Positions 1-64,000 of a DNA stretch of 64,000 nt are shown here, piece after piece. The stretch is from Quercus robur (lineage: Eukaryota > Streptophyta > Magnoliopsida > Fagales > Fagaceae). Position numbers and translations under genes: made by a program. Under the pieces are notes generated by a model that saw nothing but the letters and a program-made list of their open reading frames with translations, was not told where the DNA came from and did no database searches. Each line of letters opens with the position of its first letter. Within the stretch, counting starts at the first letter, position 1. The DNA lies in NCBI RefSeq assembly GCF_932294415.1, contig NC_065535.1:87932862-87996861 (forward strand), read 5' to 3'.

Positions 1-2003
1 TAAGGGTTTCTGCCCTAGATATCGTTTTTTCAGGTCGGTATTATTGTGCAGGATAGCTTCAATAAGCTCAGAATAATATATTTTTCTTAATAAGGGTTTC
101 TGCCCTAGATATCATTTTTTCAAGTCGGCACTATTGTGCAGGATAGTTTCAATAAGCTCAGAGTAATATCTTTTTTCTTAATATGGATGTCTGCCTTAAA
201 CATCGTTCAGAATATAAAAAGAAAAAGAAATCATATGATAGCACATCTATTCACGGCATAACTATTGCAGAAAAGATAGAATACACAAAATAAAGCAATG
301 TTGACTTTTATTAATATAAAGAAGTAGTACAACGTACAATGAAGGGTTTAAACAAGCCTCTACAGGAAACAAATTACAAAAGCAAGAATTAAAAAAAAAC
401 AAACAACAACAAGAGGTCTTTCTAAACTCTGTTCCAGTAGCAATCATATTGAGAGGATGACCCCCTTTGATGGAAGAGGAGAAGAAGAGGAAGAAGTAAA
501 AGCACCAAGATGGATCTGGTGATGAGAAAGAAGAAGAAGGGGAGGCAAAATGAGGCACCAGTAAAGGAAGAGATGAGGAAGTAGGGATACTGAGTCCCTG
601 CGTCAGTCCTAACTCCTAACACGCTGGTGCCATATTAGCTATGCTCATAGGAGAGCGGGTGGTGCTGATGGTGAGCAACCCCAGCTCAATTGCACCAAAA
701 GCTTGATACGATTAGCTCCTACTTCGGATTTTGACTGAGGAAGGATGAGAAGTATCTTGAGTCTCTGCGAACCCTGCCCTGATCGAGCCATCTTAAGTTT
801 CGAAGGGACATGGTGCTTTTGGAAAGGATGTGGTCTCTTCACCCCCGCTTCTGCCTCAGACATGTCACACTATAAGCTTTGACTGTGCTGATAAAGAAAA
901 CTTTGAGCACAGCTTGAGGTTCAAGGCTTTAGAAAGTTTAAAGGGTCTTTATGCGAAGGGAATACCCTCTCATCTGGCTTCTTATATGGAAGGTAAGTTC
1001 AGTGGCATTTAATCCGTACAGATTTCCAAGAAGATCTGCAAACGAGATCGTGTCTGTTCAAATTCCCCAATGTCATCTATAACCGTCAGGTTTGATCGGC
1101 CTCATAATGTAAATCTATTAAAGATGCGCCTCGTACTCTGTAACGGCAAGAGCGCACCGTGTGAAAATCTAGACGAATGTCTCGTAACTCGGCGCATTTC
1201 CTAAGTAGATGAAGAGACACCAACATTAACGAAGGGCAGAGCTAAATGAATTGAAATAAAGGCTTGGCATCACCAAAACCCTCCTCTCCGACTAAGAGGT
1301 CGGACAACAGGATTTTGAGGGGCTATTGTGGGGCCCAATAATTTGTGGCCCTGGCCCATTTTTACATTGGGACCCAAGGCCCGAGCCGAGGAGGGATATA
1401 GCCGAGGACGTGTAATAAAAGTCCAAGTAGTCTTAAGACATAGCCGAGGATGATTTTGTCCTCGGCATATCCGAGGTCCCCTTGAAAGAAAGGGCAAGAA
1501 CGGTATAGGAACAATTTTGGGAAAAACCTAAAATATCTATGTTAATAGAGAAAGGATCACTAGATAGTATGACGACCAAGGACAAAGGGAAAGCTGCCAT
1601 TACTGCCATTGAATACTCTGCACCTGACATAAACATGCTCTTCAGTTTTTACAACCACCCCCAACCATATTGGGTATGGACTGATGGGATAAGTATCAGT
1701 CCTAGAAAGTCGAACCTACACGTGGACGTTGGATAAGGGATACAAGCTAATATAAAAAGGGAAGTAAGCAATCTGGGTAAGGGGCTGGGAAAAAGGCCAA
1801 GAACCAGAGTCTCCCAGACCGTATCGAGGAGAAAGACTCCTTGAAGCGAACCTGGCTTACTTTTGTATGAACACTATGGTTAACCACCGATTAGTAACCA
1901 AGGCCTACCCTTTCAAACCCACGCTCTACAAATGATATTATTTGAGTCTTTTTACGTGAGAACCCAACACTATTTCGGGGTCGTCACGAACTGAGTCCTT
2001 ACA
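1..2003 (+). mobile_element. 3' part of a non-autonomous LTR retroelement (fossil)
   Basis: The window opens inside a tandem array with an exact 90-bp period (copies start at 1, 91 and, degraded, 181). A gag-pol-free internal tail follows, then a polypurine stretch near 1316-1326, then one LTR at 1327-2003 that starts TGTGGGGCCC and ends CCTTACA. The tail resembles the internal tail of the complete element at 10836-17193: both share a 'ttttattaatat...acaacgtacaa' block (about 307 and 15,335), a CTTCGGATTTTG block (about 721 and 15,971) and the same tract before the LTR. It is therefore a related family member whose 5' part lies outside the window. No gag or pol coding is seen. Confidence 0.75.
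1327..2003 (+). repeat. 3' LTR of the left-edge element
   Basis: About 677 bp. It is bounded by TG...CA, preceded by the purine tract 'ttttgaggggctat', and shares several GGCCC-rich and 'gccgagga' motifs with the LTRs at 10,836 and 16,578. The following bases AAATG (2004-2008) would be the right target-site copy; the left copy is outside the window. Confidence 0.7.
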
Positions 2004-2008
2004 AAATG

Positions 2009-2848
2009 AATCAAGTTTGAATTGTAATCTTGTTTGGTGGTAAACTCAAGCTTGACTTGTGTTCAAAATAAAATTGAATAAACAAGCTTGAACTTTTAAT
2101 ATTGAATCAGCTCGGCTTATTTATAGCCCCACACAATATATCATCTCAATAAATTGTGAAAAAGAAAATTGTGTCAATAACTAAATTAAAATTAAATACT
2201 CTTGCAACACTGTTAGATGAGAGATCTATCGAGAATGTACGGAATACCTTTTGATTTTCAATTGATAATATTATTGTTTGATGTCGATAGAAGCAAATGG
2301 TAAAATTTTCTCTTCTAAATTACATGACACTGTTAAGTCTAAATGATCCTATTATAATTTCTTTTAAATTTAGAGGCATCAATTTGCTTATAAAATTAAG
2401 AAAACGGAAGGTTTTATTTTTATTTTTATTTTTATATATATTTATTTTGACTTTCTTTCTATGCATTATGTTTGATATTCTTTAAATAAATGATTTGATT
2501 CAGTTTTTATTTATTAATTTATCAATTTGCGTTCCTTTTTTTTTTTTTTGGGAGAAGTGCATTTCAGATACAAAGTGCTTTTCCAATGGGTCCCATGCAT
2601 TATTTACGGGACCCATGAACTTTTTTTTAACAAAAGTTTTATTAAAAATGAGTCTCGCGATACTATTTATATATTTAAAAATTATTTTACTACAGTGTTT
2701 TCAATTTTCAACAAAATAAACGGTATCCAAATGGAACCTTAGTATTTAAACTTAAGTTCTATTCATGAAGGATATTGACCAAGTCAATGGATTGAAAGTT
2801 GAAATTGAATTAGTGACTTGTTCATTATTTTATTTGATTTCATTGTTC

Positions 2849-2882
<34 letters not shown>

Positions 2883-4278
2883 TGAGTAAAATACTATTTT
2901 AGTTTATAAACTTTACTAAAAGTTTGTTTTTCATGCTTAAACTTAAAAAAAAGTTATATTTTCCCTTAAAATTTGTAAATTCTTTTTTAATAGTTTAAAG
3001 ACAAAATAATAATAATAAGAGAACTTTTTAAATAGTTTTGAGATGAAAATTAAACTTTTGGTAAAGTTCAAAGATATAAAGTAAAACATTTTTAATAGTT
3101 TTAAGGTGAAAAAATAACTTTTCAATAATTGAGGGATGAAAAACTAATTTTTTAAAATATAATGATTAAAAATAAAATTTTGATAATATTTTAGGTCCAA
3201 AATAATATTTTATCTTTTTATTTTTTATTATTTTTATTACCACAGATATAAAGGAAGACAACCGTGAGGTCCGTGACACACAATAGACCTGGTTTACCAG
3301 ACCCCATCTCCCAGCTGTCCAATCCATCCTCCCCGAGATGGATATCCTATCCAGATTCCATATTTGGTGCAGTGCAGGCACCACTTGTGTTCACAAATAC
3401 ATTTCTACCTCCTTTTTTTTCCACATCTTGCATCGTGTGAACTGAAAATGAAATATTCTGTCTTATCTTTGAATAATCATATTCTTCATATGTTCTTCAT
3501 CCTCCACATGACCTTTCATTCAATCATTCGATTACTCCATCAATCAAGTTATGAAATTTTTTGTTTCTATATCATGTTGATGTCAAAATATAATACTCTT
3601 TGGAATAAAAATTCGATATTTTTTTTTATCATATCTTTTATTATAATTAAAAAGTCAATATTTTTTTATTTACTAGTTGAGGATAGTTTTAAAAATTTGT
3701 ATTTCTTTACTTGGAAAACAGAATTGTTGAATAATGTGTCCTCAGCAATATGATGAGGAAGTATCCAATAAGTTATAGAGTCAATATGGACTATCAGCAA
3801 GCGCACAGAATGGGCCAGAAGGGCAAAATGTACAGGCATCTGTAATTCTATTGAGATAATCATTCACTACATGAAAAACAATGCCTAGTACAGTTCAGGC
3901 ACCACGACAAATTTGTTAGTGATATATGGTCTGTCTACCAATTTAGTGCGTGGATGTGACTGACCATGTAATGAAAGTCATTACATAGGCGATTGCAGAC
4001 TGTAGCCATTGACACTGCAGAAAGACCACCCAACCTTCAAGAAATGTATCTGATAGCTCTGAAAACCACCTCAAAATTCCTGAATTAATATTGCAGAAAA
4101 AACCCCTGTTATGAGCTCAACAATTGTATCAAACATCTCCCAAAACTGCCTCAAAATGCCTTAATTGACAGGCAAAGCTAAGAGCTATTACAAGTTACAG
4201 CCACAATCAGTTCAAACTAGAGTCAAATGACACTGCTTCAGAATTACACAGCCAGCAAAAATAAGAAACAACATCAAC
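2009..4278. other. AT-rich intergenic stretch
   Basis: No convincing gene. The stretch holds an (AT)n microsatellite near 2850-2880 and several T/A homopolymers. The open frames here (for example 3364-3753) are short, low in complexity and match no family I know. Confidence 0.6.
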
Positions 4279-4293
4279 CATATTGAGTACCTA

Positions 4294-4403
4294 TATATTT
4301 TTTTTTGATAAGTTTTATTGATATCAAAAAAGGGACACCCTAGTACACAGGGAGTGTACAAGGGGTCAACAATTCAAGTACAAAAATTACAAGAATCAAG
4401 GAA
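4294..4403 (-). mobile_element. Short retroposon tail (SINE or truncated LINE), antisense
   Basis: A 110-bp insert beginning with an oligo-T run (the poly-A tail of a minus-strand element), followed by 'gataagttttattgatatc'. It is flanked by a perfect 15-bp target-site duplication, catattgagtaccta, at 4279-4293 and 4404-4418. A poly-A tail plus a long target-site duplication is the signature of LINE-type reverse transcription. The source family cannot be fixed from 110 bp. Confidence 0.75.
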
Positions 4404-4814
4404 CATATTGAGTACCTACATTAAAAGAATTGCGCATTGATTGGGAAGTAAACTTCAGGAAACAAAAGGGACCAATCTATAAAGCTGAGAAAATGTTTGT
4501 TTTGGTAAAAGATGAAAACTTCGATAGTCTCAGTTTGATTACAGAAGTCTTTACAAAAGAAAGCTACAAGTCTAAATATGACAAGATAACAGATTGCAAC
4601 CCAGAGTGTGACAATCATATTAATTGGCAATAAAAGTCGCCTTACTTTTCATATACTGACACAGTGACTTGGAAAGAATGAAAAAAGAAAAAAGAAAAAA
4701 AAAAAGAAGCAAGGACAAGTGATTTATACCTTCCACTTTAAATTTCTTCAATCCACATTAAAGGATTAAGTATCATGCTGTGTACATCAAACAGAACTTG
4801 TAGCAGATATCTTG

Positions 4815-7800
4815 TCATTGGTGATTGAGCTCATCTGCAATTGTTTTTCTAGCCTTATTGCATAGTTCTTCTGGATCACTTCCTTCTATAGGCTTATGAA
4901 TAACAACTTCCACAGAACCTAAATTTAAGATGCCCTCCATTCCTGCAGGCATGATTTTGCCAGTTCCCTTAAGGGTAATAGGTACTACTGGCACTTTGGT
5001 TTTTGCTGCAACACTGAATGCACCTTTCTACATATCACCATCAAAAAAAAAAAAAAAAAAAATATAATCAGAGAAAACTAATAGAACTCCTGAATCTCCC
5101 CTCAAGCATAGTTTTCATAAAAAAAATTGAAAGTAATGCAAATTGAGAGAGGAGGAGCAGACTGGAGCCAAATAGGAAATAATTACTGCATAAATTGAAA
5201 TTATCTAGAGATTGTTCACTTCAACTTTGAACTGCCATGGGGGTGACTTTTTAAATGCAGCAAGAAAAAGTACTAAAGCATGTCAAAGTACACATGTGTT
5301 ATAAATATGATAGGACTCTAACCTATCTTCTATTTTGGTTGTAGAGAAAATTAAAGAATCAAATTTTTTTCTTCCTTTTTGTTCATGATCCTCAGCAACT
5401 AGACACTACAGGTGAGTTTCCGGTTCTTGTTTCCCTAAATGACCATATCAAATCAGCCCCAAAAGATTCCTGATGTGAACTCACCTTGAAAGCACCCAAT
5501 TTTCCATCTTTACTCCGTGTTCCCTCAGGGAAGAAAAATACAGAGGCCCCCTTCTTTGTAAGATCCATGCATCGCTTAAGGCAGTCCTATATGAGAAAAA
5601 TCCCAAAATTCAAATCTATAGTTTCAGATCAAGACTAAGTTTACCCAGACAGGAAAAAAAAATTATGATAAAACAGTTGTGGTACATTTCCATCTGACCT
5701 AGACATGCCAAATGAAGACAACTGCAATGAGAAACAATGTGAAAGAGTAAAGGAACTACCAACTGGCTTTTGCTGTCCATGCGCTTCAAAGGGATGACAC
5801 CCAACAAAAACATGGCCCACCCAATAATGGGATAAAGGAATATTGAAGTCTTGCTGATGAACTTAAAGCTCCTTCCAAGAGTGAGAAGAGTATAGATGTC
5901 TAAAAAGCTCTGGTGGTTGGAAACATATACAGCAGGAATATCAGAAGGAGGCAGATTCTCCAATCCCTCATACTTAATTTTTATAAATGGAGTGACAGTT
6001 AAAGTTGCCCAAATTTTGGCAATGAAATGCTGAGCTTTTCTTCGGTATCGATCAAACAAGAGTACAAATGGATGTACCACCAGCATCAGCAGAAACAGAA
6101 AGATGGCAGTGAAAGCAGTGACAACATAAAAACATATTCCTCTAACTTTTGAGCTCAACTTATGTTCTGCACTTCAGAGATTTTAAAAGGAAATGGATTA
6201 GGCTATAAGCTTGAATATAAAGATGGAGAGTGTCTGAAAAAGGCGGAAAAGAAAAACCTGATAATGGGTAGCTGGCATCAGGGTACCCTGTTTCAGCAAG
6301 TTCAGATCTTACAACTATGTATCTGGACAATCTATTTTTATTGCAGACTTTATTATTAGAATAAGTTCTATTCAACTCTTCTTTTGGCTTAGAATAGTTC
6401 CACGGTACGCCGCCATCCTTCCTTGGAACACATGAATACCTACTTTGAGCAGCTTTTAAAGAAAAAGAGCACAGTCAAAAAATTTAAAAGATTATGGCCA
6501 CTAGATAAGGGATCAACTAAAAGAAGGAATAACAAACAGTTTGATACATTGTCTATAAAATCATGAAGATATATCAATAATTTGAGCAAAAACTTTTTAT
6601 GTGGTCATATTTAAAGCCAAAAAATAAAAAACAAATGAAAATTTCAAGACATTTTTTGGCAAGGATTGGGACCAACATTGATGATTTCCACCACCCGCAA
6701 AAGCACAGAAAGCAGGGAATCAGCTAATGAGGATAAGTAACAAAGTGGACATTTTAATCTGCTGTTCAGGTGACAAAGTAGAGTAGTTTGTAAGGGGAAC
6801 GAATAGGAAGGACAATTGTGGGCTTGGGGCTACATTTTCTTAAATGGCAGTTCTTGGAAGTGCATCCATATGAAATTAAATATATATTCTTGTTATATGA
6901 TCACACAACATAAAAATGAGAACATAAACCACACGTCATTATTTCTACAACCCATTACTGTAATTTTTAATATCACTCAACTCAATTAATCATTAACCCC
7001 GACTAATTGAGGTCAGCTATGTGGGTCCTTTTAAGCCACTCAACCATATCAAGGGAAATTTTTTATAATATCACTGATTTCTAGTCCAAGAACTAATTTC
7101 ATGATCCAGGTGGTTAAGCAAGAGATGGAGAATCGGCCACATCACCAGTAGTAAACTTTCAACATAAATCTTAAACAGTTAAAAAATGCCGCAAGTCATT
7201 AATCATTTATTTGGGCACGAAGCATATTTATAGTGTGCTTATATGATAGAGATACATTACTCACAGATGGTTGAATTTCTCAAAACTGCCCGTTTATGTG
7301 GAAAGCAATGGGGATTAAGTCCTCTGTAAGTGCACGATTGCTGAAAGAAGGATCAAAAGCAACGAAATCATAAAACAAATTTCACAGGAAATAACAACAG
7401 CATCAAAGGCAGAGGAAAATTTCCATTTCTCAAAGTCGCTAGATAAATGTTTTTTTTTTTTTTTGGGGGGGGATAACAAATTTTATTAAATAAGGCGATG
7501 TGTACTATAGACGCACACACAATTAAACTCTAAAATCAAAATGATCAATTAAGTCAATTGCACAAGCCATGCCTACCTATGCCATGTCTTCTTTCAACAT
7601 CCCCACCAAAATATGTGACAAGCTTGATGCTTTAGCAAGACGATTCTGGTGGAAACCTAAGGCTTTGGATGGTAAGTTTGTTGCTTGTAAAGCTTGGGAC
7701 AAGCTTTGTCAACCTAAGTGCAAGGGAGGCCTTGGTTTTAAAAAAGCCAAGGATTGCAACAAAGCCCTCCTGGCAAAATTAGCTTGGACGGTAGCATCAA

Positions 7801-10085
7801 GGAGAGACAGTCTCTGCATGAGAATCCTAAGAGCAAAATATAAAGTCAATCATGATTGGCTACACAGAGATCCTCCTAAATATGCATCTCTAATCTGGAA
7901 AGCCATTGAAGGTGCCAAAGAGATCATAGTAAAAGGAGCTTGTTATCTCATTGGTGATGGAGTCTCAATCAATATATGGAAGGATCCATGGGTCCCCTGG
8001 ATCCACAACTTCGTCCCCAAACCAAGGATAGATATTTATGCTCTCTCGCCTCTGACAGTTTCATAGCTTATTGATTGCGAATCTTGAAGTTGGAGAGCAA
8101 GCTTGGTAAAAGAATTGTTTGAGCCTACCTCAGCCCAAGCTATCCTCTCACTCCCAATTCCCTTCAATTCGAGAGCTGACAAACTAATCTGTTTACCTAC
8201 TTCCAAGGGAGCCTTTTTGGTTAAATCTGCCTATCGCACTTGCACCAACCAAGCCAATAACAATAACCATCCCAAAGTGCCATGAGGAAAGCTGTGGAAG
8301 TTCAAGGCACCTGAGAGAATTAAAATACTATTATGGAGAGTAGGTGTTAATGCTCTGCCCACTAGAGAGAACCTGATGTCCAGAGTTACTGCCAGTGATC
8401 CAAGCTGTATTCCCTGTGGCAGTGAGATTAAATCATGCTGCCATTGTTTGTGACCTGTCCAGTAGCTCGAGCACTATGGCATTCTACCTGCTGGGGTTTT
8501 AAAACAAATGAAGCTAATCTCACCACATGTGAGGACATCATCATGTTGGTTTTGAACCCACCTAAGACAGCAAACTCCTCTGTAACTCAATGGTCAATTT
8601 CTCTTACCATGGCATTCGTGCTAGAAGAGATTTGGAGCCTGAGAAATCATAAATTGCATAACAGAGGTAATATCGATATTCTGAAGGCTAGCAGGCAAAT
8701 TCAAGCCAAATCTTTGGAGTTTCAATCCTTGATGGCAGCTGAGAACGGTAAACTAACAAGCTTATCCCACTTGACATGGGAACGTCCCCCTCGAGGCTCG
8801 ATCAAGATCAATACTGACGCAGCAGTCTCGGATTCAGTCACTGCCTTAGCTGTCATAGCTAGAGACTCTAATGGTAAGGTTATGAAGGTTTGGGCTAAAT
8901 TGCATGAAGAGTGCTCCCCTCTCCAAGCTGAAGCTACTGCACTCTTATGGGCGGTTCAGATTGCTGCTAGCAAGCAATGGAGCTATGTCATTTTTGAGGG
9001 TGACTCTAAAGTTTGTTTTGAGCCCTTAATTCATAGAGACCTCCCATCTGATTGGTCCATAAGTAACATCATTTGTAATATTATTAGTATCTCCGATTCT
9101 TGTCTTCGTTTTAGTTTTCGATGGGTTAAGCGGGTATGCAACTCTGTGGCTCATACAGCAGCAAAGCTTGCTATACGCTCCAACATGTCTTTTTATTTCA
9201 ATAATGATAATCTGCCTGCAGAACTTGTCTCTGCTTGTAAGGTAGACTATCCTCATGTTTCCCTTGTTTAATGTCAATAGACGATTATCAAAAAAGAAAG
9301 AAAAAAGAAAGTAATCCTGACACTGACATCCACTCAAACAAAAATATGAAAAACAACAGTTTTAAGGTCTAAAATAGTCGTCTCACATCCCACAATGCTT
9401 AAAGTGTTTCTTCCCCCAGTTTCAGTTCTAGTCCTTCTATGAAACGGTTTAGTAATAGCCTATCATATAAAGGCTTTATTATATCCAACAACATTGATAT
9501 CTAGCAGTTTATTTTTAAGAGGGTAGTGTCTACCATTCTTTGTTTCTTGTTCCATTCACTGTTTTAACACCAAACAGCCATCAAAACATATTCAAGATCC
9601 AATCTTTTTCATTACCTAGACCCTTCAACATCAATCAATGAAGGCTTCAAGATCTCATCAAGAAATCTAATTTAGTGCCGAATTCCTAAAGATCCTACAT
9701 AATCATTCTAGAACAGAACTTCTCAATTAACCAAAATCTCTAAAAAAGCATTTCAATAATTTTTCTTTGATAAGTAACTAACTAAAAAGCAATTCATATT
9801 ACAGCAACTAACAATTGAAAGCTTATTTCCGATCAAGAAAACCTAGTATTATGCTTGGTTAGTGAGAAAATGAAGAAATCCAATAAAGTCAAACTTCCGC
9901 TAACACTGACAATTTCACTCATATCCTAATATTCTCTTTTTTTCTGAGCAAGCAAACATAGGCTAAGGGTAAAGCGTAAAATTACCGGCAAAAAAGATGA
10001 AGCAGTGGAAAGCCTCGAATCCTTGTAACCTGAAATTTGAAGCAACAAGAACAAGAGAGAGCAATTCAGTTCAGTTACACACAAA

Positions 10086-10128
<43 letters not shown>

Positions 10129-10179
10129 CGTACCAAAACGGTGTAGTATTGTAGTGGAAGAGTGGGAAACGACTTCCAT
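4815..10179 (-). CDS. LPAT1: 1-acyl-sn-glycerol-3-phosphate acyltransferase, plastid
   Basis: Transfers an acyl group from acyl-ACP to lysophosphatidic acid, making phosphatidic acid in the plastid (prokaryotic) lipid pathway. Coding exons on the minus strand: 10179-10134, 10029-9986, 7340-7265, 6452-6258, 6166-5760, 5586-5485, 5027-4815. They sum to 1083 nt and 360 aa with phases that join exactly; Arabidopsis LPAT1 is about 356 aa. The start MEVVSHSS resembles MDVASARS of that protein. Residues 1 to about 110 are Ser/Arg/Lys-rich, as in a chloroplast transit peptide, and a hydrophobic segment lies near 131-158. The catalytic motif NHQSFLD (His205-Asp210) and the substrate motif FPEGTRS (about 275-281) are intact, as is VPIT. 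Exon 3 could instead start at 7323, but only the acceptor at 7340 keeps the frame. Intron 2 carries a LINE. Expression cannot be judged from sequence. Confidence 0.93.
6453..7264 (-). other. LPAT1 intron 3
   Basis: An AT-rich intron between coding exons 3 and 4. I see no nested gene or recognisable transposon in it. Confidence 0.7.
7450..9310 (+). mobile_element. 5'-truncated, broken LINE in LPAT1 intron 2
   Basis: The sense strand is opposite to LPAT1. It keeps only the C-terminal part of a plant LINE ORF2. First comes the end of the reverse transcriptase region (7555-8066, starting [13 protein letters not shown], with WWKPK and WKDPW blocks). A cysteine-rich zf-RVT zone follows (about 8290-8460). 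Last is an RNase H-like domain (8435-9271) with NTDAA, QAEATAL and EGDSK, the usual acidic positions, and the tail motif [11 protein letters not shown]. The frame is interrupted by a stop at 8064-8066 and again near 8283, and it shifts before 8435. The piece ends in an A-rich tail at about 9289-9309. A T-run plus G-run (7451-7470) at the left edge may be the end of another, opposite retroposon. Confidence 0.85.
9311..9985 (-). other. Remainder of LPAT1 intron 2
   Basis: AT-rich intron sequence between the LINE tail and coding exon 2. I see no further element or gene in it. Confidence 0.6.
10091..10120 (+). repeat. (GT)n(GA)n microsatellite in LPAT1 intron 1
   Basis: A short GTGTGT run passes into about 12 GA units, just downstream (on the minus strand) of the exon 1 donor at 10134/10133. 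Confidence 0.85.
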
Positions 10180-10835
10180 AGATAGAAAAGAAAAAAAAAA
10201 AAAAAACTGTGTCTCAGTTGAGAAAACGATGTAGTATTCTCCAAAAAAAGCGGGGCTGAATTGTGATTGCAAAGTTCCTTATCTTCTCGCGTGTGTTTGT
10301 CTTGTCAATCAGAAAATTCTCTGCTTTTTTCTGTTTGGGTGTGTTTGCGAGTTGGAGTTGGCGTGGGACTGACTAGGATTACTCTCTAGCTGTGTCTTCT
10401 TCTCCAATGCACCCGCCTGCTTTTTTTTTTTTTTTTTTTAATTAAAAAAAAGAATCTTTTTTGACAAATTAAAAAAAAAGAATCTATTAATATTAAACAA
10501 AGAAAAAAAAATTGGGTGAAAATAAAACAATGAACAAGAAATTCATTAAAAATATTTAGAAGATAATAATGAAAATATTCTTAATCAAATAAATATTATT
10601 TAATTAATATTCAAATACAATAAATAAAATAAAAGGTCTCACTTGAAGTTTTTGCTTTATTGGCCTCAAAATTGGTTGATACATCCTGGCGCTCACTAAC
10701 AAGGAATACTCAAACATTACTGCTATGCCACTTGCCATATTGGCGTTTTGTGTTGAATGTATCATCGATCTGTTTGTTTCGGTCAAAAAAACCTTACATA
10801 AAGATAATTTTTTTGTATTTTGCAATGTTTGGTAA
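10180..10835. other. LPAT1 5' region, then AT-rich spacer
   Basis: The first 200 bp upstream of the LPAT1 start should hold its 5' UTR and core promoter; I see no clear TATA box. From 10,423 the sequence becomes poly-T/A and AT-rich up to the LTR element. No gene is supported. Confidence 0.5.
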
Positions 10836-11451
10836 TGTGTGGCCCAACAATATATGGGCCAGGCCCACTTGTTCACGGGAAGCTTTAAGGCCCAAGCCGA
10901 AGGAGGTGGTAGTCCAGGCTCATTAGTGTAAAGCAGAAATGGGCCCAGAGAGGCAGCCGAGGACGGTGCAGCCCTCGGCTGGTCCAAAGCTCCACCAAGA
11001 AAAGGGGCAAAAGCGGCATAGGGACAATCTTAAAAGAAAATCTGAAATATCTAGGAAAGGCTGCCCTTACTGCCTTTCCCAGACTGAGTTTTGCACCTAA
11101 CAGAGCCGTGTTCTTTAGCTTTATCAACTACTCCCAAAGACTCGGGTATGGGACAGATGGGACAAGTATCAGTCTTAGAAAGGATGACCCTACACGTGGA
11201 CGAAGGAAATTGAACGCATGCTGGTATAAAAGAAAAAATATGTAACCTAAAAGGAGGCTCCAGTCCCACTAGGAAAGGGAGGGTTCCTAAAGTGAATACA
11301 CCTGAGCCATGTATGAACACCTTAACAAAAACCACCGCCGGGTAAACGCGACTTAGCCTTTCGATCCCACTCTCTACAAATGATATTGTATGGGCCCATT
11401 CACGTCCTGACCCAACTACAATTTTGGTTCGTTCTGGAACGTGACCCTACA
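10836..11451 (+). repeat. 5' LTR
   Basis: Starts TGTGTGGCCC and ends ACCCTACA. It contains a TATA-like 'tataaaag' near 11,224, a plausible U3/R promoter. It has the same length as the right LTR. Confidence 0.92.
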
Positions 11452-11452
11452 A

Positions 11453-11474
11453 TTGGCGCCGTCTGTGGGGAGGC
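11453..11474 (+). other. Primer binding site of the LTR element
   Basis: The block TTGGCGCCGTCTGTGGGGA begins two bases inside the LTR, where plant Gypsy-type elements carry their tRNA-primer complement. The exact tRNA cannot be assigned without a comparison. Confidence 0.7.
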
Positions 11475-11700
11475 TTACGTGTTAGCTCGAACGGTGGTGA
11501 AGTTGAGCTTCTGTCGAACAAAGGACTACGAGGGTGCCTTTGTCACCGGTGACACATTGTTGCTATTCCAACATAAGTTCCCACTAGGGGCTATGTTCCA
11601 CGGTGTCAATGACATGGGCAAGTCTAGGGGCTTCAAACATCAGGCTAGCTTCCCCCACCTTATTCGAGGAGCTAAACCTTCGGAAGATAAATAAATAAAG

Positions 11701-13380
11701 AAGAATACAAGTTTTGGACAGAACCAAGGCCTTGTATGGTCCTCGGACCCAAGCCTCTGGGGAAACCAACTACTTAAGAAGAGAATACAAGTTTTGGACA
11801 GAACCAAGGCCTTGTATGGTCCTCGGACCCAAGCCTCTGGGGAAACCAACTACTTAAAAAGAGAATACAAGTTTTGGACAGAACCAAGGCCTTGTATGGT
11901 CCTCGGACCCAAGCCTCTGGGGAAACCAACTACTTAAAAAGAGAATACAAGTTTTGGACAGAACCAAGGCCTTGTATGGTCCTCGGACCCAAGCCTCTGG
12001 GGAAACCAACTACTTAAAAAGAGAATACAAGTTTTGGACAGAACCAAGGCCTTGTATGGTCCTCAGACCCAAGCCTCTGGGGAAACCAACTACTTAAAAA
12101 GAGAATACAAGTTTTGGACAGAACCAAGGCCTTGTATGGTCCTCGGACCCAAGCCTCTGGGGAAACCAACTACTTAACAAGAGAATACAAGTTTTGGACA
12201 GAACCAAGGCCTTGTATGGTCCTCAGACCCAAGCCTCTGGGGAAACCAACTACTTAAGAAGAGAATACAAGTTTTGGACAGAACCAAGGCCTTGTATGGT
12301 CCTCGGACCCAAGCCTCTGGGGAAACCAACTACTTAAGAAGAGAATACAAGTTTTGGACAGAACCAAGGCCTTGTATGGTCCTCGGACCCAAGCCTCTGG
12401 GGAAACCAACTACTTAAGAAGAGAATACAAGTTTTGGACAGAACCAAGGCCTTGTATGGTCCTCGGACCCAAGCCTCTGGAGAAACCAACTACTTAAGAA
12501 GAGAATACAAGTTTTGGACAGAACCAAGGCCTTGTATGGTCCTCGGACCCAAGCCTCTGGGGAAACCAACTACTTAAAAAGAGAATACAAGTTTTGGACA
12601 GAACCAAAGCCTTGTATGGTCCTCGGACCCAAGCCTCTGGGGAAACCAACTACTTAAAAAGAGAATACAAGTTTTGGACAGAACCAAGGCCTTGTATGGT
12701 CCTCGGACCCAAGCCTCTGGGGAAACCAACTACTTAACAAGAGAATACAAGTTTTGGACAGAACCAAGGCCTTGTATGGTCTTCGGACCCAAGCCTCTGG
12801 GGAAACCAACTACTTAACAAGAGAATACAAGTTTTGGACATAACCAAGGCCTTGTATGGTCCTCGGACCCAAGCCTCTGGGGAAACCAACTACTTAACAA
12901 GAGAATACAAGTTTTGGACAGAACCAAGGCCTTGTATGGTCCTCGGACCCAAGCCTCTGGGGAAACCAACTACTTAAGAAGAGAATACAAGTTTTGGACA
13001 GAACCAAGGCCTTGTATGGTCCTCGGACCCAAGCCTCTGGGGAAACCAACTACTTAAAAAGACGATAAAAGTTTTGGACAGAACCAAGGCCTTGTATGGT
13101 CCTCGGACCCAAGTCTCTGGGGAAACCAACTACTTAAAAAGAGAATACAAGTTTTGGACAGAACCAAGGCCTTGTATGGTCCTCGGACCCAAGCCTCTGG
13201 GGAAACCAACTACTTAAAAAGACGATAAAAGTTTTGGACAGAACCAAGGCCTTGTATGGTTCTCGGACCCAAGCCTCTGGGGAAACCAACTACTTAAAAA
13301 GACGATAAAAGTTTTGGACAGAACCAAGGCCTTGTATGGTTCTCGGACCCAAGCCTCTGGGGAAACCAACTACATAAAAG
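11701..13380 (+). repeat. Tandem array, 21 copies of an 80-bp unit
   Basis: Exactly 21 x 80 bp = 1680 bp. Each unit runs through 'agttttggacagaacc', 'cttgtatggtcctcgg' and 'ggaaaccaactacttaa'. Units differ at only a few sites. The two or three bases at the unit junction (aaa, aga or aca) and a 'gacgataaaag' variant in late units come in runs, so neighbouring copies are the most alike. Because 80 is not a multiple of 3, no open frame runs through the array. Confidence 0.97.
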
Positions 13381-14595
13381 GAAAACTGTGTTACATGGAT
13401 TCTCTAGCTTACCCTCGGATCCTCAACACTAAAGGGACCAGTATGGAATGGAGTAACGTGTTTCCAAAAGCATAACTGAAGTCATGCAATGCTCGGTTAC
13501 TCCCTCGGATGAATTATTTAGAATTTGTCGTCCTTAGACAATATTCTCGCGCTTATTACAGAACGTTCAAACGCTATCTCGGTTAGTTTCCTAAATTCAA
13601 CTTACCATGAGTTATTATTATTATGCCTGATAGTGTCGGTAGATTAGAATTAGTTGGATTGTGTTTCAAGAGTTCTTGCTTTAAATACTGTTGAGGGGAA
13701 ACACCCACGCGGAGCACACCAACTCACAAAGTAGTGTTATCAAAGGAACAGCATTCAAAACAAGTAAAGAAATCGCCATTTTTTTTGACTAAAGCAAAGG
13801 AATAGTACAGCGTACAATGAAAAGCTAGAATCAGTTTGTGTCAAAGCTCACTACATAACCAAAAAGAAAGGAAGATACAAGAGAATAAAGTAAAGCCGAG
13901 GAAGTAGATTAGAGGAGAGGTTGGCTACAGCTCCAAGACCTTGTTCTTCCTCAACGCTTTCACTTGCCCACAACTCAAACAGCAAAAGAGACCCAACTTG
14001 AACCTGACACCGCTGAAGGAAAGGTGCAGGGAGTTGGAAGTCGAGGGGCTTTCTCTAAATATTCGCCCGCCACAAGGCAGAGGCGCTGATGACGGAGAAT
14101 CTTTCTTCTGACACACCAAAGTTCTGGTATGAACAGAACCTGCTTCGGATTTTGACTAAAAAAGGGAGAGACATCCTTTCCCCTCGATTGAAATGGAGTA
14201 CTCTCTTGAACTTATGCTTCCTGTGCCCATACCTCACCATTTTCAGTCTCATAAGGGCACGGTGCTTCGATGGCGGAGAGATTTCTTTCTTCCCAACCCT
14301 CGCCTCAGACATATTGTGCTAAGGGAGGACAGCACTGAGTATAGGAGCTGTGATTTGGGAGAAAACTAAAGAATTGGTGTGAGGATGAAGTGACTTTCTC
14401 TCCTATTTATTAAAAGAGATAAGGTGGTGGCATTTAATTCACGCAGCGTCCCAAGGAACGCTACGGACAAGATGGCGTAGGCTCAATCTCCAACGCCACC
14501 TGCAACCAGGGGATTAAAGGAGTCTCTGGAAGGTGCACCTCGAACATTGGGACGCCAAAAAGTACTAAGTAACCAAAAACTACATAAATACCCTA
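13381..14595 (+). other. Internal tail module 1 of the LTR element
   Basis: Non-coding in appearance. It contains a 'gtacagcgtacaatgaa' block near 13,806 and a CTTCGGATTTTGACT block near 14,143. Both reappear in the second module (about 15,330 and 15,971) and in the left-edge element. Confidence 0.6.
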
Positions 14596-14747
14596 TAAGT
14601 TATGGGCCAAGTGAATTCGCGGCCCAGGCCTGATCTGCATGGGAGCCCAGGGGCAATGGCCCACACCAAGGAATAACTGTTGCCGAGGACAACTTCCTGC
14701 TCGGCACCTCGTGAAATACCTGAGGACAGGGAGAAGCTGAACTCAAA

Positions 14748-14975
14748 GAGTCTTGGACAGAACCTAGGCCTTGTATGGTCCTCGGACCCAAGCCTATGGG
14801 GAAACCAAGTACTGAGAAAACCTAAGTTTCGGACAGAACCTAGGGTTTGCATGGTCCTCGGACTCAAACCTATGGGGAATCCAAGTAATGAGAAAAAATC
14901 TAAGTTTAAGACAGAACCCAGGTGTTACGAAGTCCTCGGACTCAAGCCTTTCAGGAAACCGACTACTCGAATGGG
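14748..14975 (+). repeat. Diverged relatives of the 80-bp unit
   Basis: About three copies of roughly 75 bp with the same skeleton (ttggacagaacc, tggtcctcggac, ggggaaaccaa), clearly different from the 21 homogeneous units upstream. They appear older and unamplified. The preceding stretch, 14,596-14,745, is GGCCC-rich and resembles the start of an LTR of this superfamily. Confidence 0.8.
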
Positions 14976-15299
14976 GAAGGTTCTCGGCTCAAATACTGTA
15001 AAAGGTTAAAGCCAGTGTGTTAAAAAGATGGCGAAACGACCCAACTTTCATTAACCTAAGGAAACTGTCCATTTGGCGAGTGAAATGTCCTCGGATAGTT
15101 ATTTCCTACACTGTATCGAGCACTTAGTCCTCATCTTGGCTAATTTTAAGGTGAGTTTCGTTCCTCACTGGTCGGCTTTGCTATGTTAAATAATTTTATT
15201 AAAGTTATGGTGACACCTTTTTATTAACAAATATTTCAGCCTTAGTTGTCATTAATTTAAATGCTATATTATTGAGCCGAGCAGCATGTGTAAACTTAT

Positions 15300-16577
15300 A
15301 AAACATAAAAACAGAACATGCGAAATAAATGAATAGCAACTTTTATTAATATGGAAAATTGTTACAACGTACAAAGAAGGGCTTAAACAAGCCTCTACAA
15401 AAGGTGAACTGCCGAAGCAGCAATAACCACTGCAATACAGATAAGTAAACAGTCAGGTGCCTTTTAAACTCGCCTTCAAAGCTTCTCCAATCTCTGCCTC
15501 AGTACTGTTCATATCAGGAGAAGAACCTTTTTTAGAAAAAGATAAAGGAGAAGGAAGAAGAATTGGAACACATGGAAGCACTTCAGCAAGCTCTTGTCAC
15601 CAAAGAGCACAAAGGAAGAAGAAGATGGAGGACATGAGCAGAAGATGGAGGAGATGAATGAGGAAGATGGAGGACATGAGCAAGAGAAGGAGGAGAAGAA
15701 GAGGGAAGAAATGAAAAGAAGGAGAAAGGAGCAAAAGAGAGAGAAAGAAAAGCCCCAGGATGGAGCTGGTGGTGGAAAGAAGAAGAAAGAAAAGTAAAGG
15801 GTGGCGCCAGTGAACGAAGAGAGGAAGAAGCAGGGGCATTTAGCCCCTGCCCCAGTCCTGACTCCTAGCACACCGGTACCACATTAGATATGCTCGTGAG
15901 AGAGCGGGTGGTGATGATGCTGTGTGTCCTCGGCTCAGTCACGTCGAAGGTGCGACGTGACGAGTTCCTGCTTCGGATTTTGGCTGAAAGGTAGGCAAGA
16001 CAAATCTTGAGTCTCCGCCATCCTTGCCCCGACCGAGCCATCTCGAGCTTGGTCAAAACAAGGTATTTTTGGGAGGGAGAAGGTTTCTTCATCACCTATA
16101 ACTGTGGCGAACGTATTACGAGTCGGGATATAATCAAAGGGTAAATGTAAATTCTGGGAAGAATCTAAGGACTTCAGTTTTCTGGGGGATTAAGGGATTC
16201 ATTTATGGAAGAAACAACTCATGTCCACCCACTTTATATAAGGGACGAAGAGGATGGCATTAAATGTGTTCAGATCTTCAAGGAAATCTGCCAGCGAGAA
16301 TGCGCCTGTTCCGCTCCCCCACGTCATCAGTAGCCATTGAATTTGAGAAGTCTCGTGAAGGGAAAACATTAAAGACCTACTTCGGGTAGCCAAACGGACA
16401 GAACGTATCAAGGCTAAATCAAGAAGGATATCTCGTAGATCGGAGCGTTCTCAGGGCATTTGGAGAATTGCCAACGCCAGAGAAGGGTCGAATTAAATGA
16501 GCCGTAATAAAGGCTTGGAGTTACCAAAACCTCCCTTTCCAACCAAGAGGTCGGACAGCAGGGTTTTGAGGGGCTAT
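15300..16577 (+). other. Internal tail module 2 of the LTR element
   Basis: Parallels 13,790-14,330 and the left-edge element's tail in order of blocks. It includes a purine-rich, GAAGAAGATGGAGGA-like stretch at 15,540-15,800 that creates long but low-complexity open frames on both strands. It ends at the polypurine tract before 16,578. Confidence 0.6.
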
Positions 16578-17193
16578 TGTGTGGCCCAACAATATATGGG
16601 CCAGGCCCACTTGTTCACGGGAAGCTTTAAGGCCCAAGCCGAAGGAGGTGGTAGTCCAGGCTCATTAGTATAAAGCAGAAATGGGCCCAGAGAGGCAGCC
16701 GAGGACGGTGCAGCCCTCGGCTGGTCCAAAGCTCCACCAAGAAAAGGGGCAAAAGCGGCATAGGGACAATCTTAAAAGAAAATCTGAAATATCTAGGAAA
16801 AGCTGCCCTTACTGCCTTTCCCAGACTGAGTTTTGCACCTAACAGAGCCGTGTTCTTTAGCTTTATCAACTACTCCCAAAGACTCGGGTATGGGACAGAT
16901 GGGACAAGTATCAGTCTTGGAAAGGATGACCCTACACGTGGACGAAGGAAATTGAACGCATGCTGGTATAAAAGAAAAAATATGTAACCTAAAAGGAGGC
17001 TCCAGTCCCACTAGGAAAGGGAGGGTTCCTAAAGTGAATACACCTGAGCTATGTATGAACACCTTAACAAAAACCACCGCCGGGTAAACGAGACTTAGCC
17101 TTTCGATCCCACTCTCTACAAATGATATTGTATGGGCCCATTCACGTCCTGACCCAACTACAATTTTGGTTCGTTCTGGAACGTGACCCTACA
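16578..17193 (+). repeat. 3' LTR
   Basis: 616 bp, nearly identical to 10836-11451, followed by the GGTAA target-site copy. Confidence 0.92.
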
Positions 17194-17198
17194 GGTAA

Positions 17199-17932
17199 CA
17201 TTAGAAAAAATAAGTTAAAAGAAAACTATTTTTAGTTGATATAAAAAATATTATTTATTTTTAGATTATTTTCCACTATTTTTTTTGAAAATAACTCAAT
17301 CTTTCAGTAAACTAAGTAAAGAAAGTTAAGAGATTGTTTTTCAACTCATTTAAAGTACCAACACATAGAAAAATGAAATAGTTTTATAGATTTTTTTTTT
17401 GAAAAATAACTAATTTTCTAGAAAACATCATTAATAAAACAAACAAAATGTAAATTCCACATTAAATAGTGAGGATAAAAATGGGTAATTAATATAACAT
17501 CACTGACAACATTCTCATTGCGCTGCCCAAGGTGTTATCTCCCCCCACATTTTGGTCATTGTCTATTGCTTTGTCTCTTTTACACTTCCTCTATGATATG
17601 TTCTCTCTTTCTATTTTTCTCTAATGTGCATAGGTTTGAGTTTCATTAATAGAGCACAGTCAATACTGAGCTAGGCCATGACACAGAGTCCACAAGTTTA
17701 ATCAATTTTAACAATATGATTTTTGCATACTCCAATACAAAGAAAATCTCTCCATTATTGAATATGTCATCCCGCAAATGCTTAGTAATTTGCATAAATA
17801 AACATCAGAGTGTGACACAAATCAAATATATAGTTATCTTACACAAACTAGAAGATAAGATTGCTCTGAAAATATACATTCAAAGGTAACAGATCAAAAG
17901 AAAATAAAATCAGATCCAAGTTGCAGAGAATA
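17199..17932. other. Spacer and TRAPPC4 3' flank
   Basis: AT-rich, without a gene on either strand. The last 100-200 bp before 17,933 should include the TRAPPC4 3' UTR (minus strand). Confidence 0.5.
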
Positions 17933-20900
17933 TCATCGGCCCAGCAAGGCGACACAATCCTTCTGTACTGTCTGCGAAAGGTTGAAATCAAAAAGCTCAC
18001 ACCGTATAGGCATCTCTATCTCATAGAAGGGATTCTTCAACACATAATCTGTGTACAATTCATAGATGACTTTCAAGAGAGCTTCCATCTGCTGTGTCCC
18101 AGGCTCACAGACCACAAAGAACTTTGTCCCTGCCAAAGAAGCAATTATTCTTTTAAAGTAAAAAATTTCCAGAGAGAACATCAAATACATGCTCATTATT
18201 TAAGAGAAACTCAGGTTAAATTTCACTTCCAAAGTGTATAGTACATTGTAGTAAAACCCAATCATATTCCTATACTCATGAAAGAGCATTTCAACTTAAT
18301 ATCGTGAAGCTCACATAGCAGACACAATGAGCCCCATATAAATGCAAGAGCAAAACATACCAGCATTGAAGCAGATGACAAATCTTTAATAAAGTAAATA
18401 TTATTATTGGCTGATTTCAAATTATACGGATAATATCTAACTAATAGGTTGTTACAGTAAAAAATTTATGAATGCTATAGCAATCAAAATTTGACCAAAA
18501 TTAAAATTCAGAAGTTATGAAGTGGACCTCATATCATGCATCTTACCCTGTTAACAAATGGTAATAGAACAAACAAAATTGTAGACATAATCACATAACA
18601 ACAGTTCACTATGAAGTAGAGCATAGGGTAAAAGAGCTCTCTTTGATATGGAAAATTGCACTAAGACCCCCGAACTTTCATGTTGTTGCACTAACACCCT
18701 CCTCTCTCTCTTTTCAGCCAATTTTGTACAGTCAACTTTGATACTTTATCAAATAGGCCCCTTATGGCCTTATGTCAATACTCCATCCATTTGGGGAACA
18801 CATGGGTCCTATGTGTGCCTAGTCTTTTGGCACCAAATTGTGAAAAAGGGCCTGAGGGGAGCACAGAGGAAACCATCCAAAATGCGAAAATCAGGTCTGC
18901 CGTGAAGAAAAAAAAACTCATGAAACAAAAGTGAAGAAATGAAGAATGAAGAAAGAGTGAAGAAACGAATGAAGCTAGATCTTCATTGAAATTATTGCTA
19001 GTGAAATTGTCACCAGCCCTTTTTTGAATCCCATTCTCAAGGCACGTTCTCTATTTTCTCAATCTTTTTTTAATTTTTTTACTTTTTTAAAAAATGAACT
19101 TTTATTATCTGTTTGGTTAGTGGGGAATCACTGACAGCTTTGAAGACTGTACTGACACCTCTTCCTTCTTCCATGGACAAGAACGCTTTTTAGAATAACG
19201 CTCACATTGTCTGAGAGGCCATGACCCTTTGAATTTTTTTTTTTTTTGGTAATCCATGATTGTGAGGAACCCTCAAGATTTCAGGTCTGTGAATCAAAAT
19301 TGTCGACATATCTAGGTTAGGAGCTGTGGAACCTCCAGAATTTGTTTGGGTTTTGTTTTTGTTTTTTGTTTCTTGTACAGCTATATGTCGGAATTCTGGA
19401 TGGATTAGAGTAAAGTGTGGAAGAGATTGCTAACTGATAAGAAGGTGTTTGAGTTTGTTTAACCCTGCAAATAGTGAAGAAACATGCTATTTATTCAAAT
19501 TTTAGAACAAGGTGTTTTTTATTTTATTTTATTTTTTTTAAAAGGTGGCGTGGAATTGTATACCTGTTTTAAGTTTAACTGTATACTCCATGGGTCTAGC
19601 TTCATTCAATTCTTCACTTTTTTATTCGTCCTCTGCCCATTCTTCGTTGCTTCACATTTGATTCATGCAATTTTGTTTTTTTCCTTCACAGCAGATCTAA
19701 TTTTGGCATTTGGGATGGTTTCTCTATGTTTCCTGCCTTTTTTCATGATTTGGAGCCAAAAGATTAGGCATATGTGAGACCCACATGTTCTCTCCGTTAG
19801 AGAAAGGACAGAACATTGACAGAAGGGACCTATTTGGTACAGAGTTACCATACCAAATTAACTGGGAAAAAGAAGAAGATAAGAGGGTCTTAGTGCAATC
19901 TATCCTTTTTTGTGTATGAGTAACTCCTAAAAGTTTTATCATGCTCAAAAGTGGCTCTTAATCCACCGACATCATAAGAGGTGATCTCATTAGTGAAAAA
20001 GTAAACAGTTGGAAGCTCAAATCTCCCTTGTTCTAAAATATCATCAACACTCCAATTTTCCCTCAATACTTGAAAGGAGATCCATAATGAACTGATTTCA
20101 CAGACCATGGGATAAATAAACAAAAAGCCACCATATTGTCATAAATATTTGATATCAACTTGCAATATAAAGGTTGCTAACTCAAATCTTTATTTTCTAG
20201 CATTTCAGAGCATAAATTTCTCTATACAATTTAGTTTCATTTCGTTATAATCATAAAAATGGCGGCAATGCTGGACATAAATTCACGTCTATCAATGTCA
20301 AAACATACCAGTCCACATCCATGGAGGCTTACCAGATATGCAACATCTAGGTACAAATAAGTCTTTTTAGCTCTTATATGCACAAGTATAAAATATTTTC
20401 ATATCTTGACACTCTCAGAATTACAACCTTTTTTGTTTAGATCAGTAAAGTTGTGGCCCCAAGGGACAGGTACAACCTTAAAATTACTATGCTTAATACA
20501 AAATTGTATGAGTAACAAAAACATAACACTGATATGCAACGATTTGTTGAGGCTTATTAGATTAACAACATACAGGTTAGCAATAACTATGCTTAGCTTG
20601 TAGTATCCAAGTCATAATTTTTTTTCACATGTTCAAGGGTGATAAGTTAATATCGAAATGTACCAGTGAGTGATTGGAAGCAATGGAGATCAAATGTATC
20701 AGCTTCGAGAAGCTCAATGCCCGAACAACCTGCAACTGGCGATAACTGCTGAGAGATTGCGTGCATCGAGTGCCATAAACTCGCAACCCGCAAGCTATCA
20801 TTTGTGTCCATCCTTCCAGCAGACCCATAATCCTAATTGTCAAACACACACACAGATTTCATCAGACAAGCCCTATTTCCAATTAACAATATCCACTCTT

Positions 20901-21645
20901 TTCCAGGATATATCCATCAGTACTACCTTCACACACACACAAGTAACAAGTTTTATTAGAAAAATAAAGAACACCAAGTACAGTGGATTTATGCTAGATG
21001 TTTATCACATCTAAAGCTTTAAAAGTACAATGATCAAGAAACTAATATAAGATTGAGAAAGAGATACTCCACGAGGCTTATTATGCCTTGACATATATAA
21101 ACAGGATCAATCTACAACTACTGTAACTCTTTACAAGTGTAATTCTACTGGAAAATTGGAATTTATCCGGGAAAGGAAATAAATAGCCACTCATTCATCA
21201 GACCCATGATCCAAAGTTTCTATTTTTTTTCAAAAAGAGAAAGCTAAACATTTCCAATATTCAAATCACTAACACACTGCTTTTTTCCATGGTAAATCGG
21301 AAAAAAAAAGTACCACATACCCATCGGTTTGATTTCGAGTTGCAAACTCCTACAAGTGAAAAGGCCAAGTCTTTCTCAGTCCCCAAATTCCATTTGGCTC
21401 GTTTTGTTTTTCCCACATTTTCTCAGCCACCCAACATAGCATATACAACCCCATTCAGTTTTCTATCATCTCCACATTTTCAGTTTTCTATAAGGTAAAT
21501 GTTTGTGTATATAAAACCAAAAAAAAAATGAAACTTTCTCGGGAAACAAACTGAAAATTATATACAAAAATACATAAAAATTTACCTTGTAGAAAATCAA
21601 GCCACCTGATTTGTTGATGATGTAGAGGCTGTAAATTGCTGCCAT
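17933..21645 (-). CDS. TRAPPC4: Trafficking protein particle complex subunit 4 (Trs23)
   Basis: A core subunit of the TRAPP tethering complexes that act as Rab GTPase exchange factors at the ER-Golgi and trans-Golgi. Coding exons on the minus strand are 21645-21586, 20832-20664 and 18129-17933. They sum to 426 nt and 141 aa, the usual plant length, with phases 0 and 1 joining cleanly (ACTG joined to GGACAAAG gives Leu-Thr-Gly-Thr-Lys). Diagnostic stretches are the start [15 protein letters not shown], then [17 protein letters not shown] and the end [11 protein letters not shown]. The longin-like fold of the Sedlin/Bet5 family covers the whole protein. One Cys stands where I remember Arg (KDRVALLGR) in other plants. 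Intron 2 (2.5 kb) carries a long-inverted-repeat transposon. A tRNA-Ile gene lies 183 bp upstream of the start codon, on the opposite strand. Confidence 0.95.
18655..19899. mobile_element. Non-autonomous DNA transposon with long inverted repeats, in TRAPPC4 intron 2
   Basis: The two ends match as reverse complements over about 220-255 bp (18655-18910 and 19676-19899). The outer motif is ATTGCACTAAGACCC on the left and GGGTCTTAGTGCAAT on the right; inner matches include 'cttttggcaccaaat' against 'cttttggctccaaat'. The arms are about 80 percent alike. The 765-bp core has no coding frame I recognise. Long, diverged inverted repeats suggest a MULE or foldback type. I could not see a clear target-site duplication. 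Confidence 0.7.
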
Positions 21646-21827
21646 TTCAAAGGGCAATTTGCGAATATGATAAACTGTTGAGAAAGATAAATCAAGAAGA
21701 TCGATGATGAAGCAGAAAAATGGATTAACTTTGCAGGGTTAGATCCGAGTGCTGTTTCGTAGAGTGGTAGATGGGACTCAGGAATTGAATAGAGAAAATG
21801 ATATACTTTATGCCTTGAGGAACATCT

Positions 21828-21901
21828 GGCCTATTAGCTCAGCTGGTTAGAGCGTCGTGCTAATAACGCGAAGGTCGCAGGTTCGAGACCTGCATGGGCC
21901 A
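21828..21901 (+). tRNA. tRNA-Ile(AAU): tRNA-Ile (anticodon AAU)
   Basis: A 74-nt cloverleaf with no intron. The acceptor stem GGCCTAT pairs with ATGGGCC (one T-G pair). The D arm is GCTC/GAGC, and the anticodon stem TCGTG/CGCGA carries the loop CTAATAA with AAT at 21862-21864. The variable loop has 5 nt and the T arm is GCAGG/CCTGC with loop TTCGAGA. The discriminator is A. A-box and B-box (GGTTCGAGACC) promoters are intact, and a T5 pol III terminator sits at 21912-21916. No CCA is encoded, as expected in a nuclear gene. Confidence 0.97.
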
Positions 21902-21911
21902 TTCTATCCAG

Positions 21912-21916
21912 TTTTT
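21912..21916 (+). terminator. Pol III terminator of tRNA-Ile
   Basis: A TTTTT run 10 bp after the tRNA 3' end. Confidence 0.8.
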
Positions 21917-22099
21917 CAAAATTGTTTTACAAAATTGACTTTTGTCGTTGATACAAAAACGTTTTACAAAGTTTTTATTTTATTTTAATTCTTAACAATA
22001 ATACCAATATTAATATAAACACATCTTACAATATTTTTTTTTAAATTCTTAACAATTTTTAAAAATTTTTAATACAAGAACATTTTACAATATTATATA

Positions 22100-23085
22100 T
22101 GTAGGGATAGGGGCCCAAAATTATATATTGGCCCTTGGGCCTTGGGCGAGGATGTAGGTTGATCCGAGAACGAATAAACAGTGGTGAGAGTGCTAAGCTC
22201 AGAGTCCAGTGAATAAGTTGCAAAATGGAAAGGTTGGAGAAATTGGTTCGAGGAGGAGTATCTTCTCGGATGAACAAAGTATAGATCAAATGTATATCTT
22301 ATCGTTCAAGGTGACCTTCCAAAAAATTCCACTAATAGGGACGTGCATTATAAACATACAAGAGAGATGGAAGCTCAAAAATGTCTAGGAAAAGGCTACT
22401 GCCACAGCATTAAATACTCTACAGCTAACTTCCTGACCGCATTAATGTAGAGAAGACCCCTCAACAATGCTGTCTTGGCCACTCCAACTCACAGAAGGCT
22501 TAAAGGGTGTCCGATAGAACAAGCACTCAAGTAGTGACTTAGATGATCAACAAGTGTAAGACCAAGATTGTTCAAAGGCGTCTATATAACGTGAGAGGCC
22601 CTCCATGGAGAAAGGGGGGGGGGGGAATCTAAAAAGAAACACTATAGCAATCAGGAAATAAACTTGTAATCATACGTAAGATAAATATACAAGCACTGTT
22701 TTAAAAATCGGACCGGACCGGCCGGTTCGACCGGGAACCGGAGGCTAATCCGGTTCGGTTAAAAGGTCAATAACCGGTCAAAAACCGGAAAACCGGCCAA
22801 AAACCGGGGTTGAACCGGAAATTAAAAAAAAAAAACGGTTCTTTGACCGGTTCGGTTTTTAAAACCATGTATACAAGAACTGATCTCCTCGAACTTGTCT
22901 GAGGACGATTTTCTTTAGTTGAAATCCATCTATCTTTCTGTTCTTGTCATTTGAATCCACCTTGTTTGCTATCTAACTCATTCTAGCTCAGTTTTCCAAT
23001 TCACTCTTTACAAATTTATTGTTTTGTGCTTTTGGGCCTGAGCCTATTCATTCTTTGGGCTAGGGACTCAAACTCGGTCCTTACA
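22100..23085 (+). mobile_element. Solo LTR (fossil) with a nested hAT MITE
   Basis: 986 bp, of which 176 bp plus an 8-bp duplication belong to the nested MITE. The LTR starts TGTAGGGATAGGGGCCC and ends CTCGGTCCTTACA, with a perfect 5-bp duplication ATATA (22095-22099 and 23086-23090). GGGCCTT and GGGCC motifs near both ends recall the other LTRs of this window. No interior or second LTR is present, so it is a solo LTR left by recombination between two LTRs. Confidence 0.85.
22694..22869. mobile_element. hAT-type MITE, CCGG-rich
   Basis: 176 bp with imperfect terminal inverted repeats, CACTGTTTTAAAAATCGG on the left and the complement of CATGGTTTTAAAAACCGA on the right. It is flanked by a perfect 8-bp duplication TATACAAG (22686-22693 and 22870-22877), as expected for hAT. 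The core is full of ACCGG/CCGGTT motifs and can fold on itself. Confidence 0.92.
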
Positions 23086-23568
23086 ATATATATTTATTTA
23101 TTTTAACAAATTGTTAAGGTGATAGTTATGATTGGAGTAATATTGCTTCTAACATTTTTTTATAAATTTTTAAGGTGATTAGTGTAACATTGTTTCCATA
23201 TTCATGTTAGAAAATGATGTCTCCATTTAAAATGAATCAATTTTTACAAAATTAACTTTTGCCGTTAATGCAAAAACATTTTACAAAGTTTTTATTTTAT
23301 TTTAATTCTTAACAATAATACCAATATTAATATAAACACATCTTACAATTTTTTTTATTTAAATTCTTAAAAATTTTTAAAAAAATTTAATACAAGAACA
23401 TTTTACAATATATATATATATATATTTTAACAAATTGTTAAGGTGATAGTTATCATTGGAGTAATATTGCTTCCAACTTTTTTTATAAATTTTTAAGGTG
23501 ATTAGTGTAACATTGCTTCCATATTCATGTTAGAAAATGATGCTCTCCATTTAAAATGAATCAATTTC

Positions 23569-24000
23569 TTGATTTTGAATATATATTACCATTTAAATTG
23601 TAAACCAACTTTGAGTGTAACTTTCTAGTGAAATGGAAGGTATCATCTTCAAGTTCACCATTAGCACTGCTTTTATTGCACACCAACTATTGTAAATTAA
23701 ACTTAGAACTCAATTGGTACATTGTACCAAAGAATTGCATGGAAACATTAATTAATAATTTAAGGAATACAAGAAATTATAATGTGGTAAATACTATCAT
23801 CTATTTATTTGGTGATGTCACAAAAATGTAATTATGCAAATATATTCCAGGGTTTGACAAACATGATAAGATGATGGAATGAAATCATATTTAATTCAAA
23901 TTTCTCTTGTAAAAAAAAAAATTATATATCTTGGTATGATTTTTAAGGACCTTTTTGAACTCACACCTTATTGATAATGACCAATTAAGGGGAGCTTACT
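23569..24000. other. AT-rich spacer
   Basis: No gene seen. The 'accaattaaggggagctt' motif at about 23,980 recurs in diverged form at 24,745 and 24,820, marking older local duplication. Confidence 0.5.
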
Positions 24001-24692
24001 CAGGGTCCATTTGGTTGGGAGGTAGAAAAGTGAGAGAATAGAAAAAATTTTAATTTCTCTCATTTTTGTTTGGTGGGGAGTGAAAAAGTGAAGAGATGAA
24101 AAAAGTGAGTTTGTATAAATTTATTCATATACCCTTATTAAAAAATGGTGCCAAATTAAAACAAAAAAGTGAAAAACAAAAAAAATACAATCACTCAAAT
24201 TTATTAAAAAATAAAAATCACGTCTAAACTTAAAAAAAAAAAAAACACAAAAAAAAAAAGGAGAAGAAGTGCAACGTATTGGACAAGCCTGCCCAGGAAA
24301 TCAAAAGAAAAAAAAAAGAATAAGGAAGAGGCAACGTGCAGGAAAAATGAAAAAAAAAAAGAAAAAGAGAAAAAAGAAGAAGAGGCAACGTCCAGAGACC
24401 AGAAAAAAAAAAAAGAAAAAAAGAAAAAAAAAACAACGTATTAGACGAAGCCAATGTGCAAGTGCACATGGGCATTTTCGTCATTTACCTATCAAACTCC
24501 CCTCACTCAGCTTTCTCCCATTTTGGAGAGAACTTTTTGGCGAGTCTAAGGAGAAAACACTTGGCCCCAACCAACATTTTTCTCTCTCTCTCTCTTCCAA
24601 CCAAATACTCTCCAAAAAGTTTTTTTTCCTCATTTTCTCTCATTTTTTTTTTCATCTTCCCTAAAATCCACTCTACCAAACACACCCTCAAT
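24001..24692. mobile_element. Probable TIR transposon with purine-rich core
   Basis: The ends mirror each other imperfectly: AGGGTCCATTTGGTTGGG on the left, and on the right the complement of AGGGTGTGTTTGGTAGAG. The core is A/G-rich (24,230-24,440) and gives artefact Lys/Arg-rich open frames. No target-site duplication was found. Confidence 0.5.
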
Positions 24693-25690
24693 GTCAAGAA
24701 TGCTCCAATGTGACATTTTCAGAGTCGCATCTAATTTATAACGACCAATTAGAGAGAGCTTCCTCAATTGTCCCGGTGGGTTTTTTGTTTTTGTTTTTTG
24801 GATTCACATCTTGTCAATAACAACCAATTAGGAATAGGAAGAGCTTTAGAAGCTGATATCTAATTTTCTGTGTAGGAAGGAATAACAATGTTGCCCACAA
24901 TCTAGCTAGCAAGGCTCACTTGAAATATATTAAGCAATGCTGTAGATATAAAATTTTTCAATAACATTTTTTCATAATTTGCTAAGATGATAAGTTATGA
25001 TTAAAGTAAAATCACTTTTACTTTAGCCTATTATTGACATTATTTTTATTTTCTACCAATCACGCCACATCAATAATTATATTTGTAATGCATATTTTTC
25101 AATAAATATCTATCTCTTTGCATATCGGGAAAAAAAAATTATATCACTTATGGAAAATGGCTGGAAGAAGAGTCATACAACACATTTTTCAATAAAAATT
25201 ATTATCCCTTTACAGATAATAATTTTTTTTTAAAAGTTGGTTGAATTCAACATATTAACTTGCATAATTTACACATGTATTTCCAAGATATAACCATATA
25301 TGTCAAGCTCGATCTCATGTCATGTCGTTATGTTATGGATTACCAATATGGGAAAAACCATTCGATGTCTTGCACTCTTGCCCATAATGCTTTTCCTGAA
25401 TTTGATTAAGTTCACATGCTATAGACATTTCTTCAAATCAAATTTTAGAACCCTGAGCTCAATTTAAATAAGAAAAATTCTGATATAATTTATGAGACTT
25501 ATAGTATAATATGCAATGGATATTTTATTTGCACTGCATCTCAAGTCAATACAATGAAAGAAAATAAAAGAAAATCATACATCTAAAACATAAACAAGAG
25601 AAAGAAAGCAAAGATGATAGCAATCACAAGACAAAAAAAAGGAAGATGTCTAGAAATTAATAGAGGCATTAATCAAGTTGGCAATGATAT
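24693..25690. other. AT-rich intergenic stretch
   Basis: No gene recognised. The last 100 bp probably hold the 3' UTR of the minus-strand gene at 25,691. Confidence 0.5.
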
Positions 25691-25936
25691 CTAGTGGCGT
25701 GGGCCGGTGATTTCTGGATGGGAAATTCCAGTGGTAACTTTGGCAACATCAAGTGCAGAGGCTTCAGGCTTCTTCTTGGAGTATAAGACAAAGAAACCAA
25801 GAGTGGCAGTGATGGCTAAGCCACCAATGGCCATGCTCATAGGACGGAAGTGTGGTTTACTGCGCTGGTGAAGTATCCCAGTGGCATGCTGCCCTGGTGA
25901 TGGCTGCTTCACTCCCTGGTCTGCCATTGCTTTCAC
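25691..25936 (-). CDS. Small single-span membrane protein, function unknown
   Basis: An intronless 81-aa frame. A second in-frame Met at residue 4 (MADQGVKQPS) may be the true start, giving 78 aa. Residues 1-32 are polar and basic (QRSKPHFRP), about 33-52 form one hydrophobic helix (MSMAIGGLAITATLGFFVLY), and a basic KKK and a short polar tail ending TGPRH follow. I recall very similar small plant proteins annotated only as uncharacterised or transmembrane proteins, but I cannot name one with certainty. A basic N-terminus followed by one span would suit an organelle or ER membrane, which is inference. Codon use and the lack of low-complexity sequence support a real gene. The opposite-strand frames over it are shadows. 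Confidence 0.75.
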   Translation of the reverse strand: MKAMADQGVKQPSPGQHATGILHQRSKPHFRPMSMAIGGLAITATLGFFVLYSKKKPEASALDVAKVTTGISHPEITGPRH

Positions 25937-26089
25937 TTCTTCTACTCCTGCTAAGGCCTTCTATGTCTATAGCTTTATTATCTCTTTCACTCTTCCTCTA
26001 TGTTGTCTCTCTTTCTGTAAAACTGTGTTTTGTGTGTTTTTTTACGTGGTTATGAAAGTTTTAAGCTGGAGAGAGAAGGGGACATGAGG

Positions 26090-27573
26090 GTGGTGAAAGA
26101 AATAGGAGGCGAAAGTGAATCTTTGATGGACATTTGGAGCATGTAGAGTTTGAAGTGTTCTTAGTTTGACATGTGGTGGTTGACTTCCACAACTTCAATA
26201 ATTTTAGGAGTGATGTTAGGGGAAAAAAAATCTAGTAACACATACTATTACTTAATTTTTTTGTTATAACTATGATGTGACAGAGTGTGATTGGTAAAAA
26301 TAAATTGTAAATTCATGTGTAAGTGATGAGTAAACAACTCACAATTTATCACGTCAGAGTTGTGACCAAAAAAATTAAATAATTTGTAGTTCTAAAATCA
26401 CTCATTTTAGGAAGACTACAAATTTCGTTTTAGTTCTTTCTAGTGGATTTGAGTGGTGGAAGGGGACACGATACTGACATGTGTTAGTCCTTTGTCTCAT
26501 CCTATGCTCCTATCCAAAGAGGGAAGCCTTGTCCTACCAATTTTATTACATGAACCTTCACAAACTAATGTATCTCTAATATAAGAAAAAATTAATTAGT
26601 TAATTCTATTGTCCCCAAGTGGACACTTTTGATCATATCACACCTTCTTAAGGTCATAAGGTGTAAAGGGTTTCGTTCACTTCAAAAAAAAAAAAAAAAA
26701 AAAAAATTGTTTCCTTTAACTTTTTCCATACGGCTATAGAATCACTCGGTATAGCTTTACAATGGGCAAAATAGAAGATCAAAATCTATTATATATTATT
26801 CAAAATTTATTTATTTACTTATTATTCAAAAAAAAATCTATTATTTATTTATTTTTATTTGAGAAAGAGCTAGAACGGTCATCCAATTAAGCATAATAAA
26901 ATAGAAGATCAAGATCTATCTACATTTGTCTGATAATAATTTTGGTGCCAACACTATTTGTCAATAATCAGACGATTGCTATTGCGACCACTTTTTTTTT
27001 TTGATGGTTATTGTGACCACATTTTAAGGATATACAAAACCTTGGCTACAATTAATGGTAAAATAGCAGATTAATAATGATCACCCTACATATATAGTAA
27101 ATATGTTACAATCTGTTTTATAACAATTTTGGTATCAAGCCTATGCTATGCTCATCCTCTTGCTGTTGCAATTCTGTCATTCTGTGTCCCCATTGTTCTG
27201 TAGAAACAAGTGGCAACTGCGATTAATCTGCATTAATATGGTGAACACCAATATCTTTGCAAATGCATTCATCTCGAAGCTGCTGCTAATGCAGCTGTAA
27301 TAGTTATTCATTGGTCCAGGTCTTTTCGGATATTCCAACAATGAAGTTAACATGGTCTCAGTGGCGGGATCAGAGTAACTCCGTAATCGCAGGATCTCCC
27401 TGTCCTGATGAAAGGCAATTGTGTGACGTAGTTCTTGTTGCTGACCACCATCAGATTGAGCTTTCCAAGTTTCCACACTGTATTCTATCTCAATATTCTA
27501 CATACATTATATTGTATTTGAAAGAGGAGGTGTAGGGGGGCAAAAAGAAACTGAAGAAAGAAACAAAATCACC
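26090..27573. other. Intergenic stretch between the small gene and APO4
   Basis: It holds the promoter side of the 81-aa gene (CT-rich, 25,940-26,030 just before it), a possible small inverted repeat at about 26,262-26,370 (ataactatgatgtgac against gtcagagttgtgacc), a poly-A tract at 26,683-26,705 and the APO4 3' flank. No gene is supported. Confidence 0.5.
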
Positions 27574-30500
27574 TTAAACTACCAGTTCAGCTTCTCTAAG
27601 ATCCGAGGGGATCCCCACATCCAACCTCATTGTTGATTTGTACTCATCCGGCACAACAGCGCCAGCTTGTGTGCATATTTCGACTACAGCAGGTGCTTGA
27701 CCATAGAAGTTCCTCAGCTCTCGCTGCAATGGTGGTCCATTTACATCAGGAACATGCCACACATATCTTGGTGGTATCAAGTCATTTAGCACTGCCGCCT
27801 GCCAACCATGCTGCCCATTCCGCTGCTGGTGCTTGTGAGCCCCACAGTTCTGTGCCTTGTGCCCACTAGGACCAACATGTACCTCTGGGCAATACCCACA
27901 AACCCTTACCAGGTACTTCTTCATCAACCTGCTGGCTCCTCCCCTCATCTTTTCCCATGCTTGTAGTGTTTCCTCAGCAAGCCAAGCAATGCTGGCTTCA
28001 TCAGATGGGGCTACTATCTCTGAATCAGGTATTTCCGTTAATAATGGCGTCTCAGGAACTTCAGGGACAGGATCTGGGAGTTCACTTTCATCTGCATCAA
28101 TGAACTCCTTTCTCCCAGTGCGGATGATTGGCTTTCTTCTCCTTTTTGTTGGAAATTCAGGAATATTGACACCAGCTTGGATGCAGAGCTCAACTATGGC
28201 TGGAATCCGAGGAATTGAGAATCTCTCCTGATGAGGAATACGCTTTCCAAGGCGATCATAGAGGTGGTAGGCTTCTACTTCCCAGACTATGTCATCAACA
28301 GTTGCATTTGTCCACACATGAAGACCCTTGCGGAAGCCAGCATTTGGACCTCTACAAGATCTGAATGGATGTCCAACAGGTCCCACGTGAATTTCATTAC
28401 AGCCGCTGCATTTGCATTGCACAAAAAAGTCACAAAACTGTTCACAAAACAGGTTGAATGAATTTTATTAAAGAAAAAGGGTTGAATATATTTTGGTCCC
28501 TCTAAATTTGGATGTGCTATCAATTTAATTCTTATAGTTTCAAAATATCAATTTCAACTTCATAGTTTCAAGTACTGGATAATTTGGTACTCTTGTCTAT
28601 CCCTGTTAATCATAGGCAAAGGGTCATGTAAATTATGCCTGAATGAAACTATTTTGATAGTTTTCTTCTTCTTCTTCTTCTTCTTCTCTCTCTCTCTCTC
28701 TCAATATGTGAAAAAACAGAAAAGAGGGAGTTGGGAGGGAGCTCAGGTTCAGGCAGCATGTCCACAATGGAGTCACCAATGCCACAGCAAAACAATGTAG
28801 CCAAGGATTGTCTCTGGTAGTAATCCACCATCTATTCACCATGTAAACAACTGCTGGTGTTGAAATCAGAAAACATCAATTTAGTTTAAAATTTCTTCCT
28901 ATACCATTTTCTTCACTTTGAACTCTAGAAGATTTGCCAATCCCTCAAAAACAAAGCAGTTGCATGCTTTGGTCATGAAGTTGCAGCTCTATCAGGATCC
29001 ATTTCATCCGACTAGAATATTATTTGTTTAATTGCCGATTGTCTCAAAAAGTTAAGCTGTTAGGAAATGATGAATTTAATCATTTAACCATAATTCTAAC
29101 ACTCCCTCTCAACTATGGGCCTAAACTCCCCCTTAATAAATGAGGCCCAACCAGTGGGATTTTTAATATTTTAAATGGGAATTAGAGTGGAGACAGAGAT
29201 CTAACTCAGGCTCTTCTGCCTTGATATTATATTAAATAACTGATTGTCCCAAAAAACTTAAGCTGTTAGGAAATGATACATTTAATCTTAACCATAATTC
29301 TAACCGTATTGATTCTATGCCATCATAAGGATATTTGTGTTACTTGCAGCTTAGTCAACAAAAGTTGCCTCCAAGGTTTTTTTGGGAACTCCAATTATCA
29401 GGCTGAGATTTGTTCTTGGAGGAATAATAGTTTATGGGTTAGCATGGATTCAATTAGTAGAAGTGAATTTGAGTCGCACTTGCATCTATAGTCCCTAGCA
29501 TTGGTGAGGAAGCCAAAGGTCAAATTCAAATCTGCTGAGCCAACAGAAGCAACACTAGCAACAAAAACAAAGAGAACATACCATTCAAACCTTAGGAACA
29601 AGTTGAAGACCAAGGAAATGTTCACGAAGAACAATAACACAATGAAGGGAAGAGGATTGCAAGGTTTGCAACAAGATTTCCAAAAAATCTCTCTTGTATT
29701 TTCTATTTGATTCATTTGATTTATTTTATCATCTATTTTATTTTTCCTCTAAATAAAAGTTTTGAAATGACCTTGTTTTATGCTCACCTGCAACATCACA
29801 TAAAATTTAATGTTCCTATGATTAGCAGAGATAGACAGAAGGACTAAATTGAAAATAATCCAAAACTTCAATTTTTTTTTAAGAGTACTTTATAGATACT
29901 ATAAGATTTGAAACTATGACATCAGTTTCATGATGATTGCTCTTTACCAGGAAGGCAAGACATCAATTTGGCCAAAACTTTGAAGTTAACGCTGCTGGAA
30001 TTAGAACTACACGGACCATATTGATAACAAACTCAAATTTACAGGAACCAATGCATATTTTAGCTTTAAAAAGAAAAAGGAAAAATGAAGAAGAATCAAT
30101 TTAAGTTTCAAGCAAAGTTGACACTGCTAAACTTGAAACTAGATGGATCAAAGTGAAAAAAGTAACAAACTCAAATTTAGCCTAAAACAACCCCAGTTTA
30201 AGTACCAAGCAATTTTTTGACAAGAGATAATATTTTGTCTTAGATAACAGTCATCTAATATTTGTTCAAGGAGAGAAAGATGCTTACTGGGCAAACATTA
30301 AAAAAAGAAAAAAGAAAAAAGAAAAAAGAAAAAAGAAAAAAAGAAGCTCATCTAAAGAAATCACATACAATGAAAGAAAATTGAAATTCAACCCAGTAAA
30401 GAGAGCTAAATTTTTGTCACATGGACATCAGCTAATTGAAATATTTTTCAATATGCTGTTGAGTCAACATGTCTGCATTCATCATGCAGTATAGATATAT

Positions 30501-32824
30501 CTCATGAGACACATGCAACAGGTCAGTTTAACAGATTGATTTGGATAACCAAATAAATTTCTGTCACAGTGCTTAACAAAGCTGATTTTATTTTTTTCCA
30601 TTCCATGAGTCAAATATTAGCAGAGGAATTGAATTACCTGCAAGCATGCACACGAACCACCTTTAAGAGTTTCTTGAGATTGTTAATCAGTGTAATCCTC
30701 GCATTAAACACATCATAAGCAACTGGTATGAGCCTCTTGACAAGTAGGCCATTCTTTGGTGGTGGAGCAGGTCGTTTAGGCTGGCCTTTCATCTTCTTGA
30801 CCCTCTCCCTAGCAGCCCGCCTCAGCTCCACAACGGGTACTGGAAATGGCTTTTTCTCCTTCTTTGAATAGTAGCGTGGAAAATCAGCATTTTGAGGAAG
30901 TTCACTCCTGATGACCAATGGATATGATCGACACAAGTTCAGTGATGGACTTCTATACTTCAATGGGAGTTTAATTTTAATGCTACTATGCTGCAAAAGA
31001 ATAAAAGTAGAGTCATGAAGCATAAACATTAGATGGGAAGTTCCTTAAGAGTTACAGTTATATAGGAACAAAAGAGAGTTTCGCACAGGCTAAATTTTCA
31101 AGCTGCTATACAGAAATTGGAGACACTTAATTCTTGATTTTGGCTTGTCAAGAAACAAGCTAACAATCAGAATTGATTGTGTAAAAAGCTTTAACAGAAA
31201 ATCACAGTGATTATTACAGTAGACCCTAAATATGTTATAACTTGAAGCAATGGCACAATATACAAGCTGTGGCTGGGGCTATTTTTCAAGGCCATTACTA
31301 GGAAGTTCACCCAAAACAATAGTTCATTTAATTCAGGTCTTTTCCTTTTTTATTTACTTTTTCCTTCTTTTATCTAGTCTTTTATAAGCACCGGAATACA
31401 TGACTGTGGGCAGGGACGTAGCTATGCTTGGACCAGGGGGGGCAATGGCCCCCCCTGGCCCAATGAGAAAAAGCAAAATATAAATTATATAAAGCTTGGT
31501 TTTGAATTTTCATGCTCCATTTTTGTTCGATACTTCCATGCTTTCACAAAAAGTACACTTTCTTTATTCAAATTTATATTAAATTTTGATTCTTTTTGTG
31601 AGTTTCTATCTAGATTCTAAATGATTTATGAAATTTATCTTAAAGCATTAGCATAGGATAATTGCAGCTAAGTGTTTGATGAAGTTCCCCAAAGAAGCTT
31701 GGGATAAACACACACACACACACACATATATATATTCTTTTATAAGTAGCTTGGATAAAAAAAACATGGTTGTCTTTGGGTTAATCTAGAGGTACAATAT
31801 GAAAGTTTAGGCTATAACAAATTTTTTAAGCATTTGGGTTTGAGTGTATCTCGCCCCCCCTCACTCGAAATCCTAGCTCCGTCCCTGACTGTGGGTAACT
31901 TATTTGGGGGTTTGGAAGACCATAAAATTGGCTAGCCAAGAATATTATAATTGGTTTTTAGTTTTTTTGTGTTTGTCAAATTTTATAAAATATGGAACTG
32001 GTTATCAATTTGTCATGTTTGCATTCAATCTTGGTGCTTAAATGTTTATATAAAAAGAATAAAACACAGTTATCACATGGTTTATAAAAACTACATATAA
32101 ACCGAAACTAGTTCAAGAATAAATTAATTTTCTTTTATAGGTGAGTTCAGTGTTGTTTGCACTAGAACTCGTTGACTTAAAAGGAAAAAAAATGTTTTAT
32201 CTAGTGCCAAAGCTTCCACTTTTGCGGGTCTTGGAGAGGTGATTGGTAGGCACCCTTGCCTTCCCACCCACCCTTTTTTTTTGCAGAGGCTGATTCCTGG
32301 AACTCATTGACTTGAACTTGAACTAATTTTTTTTATTGGTTCAAAACCAGACTGAATTGGTCTTGTGTGTTTGCCAAACACCCTAATTGTAATTGGAAGT
32401 TTGACATACATACACTTACAAGAACAAAAAACAGCAATAACTGACTAATAAGCAATGCCTGAGTGTACAAGTACGGAAATACAGCTGTAAAAATAGAGGG
32501 TCCCTAGAACCTTGCATACGATGAATTGGCTTAAAGCTAGATGGCTAGTACTCCACAATTTTCCCAAATAAAATATCAAGAGCTTTCATCAATGTTTTCC
32601 AATCAAGTGCATTACACAACCAACAAACTGAGCTGTGAATTCTCAACAAGGCATACCTGGAAAGAATCAAGTGAACCAAGACCCCGATGTCGGCTAAGCT
32701 TCAGGTGTTCTGCATTCTTTTGGAAGGAAGCATTTAATGGCCCCACTTTGGGTGTTAGAAACTTTCCTTTACCACACAACAAGACCATTGCGCTATGTGT
32801 AAAGGTTAGAGAACCACAGTCCAT
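27574..32824 (-). CDS. APO4: APO protein 4, mitochondrial RNA-splicing factor
   Basis: The APO family (accumulation of photosystem one) is plant-specific and binds organelle RNA; APO4 is described as a mitochondrial group II intron splicing factor. Coding exons on the minus strand are 32824-32657, 30990-30638 and 28405-27574. They sum to 1353 nt and 450 aa with exact phases (AG joined to C gives Ser-Gly-Cys). A second start, Met at 32788, would give 438 aa. Both predictions are longer than Arabidopsis APO4 as I remember it (about 337 aa), and the extra length is N-terminal. Two zinc-binding APO domains are seen: about residues 168-254 (HACSGCNEIHVGPVGHPF...C) and 338-430 (VRVCGYCPEVHVGPSGHKAQNC). 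The motif PVVELRRAARERVKKMKGQP lies at about 107-126. Exon 1 is less certain; its Lys/Arg-rich, acid-poor sequence suits a mitochondrial presequence. A 5' UTR exon probably ends at 34,121. Confidence 0.9.
28406..30637 (-). other. APO4 intron 2
   Basis: 2.2 kb. It contains a (CTT)n(CT)n microsatellite at 28,666-28,702, a direct repeat of about 48 bp ('aagctgttaggaaatgat', near 29,057 and 29,261) bracketing a GGCCC-containing piece that may be an old LTR scrap, and an AAAAAG-type repeat at 30,301-30,345. Open frames at 29,273-29,710 have no recognisable product. Confidence 0.6.
31411..31887. mobile_element. hAT-type non-autonomous transposon in APO4 intron 1
   Basis: 477 bp. Terminal inverted repeats CAGGGACGTAGCT and AGCTCCGTCCCTG, with a perfect 8-bp duplication ACTGTGGG at 31403-31410 and 31888-31895. 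A C/G-homopolymer pair (GGGGGG...CCCCCC near 31,435-31,456) and a (CA)n(TA)n microsatellite at 31,710-31,732 are inside. No transposase frame. Confidence 0.92.
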
Positions 32825-32845
32825 CCTTAAGACCAAGATAAAACG

Positions 32846-32940
32846 TCTGCTCAGAAACTTTCTAAAACAAGCTTTGAAAGAGTACAGCTTGAGAATTCAC
32901 ATCAATCTCAATATATCTTTTGCTAAATTCTTGCAAAAAA

Positions 32941-32972
<32 letters not shown>

Positions 32973-34120
32973 AACTATTTTAGCTAACCCACATTTCACA
33001 TACACCTGCATCAAATTCTCTATTTTTACTCAATTCCATTTGAATAGTCTTTCTTCATTCTTTCTTTACTATTTTTCCAACCATCACATTTCAAATGGTC
33101 ATATTTTCTCCATTGGTTATAAATTACCTCTAATATTTTATTAACTAGTAAGTTTTATACACACAACATAGTTTCATTTTTCTAAGTTTTAACTCCTAAG
33201 TTTCAAAATTGAAACTCAAAAAAGATTACAAAGAAAGAATTGAGGAACCTGTGCATATACTTAATAATATTTTGAAAATCACAAAAGGTACTTAAAAACT
33301 TTTAAAAGAATCATAAAGTCCAACCAAGAAAGTTGTTGTTTGTTAAGTTAGAGTATCAAAATATGTCATTACATTGCAACCACAGCACACAATCATGAAT
33401 AGCATGTTAGCCCTACTATTTTGAAATAGAGGATCAAAACCAGTCTATTTTGCCTACAAGGACAATGAAAGACATTTGGAAAAGACAATTATTCAGACAA
33501 TTAAATATTTTTTTTGTATTTCAGTCACTATTGATTACTTATTCTCAGTCCCTATTCAGGAACTAGAAGCAGTCCTTAGGATTTGCCTCTTAATTTTACA
33601 CAGGTGAATTCAAAACTATGCTACAAAAGGAGCTAAACATGGACTTTTCTTCCTTTGGAGAGACCATTCTGGACATTTTTAACTAATGGCATTGACAGCA
33701 AGCCAAAAAGGAGGTTCTTTTACAATGAGAACCAAGTTGATTCTAAAACCTCTTTGCAAGAGGAGATAAAAATTGGTTCTTGAAGTTACTTTCACAGACA
33801 CATGCGTTACACAACCAAGTTCAGCTCCAGTTTCTGCTTATGCTAAAAACCCACCACCCCAATTCCTAAAACCGTACACCAACTAAACCAAGACACCATT
33901 AATATGAACTAAAATCAGCTAAAGTCAAATGGGTATGTGCAAAATCAACAAACTTTAGATAAAAACACACCAACACACACTCAGCAGGACATCATAGTAT
34001 CATACATTCATACCCATTATCAAAACGCACAAAAATTCATCATATCACAAAACAAAACAAAATGCAACGATTTTTTTTTTTTGGGATAAACCGAAATGAA
34101 AAAGAGAGAAAGGAGGGCAC
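32846..34120 (-). other. Probable 5' UTR intron of APO4
   Basis: A good donor (AAAAG then GTGCCC at 34121/34120) and a possible acceptor (CTGAGCAG before 32846) suggest a first, non-coding exon at about 34,121-34,200; its own ATG is followed quickly by a stop (M-L-C-stop). A long poly-A tract lies at 32,935-32,973. Confidence 0.55.
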
Positions 34121-34200
34121 CTTTTGGCTAAGTTTTGGAAGCGAGCTTAACAGAGCATGTTTTTGAGTCAGATTTTTGTTTGTGTGGACAACTCTCTGGC

Positions 34201-36450
34201 TGTGGTGGATGAAAAAAGAAAAGGGTGTTCTTGTGATTTAGAAAAAAATGTGAGGGCATTTTTGGACTTCTGTCAAATTCATTGGACCTCTGGGCTGGAA
34301 GCCGGTTTTTTGATGCTGGAAAAAGCCCATTACTAAAGTGGGCTGGGCATGTCCACCTTGGTTTTTCTTTCCTTCCATTTTTAATGGACCAAATCAGAAT
34401 TTTTTTTTTTTTTAAGAAAGAAAAAAAAAGAATAAATTTTTTATATGTTTAAAGTTAGCTTCATGTTCCATATTATGTAATTTTTATCAATTCTATATTA
34501 TTTGATAATTTTTTATTATGTTTTTTTTTTTTAACAAATCACTACTAGATTATATTGTTTTATAATGCCAACCATGCTAACAAAATATTAAAATGATCAG
34601 AAATTAATAACTATCTCATCTATATAATGTTTAAATGTCAAGTTTCTTGAACTTTAAAATTAAACCAAAAAAATGAGTTTATAGATTGGATAGTAAATAA
34701 AATTCATATAAATTTGACATATATGTTAAAAACAAAGATAACATGTAATCAAATGATGAAATTTTAAAAATACAAGTCAATAAAATTTTATGAACTAGTT
34801 TTAATAAGTGTAACTTGATTATGATTCATTTTTCTATTTGAAAAATGGTAAAAAGTAGTATAAGTAAGACTAAGCATGCATGCACACATACACACACAAG
34901 TGGAGGAGAGGATTTGAACCCAAAGTTCTCCATATTGCAAAAGCTAATAATATTAATGAATTACAAGACTATTGACACGGTTATATGGCAATATGTATCT
35001 GTTTACTTAGAAAAAGTACTAGAGTTCTATAAAAAATAAATAAACTAACCAATAAGAAGGAATTTTCTTTAATTTTTCTTCGGGACTTTTCAACACAATG
35101 CCTTTTAAATAGAAATCACCATTTTAGGTAAAAGTGTAAAAATATTGTGAATTATTAAAAAAAGAACAAGATAATTATGTAAATTAGATATTTATACTAT
35201 CTTTATAATATATTTGTAGCTTTATTCTCACTTTGCTAACGATTTTTTCTTCTTTGAATGCTCTTCACTTCTGGAATATTTGAATTTAAGGCATCTAAAA
35301 TTTCTTTTTCCTAAGGGGAGCTCATAATTTTTGGACGGACAAGAGAAAAAAAATATTAATTCTAATAATATTTATATGACAAATTGATAGTTTCTTTTTA
35401 ATTAATTATTTGGGCTTCCGATCATTCTACCTAGTTTCATCTTAATCCACGAAATGACACTTCTCTCAAAAGAGAAAATGACACTCAACCTCTTAAGGTT
35501 TGTATAAATAACAATTCACCCAAATTGAAGGATGTAATTTGTCCCCTACCAAAAAAAAAAAAAAAAAAAAAGAAAGTGTAATTTAGATTTTGACCTATAA
35601 AGTACAATAATTTATAAGAACGCTAAACAATTGTTAGTGCATTTTGTAATAACAAAATTTTGTGCCAGATGGTTTTAATTGTATTAGCATATTCTTATGT
35701 ATTTTATTCATTTTGGGTTGTATTTACATTGGAGACAAGGGGTTCAGGAGCTAATATTAGTATACATGTTTTGGAATTTCGCTCAAGTGAAATTATGGTG
35801 TCAGGCGGATTGCGAACAAAGTGAAAAATATTCAAATAGAGAGTTTCACTTGAAATTAGGTCGAGTGAATTTTCCACTTAGAAAAATTAGTTGGTTTTAT
35901 TTCTCTTATGTTCCTATACAATTACCCTTTTTGTAGTCTTATAAATCCTACGTTTTCCCACCCTATTTCTGAGATGAAAAAGAGAGAGAGCTACCCATTC
36001 CCATAGAGAGAAAATCCCTGTAGCCTCTATCCTTCACCATCTCCAAATTCACATAACTTTGAGAGGAGATTATCCAAACACTCCATATTACCTTTGACTG
36101 ATCTTTGGTTGAGTGATTGGTGTTGGAAATCATAGAGCAATCCCATAAATCCAAGAAGAGATGGTGGCTTGCAGTTGGTGGCTCAACTTGCAGAATCCGG
36201 TGAACTAGTGAGGAGAAATGGCTTGACAAAGTCGGCTGCTAACAAGAGTTTGGGGGGCTTGAATACATTTGCGGTTTTATATATAGTAAGAAAACCGTAC
36301 AAACAACACCGTGTCGCACCATCTATATATATATTAATATATTTATTTTTTTAACATTAAATATATTATTAATAGTTTAATAACCCTATTTTTCAAAAAA
36401 AAAAAAAGTTTATTAACCTTAGCAAGTGTTGATTAGAAAAGCTAGTCCAA
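34201..36450. other. AT-rich intergenic stretch
   Basis: It contains the presumed APO4 promoter side and many A/T runs. Open frames at 35,697-36,354 overlap on both strands, are short and match nothing I know. No gene is supported. Confidence 0.5.
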
Positions 36451-36559
36451 AATAAAGAAAAACTAGTTCAATAGTTTAAAACTTTGCTCAAAATAAAGGT
36501 AAAAATTAGTTTTGGGCTGGGCAGAAAAAACCTAAAATGTGAAAAATATACCAGTTTCA

Positions 36560-36790
36560 AATCATTCAAATTGTATCTTATATATTGCACCGCACATGTG
36601 ATCTCAAAAATGAGGTGCGATGCGGTTATGGTTTTGGCTAAACTTTGAACTGCACCAAACTGCACTGCACTGCACATGTAATTGCAAAAATGAGGTGCGG
36701 TGCAGTTATAGTTTTAGCTATACCGCATCGTAAAGTGCTGTGCTAAAAATGGCCCAAAACCGCATCGCACTGCACCGTGAACACTCCTAG
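36560..36790. repeat. GCGGTGCG-type MITE fragment
   Basis: It carries two diverged copies of 'aaaatgaggtgcggtgcagttat' about 84 bp apart (36,607 and 36,690), then ACCGCATCGCACTGCACCGTGAACACTCCTA, an end typical of plant MITEs that start 'taggggtgttcacggtgcgg'. I could not identify the other end. Confidence 0.5.
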
Positions 36791-37640
36791 TCACTACATA
36801 GCTTGGAAGGTTTTGTGAGTTGATATGTATTGCAACTACTTTCACTAGTGGATTCATTACTAACTGGACTCGGAGAGTTTTTGCCTGATTTGGGTTTTCT
36901 TTCTAGCATAACATTGTTTGTCAATGATATGATTTTTGGGATTGTTTACTGTTTCAGTTTATTTTCATGCAATTGTAAATGAGCAAATCTATCAATAGGG
37001 CTTAAATTGTTAATTTGTTTAAAAATTGGTAATAAGACATAATTAGGGTTCTAAACAAGCATTAATTATCACATGTAAAAAATGGGAAAATACTAAAACT
37101 ATTGCAAATTTTACCACCTAATAAATAAATGTCTAAATTACTTTATATCTATGGAATGAAGGACTACACATCAAGAAATAATATGCTCAAAGTACTCTGA
37201 ACACCCACGTTAGTGAGGGGAAAAAAAAAACCATGCAAAAGTAAAAAGAAATAGATTAAAACTGGTTGATCATATTTAAATGTATTTGAACATCAAATAT
37301 AACAAGCCAATCCTTAACATGTAATATTTATTTTTCACAAGTTCATGTCTCTCTTTTGCATCCTTACCAAAACAAAGCAAAAGAACGATTGTTAGGGTAC
37401 TTTTTTTTTTTACACCTAAGTTTATTTGAGTATCACCTATTTATTTTCAAACACCACTAATAAGTTATTGGGTTTTCCCAAATATTTTTTGCTCTATTAT
37501 TATGTTAATCACAAATGTTTCATATCTCATTATTTAAATTGAGTTATGATATAAAATATCACAAAAAAACCTGAAAACTCATATTATATCCAATTTTATT
37601 ATCATTATTTAGCTAAGCCCAAAACCGGCCCTATGAACCT
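36791..37640. other. AT-rich intergenic stretch
   Basis: No gene, RNA or defined element recognised. Confidence 0.5.
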
Positions 37641-37789
37641 AATAAACACATCCTATTCTATTTAAAGCCCAAGAATATTTGGCAATATTTGAAAAGCCCA
37701 TGATTCAAATCCATGACAAAACAATTTTATTAATGGAATTCAAATCCATAATCAAAACCTATGGTTTAAACCCATGACAATTTATTTAT

Positions 37790-38150
37790 CCAAAACTCAA
37801 TTCACATTAACAATATCAAAGCCCAATTCTCATTGGCAATATTAAAACCCAGTTCTCGCTAGCAATATTTAAAACCCAATTTTTATTGGCAACATCAAAG
37901 TCCAATTCTCATTGACAATATCAAAGCCCAGTTCTCGCTGGCAATATTTAAAACCTAATTCTCATTGGCAATATCAAAGCCTAGTTCTCGCTGGCAATAT
38001 TTAAAGCCCAATTTTCATTGGCATCATCAAAGCACAATTCTCATTGGCAACATCAAAACCCAATTCTCATTGGCAACATCAAAGCCTAATTTTTATTGGC
38101 AACATCAAAAGCCTAACTTACGTTGGCACTATTAAAAACCCAAGCTAACT
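37790..38150. repeat. Degenerate minisatellite, unit about 27-28 bp
   Basis: About 12-13 copies built on 'aaagcccaattctcattggcaatatc', with two alternating versions ('ttctcattggcaacatc' and 'gttctcgctggcaatattt'). Looser 'cccatgg' repeats continue to about 38,790. The downstream 38,800-39,085, with several GGCCCA and CCCAAG motifs, looks like internal DNA of an old LTR-type element cut off by the inverted repeat. Confidence 0.75.
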
Positions 38151-39102
38151 ACTTGATACTATTTTATCAAAAGTCCAAGGTTATTAATACTTGGCAAAAT
38201 ACTATATCATAATTATTTCACTTAAAAGTCCAATAATGAACAATACTTTAGATTCTTAAACCTATAATATTACAAGCTCATGGAATTTATGAATTATCTA
38301 TTCTCAAAACCCATGGCAATCATCTTATAAAAGCCTATGGAAAGTTATGATTATTAGACCCATGACATTTATTTATTTCATGTTATAAACTCATGTTCAC
38401 TATCTATCTTACATCACAACATTCATAATGTTTATTACCAAAACTCATGGTAATTATTCATCCTACTTGTCCATTATGATTATCTATAGAGAAACTCATG
38501 AGAACATCACATTATTCCACTATAGTGGTTGTTACCATATTTATTTAAAACCCATGGTAAATATTATTCTCAAGAACAATATTGGAGGTCATTATTTAAA
38601 GAGCCCCAAAGAAAATATCATTTACAAAGTAATCCATAGCAAAAATTATGAGAAACTATACAAGTTATTGTTTAAAGCCCATGGAAATTAATACCCAAAA
38701 TCTATTATAAATATTTATTAAAGCTCATGGATTCATTTTATTTCTACTAATAACTAAAACTCATGAGGAGCAAAAAACCCATGGCAAAGCATGTCTTTAA
38801 TGCCTATTTTGTAGGCCCAAGAATCTCATGGAGTAAAGAACAAGCCCAAGCAAAGAAAGGGCCACGTGGCTCGACTAAAAGTGTTGAAATGGAGCAAAGT
38901 TCTAGCCCAAAAAAGGTCCCCAGCAAGAGGCTTGAAAGTGGGCAACCAACCCTTGTCCATCCCTAACCAAAAAACAACTAGAGACCCACAAGAGAACCAA
39001 GCTTTTGAGGATGAACTAGGGGTTATCGCATCAGTTTTCTGCCACCTTCTACTTGATGTGAACAGTGCCCAAGGGCTGTCATATCGGCTGAAGTCTGAAG
39101 GA

Positions 39103-41302
39103 TAATAAATTACTAACAATATAGATTGAGGATATTTCTAATATAAAAAATTACATTATTGAATCTGAAGTATCTTCGGATGTATTCCAGAATTTTCAAC
39201 GTTAAAATGAAATAATATCACGACTTTCTTATATATAAAAAATTACAATATTGAGCTATGTGATCAAATAATTGAATAGTTTAATTAATTAGTGTATTTT
39301 ATGAATTCTTTAATTTGATTCTATTTCAGTTTATAATTTAGATACCATGATAATATCTACATTTCACTGATGTTTTGAAGACAAATAGATTTATAAAATC
39401 TAATAAAAATTCAAATAAATTATAATTCAATTCCCCTGCGAGAACCAAACGAAGTCCAGACTCAATTCCCACGCCAAATTTAGCTGCAAATGGAACTACT
39501 TCACATTTGGTGATGTTGAAACTTGCACATGAATAATGCATATGCTTCTGTGAAGTTAATCTTTGTGGCCAACAAAATTTACGAAAACGTCAAATTGAAT
39601 TCAAAGTTGAATCAGGGTTTATGGTATATTATATCATTGGGCCAATAACAAAAAGATAGCAAAATCTTGGCATCTTATCTCTGTTATGATATCTTATAAC
39701 AGGTTACAGGTGTGAGAAACTTACCCCTAAATATATACTAGGACAAGCGGCGGGCTGTTTCATATCATTGTTATGATATCTTATTTAAATCCTCTACATT
39801 TTTTAAAGTACTCTACCAAATAGATTTCTTTCAATCTTAACCATTCTTTAATGATTTAATGGTTTAGATTTTGCTATGTCAACATTTCACTAATAATAAT
39901 CTTAATTGTTTTATTTGTAACATTATTTTATTATTTTAAGAGTATTATTAGTGGAATGCTGACATAACAGAATCTAGATCTTTAAATCATAAAAGAGTGG
40001 TTAGGATTTAAAGAAATCTATTAGTAGAGTACTCTAAGAAATCTAGAAGATCTGATAAGATATCATAATAGTGATATGGAACAGCCCGCTTGTCATGGCA
40101 TATATTTAGGAGTAAGTTTCTCGCACTTGTAAACTGTTATAAGATATCATAACAGAGATAAGATGCCAAGATTTTGCTATCTTTTTGTTATTGGCCCAAT
40201 GATATAATATACCGTAAACTTTGATTCAACTTTGAATTCAATTTGACGTTTTCGTAAATTTTGTTGGCCACAAAGATTAACTTCACAGAAGCATATGCAT
40301 TATTCATGTGCAAGTTTCAACATCACCAAATGTGAAGTAATTCCATTTGCAGCTAAATTAGGCATGGGAATTGAGTCTGGACTTCGTTTGGTTCTCGCAG
40401 GGGAATTGAATTATAATTTATTTAATTGAATTTTTATTAGATTTTATAAATCTATTTGTCTTCAAAACATCAGTGAAATGTAGATATTATCATGGTATCT
40501 AAATTATAAACTGAAGTAGAATCAAATTAAAGAATTCATAAAATACACTAATTAATTAAACTCTTCAAAGATCACATAGCTCAATATTGTAATTTTTTAT
40601 ATATAAGAAAATCGTGATATTATTTCATTTCAACGTTGAAAATTCTGGAATACATCCGAAGATACTTCAAATTTAGGAGTAAGTTTCTCGCACTTGTAAA
40701 CTGTTATAAGATATCATAACAGAGATAAGATGCCAAGATTTTGCTATCTTTTTGTTATTGGCCCAATGATATAATATACCGTAAACTTTGATTCAACTTT
40801 GAATTCAATTTGACGTTTTCGTAAATTTTGTTGGCCACAAAGATTAACTTCACAGAAGCATATGCATTATTCATGTGCAAGTTTCAACATCACCAAATGT
40901 GAAGTAATTCCATTTGCAGCTAAATTAGGCATGGGAATTGAGTCTGGACTTCGTTTGGTTCTCGCAGGGGAATTGAATTATAATTTATTTAATTGAATTT
41001 TTATTAGATTTTATAAATCTATTTGTCTTCAAAACATCAGTGAAATGTAGATATTATCATGGTATCTAAATTATAAACTGAAGTAGAATCAAATTAAAGA
41101 ATTCATAAAATACACTAATTAATTAAACTCTTCAAAGATCACATAGCTCAATATTGTAATTTTTTATATATAAGAAAACCGTGATATTATTTCATTTCAA
41201 CGTTGAAAATTCTGGAATACATCCGAAGATACTTCAAATTCAATAATGTAATTTTTTATATTAGAAATATCCTCAATCTATATTGTTAGTCATTTATTTC
41301 AT
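39103..41302. repeat. Large inverted repeat with 0.8-kb arms and an internal 567-bp duplication
   Basis: The left arm, 39103-39903, is the reverse complement of 39938-40671 and, for its outer 65 bp, of 41236-41302; the loop is only about 34 bp. In the right arm 40105-40671 is repeated at 40672-41238 with almost no differences (period 567). Arm-to-arm identity is about 95 percent by eye, lower than between the two tandem copies. A shared frame (ASFNITKCEV...GIESGLRLVLAGEL) occurs in every arm copy but is unassigned. It is possibly a foldback transposon; I saw no clear target-site duplication. Confidence 0.92.
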
Positions 41303-41501
41303 TGAGGATATTCAAAAGAATATTTGCTTTTATTTATTTATTGAAAAGGTAGAAAAACATTTACATCATGATAAATTGATAATCTTTTCATATCTCCGAA
41401 GTTCAAGTTCACATCTCTCTTCTGCAATCTGCAGCATTCACACAAGATAAACTCATAATAAAAGTACAAGTTCACATCCTTCTCCTCTTCACACATGTCC
41501 C

Positions 41502-42705
41502 TCAAATAAAAAATATTCTCACCAAACTCAAAATTCCCACAACAATACCAAAAAATCCACCCCTCAATCCAAACGCACCAGCTGTTAGTGGCTGAGACAA
41601 TGGTGCTGGACTTGATGCAGGATTCTTTGGTGGAGGAGCCGGTTGTGCTGGACTTGGTGCAGGACCCTTTGGTGGCGGAGGCAATGTTGCTGGACTTGGT
41701 GCAGGACCCTTTTGTGGCGAAGACAATGGTGCTGGACTTGATGCATGACCTGGTGGCGGAGGAGGCTTAGGATGCTTGTGCAACACAACCACAGTCAGCT
41801 TCTGGCCTTTCTCACAGCTCACCACAGCGTTACTTATGAAATAGAATGGTCCTGACCTGTCCAACTCTACTTTGGTGTTGACATCCGTATGTTCTTTGAT
41901 TGGATTTGATACGTAGCATTTATCGTAGTCATCCTTTGTCACTTCAAGTACTGAGTCAATCAAGGGGTCGGATTCATCAAAGACTGAGATTCAAGAAAAT
42001 GAAGAAATTGTGGTTATACGATTGAGAAAAAAGTGGAACATCAAAATAAACCTTACGGATTATATAAAAGAGCAATATGCATTAAAATGAGACCCCAATC
42101 TTTTTAAAATAAAATAATAATTTTCTACACAAGCATGCATCATGCACGAACTGGGTTTTCAATTTCTCGTCAAATGGGGTTCATTTATTAAGCAAAGACG
42201 TGAATAAATCCAGTTTGTAAATATAAATTATAACCCTAACAAAGAGGATTAAGAAAATCAGAATCGAATCCATATTCCCATTATTATAACTATCAAAATT
42301 TATAAAATAAAAAATGCCCTAACAGTCTAACCAAATAACACCATTTCTTTTCTAAAAAAAAAAAAAAAAGAAGCAAATTTCAAAAAAATTATCCAAAGAA
42401 AAAAAAAGTTTAACAGTAATATTTCTAAATACAGTTTTTAATCCTAAATTAATCTTATTTTCAAAAAATTGAAAAGTAAGTTGTACAAAGCATCAGACTA
42501 ATCTCAACAAATGAGAGAGAGAGAGAGTACTAAGAATATCGCCAACTTCAAATCGCTCTTTCTGAGCCCAGCCATTAAGAGAGTCTGAAGAAGTTGGAAA
42601 ACTCCATGAATTTTCATGGCCTCCAACCACAAACTCTCTAGCTTCAGAGAAGGTAAACAACACAATCAAGAGGGTGATTGGAATAACAATTTTCAGGGAA
42701 GCCAT
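41502..42705 (-). CDS. ENODL: Early nodulin-like protein (phytocyanin family), GPI-type
   Basis: A cell-surface glycoprotein of the plastocyanin-like family. Exons on the minus strand are 42705-42531 and 41983-41502: 657 nt and 218 aa, phase 1 at the join. A signal peptide of about 22 residues (MASLKIVIPITLLIVLFTFSEA) precedes the phytocyanin domain (about 23-122: REFVVGGHENSW, KERFEVGD, DDYDKC, GPFYFIS, SCEKGQKL). The disulfide cysteines are present and the copper ligands absent, as in ENODLs. Residues 125-190 form a Pro/Ser/Ala-rich arabinogalactan-type region with repeats such as KGPAPSPA, and the hydrophobic tail fits GPI anchoring. The segment after the intron, IFDESDPLIDSV, departs from the usual VWKYD...DSV, so the domain core is unusual here. 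An intron acceptor CTCAG and donor GTACTC are seen. The first Met at 42738 is less likely than that at 42705. Confidence 0.92.
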
Positions 42706-42788
42706 TGATATATTCAAACACAGTGAACACTGACCCAAATGCTACACTGACTTGTACTGATCGAGAAACAAAGGTAGGGTTTTTGGCC

Positions 42789-42798
42789 CTCTTTATAG
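42789..42798 (-). promoter_or_regulatory. TATA box of the minus-strand ENODL
   Basis: Reads GGCTATAAAG on the minus strand, about 85-95 bp upstream of the ATG at 42705, followed by the family-typical short leader. Confidence 0.65.
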
Positions 42799-42975
42799 CC
42801 CTTAGGTTCAGTTTAAGACCATGGCTCGGTTGTTGGTTCGGAGTACTCGAAGCTGCTCATGAGTGCCACGTGTGAAACACAACTAGTCACAGTTGTACGT
42901 ATAATTGGATTCTGATTAACCCTGGGCTGTAAACGTGAACCGGTTTTGTTTGTTTTCCAAGAAAAGGGGATTCAA

Positions 42976-43399
42976 GCATTTTACCTTATTTTTTAAAAAA
43001 ATTTAGTAATACGTCTCTATTTTGAAACTATTTAGGATTAAACTTGATTTTGAAAATCGAGTTTCAATGTAAAACTCGATTTGTAGAAAATCGAGTATGG
43101 GGCGATCAAACTTAAAAAAAAAAAAAATGCAACTCGAGTTCATGGAGCTTGAATTCCAATCAAAGTACTCGAGCTACAGGAACTCAAGTTCCACTATTTT
43201 TTTATTTTTTATTTATTTTTAAGTTTCATTTGGCATAACTCGATTTTAAACAAATCGAGTTTTACATTAAAACTCGATTTTAATAAAATTGAGTTTCAAA
43301 ACAGGGACATGAACCTAAATAGTTTCAAAAAATAAGAGCATAAAAATTTTCAAAACAGGAATATATTGTTAAATTTTTTTAAAAATAAGGGCATAAAGC
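42976..43399. mobile_element. Foldback-like MITE rich in ACTCGAG/AATCGAG motifs
   Basis: 424 bp. The ends are reverse complements over about 150-190 bp with gaps (GCATTTTACCTTATTTTTT against the complement of GCTTTATGCCCTTATTTTTA). Both arms contain 'gaaactatttaggtt/attaaac', 'aatcgagttt' and 'gtaaaactcgattt'. It sits between the two ENODL genes. No clear target duplication. Confidence 0.75.
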
Positions 43400-43966
43400 T
43401 AGAATTCCTAGGAAAAGTGCCTCTTCATGTTTATTAGATGACTTAAACATAAAAATACCCTTTCAGGTTTGATAGTATTACAATCAATTATTGCATCAAT
43501 CATGTAACATATGCCACTTTCCCAGATAAAATTTAAGGGTTACATGGGGAATTAGGATGAGAAACTTGTTACTATTAACGTGTTAATTAATAAAGGATTA
43601 ATTTTTCCATGCTGATTTGGAAAATGAACTGGTCTTTAAGCTATGGATAGGATACTATGTATGAACATTAGTGAAATCGTATAATGTCAGTAATAAATTA
43701 TTATTAATGAGATCTACTTAATCTAATTGACTAGTGAAAATTGAACGAATCTGTTTTGTTTTTAACGTCAATTATGACTGGACTGTGTCCTATTATATTA
43801 TAGTATAAGTTATCTCTTTATTAATTATCCTTAAAATTGTTATTTGGCTTATTTCAAATTTTAATCTAAATTAAAGTGAACTCACTGGCCTGTTTCTTTT
43901 TTTGAGAGGGCTGTTATTGTTAATTGAAATATAGCAATATCTTAAATCCCCTTTTCTCCCCTTTTA
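43400..43966. other. Spacer between two MITEs
   Basis: AT-rich, no gene recognised. Confidence 0.5.
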
Positions 43967-44311
43967 GAGCATCCGTAGCAGATGTTCCAAAAATTATGTC
44001 ATTTTACCACATCAAATGCCTACTTTATTATTTTATCACATCATTTTACAACATCCCATTTATCAGATGTTTTATAATTCAATTCTATACATTAAAATAA
44101 TATTTACTACTCATCAACACAATAAACAAACAACAAACAATATACCACATCTCTTCCGTACCGTGGCAAATTTGCCACGGTACTGTTCAATGTTGCAAAA
44201 AAAAAAAAACAATATCCCACATCTACTAAATGGGCTAAAATTGGGTTTGGTGTGGGATATGTGCCAAATATTTAGCATTTGGCACATATCCCACATCTAG
44301 TGTGGGTGCTC
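43967..44311. mobile_element. Tourist-like (PIF/Harbinger) MITE
   Basis: 345 bp. Terminal inverted repeats GAGCATCCGTAGCAGATG and the complement of GAGCACCCACACTAGATG, with a TTA target-site duplication (43964-43966 and 44312-44314), the PIF/Harbinger signature. Inside are the perfect palindrome ACCGTGGCAAATTTGCCACGGT (44,161-44,182) and another near 44,262-44,296 (gggatatgtgcc...ggcacatatccc). Confidence 0.85.
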
Positions 44312-46045
44312 TTACAGTGATAACTTGTGGTCGCTTTCTATTAATTTGCGTGCCCCAAATATTCAAAATTACCAAAAGCACTTTCATTATAAATTTTTCT
44401 TAAATGAAAAACATGTTTTTTTTGGGGGGGGGGGGGGGGTTGGTATTAGCTTTTGCGTACATAATGATGCTACTAGATAGCGGAGATTTCCTGAATGTGA
44501 GTTGCTCTTAGATACCCTTAGGCTTGCTATATATCATCATATACTACTAGTATCTGAGCACGTGCGTGTTTAGAGATTCTTCAAATTTTTTTTTTTTTTT
44601 GGTAAAAGTTAATAATTTACATATATTATAATTTAGAAATATATATATTTTTATTTTTCAAACAAATAAAAAGGATAAACTTTAGAGATAAGCTTTGAGA
44701 GGTATTACGTCTATAACATTTCCACAATAAATCAGAGGTAGTTAGTTGTTATTGATTCAAATTTGAATTTATCATTTAAATTATTTTTTTACCCCACCAT
44801 TAACAACTTGTACCAACTTGCTACATAGAATTTGTTGTGAAAATGTTGTAGACATAGCATTTGCTACGTTGACAACATTTTCACAACAAATCAGAGGTGG
44901 TTAGTTGTTGTTGATTCAAATTTATAAGAGAGTTTCCAGTATATTATTGTTGGCTTTGAGGTGGTCCGGCCACTTGATTAGAAAACTGGAAAACAGTGAA
45001 GCGAAGAAAGGGAAAATAGGGGAGGAGAGAGAGTGTGGGGTTGAAGCCAATCCTAACTCTCTCTTTTTTTTTTTTTTTTTTTGGCATAAGAATAAATAAA
45101 ATCCAATTAAAAATGACATGGAAACTTTATAATTAAATAGCTGATATGGCATAGGACACTTAAGTTGCCATGTCAGTTTGTAAATGCCTGCAGTAAAATT
45201 ACAAATGCCATGTCACTTTTCCGTTAGCCACATAAGTAATACTTTTAACAGAAGTTAGCCGAAGGACTAGTACCGCTCATTTTTTAAACTTTATGGATTA
45301 ATAGTGCTCACTTGAAACTTAAGAAACTAATTGCGCTCACATGATAAACTTTAAGGACCAATAGTGTAGTTTTGCAAAAAAAAAAAAAAAAAATTAATTA
45401 AGGGGATCTATTTGCTATAATATCAAAGTTTATATACAAATTGGCTAAAATAAAATTACATTGTGTAAATGATTTTAATTAATAGCTACTAAGTGAAAGT
45501 TTATTTTGGTTGTCTCTCTTGTATCACTTTCTTTCTCTCTTTTATTTTGAATCATAAAGATTGGTTTAATAAGTTCTCCTACAAATGTAACAACTTATTA
45601 AAGTAGTAAATTAAAGTGATAGATTATCACTTTCACATATACCCTCACTTTTTTCTACAACTATAGTTGATCACCTCAACAAGATATAGCAAAAGTTGTA
45701 AATACTTCATCTATTTTAATAGGGTAAATACTAGTACATAATTATTACACACAACCGTACATACACACTTTTGCATTGAAATCATGACTTGAATTCAAAA
45801 CTTTTTGAACTGAAATTGTGATTTTAAATCATGAATTGAGTGTAAAAAGTATAAGTGTATGGTTGTGTACAATAACAAGTGTGAAATAAACACAATCCAT
45901 TTTAAGAAGCCCAGGTCTGAAATGGGTCCACCGGATCTCGAACGTTAAAATGACAGGGAGAAAGCATAAAGATGATGCGGCGGCAAACCACTTTGTCACC
46001 TACTTTCAGAACCTGCCGTAACGGCTAGTTTTCTTTATTGTGCCA
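44312..46045. other. Repeat-rich upstream region of the plus-strand ENODL
   Basis: It contains a G-run at 44,424-44,439, a duplicated 'aaatcagaggtagttagttgtt' block (44,730 and 44,888), and at about 45,080-45,390 a repeat-like segment with 'gccatgtcag' and 'ttaaactttaaggacc' motifs ending in poly-A. No gene is supported. Confidence 0.5.
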
Positions 46046-46055
46046 CTATATAAAC
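46046..46055 (+). promoter_or_regulatory. TATA box of the plus-strand ENODL
   Basis: CTATATAAAC, about 75-85 bp before the ATG, followed by a CT-rich leader. Confidence 0.75.
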
Positions 46056-46128
46056 AGGCCACAAAGGCCTCCTTCTCCTCACTACTCTCTCTCTGTCTCT
46101 TAAAAATCTTAAAAGAATTATATCCACC

Positions 46129-46774
46129 ATGGCTTTACACAGAGCTCTACTATCTTCAATGTTGTTCATATCTCTCTTCATTTCCTTCACAGAAGCTAGA
46201 GAATTATTAGTCGGGGGCAACAGCAATGCATGGAAAATCCCATCCTCAGAATCTGAATCCCTCAACAAATGGGCTGAAGCCTCACGTTTCCAAATTGGAG
46301 ACTCGCTAGGTACAAACACAATCCCTAAAATTTACATTTTTTTTTTTTCACATTTCCTCATCTGGGTCTTGTTTATTTGATTCAAGAATTTGCATACTCA
46401 TCTGGGTTTTGTTTTGCTTTACAGTTTGGAACTATGATCCTAGCAAGGACTCTGTGGTCCAAGTGAGCAAAAAAGACTATGATAGTTGCAGTACTTCCAG
46501 TCCTATTGCTGTATACAAGGATGGGAACACCAAGGTCAAGCTTGACAAGTCAGGACCTTTCTATTTTATCAGTGGAGCTGACGGCCAATGTGAGAAGGGA
46601 CAAAAATTGGTGACTGTGGTGTTGTCTGGAAGGCATGGATTCTTCCATCTTTCTCCGGCACCTTCTCCGGTGGAATTTGAAGGCCCTGCTGTGGCTCCAA
46701 CCAGCGGTGGTACAAGTTTGAGGGGTGATTTCATGGTGATTTTTGGGGTTTTGGTGGGGTTTCTGTTGTTCTGA
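46129..46774 (+). CDS. ENODL: Early nodulin-like protein (phytocyanin family), second copy
   Basis: A cell-surface phytocyanin-like glycoprotein. Exons are 46129-46309 and 46425-46774: 531 nt and 176 aa. The join falls inside the Val codon (CTA G then TT TGG gives L-V-W), the same intron position as in the minus-strand copy. The signal peptide is about 23 residues (MALHRALLSSMLFISLFISF...). The domain is canonical: RELLVGGNSNAWKIP, NKWAEASRFQIGD, VWNYDPSKDSVVQVSKKDY, TKVKLDKSGPFYFISG, QCEKGQKLVTVVL. It lacks copper-binding His ligands, as ENODLs do. The Pro-rich tail is short (SPAPSPVEFEGPAVAP) and the hydrophobic end (GDFMVIFGVLVGFLLF) fits a GPI signal. It is divergent from the copy at 41.5-42.7 kb, 3.4 kb away. 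The ATG context CACCATGG is strong. Confidence 0.95.
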
Positions 46775-47976
46775 GGAGGAGACGGAGATAGTTTTCTAAT
46801 AGTTCTAGTAATTGGTGGAATGATTCAATTTATTGGTTGTAATTGATTTACAGGGACATATTTATGTTCTCAATTTTTATTTTGTAACAATTTTTTTTTT
46901 TTTTTTTGTAATTGATTTACAGGGACATATTTATGTTCTCAATTTCTATTTTGTAACATTTTTTTTTGAGATTACAGTTAAAATATAATTATGAATGATA
47001 TTTATTCTTTTAAATCGTCCTCAGTATGATAAAATTAGAATTAGCAACACATATAGTAGCAATCAAAAGATTCAAACTCGTCCTCCATTTTGCATGCGTT
47101 TATTTGCAAATCAGAAGTCTGAACACTCGAAATATGTATGGGTCTGAAGTCAACAATTACTGTTAAACTATGGCCATCTTGGAAAACATTGGGAAACATG
47201 AATTCTGGGATCTGAAGCTTTGAATCCTAAGTCCTAACATAACACAACCCGTCAACGCGACAAATTTAAGTCTTCTACATGGATCACAACTCCATTAATA
47301 TAGTTTACCAAAAAAAAAAAACAACTCCATTAATAAAACATGCTCCATTCACCACATCAATAAATCATTCTTCAACACCAAATAAAACATCATATCATTC
47401 TGCACTTCTTGGATGCAAAAAAATACGATTGACAGGACTTTATAAAGCCACAACTTTCAATTTGTCACCCACAACTTTTAAGCACACAAAGCTCATCCAT
47501 CAGCATTACAAAACCAATCATCTTCCTTGATGAGGACCATCACAAAATTTGGATGTAAAGCACACAAAGCTCCATTACATCACCCTGAGAACTTCAACTT
47601 CTATCCAGATTAATTCTTAGAAACAATTTATACTTTAACCAAGAGTGAATACTTACAGAGTTTAGCACAAAAGTCTTCTTTAGTAATTTTATTCTATTGC
47701 TTTTGACCAAAATTCTGAATGCATTATTTTTAACCCAGCCTCAATATGGGCATTATATGGGTGCATGTGTACAAGTGGGCTCACACACACACACACACAC
47801 ACAGAGGACTCACAATGGAACAGATCAAATAACACAATAAATTTCAGCCACAAGGGATTTATTCACCTCCAACAAGTCATGGGGTCATGGGATTACACAC
47901 AAGTTCAGCAGCAACATAAATGTCCATAACTGACAGACAAACAGTAAGCAATGAAGGATGAAACTAGAACACATTC
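46775..47976. other. Intergenic between ENODL and the SRP receptor gene
   Basis: A block of about 47 bp ('gtaattgatttacagggacatatttatgttctc') of the ENODL 3' UTR is repeated at 46,838 and 46,908. A (CA)n microsatellite lies at 47,783-47,802. The right end holds the SRP receptor 3' UTR (minus). No other gene is seen. Confidence 0.6.
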
Positions 47977-49470
47977 TCATTTAAGGAGGGTCTTGACAAT
48001 TGATTTGACATTGAGTTTCTTGAGGTCTGTATATGACTGCCCACAGCCAACAAACATGACTGGTGCCCCAGATATGTAAACCATTGAAAGTGCAGCTCCA
48101 ACCTATAACATGAGCAGTTACAAACAATAACATCAATCAACAATTGTAGACCATGAACAGGATAAAAGAATCAAGCAAGAGAAAATCTCAACACTCCTTG
48201 CAGTTTGAAGAGTGACTACCTTATCATCAATTGTATCAAACTTTGTGAGCAAGATCCCATCTATCAACCTGGCACTAGGTGAAGATGAAAGGTCGGCTAA
48301 TTTCTGCAGGCACAACAAGAAACATAGTTCAGATAACTTCTGATAAAATAATGATTGAACAGATCATGTTTTAAAAAGAGCCGGAAAACAATTTATGCAA
48401 TCCTGGATAAAAAAATCAAACCTGATCGAATTTGGAAAGTTGATCAACTGCATCATTTCCAACCAGTGCCTCTCCAACAAACAAGACCAGATCTGGCTTG
48501 TTAAGGGAAATAAGCTTTGAGAGTGCTCTCATCAATGGTTCATTATCCTGAAAAGCATACAAATTGTATCAGAGCAAAACAACAAAGAAAGAACATGTAA
48601 GAAATACTTATATAGCCCTGTCATACACATAATTAGAATTATACATGTAGCATAGAACACTACTAAATCTTTCTGATAATACCAGCTAAGCATGATACCT
48701 GCATTCGACCGGCTGTATCAACAAGAACCACATCAGAACCATTGCGTGTTGCCTCCTGGATGGCTTCCTTTGCAACTACGGCAGGATCTTTCTCATAGCC
48801 CTTCTCAAATATAGGGATCTTACAAGAGGAAAAGATAACAAGTCAGTTATCAAAATCCACCATGCAATTATGATATATTGAGTGAACATTAATCCTCCCT
48901 GAGTAATGCTAGAGACCATGGTAACCCTATGCTACATCAAATATTATACCTGGAGTCTTCGTGCATGAGTGCGCAGCTGCTCAACAGCTCCCGATCGGAA
49001 TGTGTCACAAGCAGCCATCATGACACTGACCTTATGCTGCTGAAGCCAGTAGGCAACCTGCAAAGTGATTTTTGAAAGAAACTATCTGATCAAAAGCAAT
49101 ACCATTTTATCTGTGTGCCCACAGGACATACATATATAAATACACACGAATGCAAACTCTACTACAGAGGATAAGGGGGTTAAGCTTAAACTTTGCTAGA
49201 TTGGTAAAGTTCCCATGAAAAAACAACACATCGCAAACCTTGGCAAGATTAGTAGATTTCCCAACTCCATTAACACCGACAAAAACAACAACGTATGGCT
49301 TCCCTTGTTCCTTGGCGACGTGCACATCCCTTAGTATGTCAATAGAGCGCCGTGGTGTTAGAATACGAACAAGAGCTTCTTCCATAGCTGCCTGCAGTCA
49401 TTGTTTCAAGCCATGATGTTAATCTTATTACAGTGTGAAATAATAAGAAACCAATTGGTTCAGATTAAGC

Positions 49471-49511
<41 letters not shown>

Positions 49512-51557
49512 CATTCACAAACCTGCACTGTTGAAGATACCCTTGTGAATGAAGCCAACTTTTTCCCTTCAAGACTAGCTGCCACTGATTCACAGAGTTT
49601 CTCAGCTATCTCCTCAGCCTATGAACATCATAACATGAAACTTCCATTAGAAGGCTCAGCGAGACTGAGAAGAACCAACAAAATAGAGACGAAACATATG
49701 TAGACCACAGTAGCGGGAGGAGAAACATACCACATTCTTGGTCATAAGCCTATCCTTGAGAGCTTTCAAAGCTGGTTCCAGGTCTGACTTCTCCAAATTT
49801 GCTTTGCCCGCAATGCTGAGCACAGGAAAGTAAATAAATGATAAGGCAAGTATCTGCTAATTTCAAAAAAAAAATTCAATGAAAACGGATATGGCAGCAC
49901 AATAGTTGCAACATTAAAGCCATTTACATGCTGGAGACCTGAAGTTGACAGTTAATCTTAGGGTTATTCTAAACTACAAAAATATAGAGGAAATATTTAG
50001 CCATCATTAAGTTAAACCTAAGGAAGCACCCTTGTAAACTCCAGCATTTAAAAAATAAATGAATAAATAGAAATAAAAAATTAATCCAATCTATAAGACA
50101 GATATATTATTGTCACAGGAAGCAGTCTGAATCTGAAAAAAATTTCAACAGAAGATAAAAAATAAATGAATAAATAGAATTAAAAAATGAATTCAATCAA
50201 TATGACAGAAAATATTATTGTCACAGGAAGCAGTCTGAATCTGAAAATAATTTCAACAGTTAATTTCAACAGAAGTATATTAACCGATGCAATGCTGGTG
50301 GGCACTGACAACCAAATACGAGCCATCTAAATTCTTGTTCAACCATTTACATTGAATAATTGAAATAAATGTCTGGAAAAAGATCCTTGCCTAAGGGATT
50401 TTTCCCCCCCACTCCCCAAAAAAAAAATCTTGCATAAAACCCAAGCAACATCCTTGAACTGAATATCTCTAAAGCAACTACAAAATGCAATAATAAGCAG
50501 AAGTTTAAAAAATAGAATTAGACATAATCAACTCAACTAAGTCATAAATGCACATAACTATAACAAAGGATTGAGATCAATAAATTTACCTTTGGAACAT
50601 TGATGAAAACCACCCCTTCTTCTTAGTTTCAGGTTTGCTGTCCTTCCCCACTTCCTCATCTTCTTCAGACTCACTTTCACTGCTAAGGATCTCTTCCTTG
50701 TCCATCATACTTTCACCATGATCTGCTGCAACAACCTCTATATGATCTCCATTCTCACCCACAGAATCCGTAAAGTCCAATTTTTCCTGACGAGGCGAAT
50801 CGTCCCAAACTCTATTCTTCTTTGTTACCTTTTTCTTCAGCTCTACCTTGGAGCCCTTGCTAACAACAGTCTCTGTTTTCTTCCCACCTTTAGTTCTAAG
50901 CTTCTGAAGCTTATTTACATCAAAAGCCCCACCATTGGAACTTGTATTTTCTACACTGTTAACCGAACCATTCACCTTAGATCCACCAATATCAACATGA
51001 TTGCCATTGGAGTGGCCATTCTCCAATTTACCACCTTTCCTATTATCACCATCCCCACCATCATTGGCTGAAGCACCCTCACTCTTTTTCATATTTCCTC
51101 CTTCAAATCCAGTTTTTTGCACCTGCCCTTGCTTCTTACCATTACTTAAAGGCTTGCTCACCTGCTTTGATTTCTTCAATTCCTCAGCCCGAGCCTCAGC
51201 CTCTTTTCTCAGTTGCCTAAATGTTTCGTCAAAATCATTGTAAACCGTCCGTTTCGGGTCATAAATTTCCGAAAACTCACGCTTCACCATTGCAAGCAGT
51301 TCATCTACATACAACAGATGAAGGATCCGCTGATACACAGCAACAAAAACAAGGCCAAGCTCATTGTGGAAGGTCCACTTCAGCGTGTAAGCGGCACCTG
51401 GGCCATCATAGTTGTATGATGCTGCACTAGATCGTTCTTCCAAAAGACAAGACTGGATCAAGTTGTCAATTGGTGATCCCTTAAGAGCGTTTATAAGCTC
51501 TTTACATGACCAGAGGATTAATCCCCCTCGAGTAAATATTAGTAACTGCTCTAACAT
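47977..51557 (-). CDS. SRPRA: Signal recognition particle receptor alpha subunit
   Basis: A GTPase on the ER membrane that receives the SRP-ribosome complex. Nine coding exons on the minus strand: 51557-50590, 49815-49731, 49618-49523, 49391-49239, 49057-48950, 48818-48699, 48547-48422, 48303-48220, 48102-47977. They total 1866 nt and 621 aa; plant homologues are about 630. The N-terminal longin-like SRX domain covers about 1-130 ([16 protein letters not shown]), followed by a Lys/Asn/Gly/Ser-rich linker (about 135-315) and then the SRP54-type NG domain. Its motifs are GVNGVGKST (P-loop, about 422-430), [11 protein letters not shown] (452-462), DTAGRM (G3, about 504-509) and TKFD (G4, 572-575), with the end [10 protein letters not shown]. 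All introns are GT-AG. A 5' UTR intron runs 52096-51577. The family and all GTPase motifs are intact. Confidence 0.97.
49472..49507 (+). repeat. (GA)n microsatellite in an SRP receptor intron
   Basis: About 18 GA units between coding exons 3 and 4. Confidence 0.9.
49816..50589 (-). other. SRP receptor intron 1
   Basis: Contains a short direct repeat: 'attattgtcacaggaagcagtctgaatctgaaaa' at about 50,107 and again at 50,214 (period 107). No gene. Confidence 0.75.
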
Positions 51558-51576
51558 CTTTTATTACGTCTACAAC

Positions 51577-52260
51577 CTGCAATCAAATCCAGCCCAATTC
51601 AACATCAAAAACCACCCTTTTCATCTCCATTTTTTAAAATTGAAAGAACCTCGCTCTAATCATATTCAAAAACAGTTTAAAAGATGAATTTGAATTTGAA
51701 TTTAAACCCATAAATAAATTTTGAAAAGCAAGCGTTTTCCTTAGGTAACAGAATCAAATTCACCGAGAGTTGAGAATTGCCACAATAATTTTTAAGATTG
51801 TTTCTGGGCAACCAAACAGAACCATTTTGATATCTATGATTTCCTACTAACCATGCAAATAGCCCTAATTTAAATAGGAACCCCAAAAAAAAAAAAAATG
51901 AGATGAATTTGAATTTAAACCCATAAAACTGACAGATCTTGGATTCAAAATTACGAGAAATACGAATCAGATACATCAAAATCATTCACCAAATCGAACC
52001 CAACAACAAAGTTTGTGATCTTAGAATACACGAATCAAAGAAAGAAAAAAATAATTGTGGAATTTGAAGGAATCAGAGAAAGAGAAATCAAATTACCTGT
52101 CTTTCCTCGGAACTCTCCCTACAAATGAAGAAAAAGTGAAAAAAAAAAACCCAAAATTGGAAAGAATTAGTTTTTTTTTGAAAAAAAGAAAAGAAAGGCA
52201 CAGAAAGAGATAGAAACAAAGAAGAAAAAGGAATCAATTTGAGAATTTACGAATGTTCCT
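51577..52260 (-). other. 5' UTR exon and intron of the SRP receptor gene
   Basis: A donor after GAGGAAAGACAG (52097) and an acceptor TTGATTGCAG before 51576 define a 520-bp leader intron. The first exon is about 52,097-52,260. 'aatttgaatttaaaccca' is repeated inside (51,690 and 51,910). Confidence 0.7.
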
Positions 52261-53608
52261 GTATAAATAGGTGCGTTTCTGGTGTTGGTCGGTGGGGGGC
52301 TGGTTAAATTCGTTTAGTTGGATTGTAAAGTAGTAAAAAGTAAAAATCCGCCGTTAAAAGATCGGTTTGTGATTTTAAATTTTAATAGACTTGAAAAAAA
52401 GTCTCATCAAGTTTTAAGTCCAATTTGCTTCAATATTAAGGCCCGTCTAGTATGTATGTTTAAATAACAGTTTTAAATTTTTTTAAAAATACGTGTGAGT
52501 GAAAAAGTGTGTAAAAATATATATAATGTTGTGGAATGGTTGAGTAGGGACTAGACTAGTTAGACTGAACATGACTCTAGACTTTTCAAGTTACTACATA
52601 TCATTTTTAAGATTATGAGTCACCAGAAATCAATTCATAGAGTTTTTGGGGGTGTCTCTTATTCAATTACCAACTAAGCTATTGGAACTTCAATGATTCA
52701 AATTCTATTATTTGTAAATTCAAGTATATATATATATTTTGGGTTATATTTTGATTGGAAAGGGTGTTTCAAAACTTTGACCTTGGAGATAGAAACATTA
52801 AAAAAAAAAATTGAAATATTGATGAATTATGTAAATTTTTAGATATAATACAAGGAGAAACTTATGGTTAGCTCATTAAATGTCATTTTATATAATAGGT
52901 GAGTGACTGTCTTAAAAATAACTTTTTTGTATTTTTTTAAATGTGAATATATAATAAAAGTTTGTATATTTTTGTCAAAATATTGTAGTTTAAGTGATAT
53001 TTTTTAGTGTTTTCAATCGAGGTTTCAGAATTTAAGTCCATTCTCCCTCGTTGTTGTAAGTATTAAATTATTTTAAAAAATTGTATACTTAAAAAAAATT
53101 GTGTATAATAGAGATATGGGCAATTGGATTTTGGATATTTTGTTCATGTTTGCTTGGGTTAGTTGTAAGTACGGTGTACTTATAGCCTATCAATCAGGTA
53201 ATCTCTAAAAGTTATCAAAATCACTAACAAATCATATGTTTCCATAAATAAAAACAAATCACTAATATGATGTGCACAAAAAAAGGGACCGATTATGTAT
53301 GCATTGTAACTATTAATTTACTACTTTCTATTTATATTTTTGCAGATAAACTTGTAGTACTTATCAAAAAAAAGAGAGATAAACTTGTAGTAAATCACCT
53401 ATCTTCTTTGACCTCTTTTGAAAGATCAGGTATTTCCGCGTACCTAGGCCAAACAATAAAAAAATAAAAACAAATTCCCATTAATTGTCATAAGAAGTCT
53501 TCCTTTCTTTTGTGGTCAAACAAGTCCTTCTCTTAAAAGAAGTCAACTTTTTCCTACCCATAAACTTGCTGAGTCAAAATCGGAATAATCATTACCACCT
53601 TCCAAACG

Positions 53609-53642
<34 letters not shown>

Positions 53643-54298
53643 GTCTCTCTGTTTTTTTTTTTTTTTTGGTTGGAAAAGTTAACCTAACATGATGAAATTT
53701 TGATTTGGGAGCGAAACGGACTGGATAACCTTCCAAACACAGTGTCTTATTGCTTGTTGACGTGGAATCTTAAATGAAAAAAAGTCTGTAACCACAAGAT
53801 TTGCAATGGCTTTAATTAGTTGCATCTGACCTAGACCACAACTCTATTGGAACATTGGATCACAAATTATGGATTTGCCCTTAATGGATATGACTAACAA
53901 GTAAATTGAGAAAGGGATGGAAACATCAAAGAGAAATTAAGTATTCGCTCTTGTAGGCAGACCAAGTCAAAAATTTGCATTGTTGATGTGGTCCTCTGGT
54001 CAGAACGAATAGTTTCTCCAGATGTAAATGGGGAGAGTTTATTGTGAAGTTAATCTATTATTTACTTGACTCAATCCAATATTGAATAAGTAATGAATCA
54101 CTTAAGACATGTTTGGTAGATTGTAACAGTAATTATATATGAATAGGAATAGATATTATAGGGAATACAAAATGTTATAATGCAATGTTTATTACTATTC
54201 ATTTGTTTGGTGACGACACAATAATAGAACCCTAAAGACAATGAAATGAAATCATTTTAAATTAAACTTAAAATATATTTTAGGAAATATCTTATTCA
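52261..54298. other. AT-rich intergenic stretch
   Basis: No gene recognised. A (CT)n microsatellite lies at 53,612-53,640. The SRP receptor promoter should be at its left end. Confidence 0.5.
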
Positions 54299-54304
54299 TC
54301 AATA

Positions 54305-54336
<32 letters not shown>

Positions 54337-57300
54337 AACCGAAACCTTTGAAACTCTCACAATTTTCCACGTTAGTACAATATTAAAAAATATATAAACA
54401 CAAAAAAAACTATAAACACAAAAAAAAAAACTTTTCTAAAACCAAAAATAAAAATATAAACGCAAAATAAAACTTTTCTAAAACTCGATAAATGGCTCTG
54501 CCGTTCCACCACACGCAGCTCTCTGCCTTCTCACTCCACCTTTAGTCCAAAATGCAGGCCATCATCAGTCCTTCTCTCCCACAACTCAACGGCTCCACCT
54601 TCTCTAGCACCACCCTTCTTTAGCTCTACATTTGTCAGCGCTACCCATCTCTCACTCACAATAGTTTCTCCCCCTCTCTCACCCTCAATTCTTCTCTCCC
54701 ACAATCTTGTCGACACCTGGGTTTCTACCATCGGGTTTGTTGTTGGGTTCTACCCCTATCGAATTTTTATTTTTATTTTTGGTAGCTAATTTGAGTTTGG
54801 GGTGAGTTTGTAGAGAAATTCGAGTTTGGTTTTGAGAATATCTGCTTATACATGGCTGTATTTTGATTGAAATCAGAGAAGTCCCAACACCCTAAGGCAA
54901 AACAACCCCACTTGAGGGCGTGGTTGAAGAGAACAGAATCCCAACCCTTCACCCTCAAAGTGTTTGACAAAATTCTTGAGCCCCAACGCTTCCATTCCTC
55001 TTTCTCTTTTGTCTTAATTTAAGGTTTTGTGTGTGTGCGCGCGTAGAGTTTCCACGTCTTCTTCTTCTTCCAAGTTTGGGTTTGAGAATATCTGCTTATT
55101 CATGGCTGAATTTTGATTGAAATCAGAGAAACACCCAACACCCGAGGCAAAACAACCCCACTTGAATGGTTGCCTAAGTCCCTACCATTAAGCAAATCCT
55201 ACCACATGTCCATTTGTGGCAGAGGGTGTGACTACCTTTTTGGTTGTCATCATTGGCCACTTGGCCTCACCAGGTCTATCTCTATCTCTCTTCAAATTTA
55301 GACTCTCTGTTCTATAAATTTTTTCCCTTTACAAGATATTTTTTATGGTGGAATGCTTGTGATTAAGATGACTGATATTTAGTTAATTGTTATTTGAAGC
55401 TTGGTTTTATGTTTAGTTTAATTGTTTCATTTCAAGACTTTCATTGTTTTTATTACTTCTTTATCTAATTTTAAGAGTAGCATCTACATTTTTGAGGGGT
55501 TTTGTTTGATTCTAATTTTTTAGTTATGCTAAAATTTGTATTTTTAATTTTGGTATAACCATGGCAGCTAAGATCCATAACTATCAGCCTACTACTGATT
55601 TTTATATTTTGCTTTCTGCCATGCACATCGAAGGACCAAGTTCATAGAGTTTAGAAGCTGTCTACAAATTCCAGCAATAGCAAAGTGAAAAGGTAGAGCT
55701 ATGTTTTTTACTTCTTCCATATCTATTTTTGAATCTATAGTTTTTTGATGTCTCTGCTTCTCCATTACTTTCTTTGGGGCTTGATTTAAATTTTATTTTA
55801 TTTTATTTAAAGTTTGGTTGGGTGGGCTGTTGGGATATGAGTTGCATTTCAACATAATACTTACCAATTTAAATTCTGCTCTTGCAATATGCCTTAATGG
55901 CTATCCTTTTTTTTTTTTTTTTTTTGGGTGGATTACTTCATGCTTCCTGAATCTCATTCGAAATAATTTGTTGATTGATTGATATTTTTTGGCAACATGT
56001 AAAACCAAAAAAATATGGAATCCATGATTCAATGAAAATTATTAATGCTGAAAGACTGATTGCACAATTTTTATTAACATTTTCTATCAAATGTAAAACA
56101 GCATATATAGCCACCAAACACTCTACAGCTGACATGAAAAACAAACTGAATTTCTGTCCCAACATCAAACAATATAATAGAGGGAAATTCAGTGCCACCA
56201 AAATTAAGCCTTTAATAGAATGAAATGGAAAGCTCTGTTTGTATAGAGGATAGAATGAAGGAAATGAAGGTCATATTACTTGAAATTGATTTACTTAATA
56301 TTGGGTTTCTTCCTTTTAAGACTTGTATGAGCTTTATTTTAGACTTGCTTGAATTAGAGTAGGATATCTGTGGTTGTCAATACATGAGGTGAGATTAGCC
56401 AAATAGGCAGTTTGCTTAGCTACAGGCTATTTGATTAGCATGGACTTTAGGAGATGATGGCTAAAAGAAATTGACTTAGGACACCAGTTGCCTCAGTTGT
56501 TGCAACTCTGAGTGGAGAGATCTGTTTTGTCGATTAAGTCCATGAACTTCTTGCTTGAGATTTCTAATTTCTTGATAAGTCTATCCTCTTGGAAGTACAA
56601 TTTTTTTTTTCCTCAAAGTCATAATAAATTTAGTGTTAATTTAGTGATTTTTTTGGGGTTGTCCTTGATTAATTTAAGTTGAATATTTGAATTGAATAGT
56701 GGGAGAAATCCCAATTCATAAGGTTATTATTGTACAATCTATTTGTATTTTAGATTGAGCCAATTGTTTGAGAAATTCACTAAAGCTATTTGATCTGTCA
56801 AATATGGGCTTAGATAGCAAATTTGGAAGTACTAATAGATACATGTTTTGGAATTTTTTCTGTTACATTTGTAGTTTTGCAATGATTTATGACTATTATG
56901 CTACTATTTTAAAGTTGAGTATAGACATTTTTAATAATGTTCACTTTCAATAAGTGTTGTTTCTTTTACATGTACACAAGGTGTTTGATGAAATTTCTTA
57001 TGAGTTCTAGAAGCCATAATACATGGAGAGTCGTAAGGAGGAAGATAGGTAAGAAATGTGATACTCTATTGTTGATTTTATCAAGGTAAGCTGTGTTTGA
57101 TTCTTATTACCATTTATCAATTAAAAATGTATTGTATAAATGTTTTTTTTTTCTTCTAAACTTTGTCTCATTATTTTTATTTTCTTTTTTCTCCTGTTTT
57201 ATCCTGTACAATTGTTCAACTCAGGACCACTCCACCAAATTTTAGATGCCTTTTCAATTGAACTACGATAGGCTTTTAGATATACATACTCCAACTTATA

Positions 57301-57727
57301 GATAGACTATCCATTTGAATTAAAAATTTGTTGTTTTTTTACCTCCGGTAATATGCTATTACATCATTTATGAAATTTGTGTTACCAAGATTTTGTATAG
57401 CTCAGTTTGTTGAGTTGTTTATAGTGATGGAGCTATTGAGAGTGTACCGTGGTTTCTTCAATGAAATTGGTAGGTTTAAGAATATTTGCAAAATTGAGAA
57501 TATTGTTTAATGGTGGGGAACATAATTTTTTGTTGGCTGGAAGCATAGAAATTATATGTTGTTTTAGGTTTCTACAAGTTTTGTGTTTATTTTTATTTTT
57601 ATTTTTATGTGAACTTTTATTTTGAATAATTTTTTTTTTCATATATTTTCAAGTCAATACCTTGAACAAAATAAATATATTTAATTTCTATTTAACTATC
57701 CCGTGCATTGCACATGTTAGCAACTAG
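54299..57727 (+). mobile_element. Non-autonomous Helitron
   Basis: The right end has the Helitron hallmark: a small hairpin (GTGCATTGCAC in ATCCCGTGCATTGCACATG, 57,698-57,716), then GTTAGCAACTAG and a host T at 57,728. The left end has 'ataaaaccgaaacctttgaaa' (54,333), the block that typically follows the 5' TC of plant Helitrons. The exact first base is blurred by a (TTA)n microsatellite at 54,306-54,328; a TC after A at 54,299 is my best guess. No inverted repeats or target-site duplication are expected. The 3.4-kb interior has no Rep/helicase frame; an internal duplication lies at 54,832-54,925 and 55,081-55,170. Confidence 0.75.
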
Positions 57728-57728
57728 T

Positions 57729-58105
57729 ATAATTATATTTCCAAAAAATAATATATATTTTTTAAAATTTAAAAAAAAGATTAGTTATTTTTATGATTTT
57801 TTTTTTATTTTCATAATTGTTATGTACATATGAAAAATTTGTTTATTTAGAAATATATTAATTGTAGAAATTTATACACCTACTAAAGAATAACTATTAC
57901 ATCCCTTTTATAGATAAATAATTATTAATAAGGTATGAACCATATGAATAACTATTACATTAAAATACTTATTACAATCTATTCAACATACTCTTGCCAC
58001 GTAAATTATGGCAACTCAGGATTCATGAAAGACTAAAAATGCATTTATGAAGAGCTGCATGTGGTGGAAATCCCACAAACAAAAGAAAGGCTCTCCCAGT
58101 TCAGC
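57729..58105. other. AT-rich spacer
   Basis: No gene recognised up to the LINE fragment. Confidence 0.5.
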
Positions 58106-58445
58106 CACTTGGCACACATAGCATGCCCCATTTGCAATAAGGCAGCTGAATCCTCACTACATCTATTTCAAACTTGTGATTTGTGAATTTGCTAAGGCAA
58201 TCTAGTTTTGCAGCAAATGGAATATCAAAATTGAAAATTTAAAGGTGAACAGTGCTTGTGCTAAATTGGTTCAAGAGCTCGTAGACACTAGAGATTTCCG
58301 ACTTCAGAAAATGGGTTTGAATCAGAATTTTGTCTATTCTCAACTATTGGTTTTGATCAAATCTGGAAAGCAAGGAACCAGTTGGTGTTCGCAAACAAGA
58401 AAATTAATATGGATCACTTGTCATCCTGGGGTTGAAATTTCATGA
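58106..58445 (+). mobile_element. LINE fragment (zf-RVT region)
   Basis: The frame HLAHIACPICNKAAESSLHLFQ, followed by TCD, has the Cys-x2-Cys...His...Cys spacing of the zf-RVT zinc-finger zone at the end of plant LINE ORF2. A stop follows within a few codons, and the frame from 58,245 (VNSACAKLVQELV) may be the next stretch. Degraded and far from full length. Confidence 0.6.
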
Positions 58446-59260
58446 GCCATTTAATAGAATATATACAAAAATAAATAAGATATGTAAAAAGATTAAATTA
58501 TTATTAAATTTTTTTTAGAGAGTTTTAATTTATGGCATCTGCTTTTGACTGATAATAGCTATTATTATTATCAGACCAAGATATTAATCAATATGTGGTG
58601 TGAGTAGGGAGAATATTTTAAATATATATACATATTATGGGCTGTACAGGCAAGGCGAACAAAACTCATCCCCATTCTGTCACTTCTTTAAAGAAGAAGA
58701 AGAAAAAAAAAAAAAAAATCACACCGAACAAGAAGAAAGAAACTGAACAAAGAAATTTTAATATCCCTAAATTTTATAAACATGATAAATAAATTTCTTA
58801 ATGACTACATTAAAGTCCTGTTCGTATAAGAAGTATAAAGGGGTTATGAATGATTCTATCTCTCTCTCTCTCTCTTTAATGAATGTAAAGTTAATGCATT
58901 TTTATAATCAGGGACTAGTTGATTATTTGAGATAGTAGTACAACTGTACAAGTACACCATCTTTTTTCCATGGGTACACTGGTGAAGGTAGATATATGTT
59001 TGAGGCTTTGAGAAACTTCTTTGCTATTTTCCTTCTTCTGACCCTTTGGGTCGTTCAGTTGTCACTGCCCACTCCGTGTGCGCAGAACCCAACATTAGGC
59101 CCAAAGCAAGACGAAGGCCCAAATACAGCTGGGCTTTTAGTCAATATCTTTACACTAGCTTGGACTAAAATCAGCAAACCTAGAGGGGTTGGACAAGTCC
59201 AAAAATCTATTGTGAATGATAACTCGTACAAATCCTTTTTTTTTTTTTTTTTTTGAAATA
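58446..59260. other. Spacer between LINE pieces
   Basis: It holds a (CT)n microsatellite at 58,856-58,876 and, at 59,060-59,240, a short GGCCCA-containing stretch that may be an old LTR scrap. The frame at 58,996-59,256 starts with a hydrophobic run but ends in a poly-T artefact, so I do not call it. Confidence 0.5.
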
Positions 59261-59264
59261 GTTA

Positions 59265-59553
59265 CAATATGCTTGCAAACCCACCACTCGAACCATTTTT
59301 GCTCCTAGAGCTCCAAGCATTTTGTTATCTCATTTCTGCTGCAAGACCTACTATAGATGCCTTTAGTAATATATGTTTTTCTCACACACGTAGACAAGAC
59401 AATTCTATAGCACGTAACCTGGTTAGACATGCTAGTTGTTATTTAGTGTGGATGGAGGATGTTTCTCCACACCTATAGAATGTACTTCAAGCTGATTATG
59501 GCTAATTTGCTTTAATGAAAGTTTATGGTCTTTCTTCTAAAAAAAAAAAAATT
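59265..59553 (+). mobile_element. 3' end of a LINE (RNase H tail and poly-A)
   Basis: The frame ends SHTRRQDNSIARNLVRHA...VWMEDVSPHL, matching the C-terminal end of the plant RVT_3/RNase H domain (RxxNxxAxxLARHA...WMEDVP). It is followed by 'gtttatggtctttcttct' and a poly-A run at 59,540-59,552. A poly-T run of 18 (59,237-59,254) precedes it. It could be the same LINE as 58,106-58,445, split by other DNA. Confidence 0.7.
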
Positions 59554-59559
59554 GAGTTA

Positions 59560-60680
59560 AACTTAGAAATCATGGTTGCGCCAAGTGGATACTCTTACTA
59601 ATTAGTAAATAATTATCAACATTTTAAGAATAAATAATTAGTAAATTAATTTCATATTATTTGTTATGATATATTACCTCAAATTAAGGGATAACATTTA
59701 ACAATTGTTTAATTTAAATAAAACTAAGGATCGGTTTGGGATTAGATTATTTTGTTGAAATTGGAAACTTTTTGCTAAAAATATTATAGACAAAGGTAAA
59801 AGTTAGCTGAAATAGTATAGTGCGACCTATAAATAGTATCAAAAAGTGTCATGAGGCCTATGAATAATAGCAAAAATAAGTTAAATGGTAAAATAACCTG
59901 GTTTTTTTAATTTTTGCCAAACGCACATTAAAAGTCTATCTTCAAAATCTTCTAAACTTAAATCCCACCCAACTCATTTTTTTTGTTTTTGTTTGTTTTT
60001 CAAGTTGCATCTTATTAAATTAATATTTTATTAGGATATTAATTTGGACTTAAAAGTCGTGGTTGCGTCATGTAAATACTCTAACTAATTAGTAAATTCA
60101 TTTTATATTACCTTTTGACTTCTACTCCAACTTAAAAAAAAAAAAAAAAAAAAAATTCCATTATCAACATTTTAAGAACAACAAATTAGTAAATTATTTT
60201 CATATTATTTGGTATGATATATTTCCTCAAATTAAGGGATAACATTTAATAACTGTTTAATTTAAATAAAACTAAAAGTCTTTCATCAAAATTTTCTAAA
60301 CTTAAATCCCACACAACTCTTGTTTTCATTTTTATTTATTTTTTCCTTTAGCTGCTTCTTATTAAACTAGTACTATTTTATTAGGATATTAAGTTGGGCC
60401 TAGAAGCTGTGATCATGCTAAATGGATACTCTCACTAATTAGTAAATTCATTTTATATTACATTTTGACTTCTACCCTAACTAAAAGTCCATTATCAACA
60501 TTTTAAAAACAATCAATTGGTAAATTATTTTTATATTATTTGTTACGATATATTTTCTCAAATTAAAAAATAACATTTAACAACAGTTTAATTTAAATAA
60601 AACTAAAAATTTATCATCAAAATTTTCTAAACTTAAATTCCACACAACTCATATTATTGTTTTTGTTTTTTCTTTTTTTT
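59560..60680 (+). repeat. Three tandem AT-rich repeats of about 350 bp
   Basis: Starts near 59,560, 60,032 and 60,387. Each carries 'ctaattagtaaatt', 'attatcaacattttaa', 'caaattaagggataacattt' and 'tttaatttaaataaaact' in order. The first copy has about 195 extra bp (59,738-59,932), bounded by 'ggatcggtttgggattag' and 'gccaaacgcacatt', probably a separate insertion. Confidence 0.8.
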
Positions 60681-61788
60681 TTCTTCATAATCTGTTCTTA
60701 AAAAAAAAAGATCATGCTAACGAGTGCCCTTAGGACACTCATTAATAATCCATTTTAGGAAAGTTTTGATATCACTTTTATGAAAAATGAAAAAAATTGT
60801 TAAAATATTAATTACTTTTTTTTATTTCCCATAAAATTTTTCTATAAATAGATTATTAATTAGTACTCTAAGGCTATTCATTAATATTAAAAAAAAAAAA
60901 AAATCTTTTGCTCCATCACTGCCATCAACCCATGAAAGAAAAAGCAACCCTTAGGTTAGGTTAGGTTAGGTTGGTGCCATAAATGCCCTAGTCCCATCTT
61001 GGCTGTCCTCTTGAAAGTTATTTTTCCTTACTTTATTCACCCAAATAGACGTGTTTTTGTTGTCACTCGTCATTGATGTTATCATATTATTTTATTTCAA
61101 TAAGATTTTTATCATTTAAGATCGCATTTGGTTCCTCATTTCCGGGTCAAAGGTATTTGTTGACCAGGTGTTATTAGTATATCAATATCACACACGTTTT
61201 CCCATCAAAAAAAAAAAATATCACACACGTTAAACCAAAAAGATGTGGAATTCTTTATAGGATTACATTAATTTATTGAGATTTGAGAGGCTGTTTTATG
61301 ATTGATTTGGTTATAATTTTATCAAAATATCCCACCGACTTCTCAACATCATTTATTATTGAATATGAATATGCGTCTTTCATTTTATTTTTGAGCTAAT
61401 ATTGTTAACATTTCTAGTTTCACATGTTATTTTAGTAATATTTTCAGCCACCTTATTTATTTATTCCAATTTTTAATTAGGTGAACTCCATAATAAATCA
61501 TCATTAACGGGCACAATCATTAAATAAATTAACCTTAAATATAATAACATACTTGTAAATAAGCTCGTGAATATAATGATCATTTATAAATTATAATATT
61601 TTTTCTATAAAAAATTATACTTTATAAACTTACGAATATAAATATTTACATTCTTATTGATAAAGAGAGAGAATAGCACTACAAACTGACGTTTACCAGT
61701 CCTGTAGCCATTGAGACATAGTGCCTCGGTGGCTAAGATCATGCCCATCATATGAAACTAATATTTGTAATAATAATCCATTAAACGC
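60681..61788. other. AT-rich intergenic stretch
   Basis: No gene recognised. A short TTAGG run is at 60,953-60,973. Confidence 0.5.
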
Positions 61789-62468
61789 TGTTTGTTTTGA
61801 AATAAAATATTATTAAACATAAAAAAATTTATAAGTAAAAAATTTTACATGTAAAATTTTTTCAGGTATTTTGTATTACAAGTAAAAATTTTCAAGCAAT
61901 TAAATCACAAAAAACTGGTGACTTAGCCATTGGAGTCATTGGATCGAAATAGGCCACCAGAATCGACAACTGGACTATCAGTGATTGCAGCTGAAGCGGT
62001 GTCTTTGGTGACCGGAGCACTCTCATCGATGGCTTCGGTTATCGAACCTCTGACACTTGTTGTAGAAACAATTTTTCTGATGATTGGATTGCCAACATCA
62101 GTAGTATGAGTGGTGGCTTTGGCCACCGAACGACAAACACCGATTGCTAAATTGACAGCTTCTATCACATGACTTGCAGCACCGGTCACTGAAACGGATT
62201 GTCAGCATCAACCATCAGAGCGACAGTTCTAGCCACTAGTTGCCTAGTGCATTGGACTAGTGACCTAGCCACCAAATGGAGTCATGGAGCATCACTGTGT
62301 GTTTCTGTAAAATATTTTAGGAAAATTTTAAAGGTCTTACAACTTTTTATAAAGGATTTTACGGTCAATGGAAAATATTTTACAAGTTTGATCACATTAC
62401 CTACAAAAAAAAAAAAAATTTCAAAATGAAAAAAAAAATTTCAAAAAAATTTTTACATCAAAACAAAC
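61789..62468. mobile_element. Probable non-autonomous TIR element with a GC-richer core
   Basis: 12-bp ends TGTTTGTTTTGA and TCAAAACAAACA are perfect inverted repeats, followed on both sides by A/T-rich 'taaaattttttcag/ggaaaatattttac' subterminal DNA. The core 61,915-62,290 is markedly GC-richer, with repeated 'gaccgg', 'ggccacc' and 'accggtca' motifs, and it produces an 88-aa Thr/Ala/Val-rich minus frame that I take as non-genic. No target-site duplication was identified. Confidence 0.5.
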
Positions 62469-63243
62469 AAATATTCTAATCTCTTTTCCTAAACTGAGAT
62501 ATTATCACCACCAACTTCTCTAATTCCTCCAATTAATGTTGATATGGGAAAAATTGTAACATTTGACTCCAAGGAAAAGATTTTGATCTTATCCAGTTAG
62601 CGCACTCTATTATATGAGTCACAAATCAAACTTTTAATACTTATTTTTGTCTTATTAGTTATTTGTTCATATTTTGAACTTTGACCTTGATGGCACCACT
62701 GCACCACAACTCAATGCAGCTTTTGGTGATGGAAACATACTCATCTTCTTTAGAATAAAGAATGAAGGAGAAGCTTCCCGGACAGTGATGTTCCTCATGG
62801 TACAGATAGGTTTTGCACGATTGCATGCACATGAGTATTGTGTAAAACCCAGTGAAAAAAAAATTGAGTAGGAGTGAAAAAGCAACACCTTGGAATGCTC
62901 AGAGATCTCATTTAAATAGTAAGAGTTTTACAAAACGAGTGAGCATAATTAGGCCAGACTGGTTTCTGGGTATGGTACTATTTGAGTATAATTAAAACCC
63001 CATATACATTGTCAATGTATGCATGTGGTGCTGAAGTAGAATGGTCAGCAAGTGCTGCTATGAGACAATTAAAAAGAGATCATATATGGGGAAGGGAAAT
63101 CGAAGGAGGACCCATCGATTTTGAGTCTTTGACTAAATTAAATTTAACAACTAAGCAAAGTATCTGATGATGTGGTAAGGATATATTAAATATATCATTT
63201 TATTTTTTTGGTGAAACGGAAATTAAGTTTGATGTATATATAT

Positions 63244-63278
<35 letters not shown>

Positions 63279-63893
63279 TGTAAAGAAAACAACGGAAATA
63301 TTATTGTTGATAAAATATTTATAGTAGTATATGCTGTAGGGAACATAGTGCCTTTGAGAAAATTACAAGAAAAATTTAGCCAGACAATAATACAATCTGG
63401 AAACAAAAACGAATGCCCAACACAACCACAGTCCCATGAAAAAGATTCTCTAATTTACTAAGAATAGAAGACAATATTTTCAACAAAACTTGTTGCTATC
63501 ATAAAAGCTTCAAAAAAGATAATGCAAATAAGATCCAAACGAAAACTAGACACGTGAGCGCATCATATTGTGTTTAGAGCATTGCTGCACTGGACAGAAA
63601 CTTAAACCCCAAAAGTTAAAACTAAAAGTTTAAATCTAAATATCAATTCATTAACATCTTTATTTTTTCTTATGACTTCCACTCATTTTTATATTCAACA
63701 CTTTAGACTTACGCTCATTTGTCAAGTTCAATCAAATTGTACATGCACCTAATTCAAGGTCACTCATTAGTCATCTATTAATCCTTTTTCATTTGTCAAG
63801 TTCAATTAATCAAATTGTACGTTAGCATACTAATTCAAGGTCACTCATAAGTCATCTAATAATCATTGCAAAATGATTACTAATGAATATACC
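62469..63893. other. Intergenic with unassigned open frames
   Basis: Frames at 62,674-62,871 and 62,982-63,167 (plus) have ordinary amino-acid composition (for example FDLDGTTAPQLNAAFGDG and AMRQLKRDHIWGREIEGG) and may be exons or pseudogene pieces, but I cannot assign a family. A (GT)n(GA)n microsatellite is at 63,243-63,278. Confidence 0.4.
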
Positions 63894-64000
63894 CACTACA
63901 AAAAAGATTGCGATTTGCGACGAAACTTTTTCAATGACTACAAAAAGCCATCGTAAAAACTAGCTTTTTTGAAGGTAAATCTCTTCCATCGACAATAACT
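63894..64000 (+). mobile_element. Left end of a CACTA (En/Spm) transposon, cut by the window edge
   Basis: Begins CACTACAAAAAAG, the diagnostic CACTA terminus, and continues into 'gatttgcgacgaaa', a subterminal motif type seen in plant CACTA elements. The preceding ACC (63,891-63,893) would be the 3-bp target-site copy. Confidence 0.7.

What the first reader, a model, noticed from the sequence alone, without database searches (positions are those of the whole stretch)
39103..41302. Near-perfect 0.8-kb inverted repeat with a 34-bp loop and a fresh 567-bp duplication
The arms are long, the loop is tiny and the arms are about 95 percent alike, so any transcript across it would fold into a long double-stranded hairpin that Dicer-like enzymes could cut into small RNAs. 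The 567-bp tandem copy inside the right arm differs at roughly one site, so it is far younger than the hairpin itself, or it is an assembly artefact. No transposase gene and no clear target duplication was found. It lies 200 bp from the 3' end of the minus-strand ENODL gene, so read-through could transcribe it.
Basis: partly seen in the sequence, partly recalled or inferred. Interest (0 to 1): 0.72.

Follow-up and report, generated by a model that had tools for sequence, protein, structure and literature searches.

The report
Plant hairpin seeded by mobile element
Next to a plant gene, an old copy of a small, common mobile element sits at the centre of a long mirror-image repeat whose arms have no close copy found elsewhere in the genome, so this is probably a local folding-back copying accident that grew in steps rather than a transposon, and whether the cell makes small silencing RNAs from it is unknown.

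Summary
In detail: inverted arms of about 0.8 kb (39104-39905 / 39936-41298; 750 of 792 aligned sites identical), a 30-nt loop, and a 567-bp tandem copy with one difference. Only the central ~279 bp is dispersed, a Mutator-like MITE (39 other copies examined; target duplications of 8 bp or more in 24 of 39 against 1 of 234 shifted controls). None of the 39 has comparably inverted flanks. Divergence has a step: 13/594 outside, 10/75 beside the MITE, 16/109 within it. Best reading: the MITE hairpin primed fold-back copying of unique flanking DNA, probably in two rounds, before a recent tandem duplication. A transcript would fold almost end to end, but siRNAs and methylation are inferred, not shown. 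ENODL has poly(A)-like signals before the repeat, so read-through is uncertain.

The parts
39104..39702 (+). outer left arm, no close copy elsewhere, 2.2% diverged from its inverted partner
   Evidence: 13/594; this locus plus one 97-bp 77% piece on C4; 3 of 3 first-look candidates scored
39703..39780 (+). inner left flank of the MITE, found only here, about 13% diverged from its inverted partner (10/75)
   Evidence: differences counted by hand from the list; interval; uniqueness (3 of 3 candidates scored)
39781..40059 (+). old copy of a dispersed ~279-bp Mutator-like MITE, the core of the hairpin; loop 39906-39935
   Evidence: no intact target duplication (longest exact repeat 6 bp); possible degenerate 9-mer pair 39772-39780 / 40056-40064, 8 of 9 alike
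40060..40133 (-). inner right flank, inverted partner of 39703-39780 (limits approximate)
40134..41298 (-). outer right arm, including the tandem duplication (inner limit approximate)
40104..40670 (+). first copy of the 567-bp tandem duplication
40671..41237 (+). second copy of the 567-bp tandem duplication, with the private change at 41179; 3-bp ATT microhomology at the junction
41301..41312 (+). 12-mer just outside the right end, an inverted copy of 41266-41277; could be a template-switch footprint, but 4.7% of control places do as well
   Evidence: 912 of 19255
41329..41342 (-). three overlapping AATAAA signals after the ENODL stop and before the hairpin
41502..42705 (-). neighbouring early-nodulin-like gene (plastocyanin-like domain) in two exon-like frames; the start at 42705 is inferred from the frame, splicing not tested
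   Evidence: PF02298: E 1.2e-12 for one frame; 0.0023, below the curated cut-off, for the other

Best explanation
This is a local inverted duplication of otherwise unique DNA, seeded by an old MITE, and not a transposon as a whole. A ~279-bp Mutator-like MITE, itself a hairpin, lay downstream of an ENODL gene. At a break or stalled fork a 3' end folded back on the MITE hairpin and copied the flanking DNA outward, replacing the far flank with its mirror image. The divergence step suggests at least two rounds: an early one (about 75 bp, about as diverged as the MITE halves) and a later one (about 600 bp, 2.2%). A recent 567-bp tandem duplication then lengthened one arm. If transcribed, it would give an RNA with about 0.8 kb of duplex and a bulge of about 567 nt; the likeliest consequence is processing by Dicer-like enzymes into siRNAs that methylate the locus in cis. 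Shown: anatomy, dispersal of the core, no close copy of the arms found, three divergence classes, predicted fold. Inferred: fold-back synthesis and its order, transcription, siRNAs, methylation.
For: Query 39103-39900 hit 39 other places, all within its last ~133 bases (40 of 322 candidates scored). The outer arm and the inner flank gave only this locus plus one 97-bp 77% piece (3 of 3 candidates scored in each). The MITE family carries exact direct repeats of 8 bp or more at its ends in 24 of 39 copies (9-10 bp in 17, 8 bp in 6, 14 bp in one AT repeat), against 1 of 234 shifted controls with the same search freedom. The window copy has none intact, and its flanks are inverted instead: inverted-repeat score 416 against 15-41 in the 39 others. 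The symmetry centre coincides with the MITE. Divergence: outer 13/594, inner flank 10/75 (Fisher p = 6e-5), MITE halves 16/109 here and 6-23% in 38 others. The anatomy fits the fold-back model of PMC3907307 (abstract read: unduplicated spacer bounded by short inverted sequences) and the yeast finding that natural inverted repeats near a break drive inverted duplication (PMC10622511, abstract read). On siRNAs, a review says about 486 of 634 gene-proximal Arabidopsis inverted repeats make 24-nt siRNAs (PMC12595863, passages read).
Against: No relative without the palindrome was available, so order and direction are not shown. The step from 13% to 2.2% could also come from later conversion between arms. 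A degenerate 9-mer pair (8 of 9) at the MITE leaves open insertion into an older palindrome. The footprint-like 12-mer at the right end is weak (912 of 19255 control places). CpG is not depleted in the repeat (observed/expected 0.70; median of 600-bp windows 0.39), which gives no support to long-standing methylation. ENODL poly(A)-like signals precede the repeat. About 280 further MITE candidates were not scored, so how unusual this copy is rests on 39.
Confidence: 0.6

Rival explanations
1. An older palindrome existed first; the MITE inserted near its centre with a 9-bp target duplication, and recent conversion between the arms homogenised only the outer 600 bp.
For: Possible degenerate target duplication, 8 of 9 bases. 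Without the MITE the flanks would form a near-zero-spacer palindrome centred on GATATC (read). Arm homogenisation by template switching is reported in yeast (PMC8604942, abstract read). The inner flank is about as diverged as the MITE halves.
Against: A random insertion would have to hit the centre of a ~1.3-kb palindrome within about 9 bp (my estimate). Six of the nine matching bases follow from the self-palindromic GATATC. The converted tract would have to run to the arm's outer end and stop about 75 bp short of the core.
Confidence: 0.22
2. A foldback or long-TIR Mutator-like transposon with 0.8-kb termini and one terminus repeated in tandem, like the multiple-TIR MULEs of PMC3310237.
For: Long inverted ends with one side duplicated; the core belongs to a family with Mutator-like target duplications.
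Against: No target duplication at paired outer ends (the 10-bp exact repeat ATTGAGGATA found there lies at places whose ends are not inverted repeats). No dispersed copies of the arms. No transposase-like frame.
Confidence: 0.03
3. A functional hairpin-RNA gene that silences another gene in trans.
For: Predicted end-to-end fold (-1257 kcal/mol for 2195 nt). A natural inverted-repeat locus acting in cis and trans is known in Arabidopsis Cvi-0 (PMC13213937, abstract read).
Against: No other close match of the arms in the genome beyond a 97-bp 77% piece, and no match of the 83-aa frame better than E = 1 outside the locus. Only the MITE family offers many similar sites. 21-24-nt matches were not scanned.
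Confidence: 0.05
4. Assembly artefact, of the whole repeat or only of the 567-bp tandem copy.
For: Fold-back read chimaeras exist (recalled); the tandem copies are 566/567 identical, and a single difference could also be a merged allele.
Against: A fold-back read would give nearly identical arms, not 2-15% divergence. The contig is 98 Mb long. For the tandem copy the evidence is thin.
Confidence: 0.1

Closest known systems
Fold-back inverted duplications (human, PMC3907307; yeast, PMC10622511 and PMC7467729; abstracts read)
   Same: Inverted copy of local DNA beside a spacer bounded by inverted sequences; explained by 3'-end fold-back priming.
   Different: Interstitial and small (about 0.7-kb arms outside the core), in a plant, with a MITE as the putative priming hairpin and signs of two rounds; no sign of a terminal deletion or dicentric was looked for.
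Gene-proximal inverted repeats of Arabidopsis that make 24-nt siRNAs (PMC12595863, passages read)
   Same: An inverted repeat within 3 kb of a gene, containing a Mutator-type MITE.
   Different: Here most of each arm is DNA with no other close copy; siRNAs and methylation could not be examined.
Mu killer of maize (PMC3440606, abstract and passages read)
   Same: Inverted duplication beside a gene, proposed to give a long hairpin RNA.
   Different: Its arms are transposon sequence and it silences that transposon in trans. That paper reports that its silencing individuals had antisense transcripts starting inside the locus, while read-through transcripts appeared in individuals that failed to silence.
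MULEs with multiple TIRs (PMC3310237, abstract, passages and section 4.2 read)
   Same: One side of an inverted pair is duplicated in tandem.
   Different: Here the duplicated stretch is not a terminus of the mobile element.

Membership tests
Foldback / long-TIR Mutator-like transposon (whole 2.2 kb) | target-site duplication at paired outer ends | tested here: not met
   at ends that are inverted repeats, only two 4-bp repeats (TATA, ATAT) and a palindromic 12-mer with 2 mismatches; a 10-bp exact repeat (39125-39134 / 41301-41310) is not at paired ends
Foldback / long-TIR Mutator-like transposon (whole 2.2 kb) | dispersed copies with the same ends | tested here: not met
   this locus only, plus one 97-bp 77% piece (3 of 3 candidates scored in each); a first-look search can miss very diverged copies
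Mutator-like MITE (core, 39781-40059) | short, dispersed, with terminal inverted repeats and no protein match | tested here: met
   39 dispersed copies, about 279 bp in most, halves inverted; only sub-cut-off Pfam matches (best E 0.077) in two short core frames
Mutator-like MITE (core, 39781-40059) | about 9-bp target duplication in the family | tested here: met
   exact repeat of 8 bp or more in 24 of 39 (9-10 bp in 17), 1 of 234 controls; not intact in the window copy; that 9 bp is the Mutator hallmark is recalled
Mutator-like MITE (core, 39781-40059) | mobilised by a Mutator-type transposase | not tested
   no autonomous partner was searched for
Fold-back inverted duplication | arms are otherwise single-copy local DNA | tested here: met
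   within the limits of the search
Fold-back inverted duplication | inverted sequences bounding an unduplicated spacer at the symmetry centre | tested here: met
   MITE hairpin with 30-nt loop at the centre
Fold-back inverted duplication | microhomology or templated bases at the outer junction | tested here: inconclusive
   12-mer inverted match, reached by 912 of 19255 control places
Fold-back inverted duplication | ancestral, non-inverted allele | not testable with these tools
   no relative of this genome is held
Hairpin-RNA / siRNA locus | a transcript would fold into a long duplex | tested here: met
   prediction only
Hairpin-RNA / siRNA locus | transcription and 21-24-nt small RNAs from the arms | not testable with these tools
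   no sequencing reads available
MULE with multiple TIRs | the tandem unit is a terminus of a mobile element | tested here: not met
   the unit 40104-40670 lies outside the MITE and stops short of the repeat's outer end

The most novel reading that the evidence does not exclude
MITEs act as seeds from which plants grow long hairpin loci out of unique DNA in successive fold-back rounds: a birth route for long-hairpin siRNA or proto-miRNA genes that needs neither gene duplication nor transposon amplification. This locus would show the layers: MITE, first inversion, second inversion, fresh tandem duplication.
Probability: 0.3. Interest if true: 0.6.

Novelty: new member of a known kind. Interest (0 to 1): 0.38.

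Why it matters
It turns an apparent foldback transposon into a layered palindrome in otherwise unique DNA with a MITE at its centre. If MITEs often seed such palindromes, that is a testable route to long hairpin-RNA loci beside genes, and the divergence layers make the order of events readable. In this family it was not seen in the 39 other copies examined; about 280 further candidates were not scored.

Tried and rejected
Rejected: foldback transposon (no target duplication at paired outer ends, no other copies of the arms found). Arms from a host gene: the 83-aa frame has no Pfam match up to E = 1, other frames of arm and core only matches below the curated cut-offs (best E 0.077), and in the genome only this locus plus one match at E = 1; PDB search gave only galectin matches at E 0.13 or worse, taken as chance. 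Known RNA family: seven sub-threshold Rfam matches in 30000-50000, none inside the repeat. Plasmid records: no match. Viral contigs: one exact 34-base pattern, no match. The 97-bp match on C4 lies at the end of a frame that looks like a retroelement RNase H by my own reading, not by a search; too short to explain the arms.

Looked for without support: a template-switch footprint at the right end (912 of 19255 control places reach it); a methylation-decay signature (CpG not depleted; arm differences are 9 transitions and 4 transversions outside, 21 and 8 inside, and could not be polarised). In the flank test, 8 of 39 copies slightly exceed the best of 20 shuffles (highest 41 against 36, an AT repeat) and one ties; in one copy (L025) the right end was not found, so its flank and target-duplication values mean little, and it was dropped (38 of 39 used). 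The divergences from the majority sequence include about 20 flanking columns and are therefore somewhat too high. Some MITE copies are local duplicates of each other, so the 39 are not all independent.

Literature on MITE-seeded palindromes: seven searches listed 20 of 434, 15 of 92, 15 of 143, 10 of 107, 10 of 90, 9 of 11 and 12 of 37 papers; none describes this in its title or the opening lines shown. This is no claim of absence from print.

Full report
OBSERVATION. Direct reading and repeat search confirm a long inverted repeat between 39104 and 41298 with a 30-nt loop at 39906-39935. With one copy of the tandem duplication set aside, 792 aligned sites give 750 identities and five small gaps. 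The longest exact duplex stretches are 118, 88 and 80 bp. The 567-bp unit at 40104-40670 recurs at 40671-41237 with one difference; the left arm matches the first copy there, so the change belongs to the second. The duplication junction shares 3 bp (ATT) between its parents, little evidence on its own.

A STEP IN DIVERGENCE. The arms are not equally alike along their length. A change-point analysis puts the break at 39703: 2.2% outside, 14.7% inside, reached by 0 of 1000 permutations. The outer arm has 13 differences in 594 sites (95% interval 1.2-3.7%). The 75 aligned sites between the break and the MITE have 10 (6.6-23%), counted by hand from the list. The tandem copies have 1 in 567 (up to 1.0%).

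THE CORE IS A DISPERSED MITE; THE ARMS ARE NOT. The window lies in an assembly of 785,749,727 bases in 42 contigs. A search of it with 39103-39900 returned 64 matches from 40 scored of 322 candidates. Three are this locus; the other 61 are halves of 39 dispersed elements and match only the last ~133 bases of the query. All 39 were fetched. Most show a ~279-bp hairpin element with ends close to GGATTCAGATCC. In 24 of 39 an exact direct repeat of 8 bp or more sits at the ends (9-10 bp in 17, 8 bp in 6, 14 bp in one AT repeat), against 1 of 234 shifted controls. Several copies are local duplicates (three share one target sequence on C5 and a fourth differs by one base), so they are not all independent. 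A 9-bp target duplication is typical of Mutator-like elements (recalled). The window copy differs from the majority sequence at 45 of 299 columns, flanks included; the 38 others at 7-16%, so it is an old copy. Searching the outer arm alone gave 3 candidates, all scored: this locus and one 97-bp piece at 77% on C4. The inner flank gave only this locus. The 83-aa frame of the arm found only this locus and one match at E = 1. The tool warns that its first look can miss sequence, so 'single-copy' here means that no other close copy was found.

WHAT SETS THIS COPY APART. In none of the 39 other copies do the two 250-bp flanks resemble each other's reverse complement to a comparable degree: local scores 15-41, against 416 here. 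The window copy has no intact target duplication; the longest exact repeat is 6 bp, the self-palindromic GATATC by my reading of the flanks, although a 9-mer pair with 8 of 9 bases alike lies at 39772-39780 and 40056-40064. The mirror symmetry of the flanks thus begins at the end of the MITE.

INTERPRETATION. The simplest history is MITE insertion, fold-back copying of a short flank, a later second fold-back extending the arms by about 600 bp, then a tandem duplication. The fold-back step matches the model in PMC3907307 (abstract read), where short inverted sequences bound an unduplicated spacer, and PMC10622511 (abstract read), where natural inverted repeats near a break drive inverted duplication. 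Order and direction are inferred. The main rival is an older palindrome later hit by the MITE and partly homogenised (PMC8604942, abstract read, for arm homogenisation by template switching).

FUNCTION. A transcript of either strand is predicted to pair 39104-39265 with 41137-41298 and 39272-39905 with 39936-40568, leaving the extra copy as a bulge. Whether it is transcribed is unknown. The stop codon of the minus-strand ENODL gene lies 203 bp away, and three AATAAA signals at 41329-41342 lie before the repeat, so its messages may well stop short. A review says that about 486 of 634 gene-proximal inverted repeats in Arabidopsis make 24-nt siRNAs (PMC12595863, passages read), so cis siRNAs are a reasonable expectation, not a result. 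Trans silencing is unlikely beyond the MITE family because no other close match of the arms was found; 21-24-nt matches were not scanned. CpG is not depleted in the repeat (observed/expected 0.70 against a median of 0.39 over 600-bp windows), which does not suggest long-standing methylation, though counts are small.

CONTEXT. The window carries plant-type gene fragments: acyltransferase, APO RNA-binding, two plastocyanin-like (ENODL-type) genes and the N-terminal part of SRP receptor alpha. The species was not identified.

VERDICT. The MITE-centred, layered palindrome in otherwise unique DNA is the interesting part; it is a member of a known kind of rearrangement with an unusual seed.

Noticed in passing
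42967-43408: A second, more diverged hairpin (arms 80 nt at 81% and 68 nt at 75% complementary) lies about 260 bp upstream of the inferred ENODL start, so the gene has inverted repeats on both sides.
   Followed up: no
41505-42705 and 46310-46771: Two plastocyanin-like (ENODL-type) genes in opposite orientation, about 3.6 kb apart between the listed frames.
   Followed up: no
11697-13379: Tandem array of 21 copies of an 80-bp unit at 97% matches, between two direct repeats 99% alike and 5.7 kb apart (10833-11132 and 16575-16874), possibly an LTR element.
   Followed up: no
37791-38143: Degenerate 26-bp tandem array left of the hairpin, within a 2-kb flank of low CpG (observed/expected 0.23).
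   Followed up: no
L027, L028, L029, L041 (C5, 57.13-57.30 Mb): Three MITE copies share the same 9-bp target sequence and a fourth has it with one change in one flank, pointing to local segmental duplication there; L009 and L011 on C5 near 21.7 Mb share one too.
   Followed up: partly
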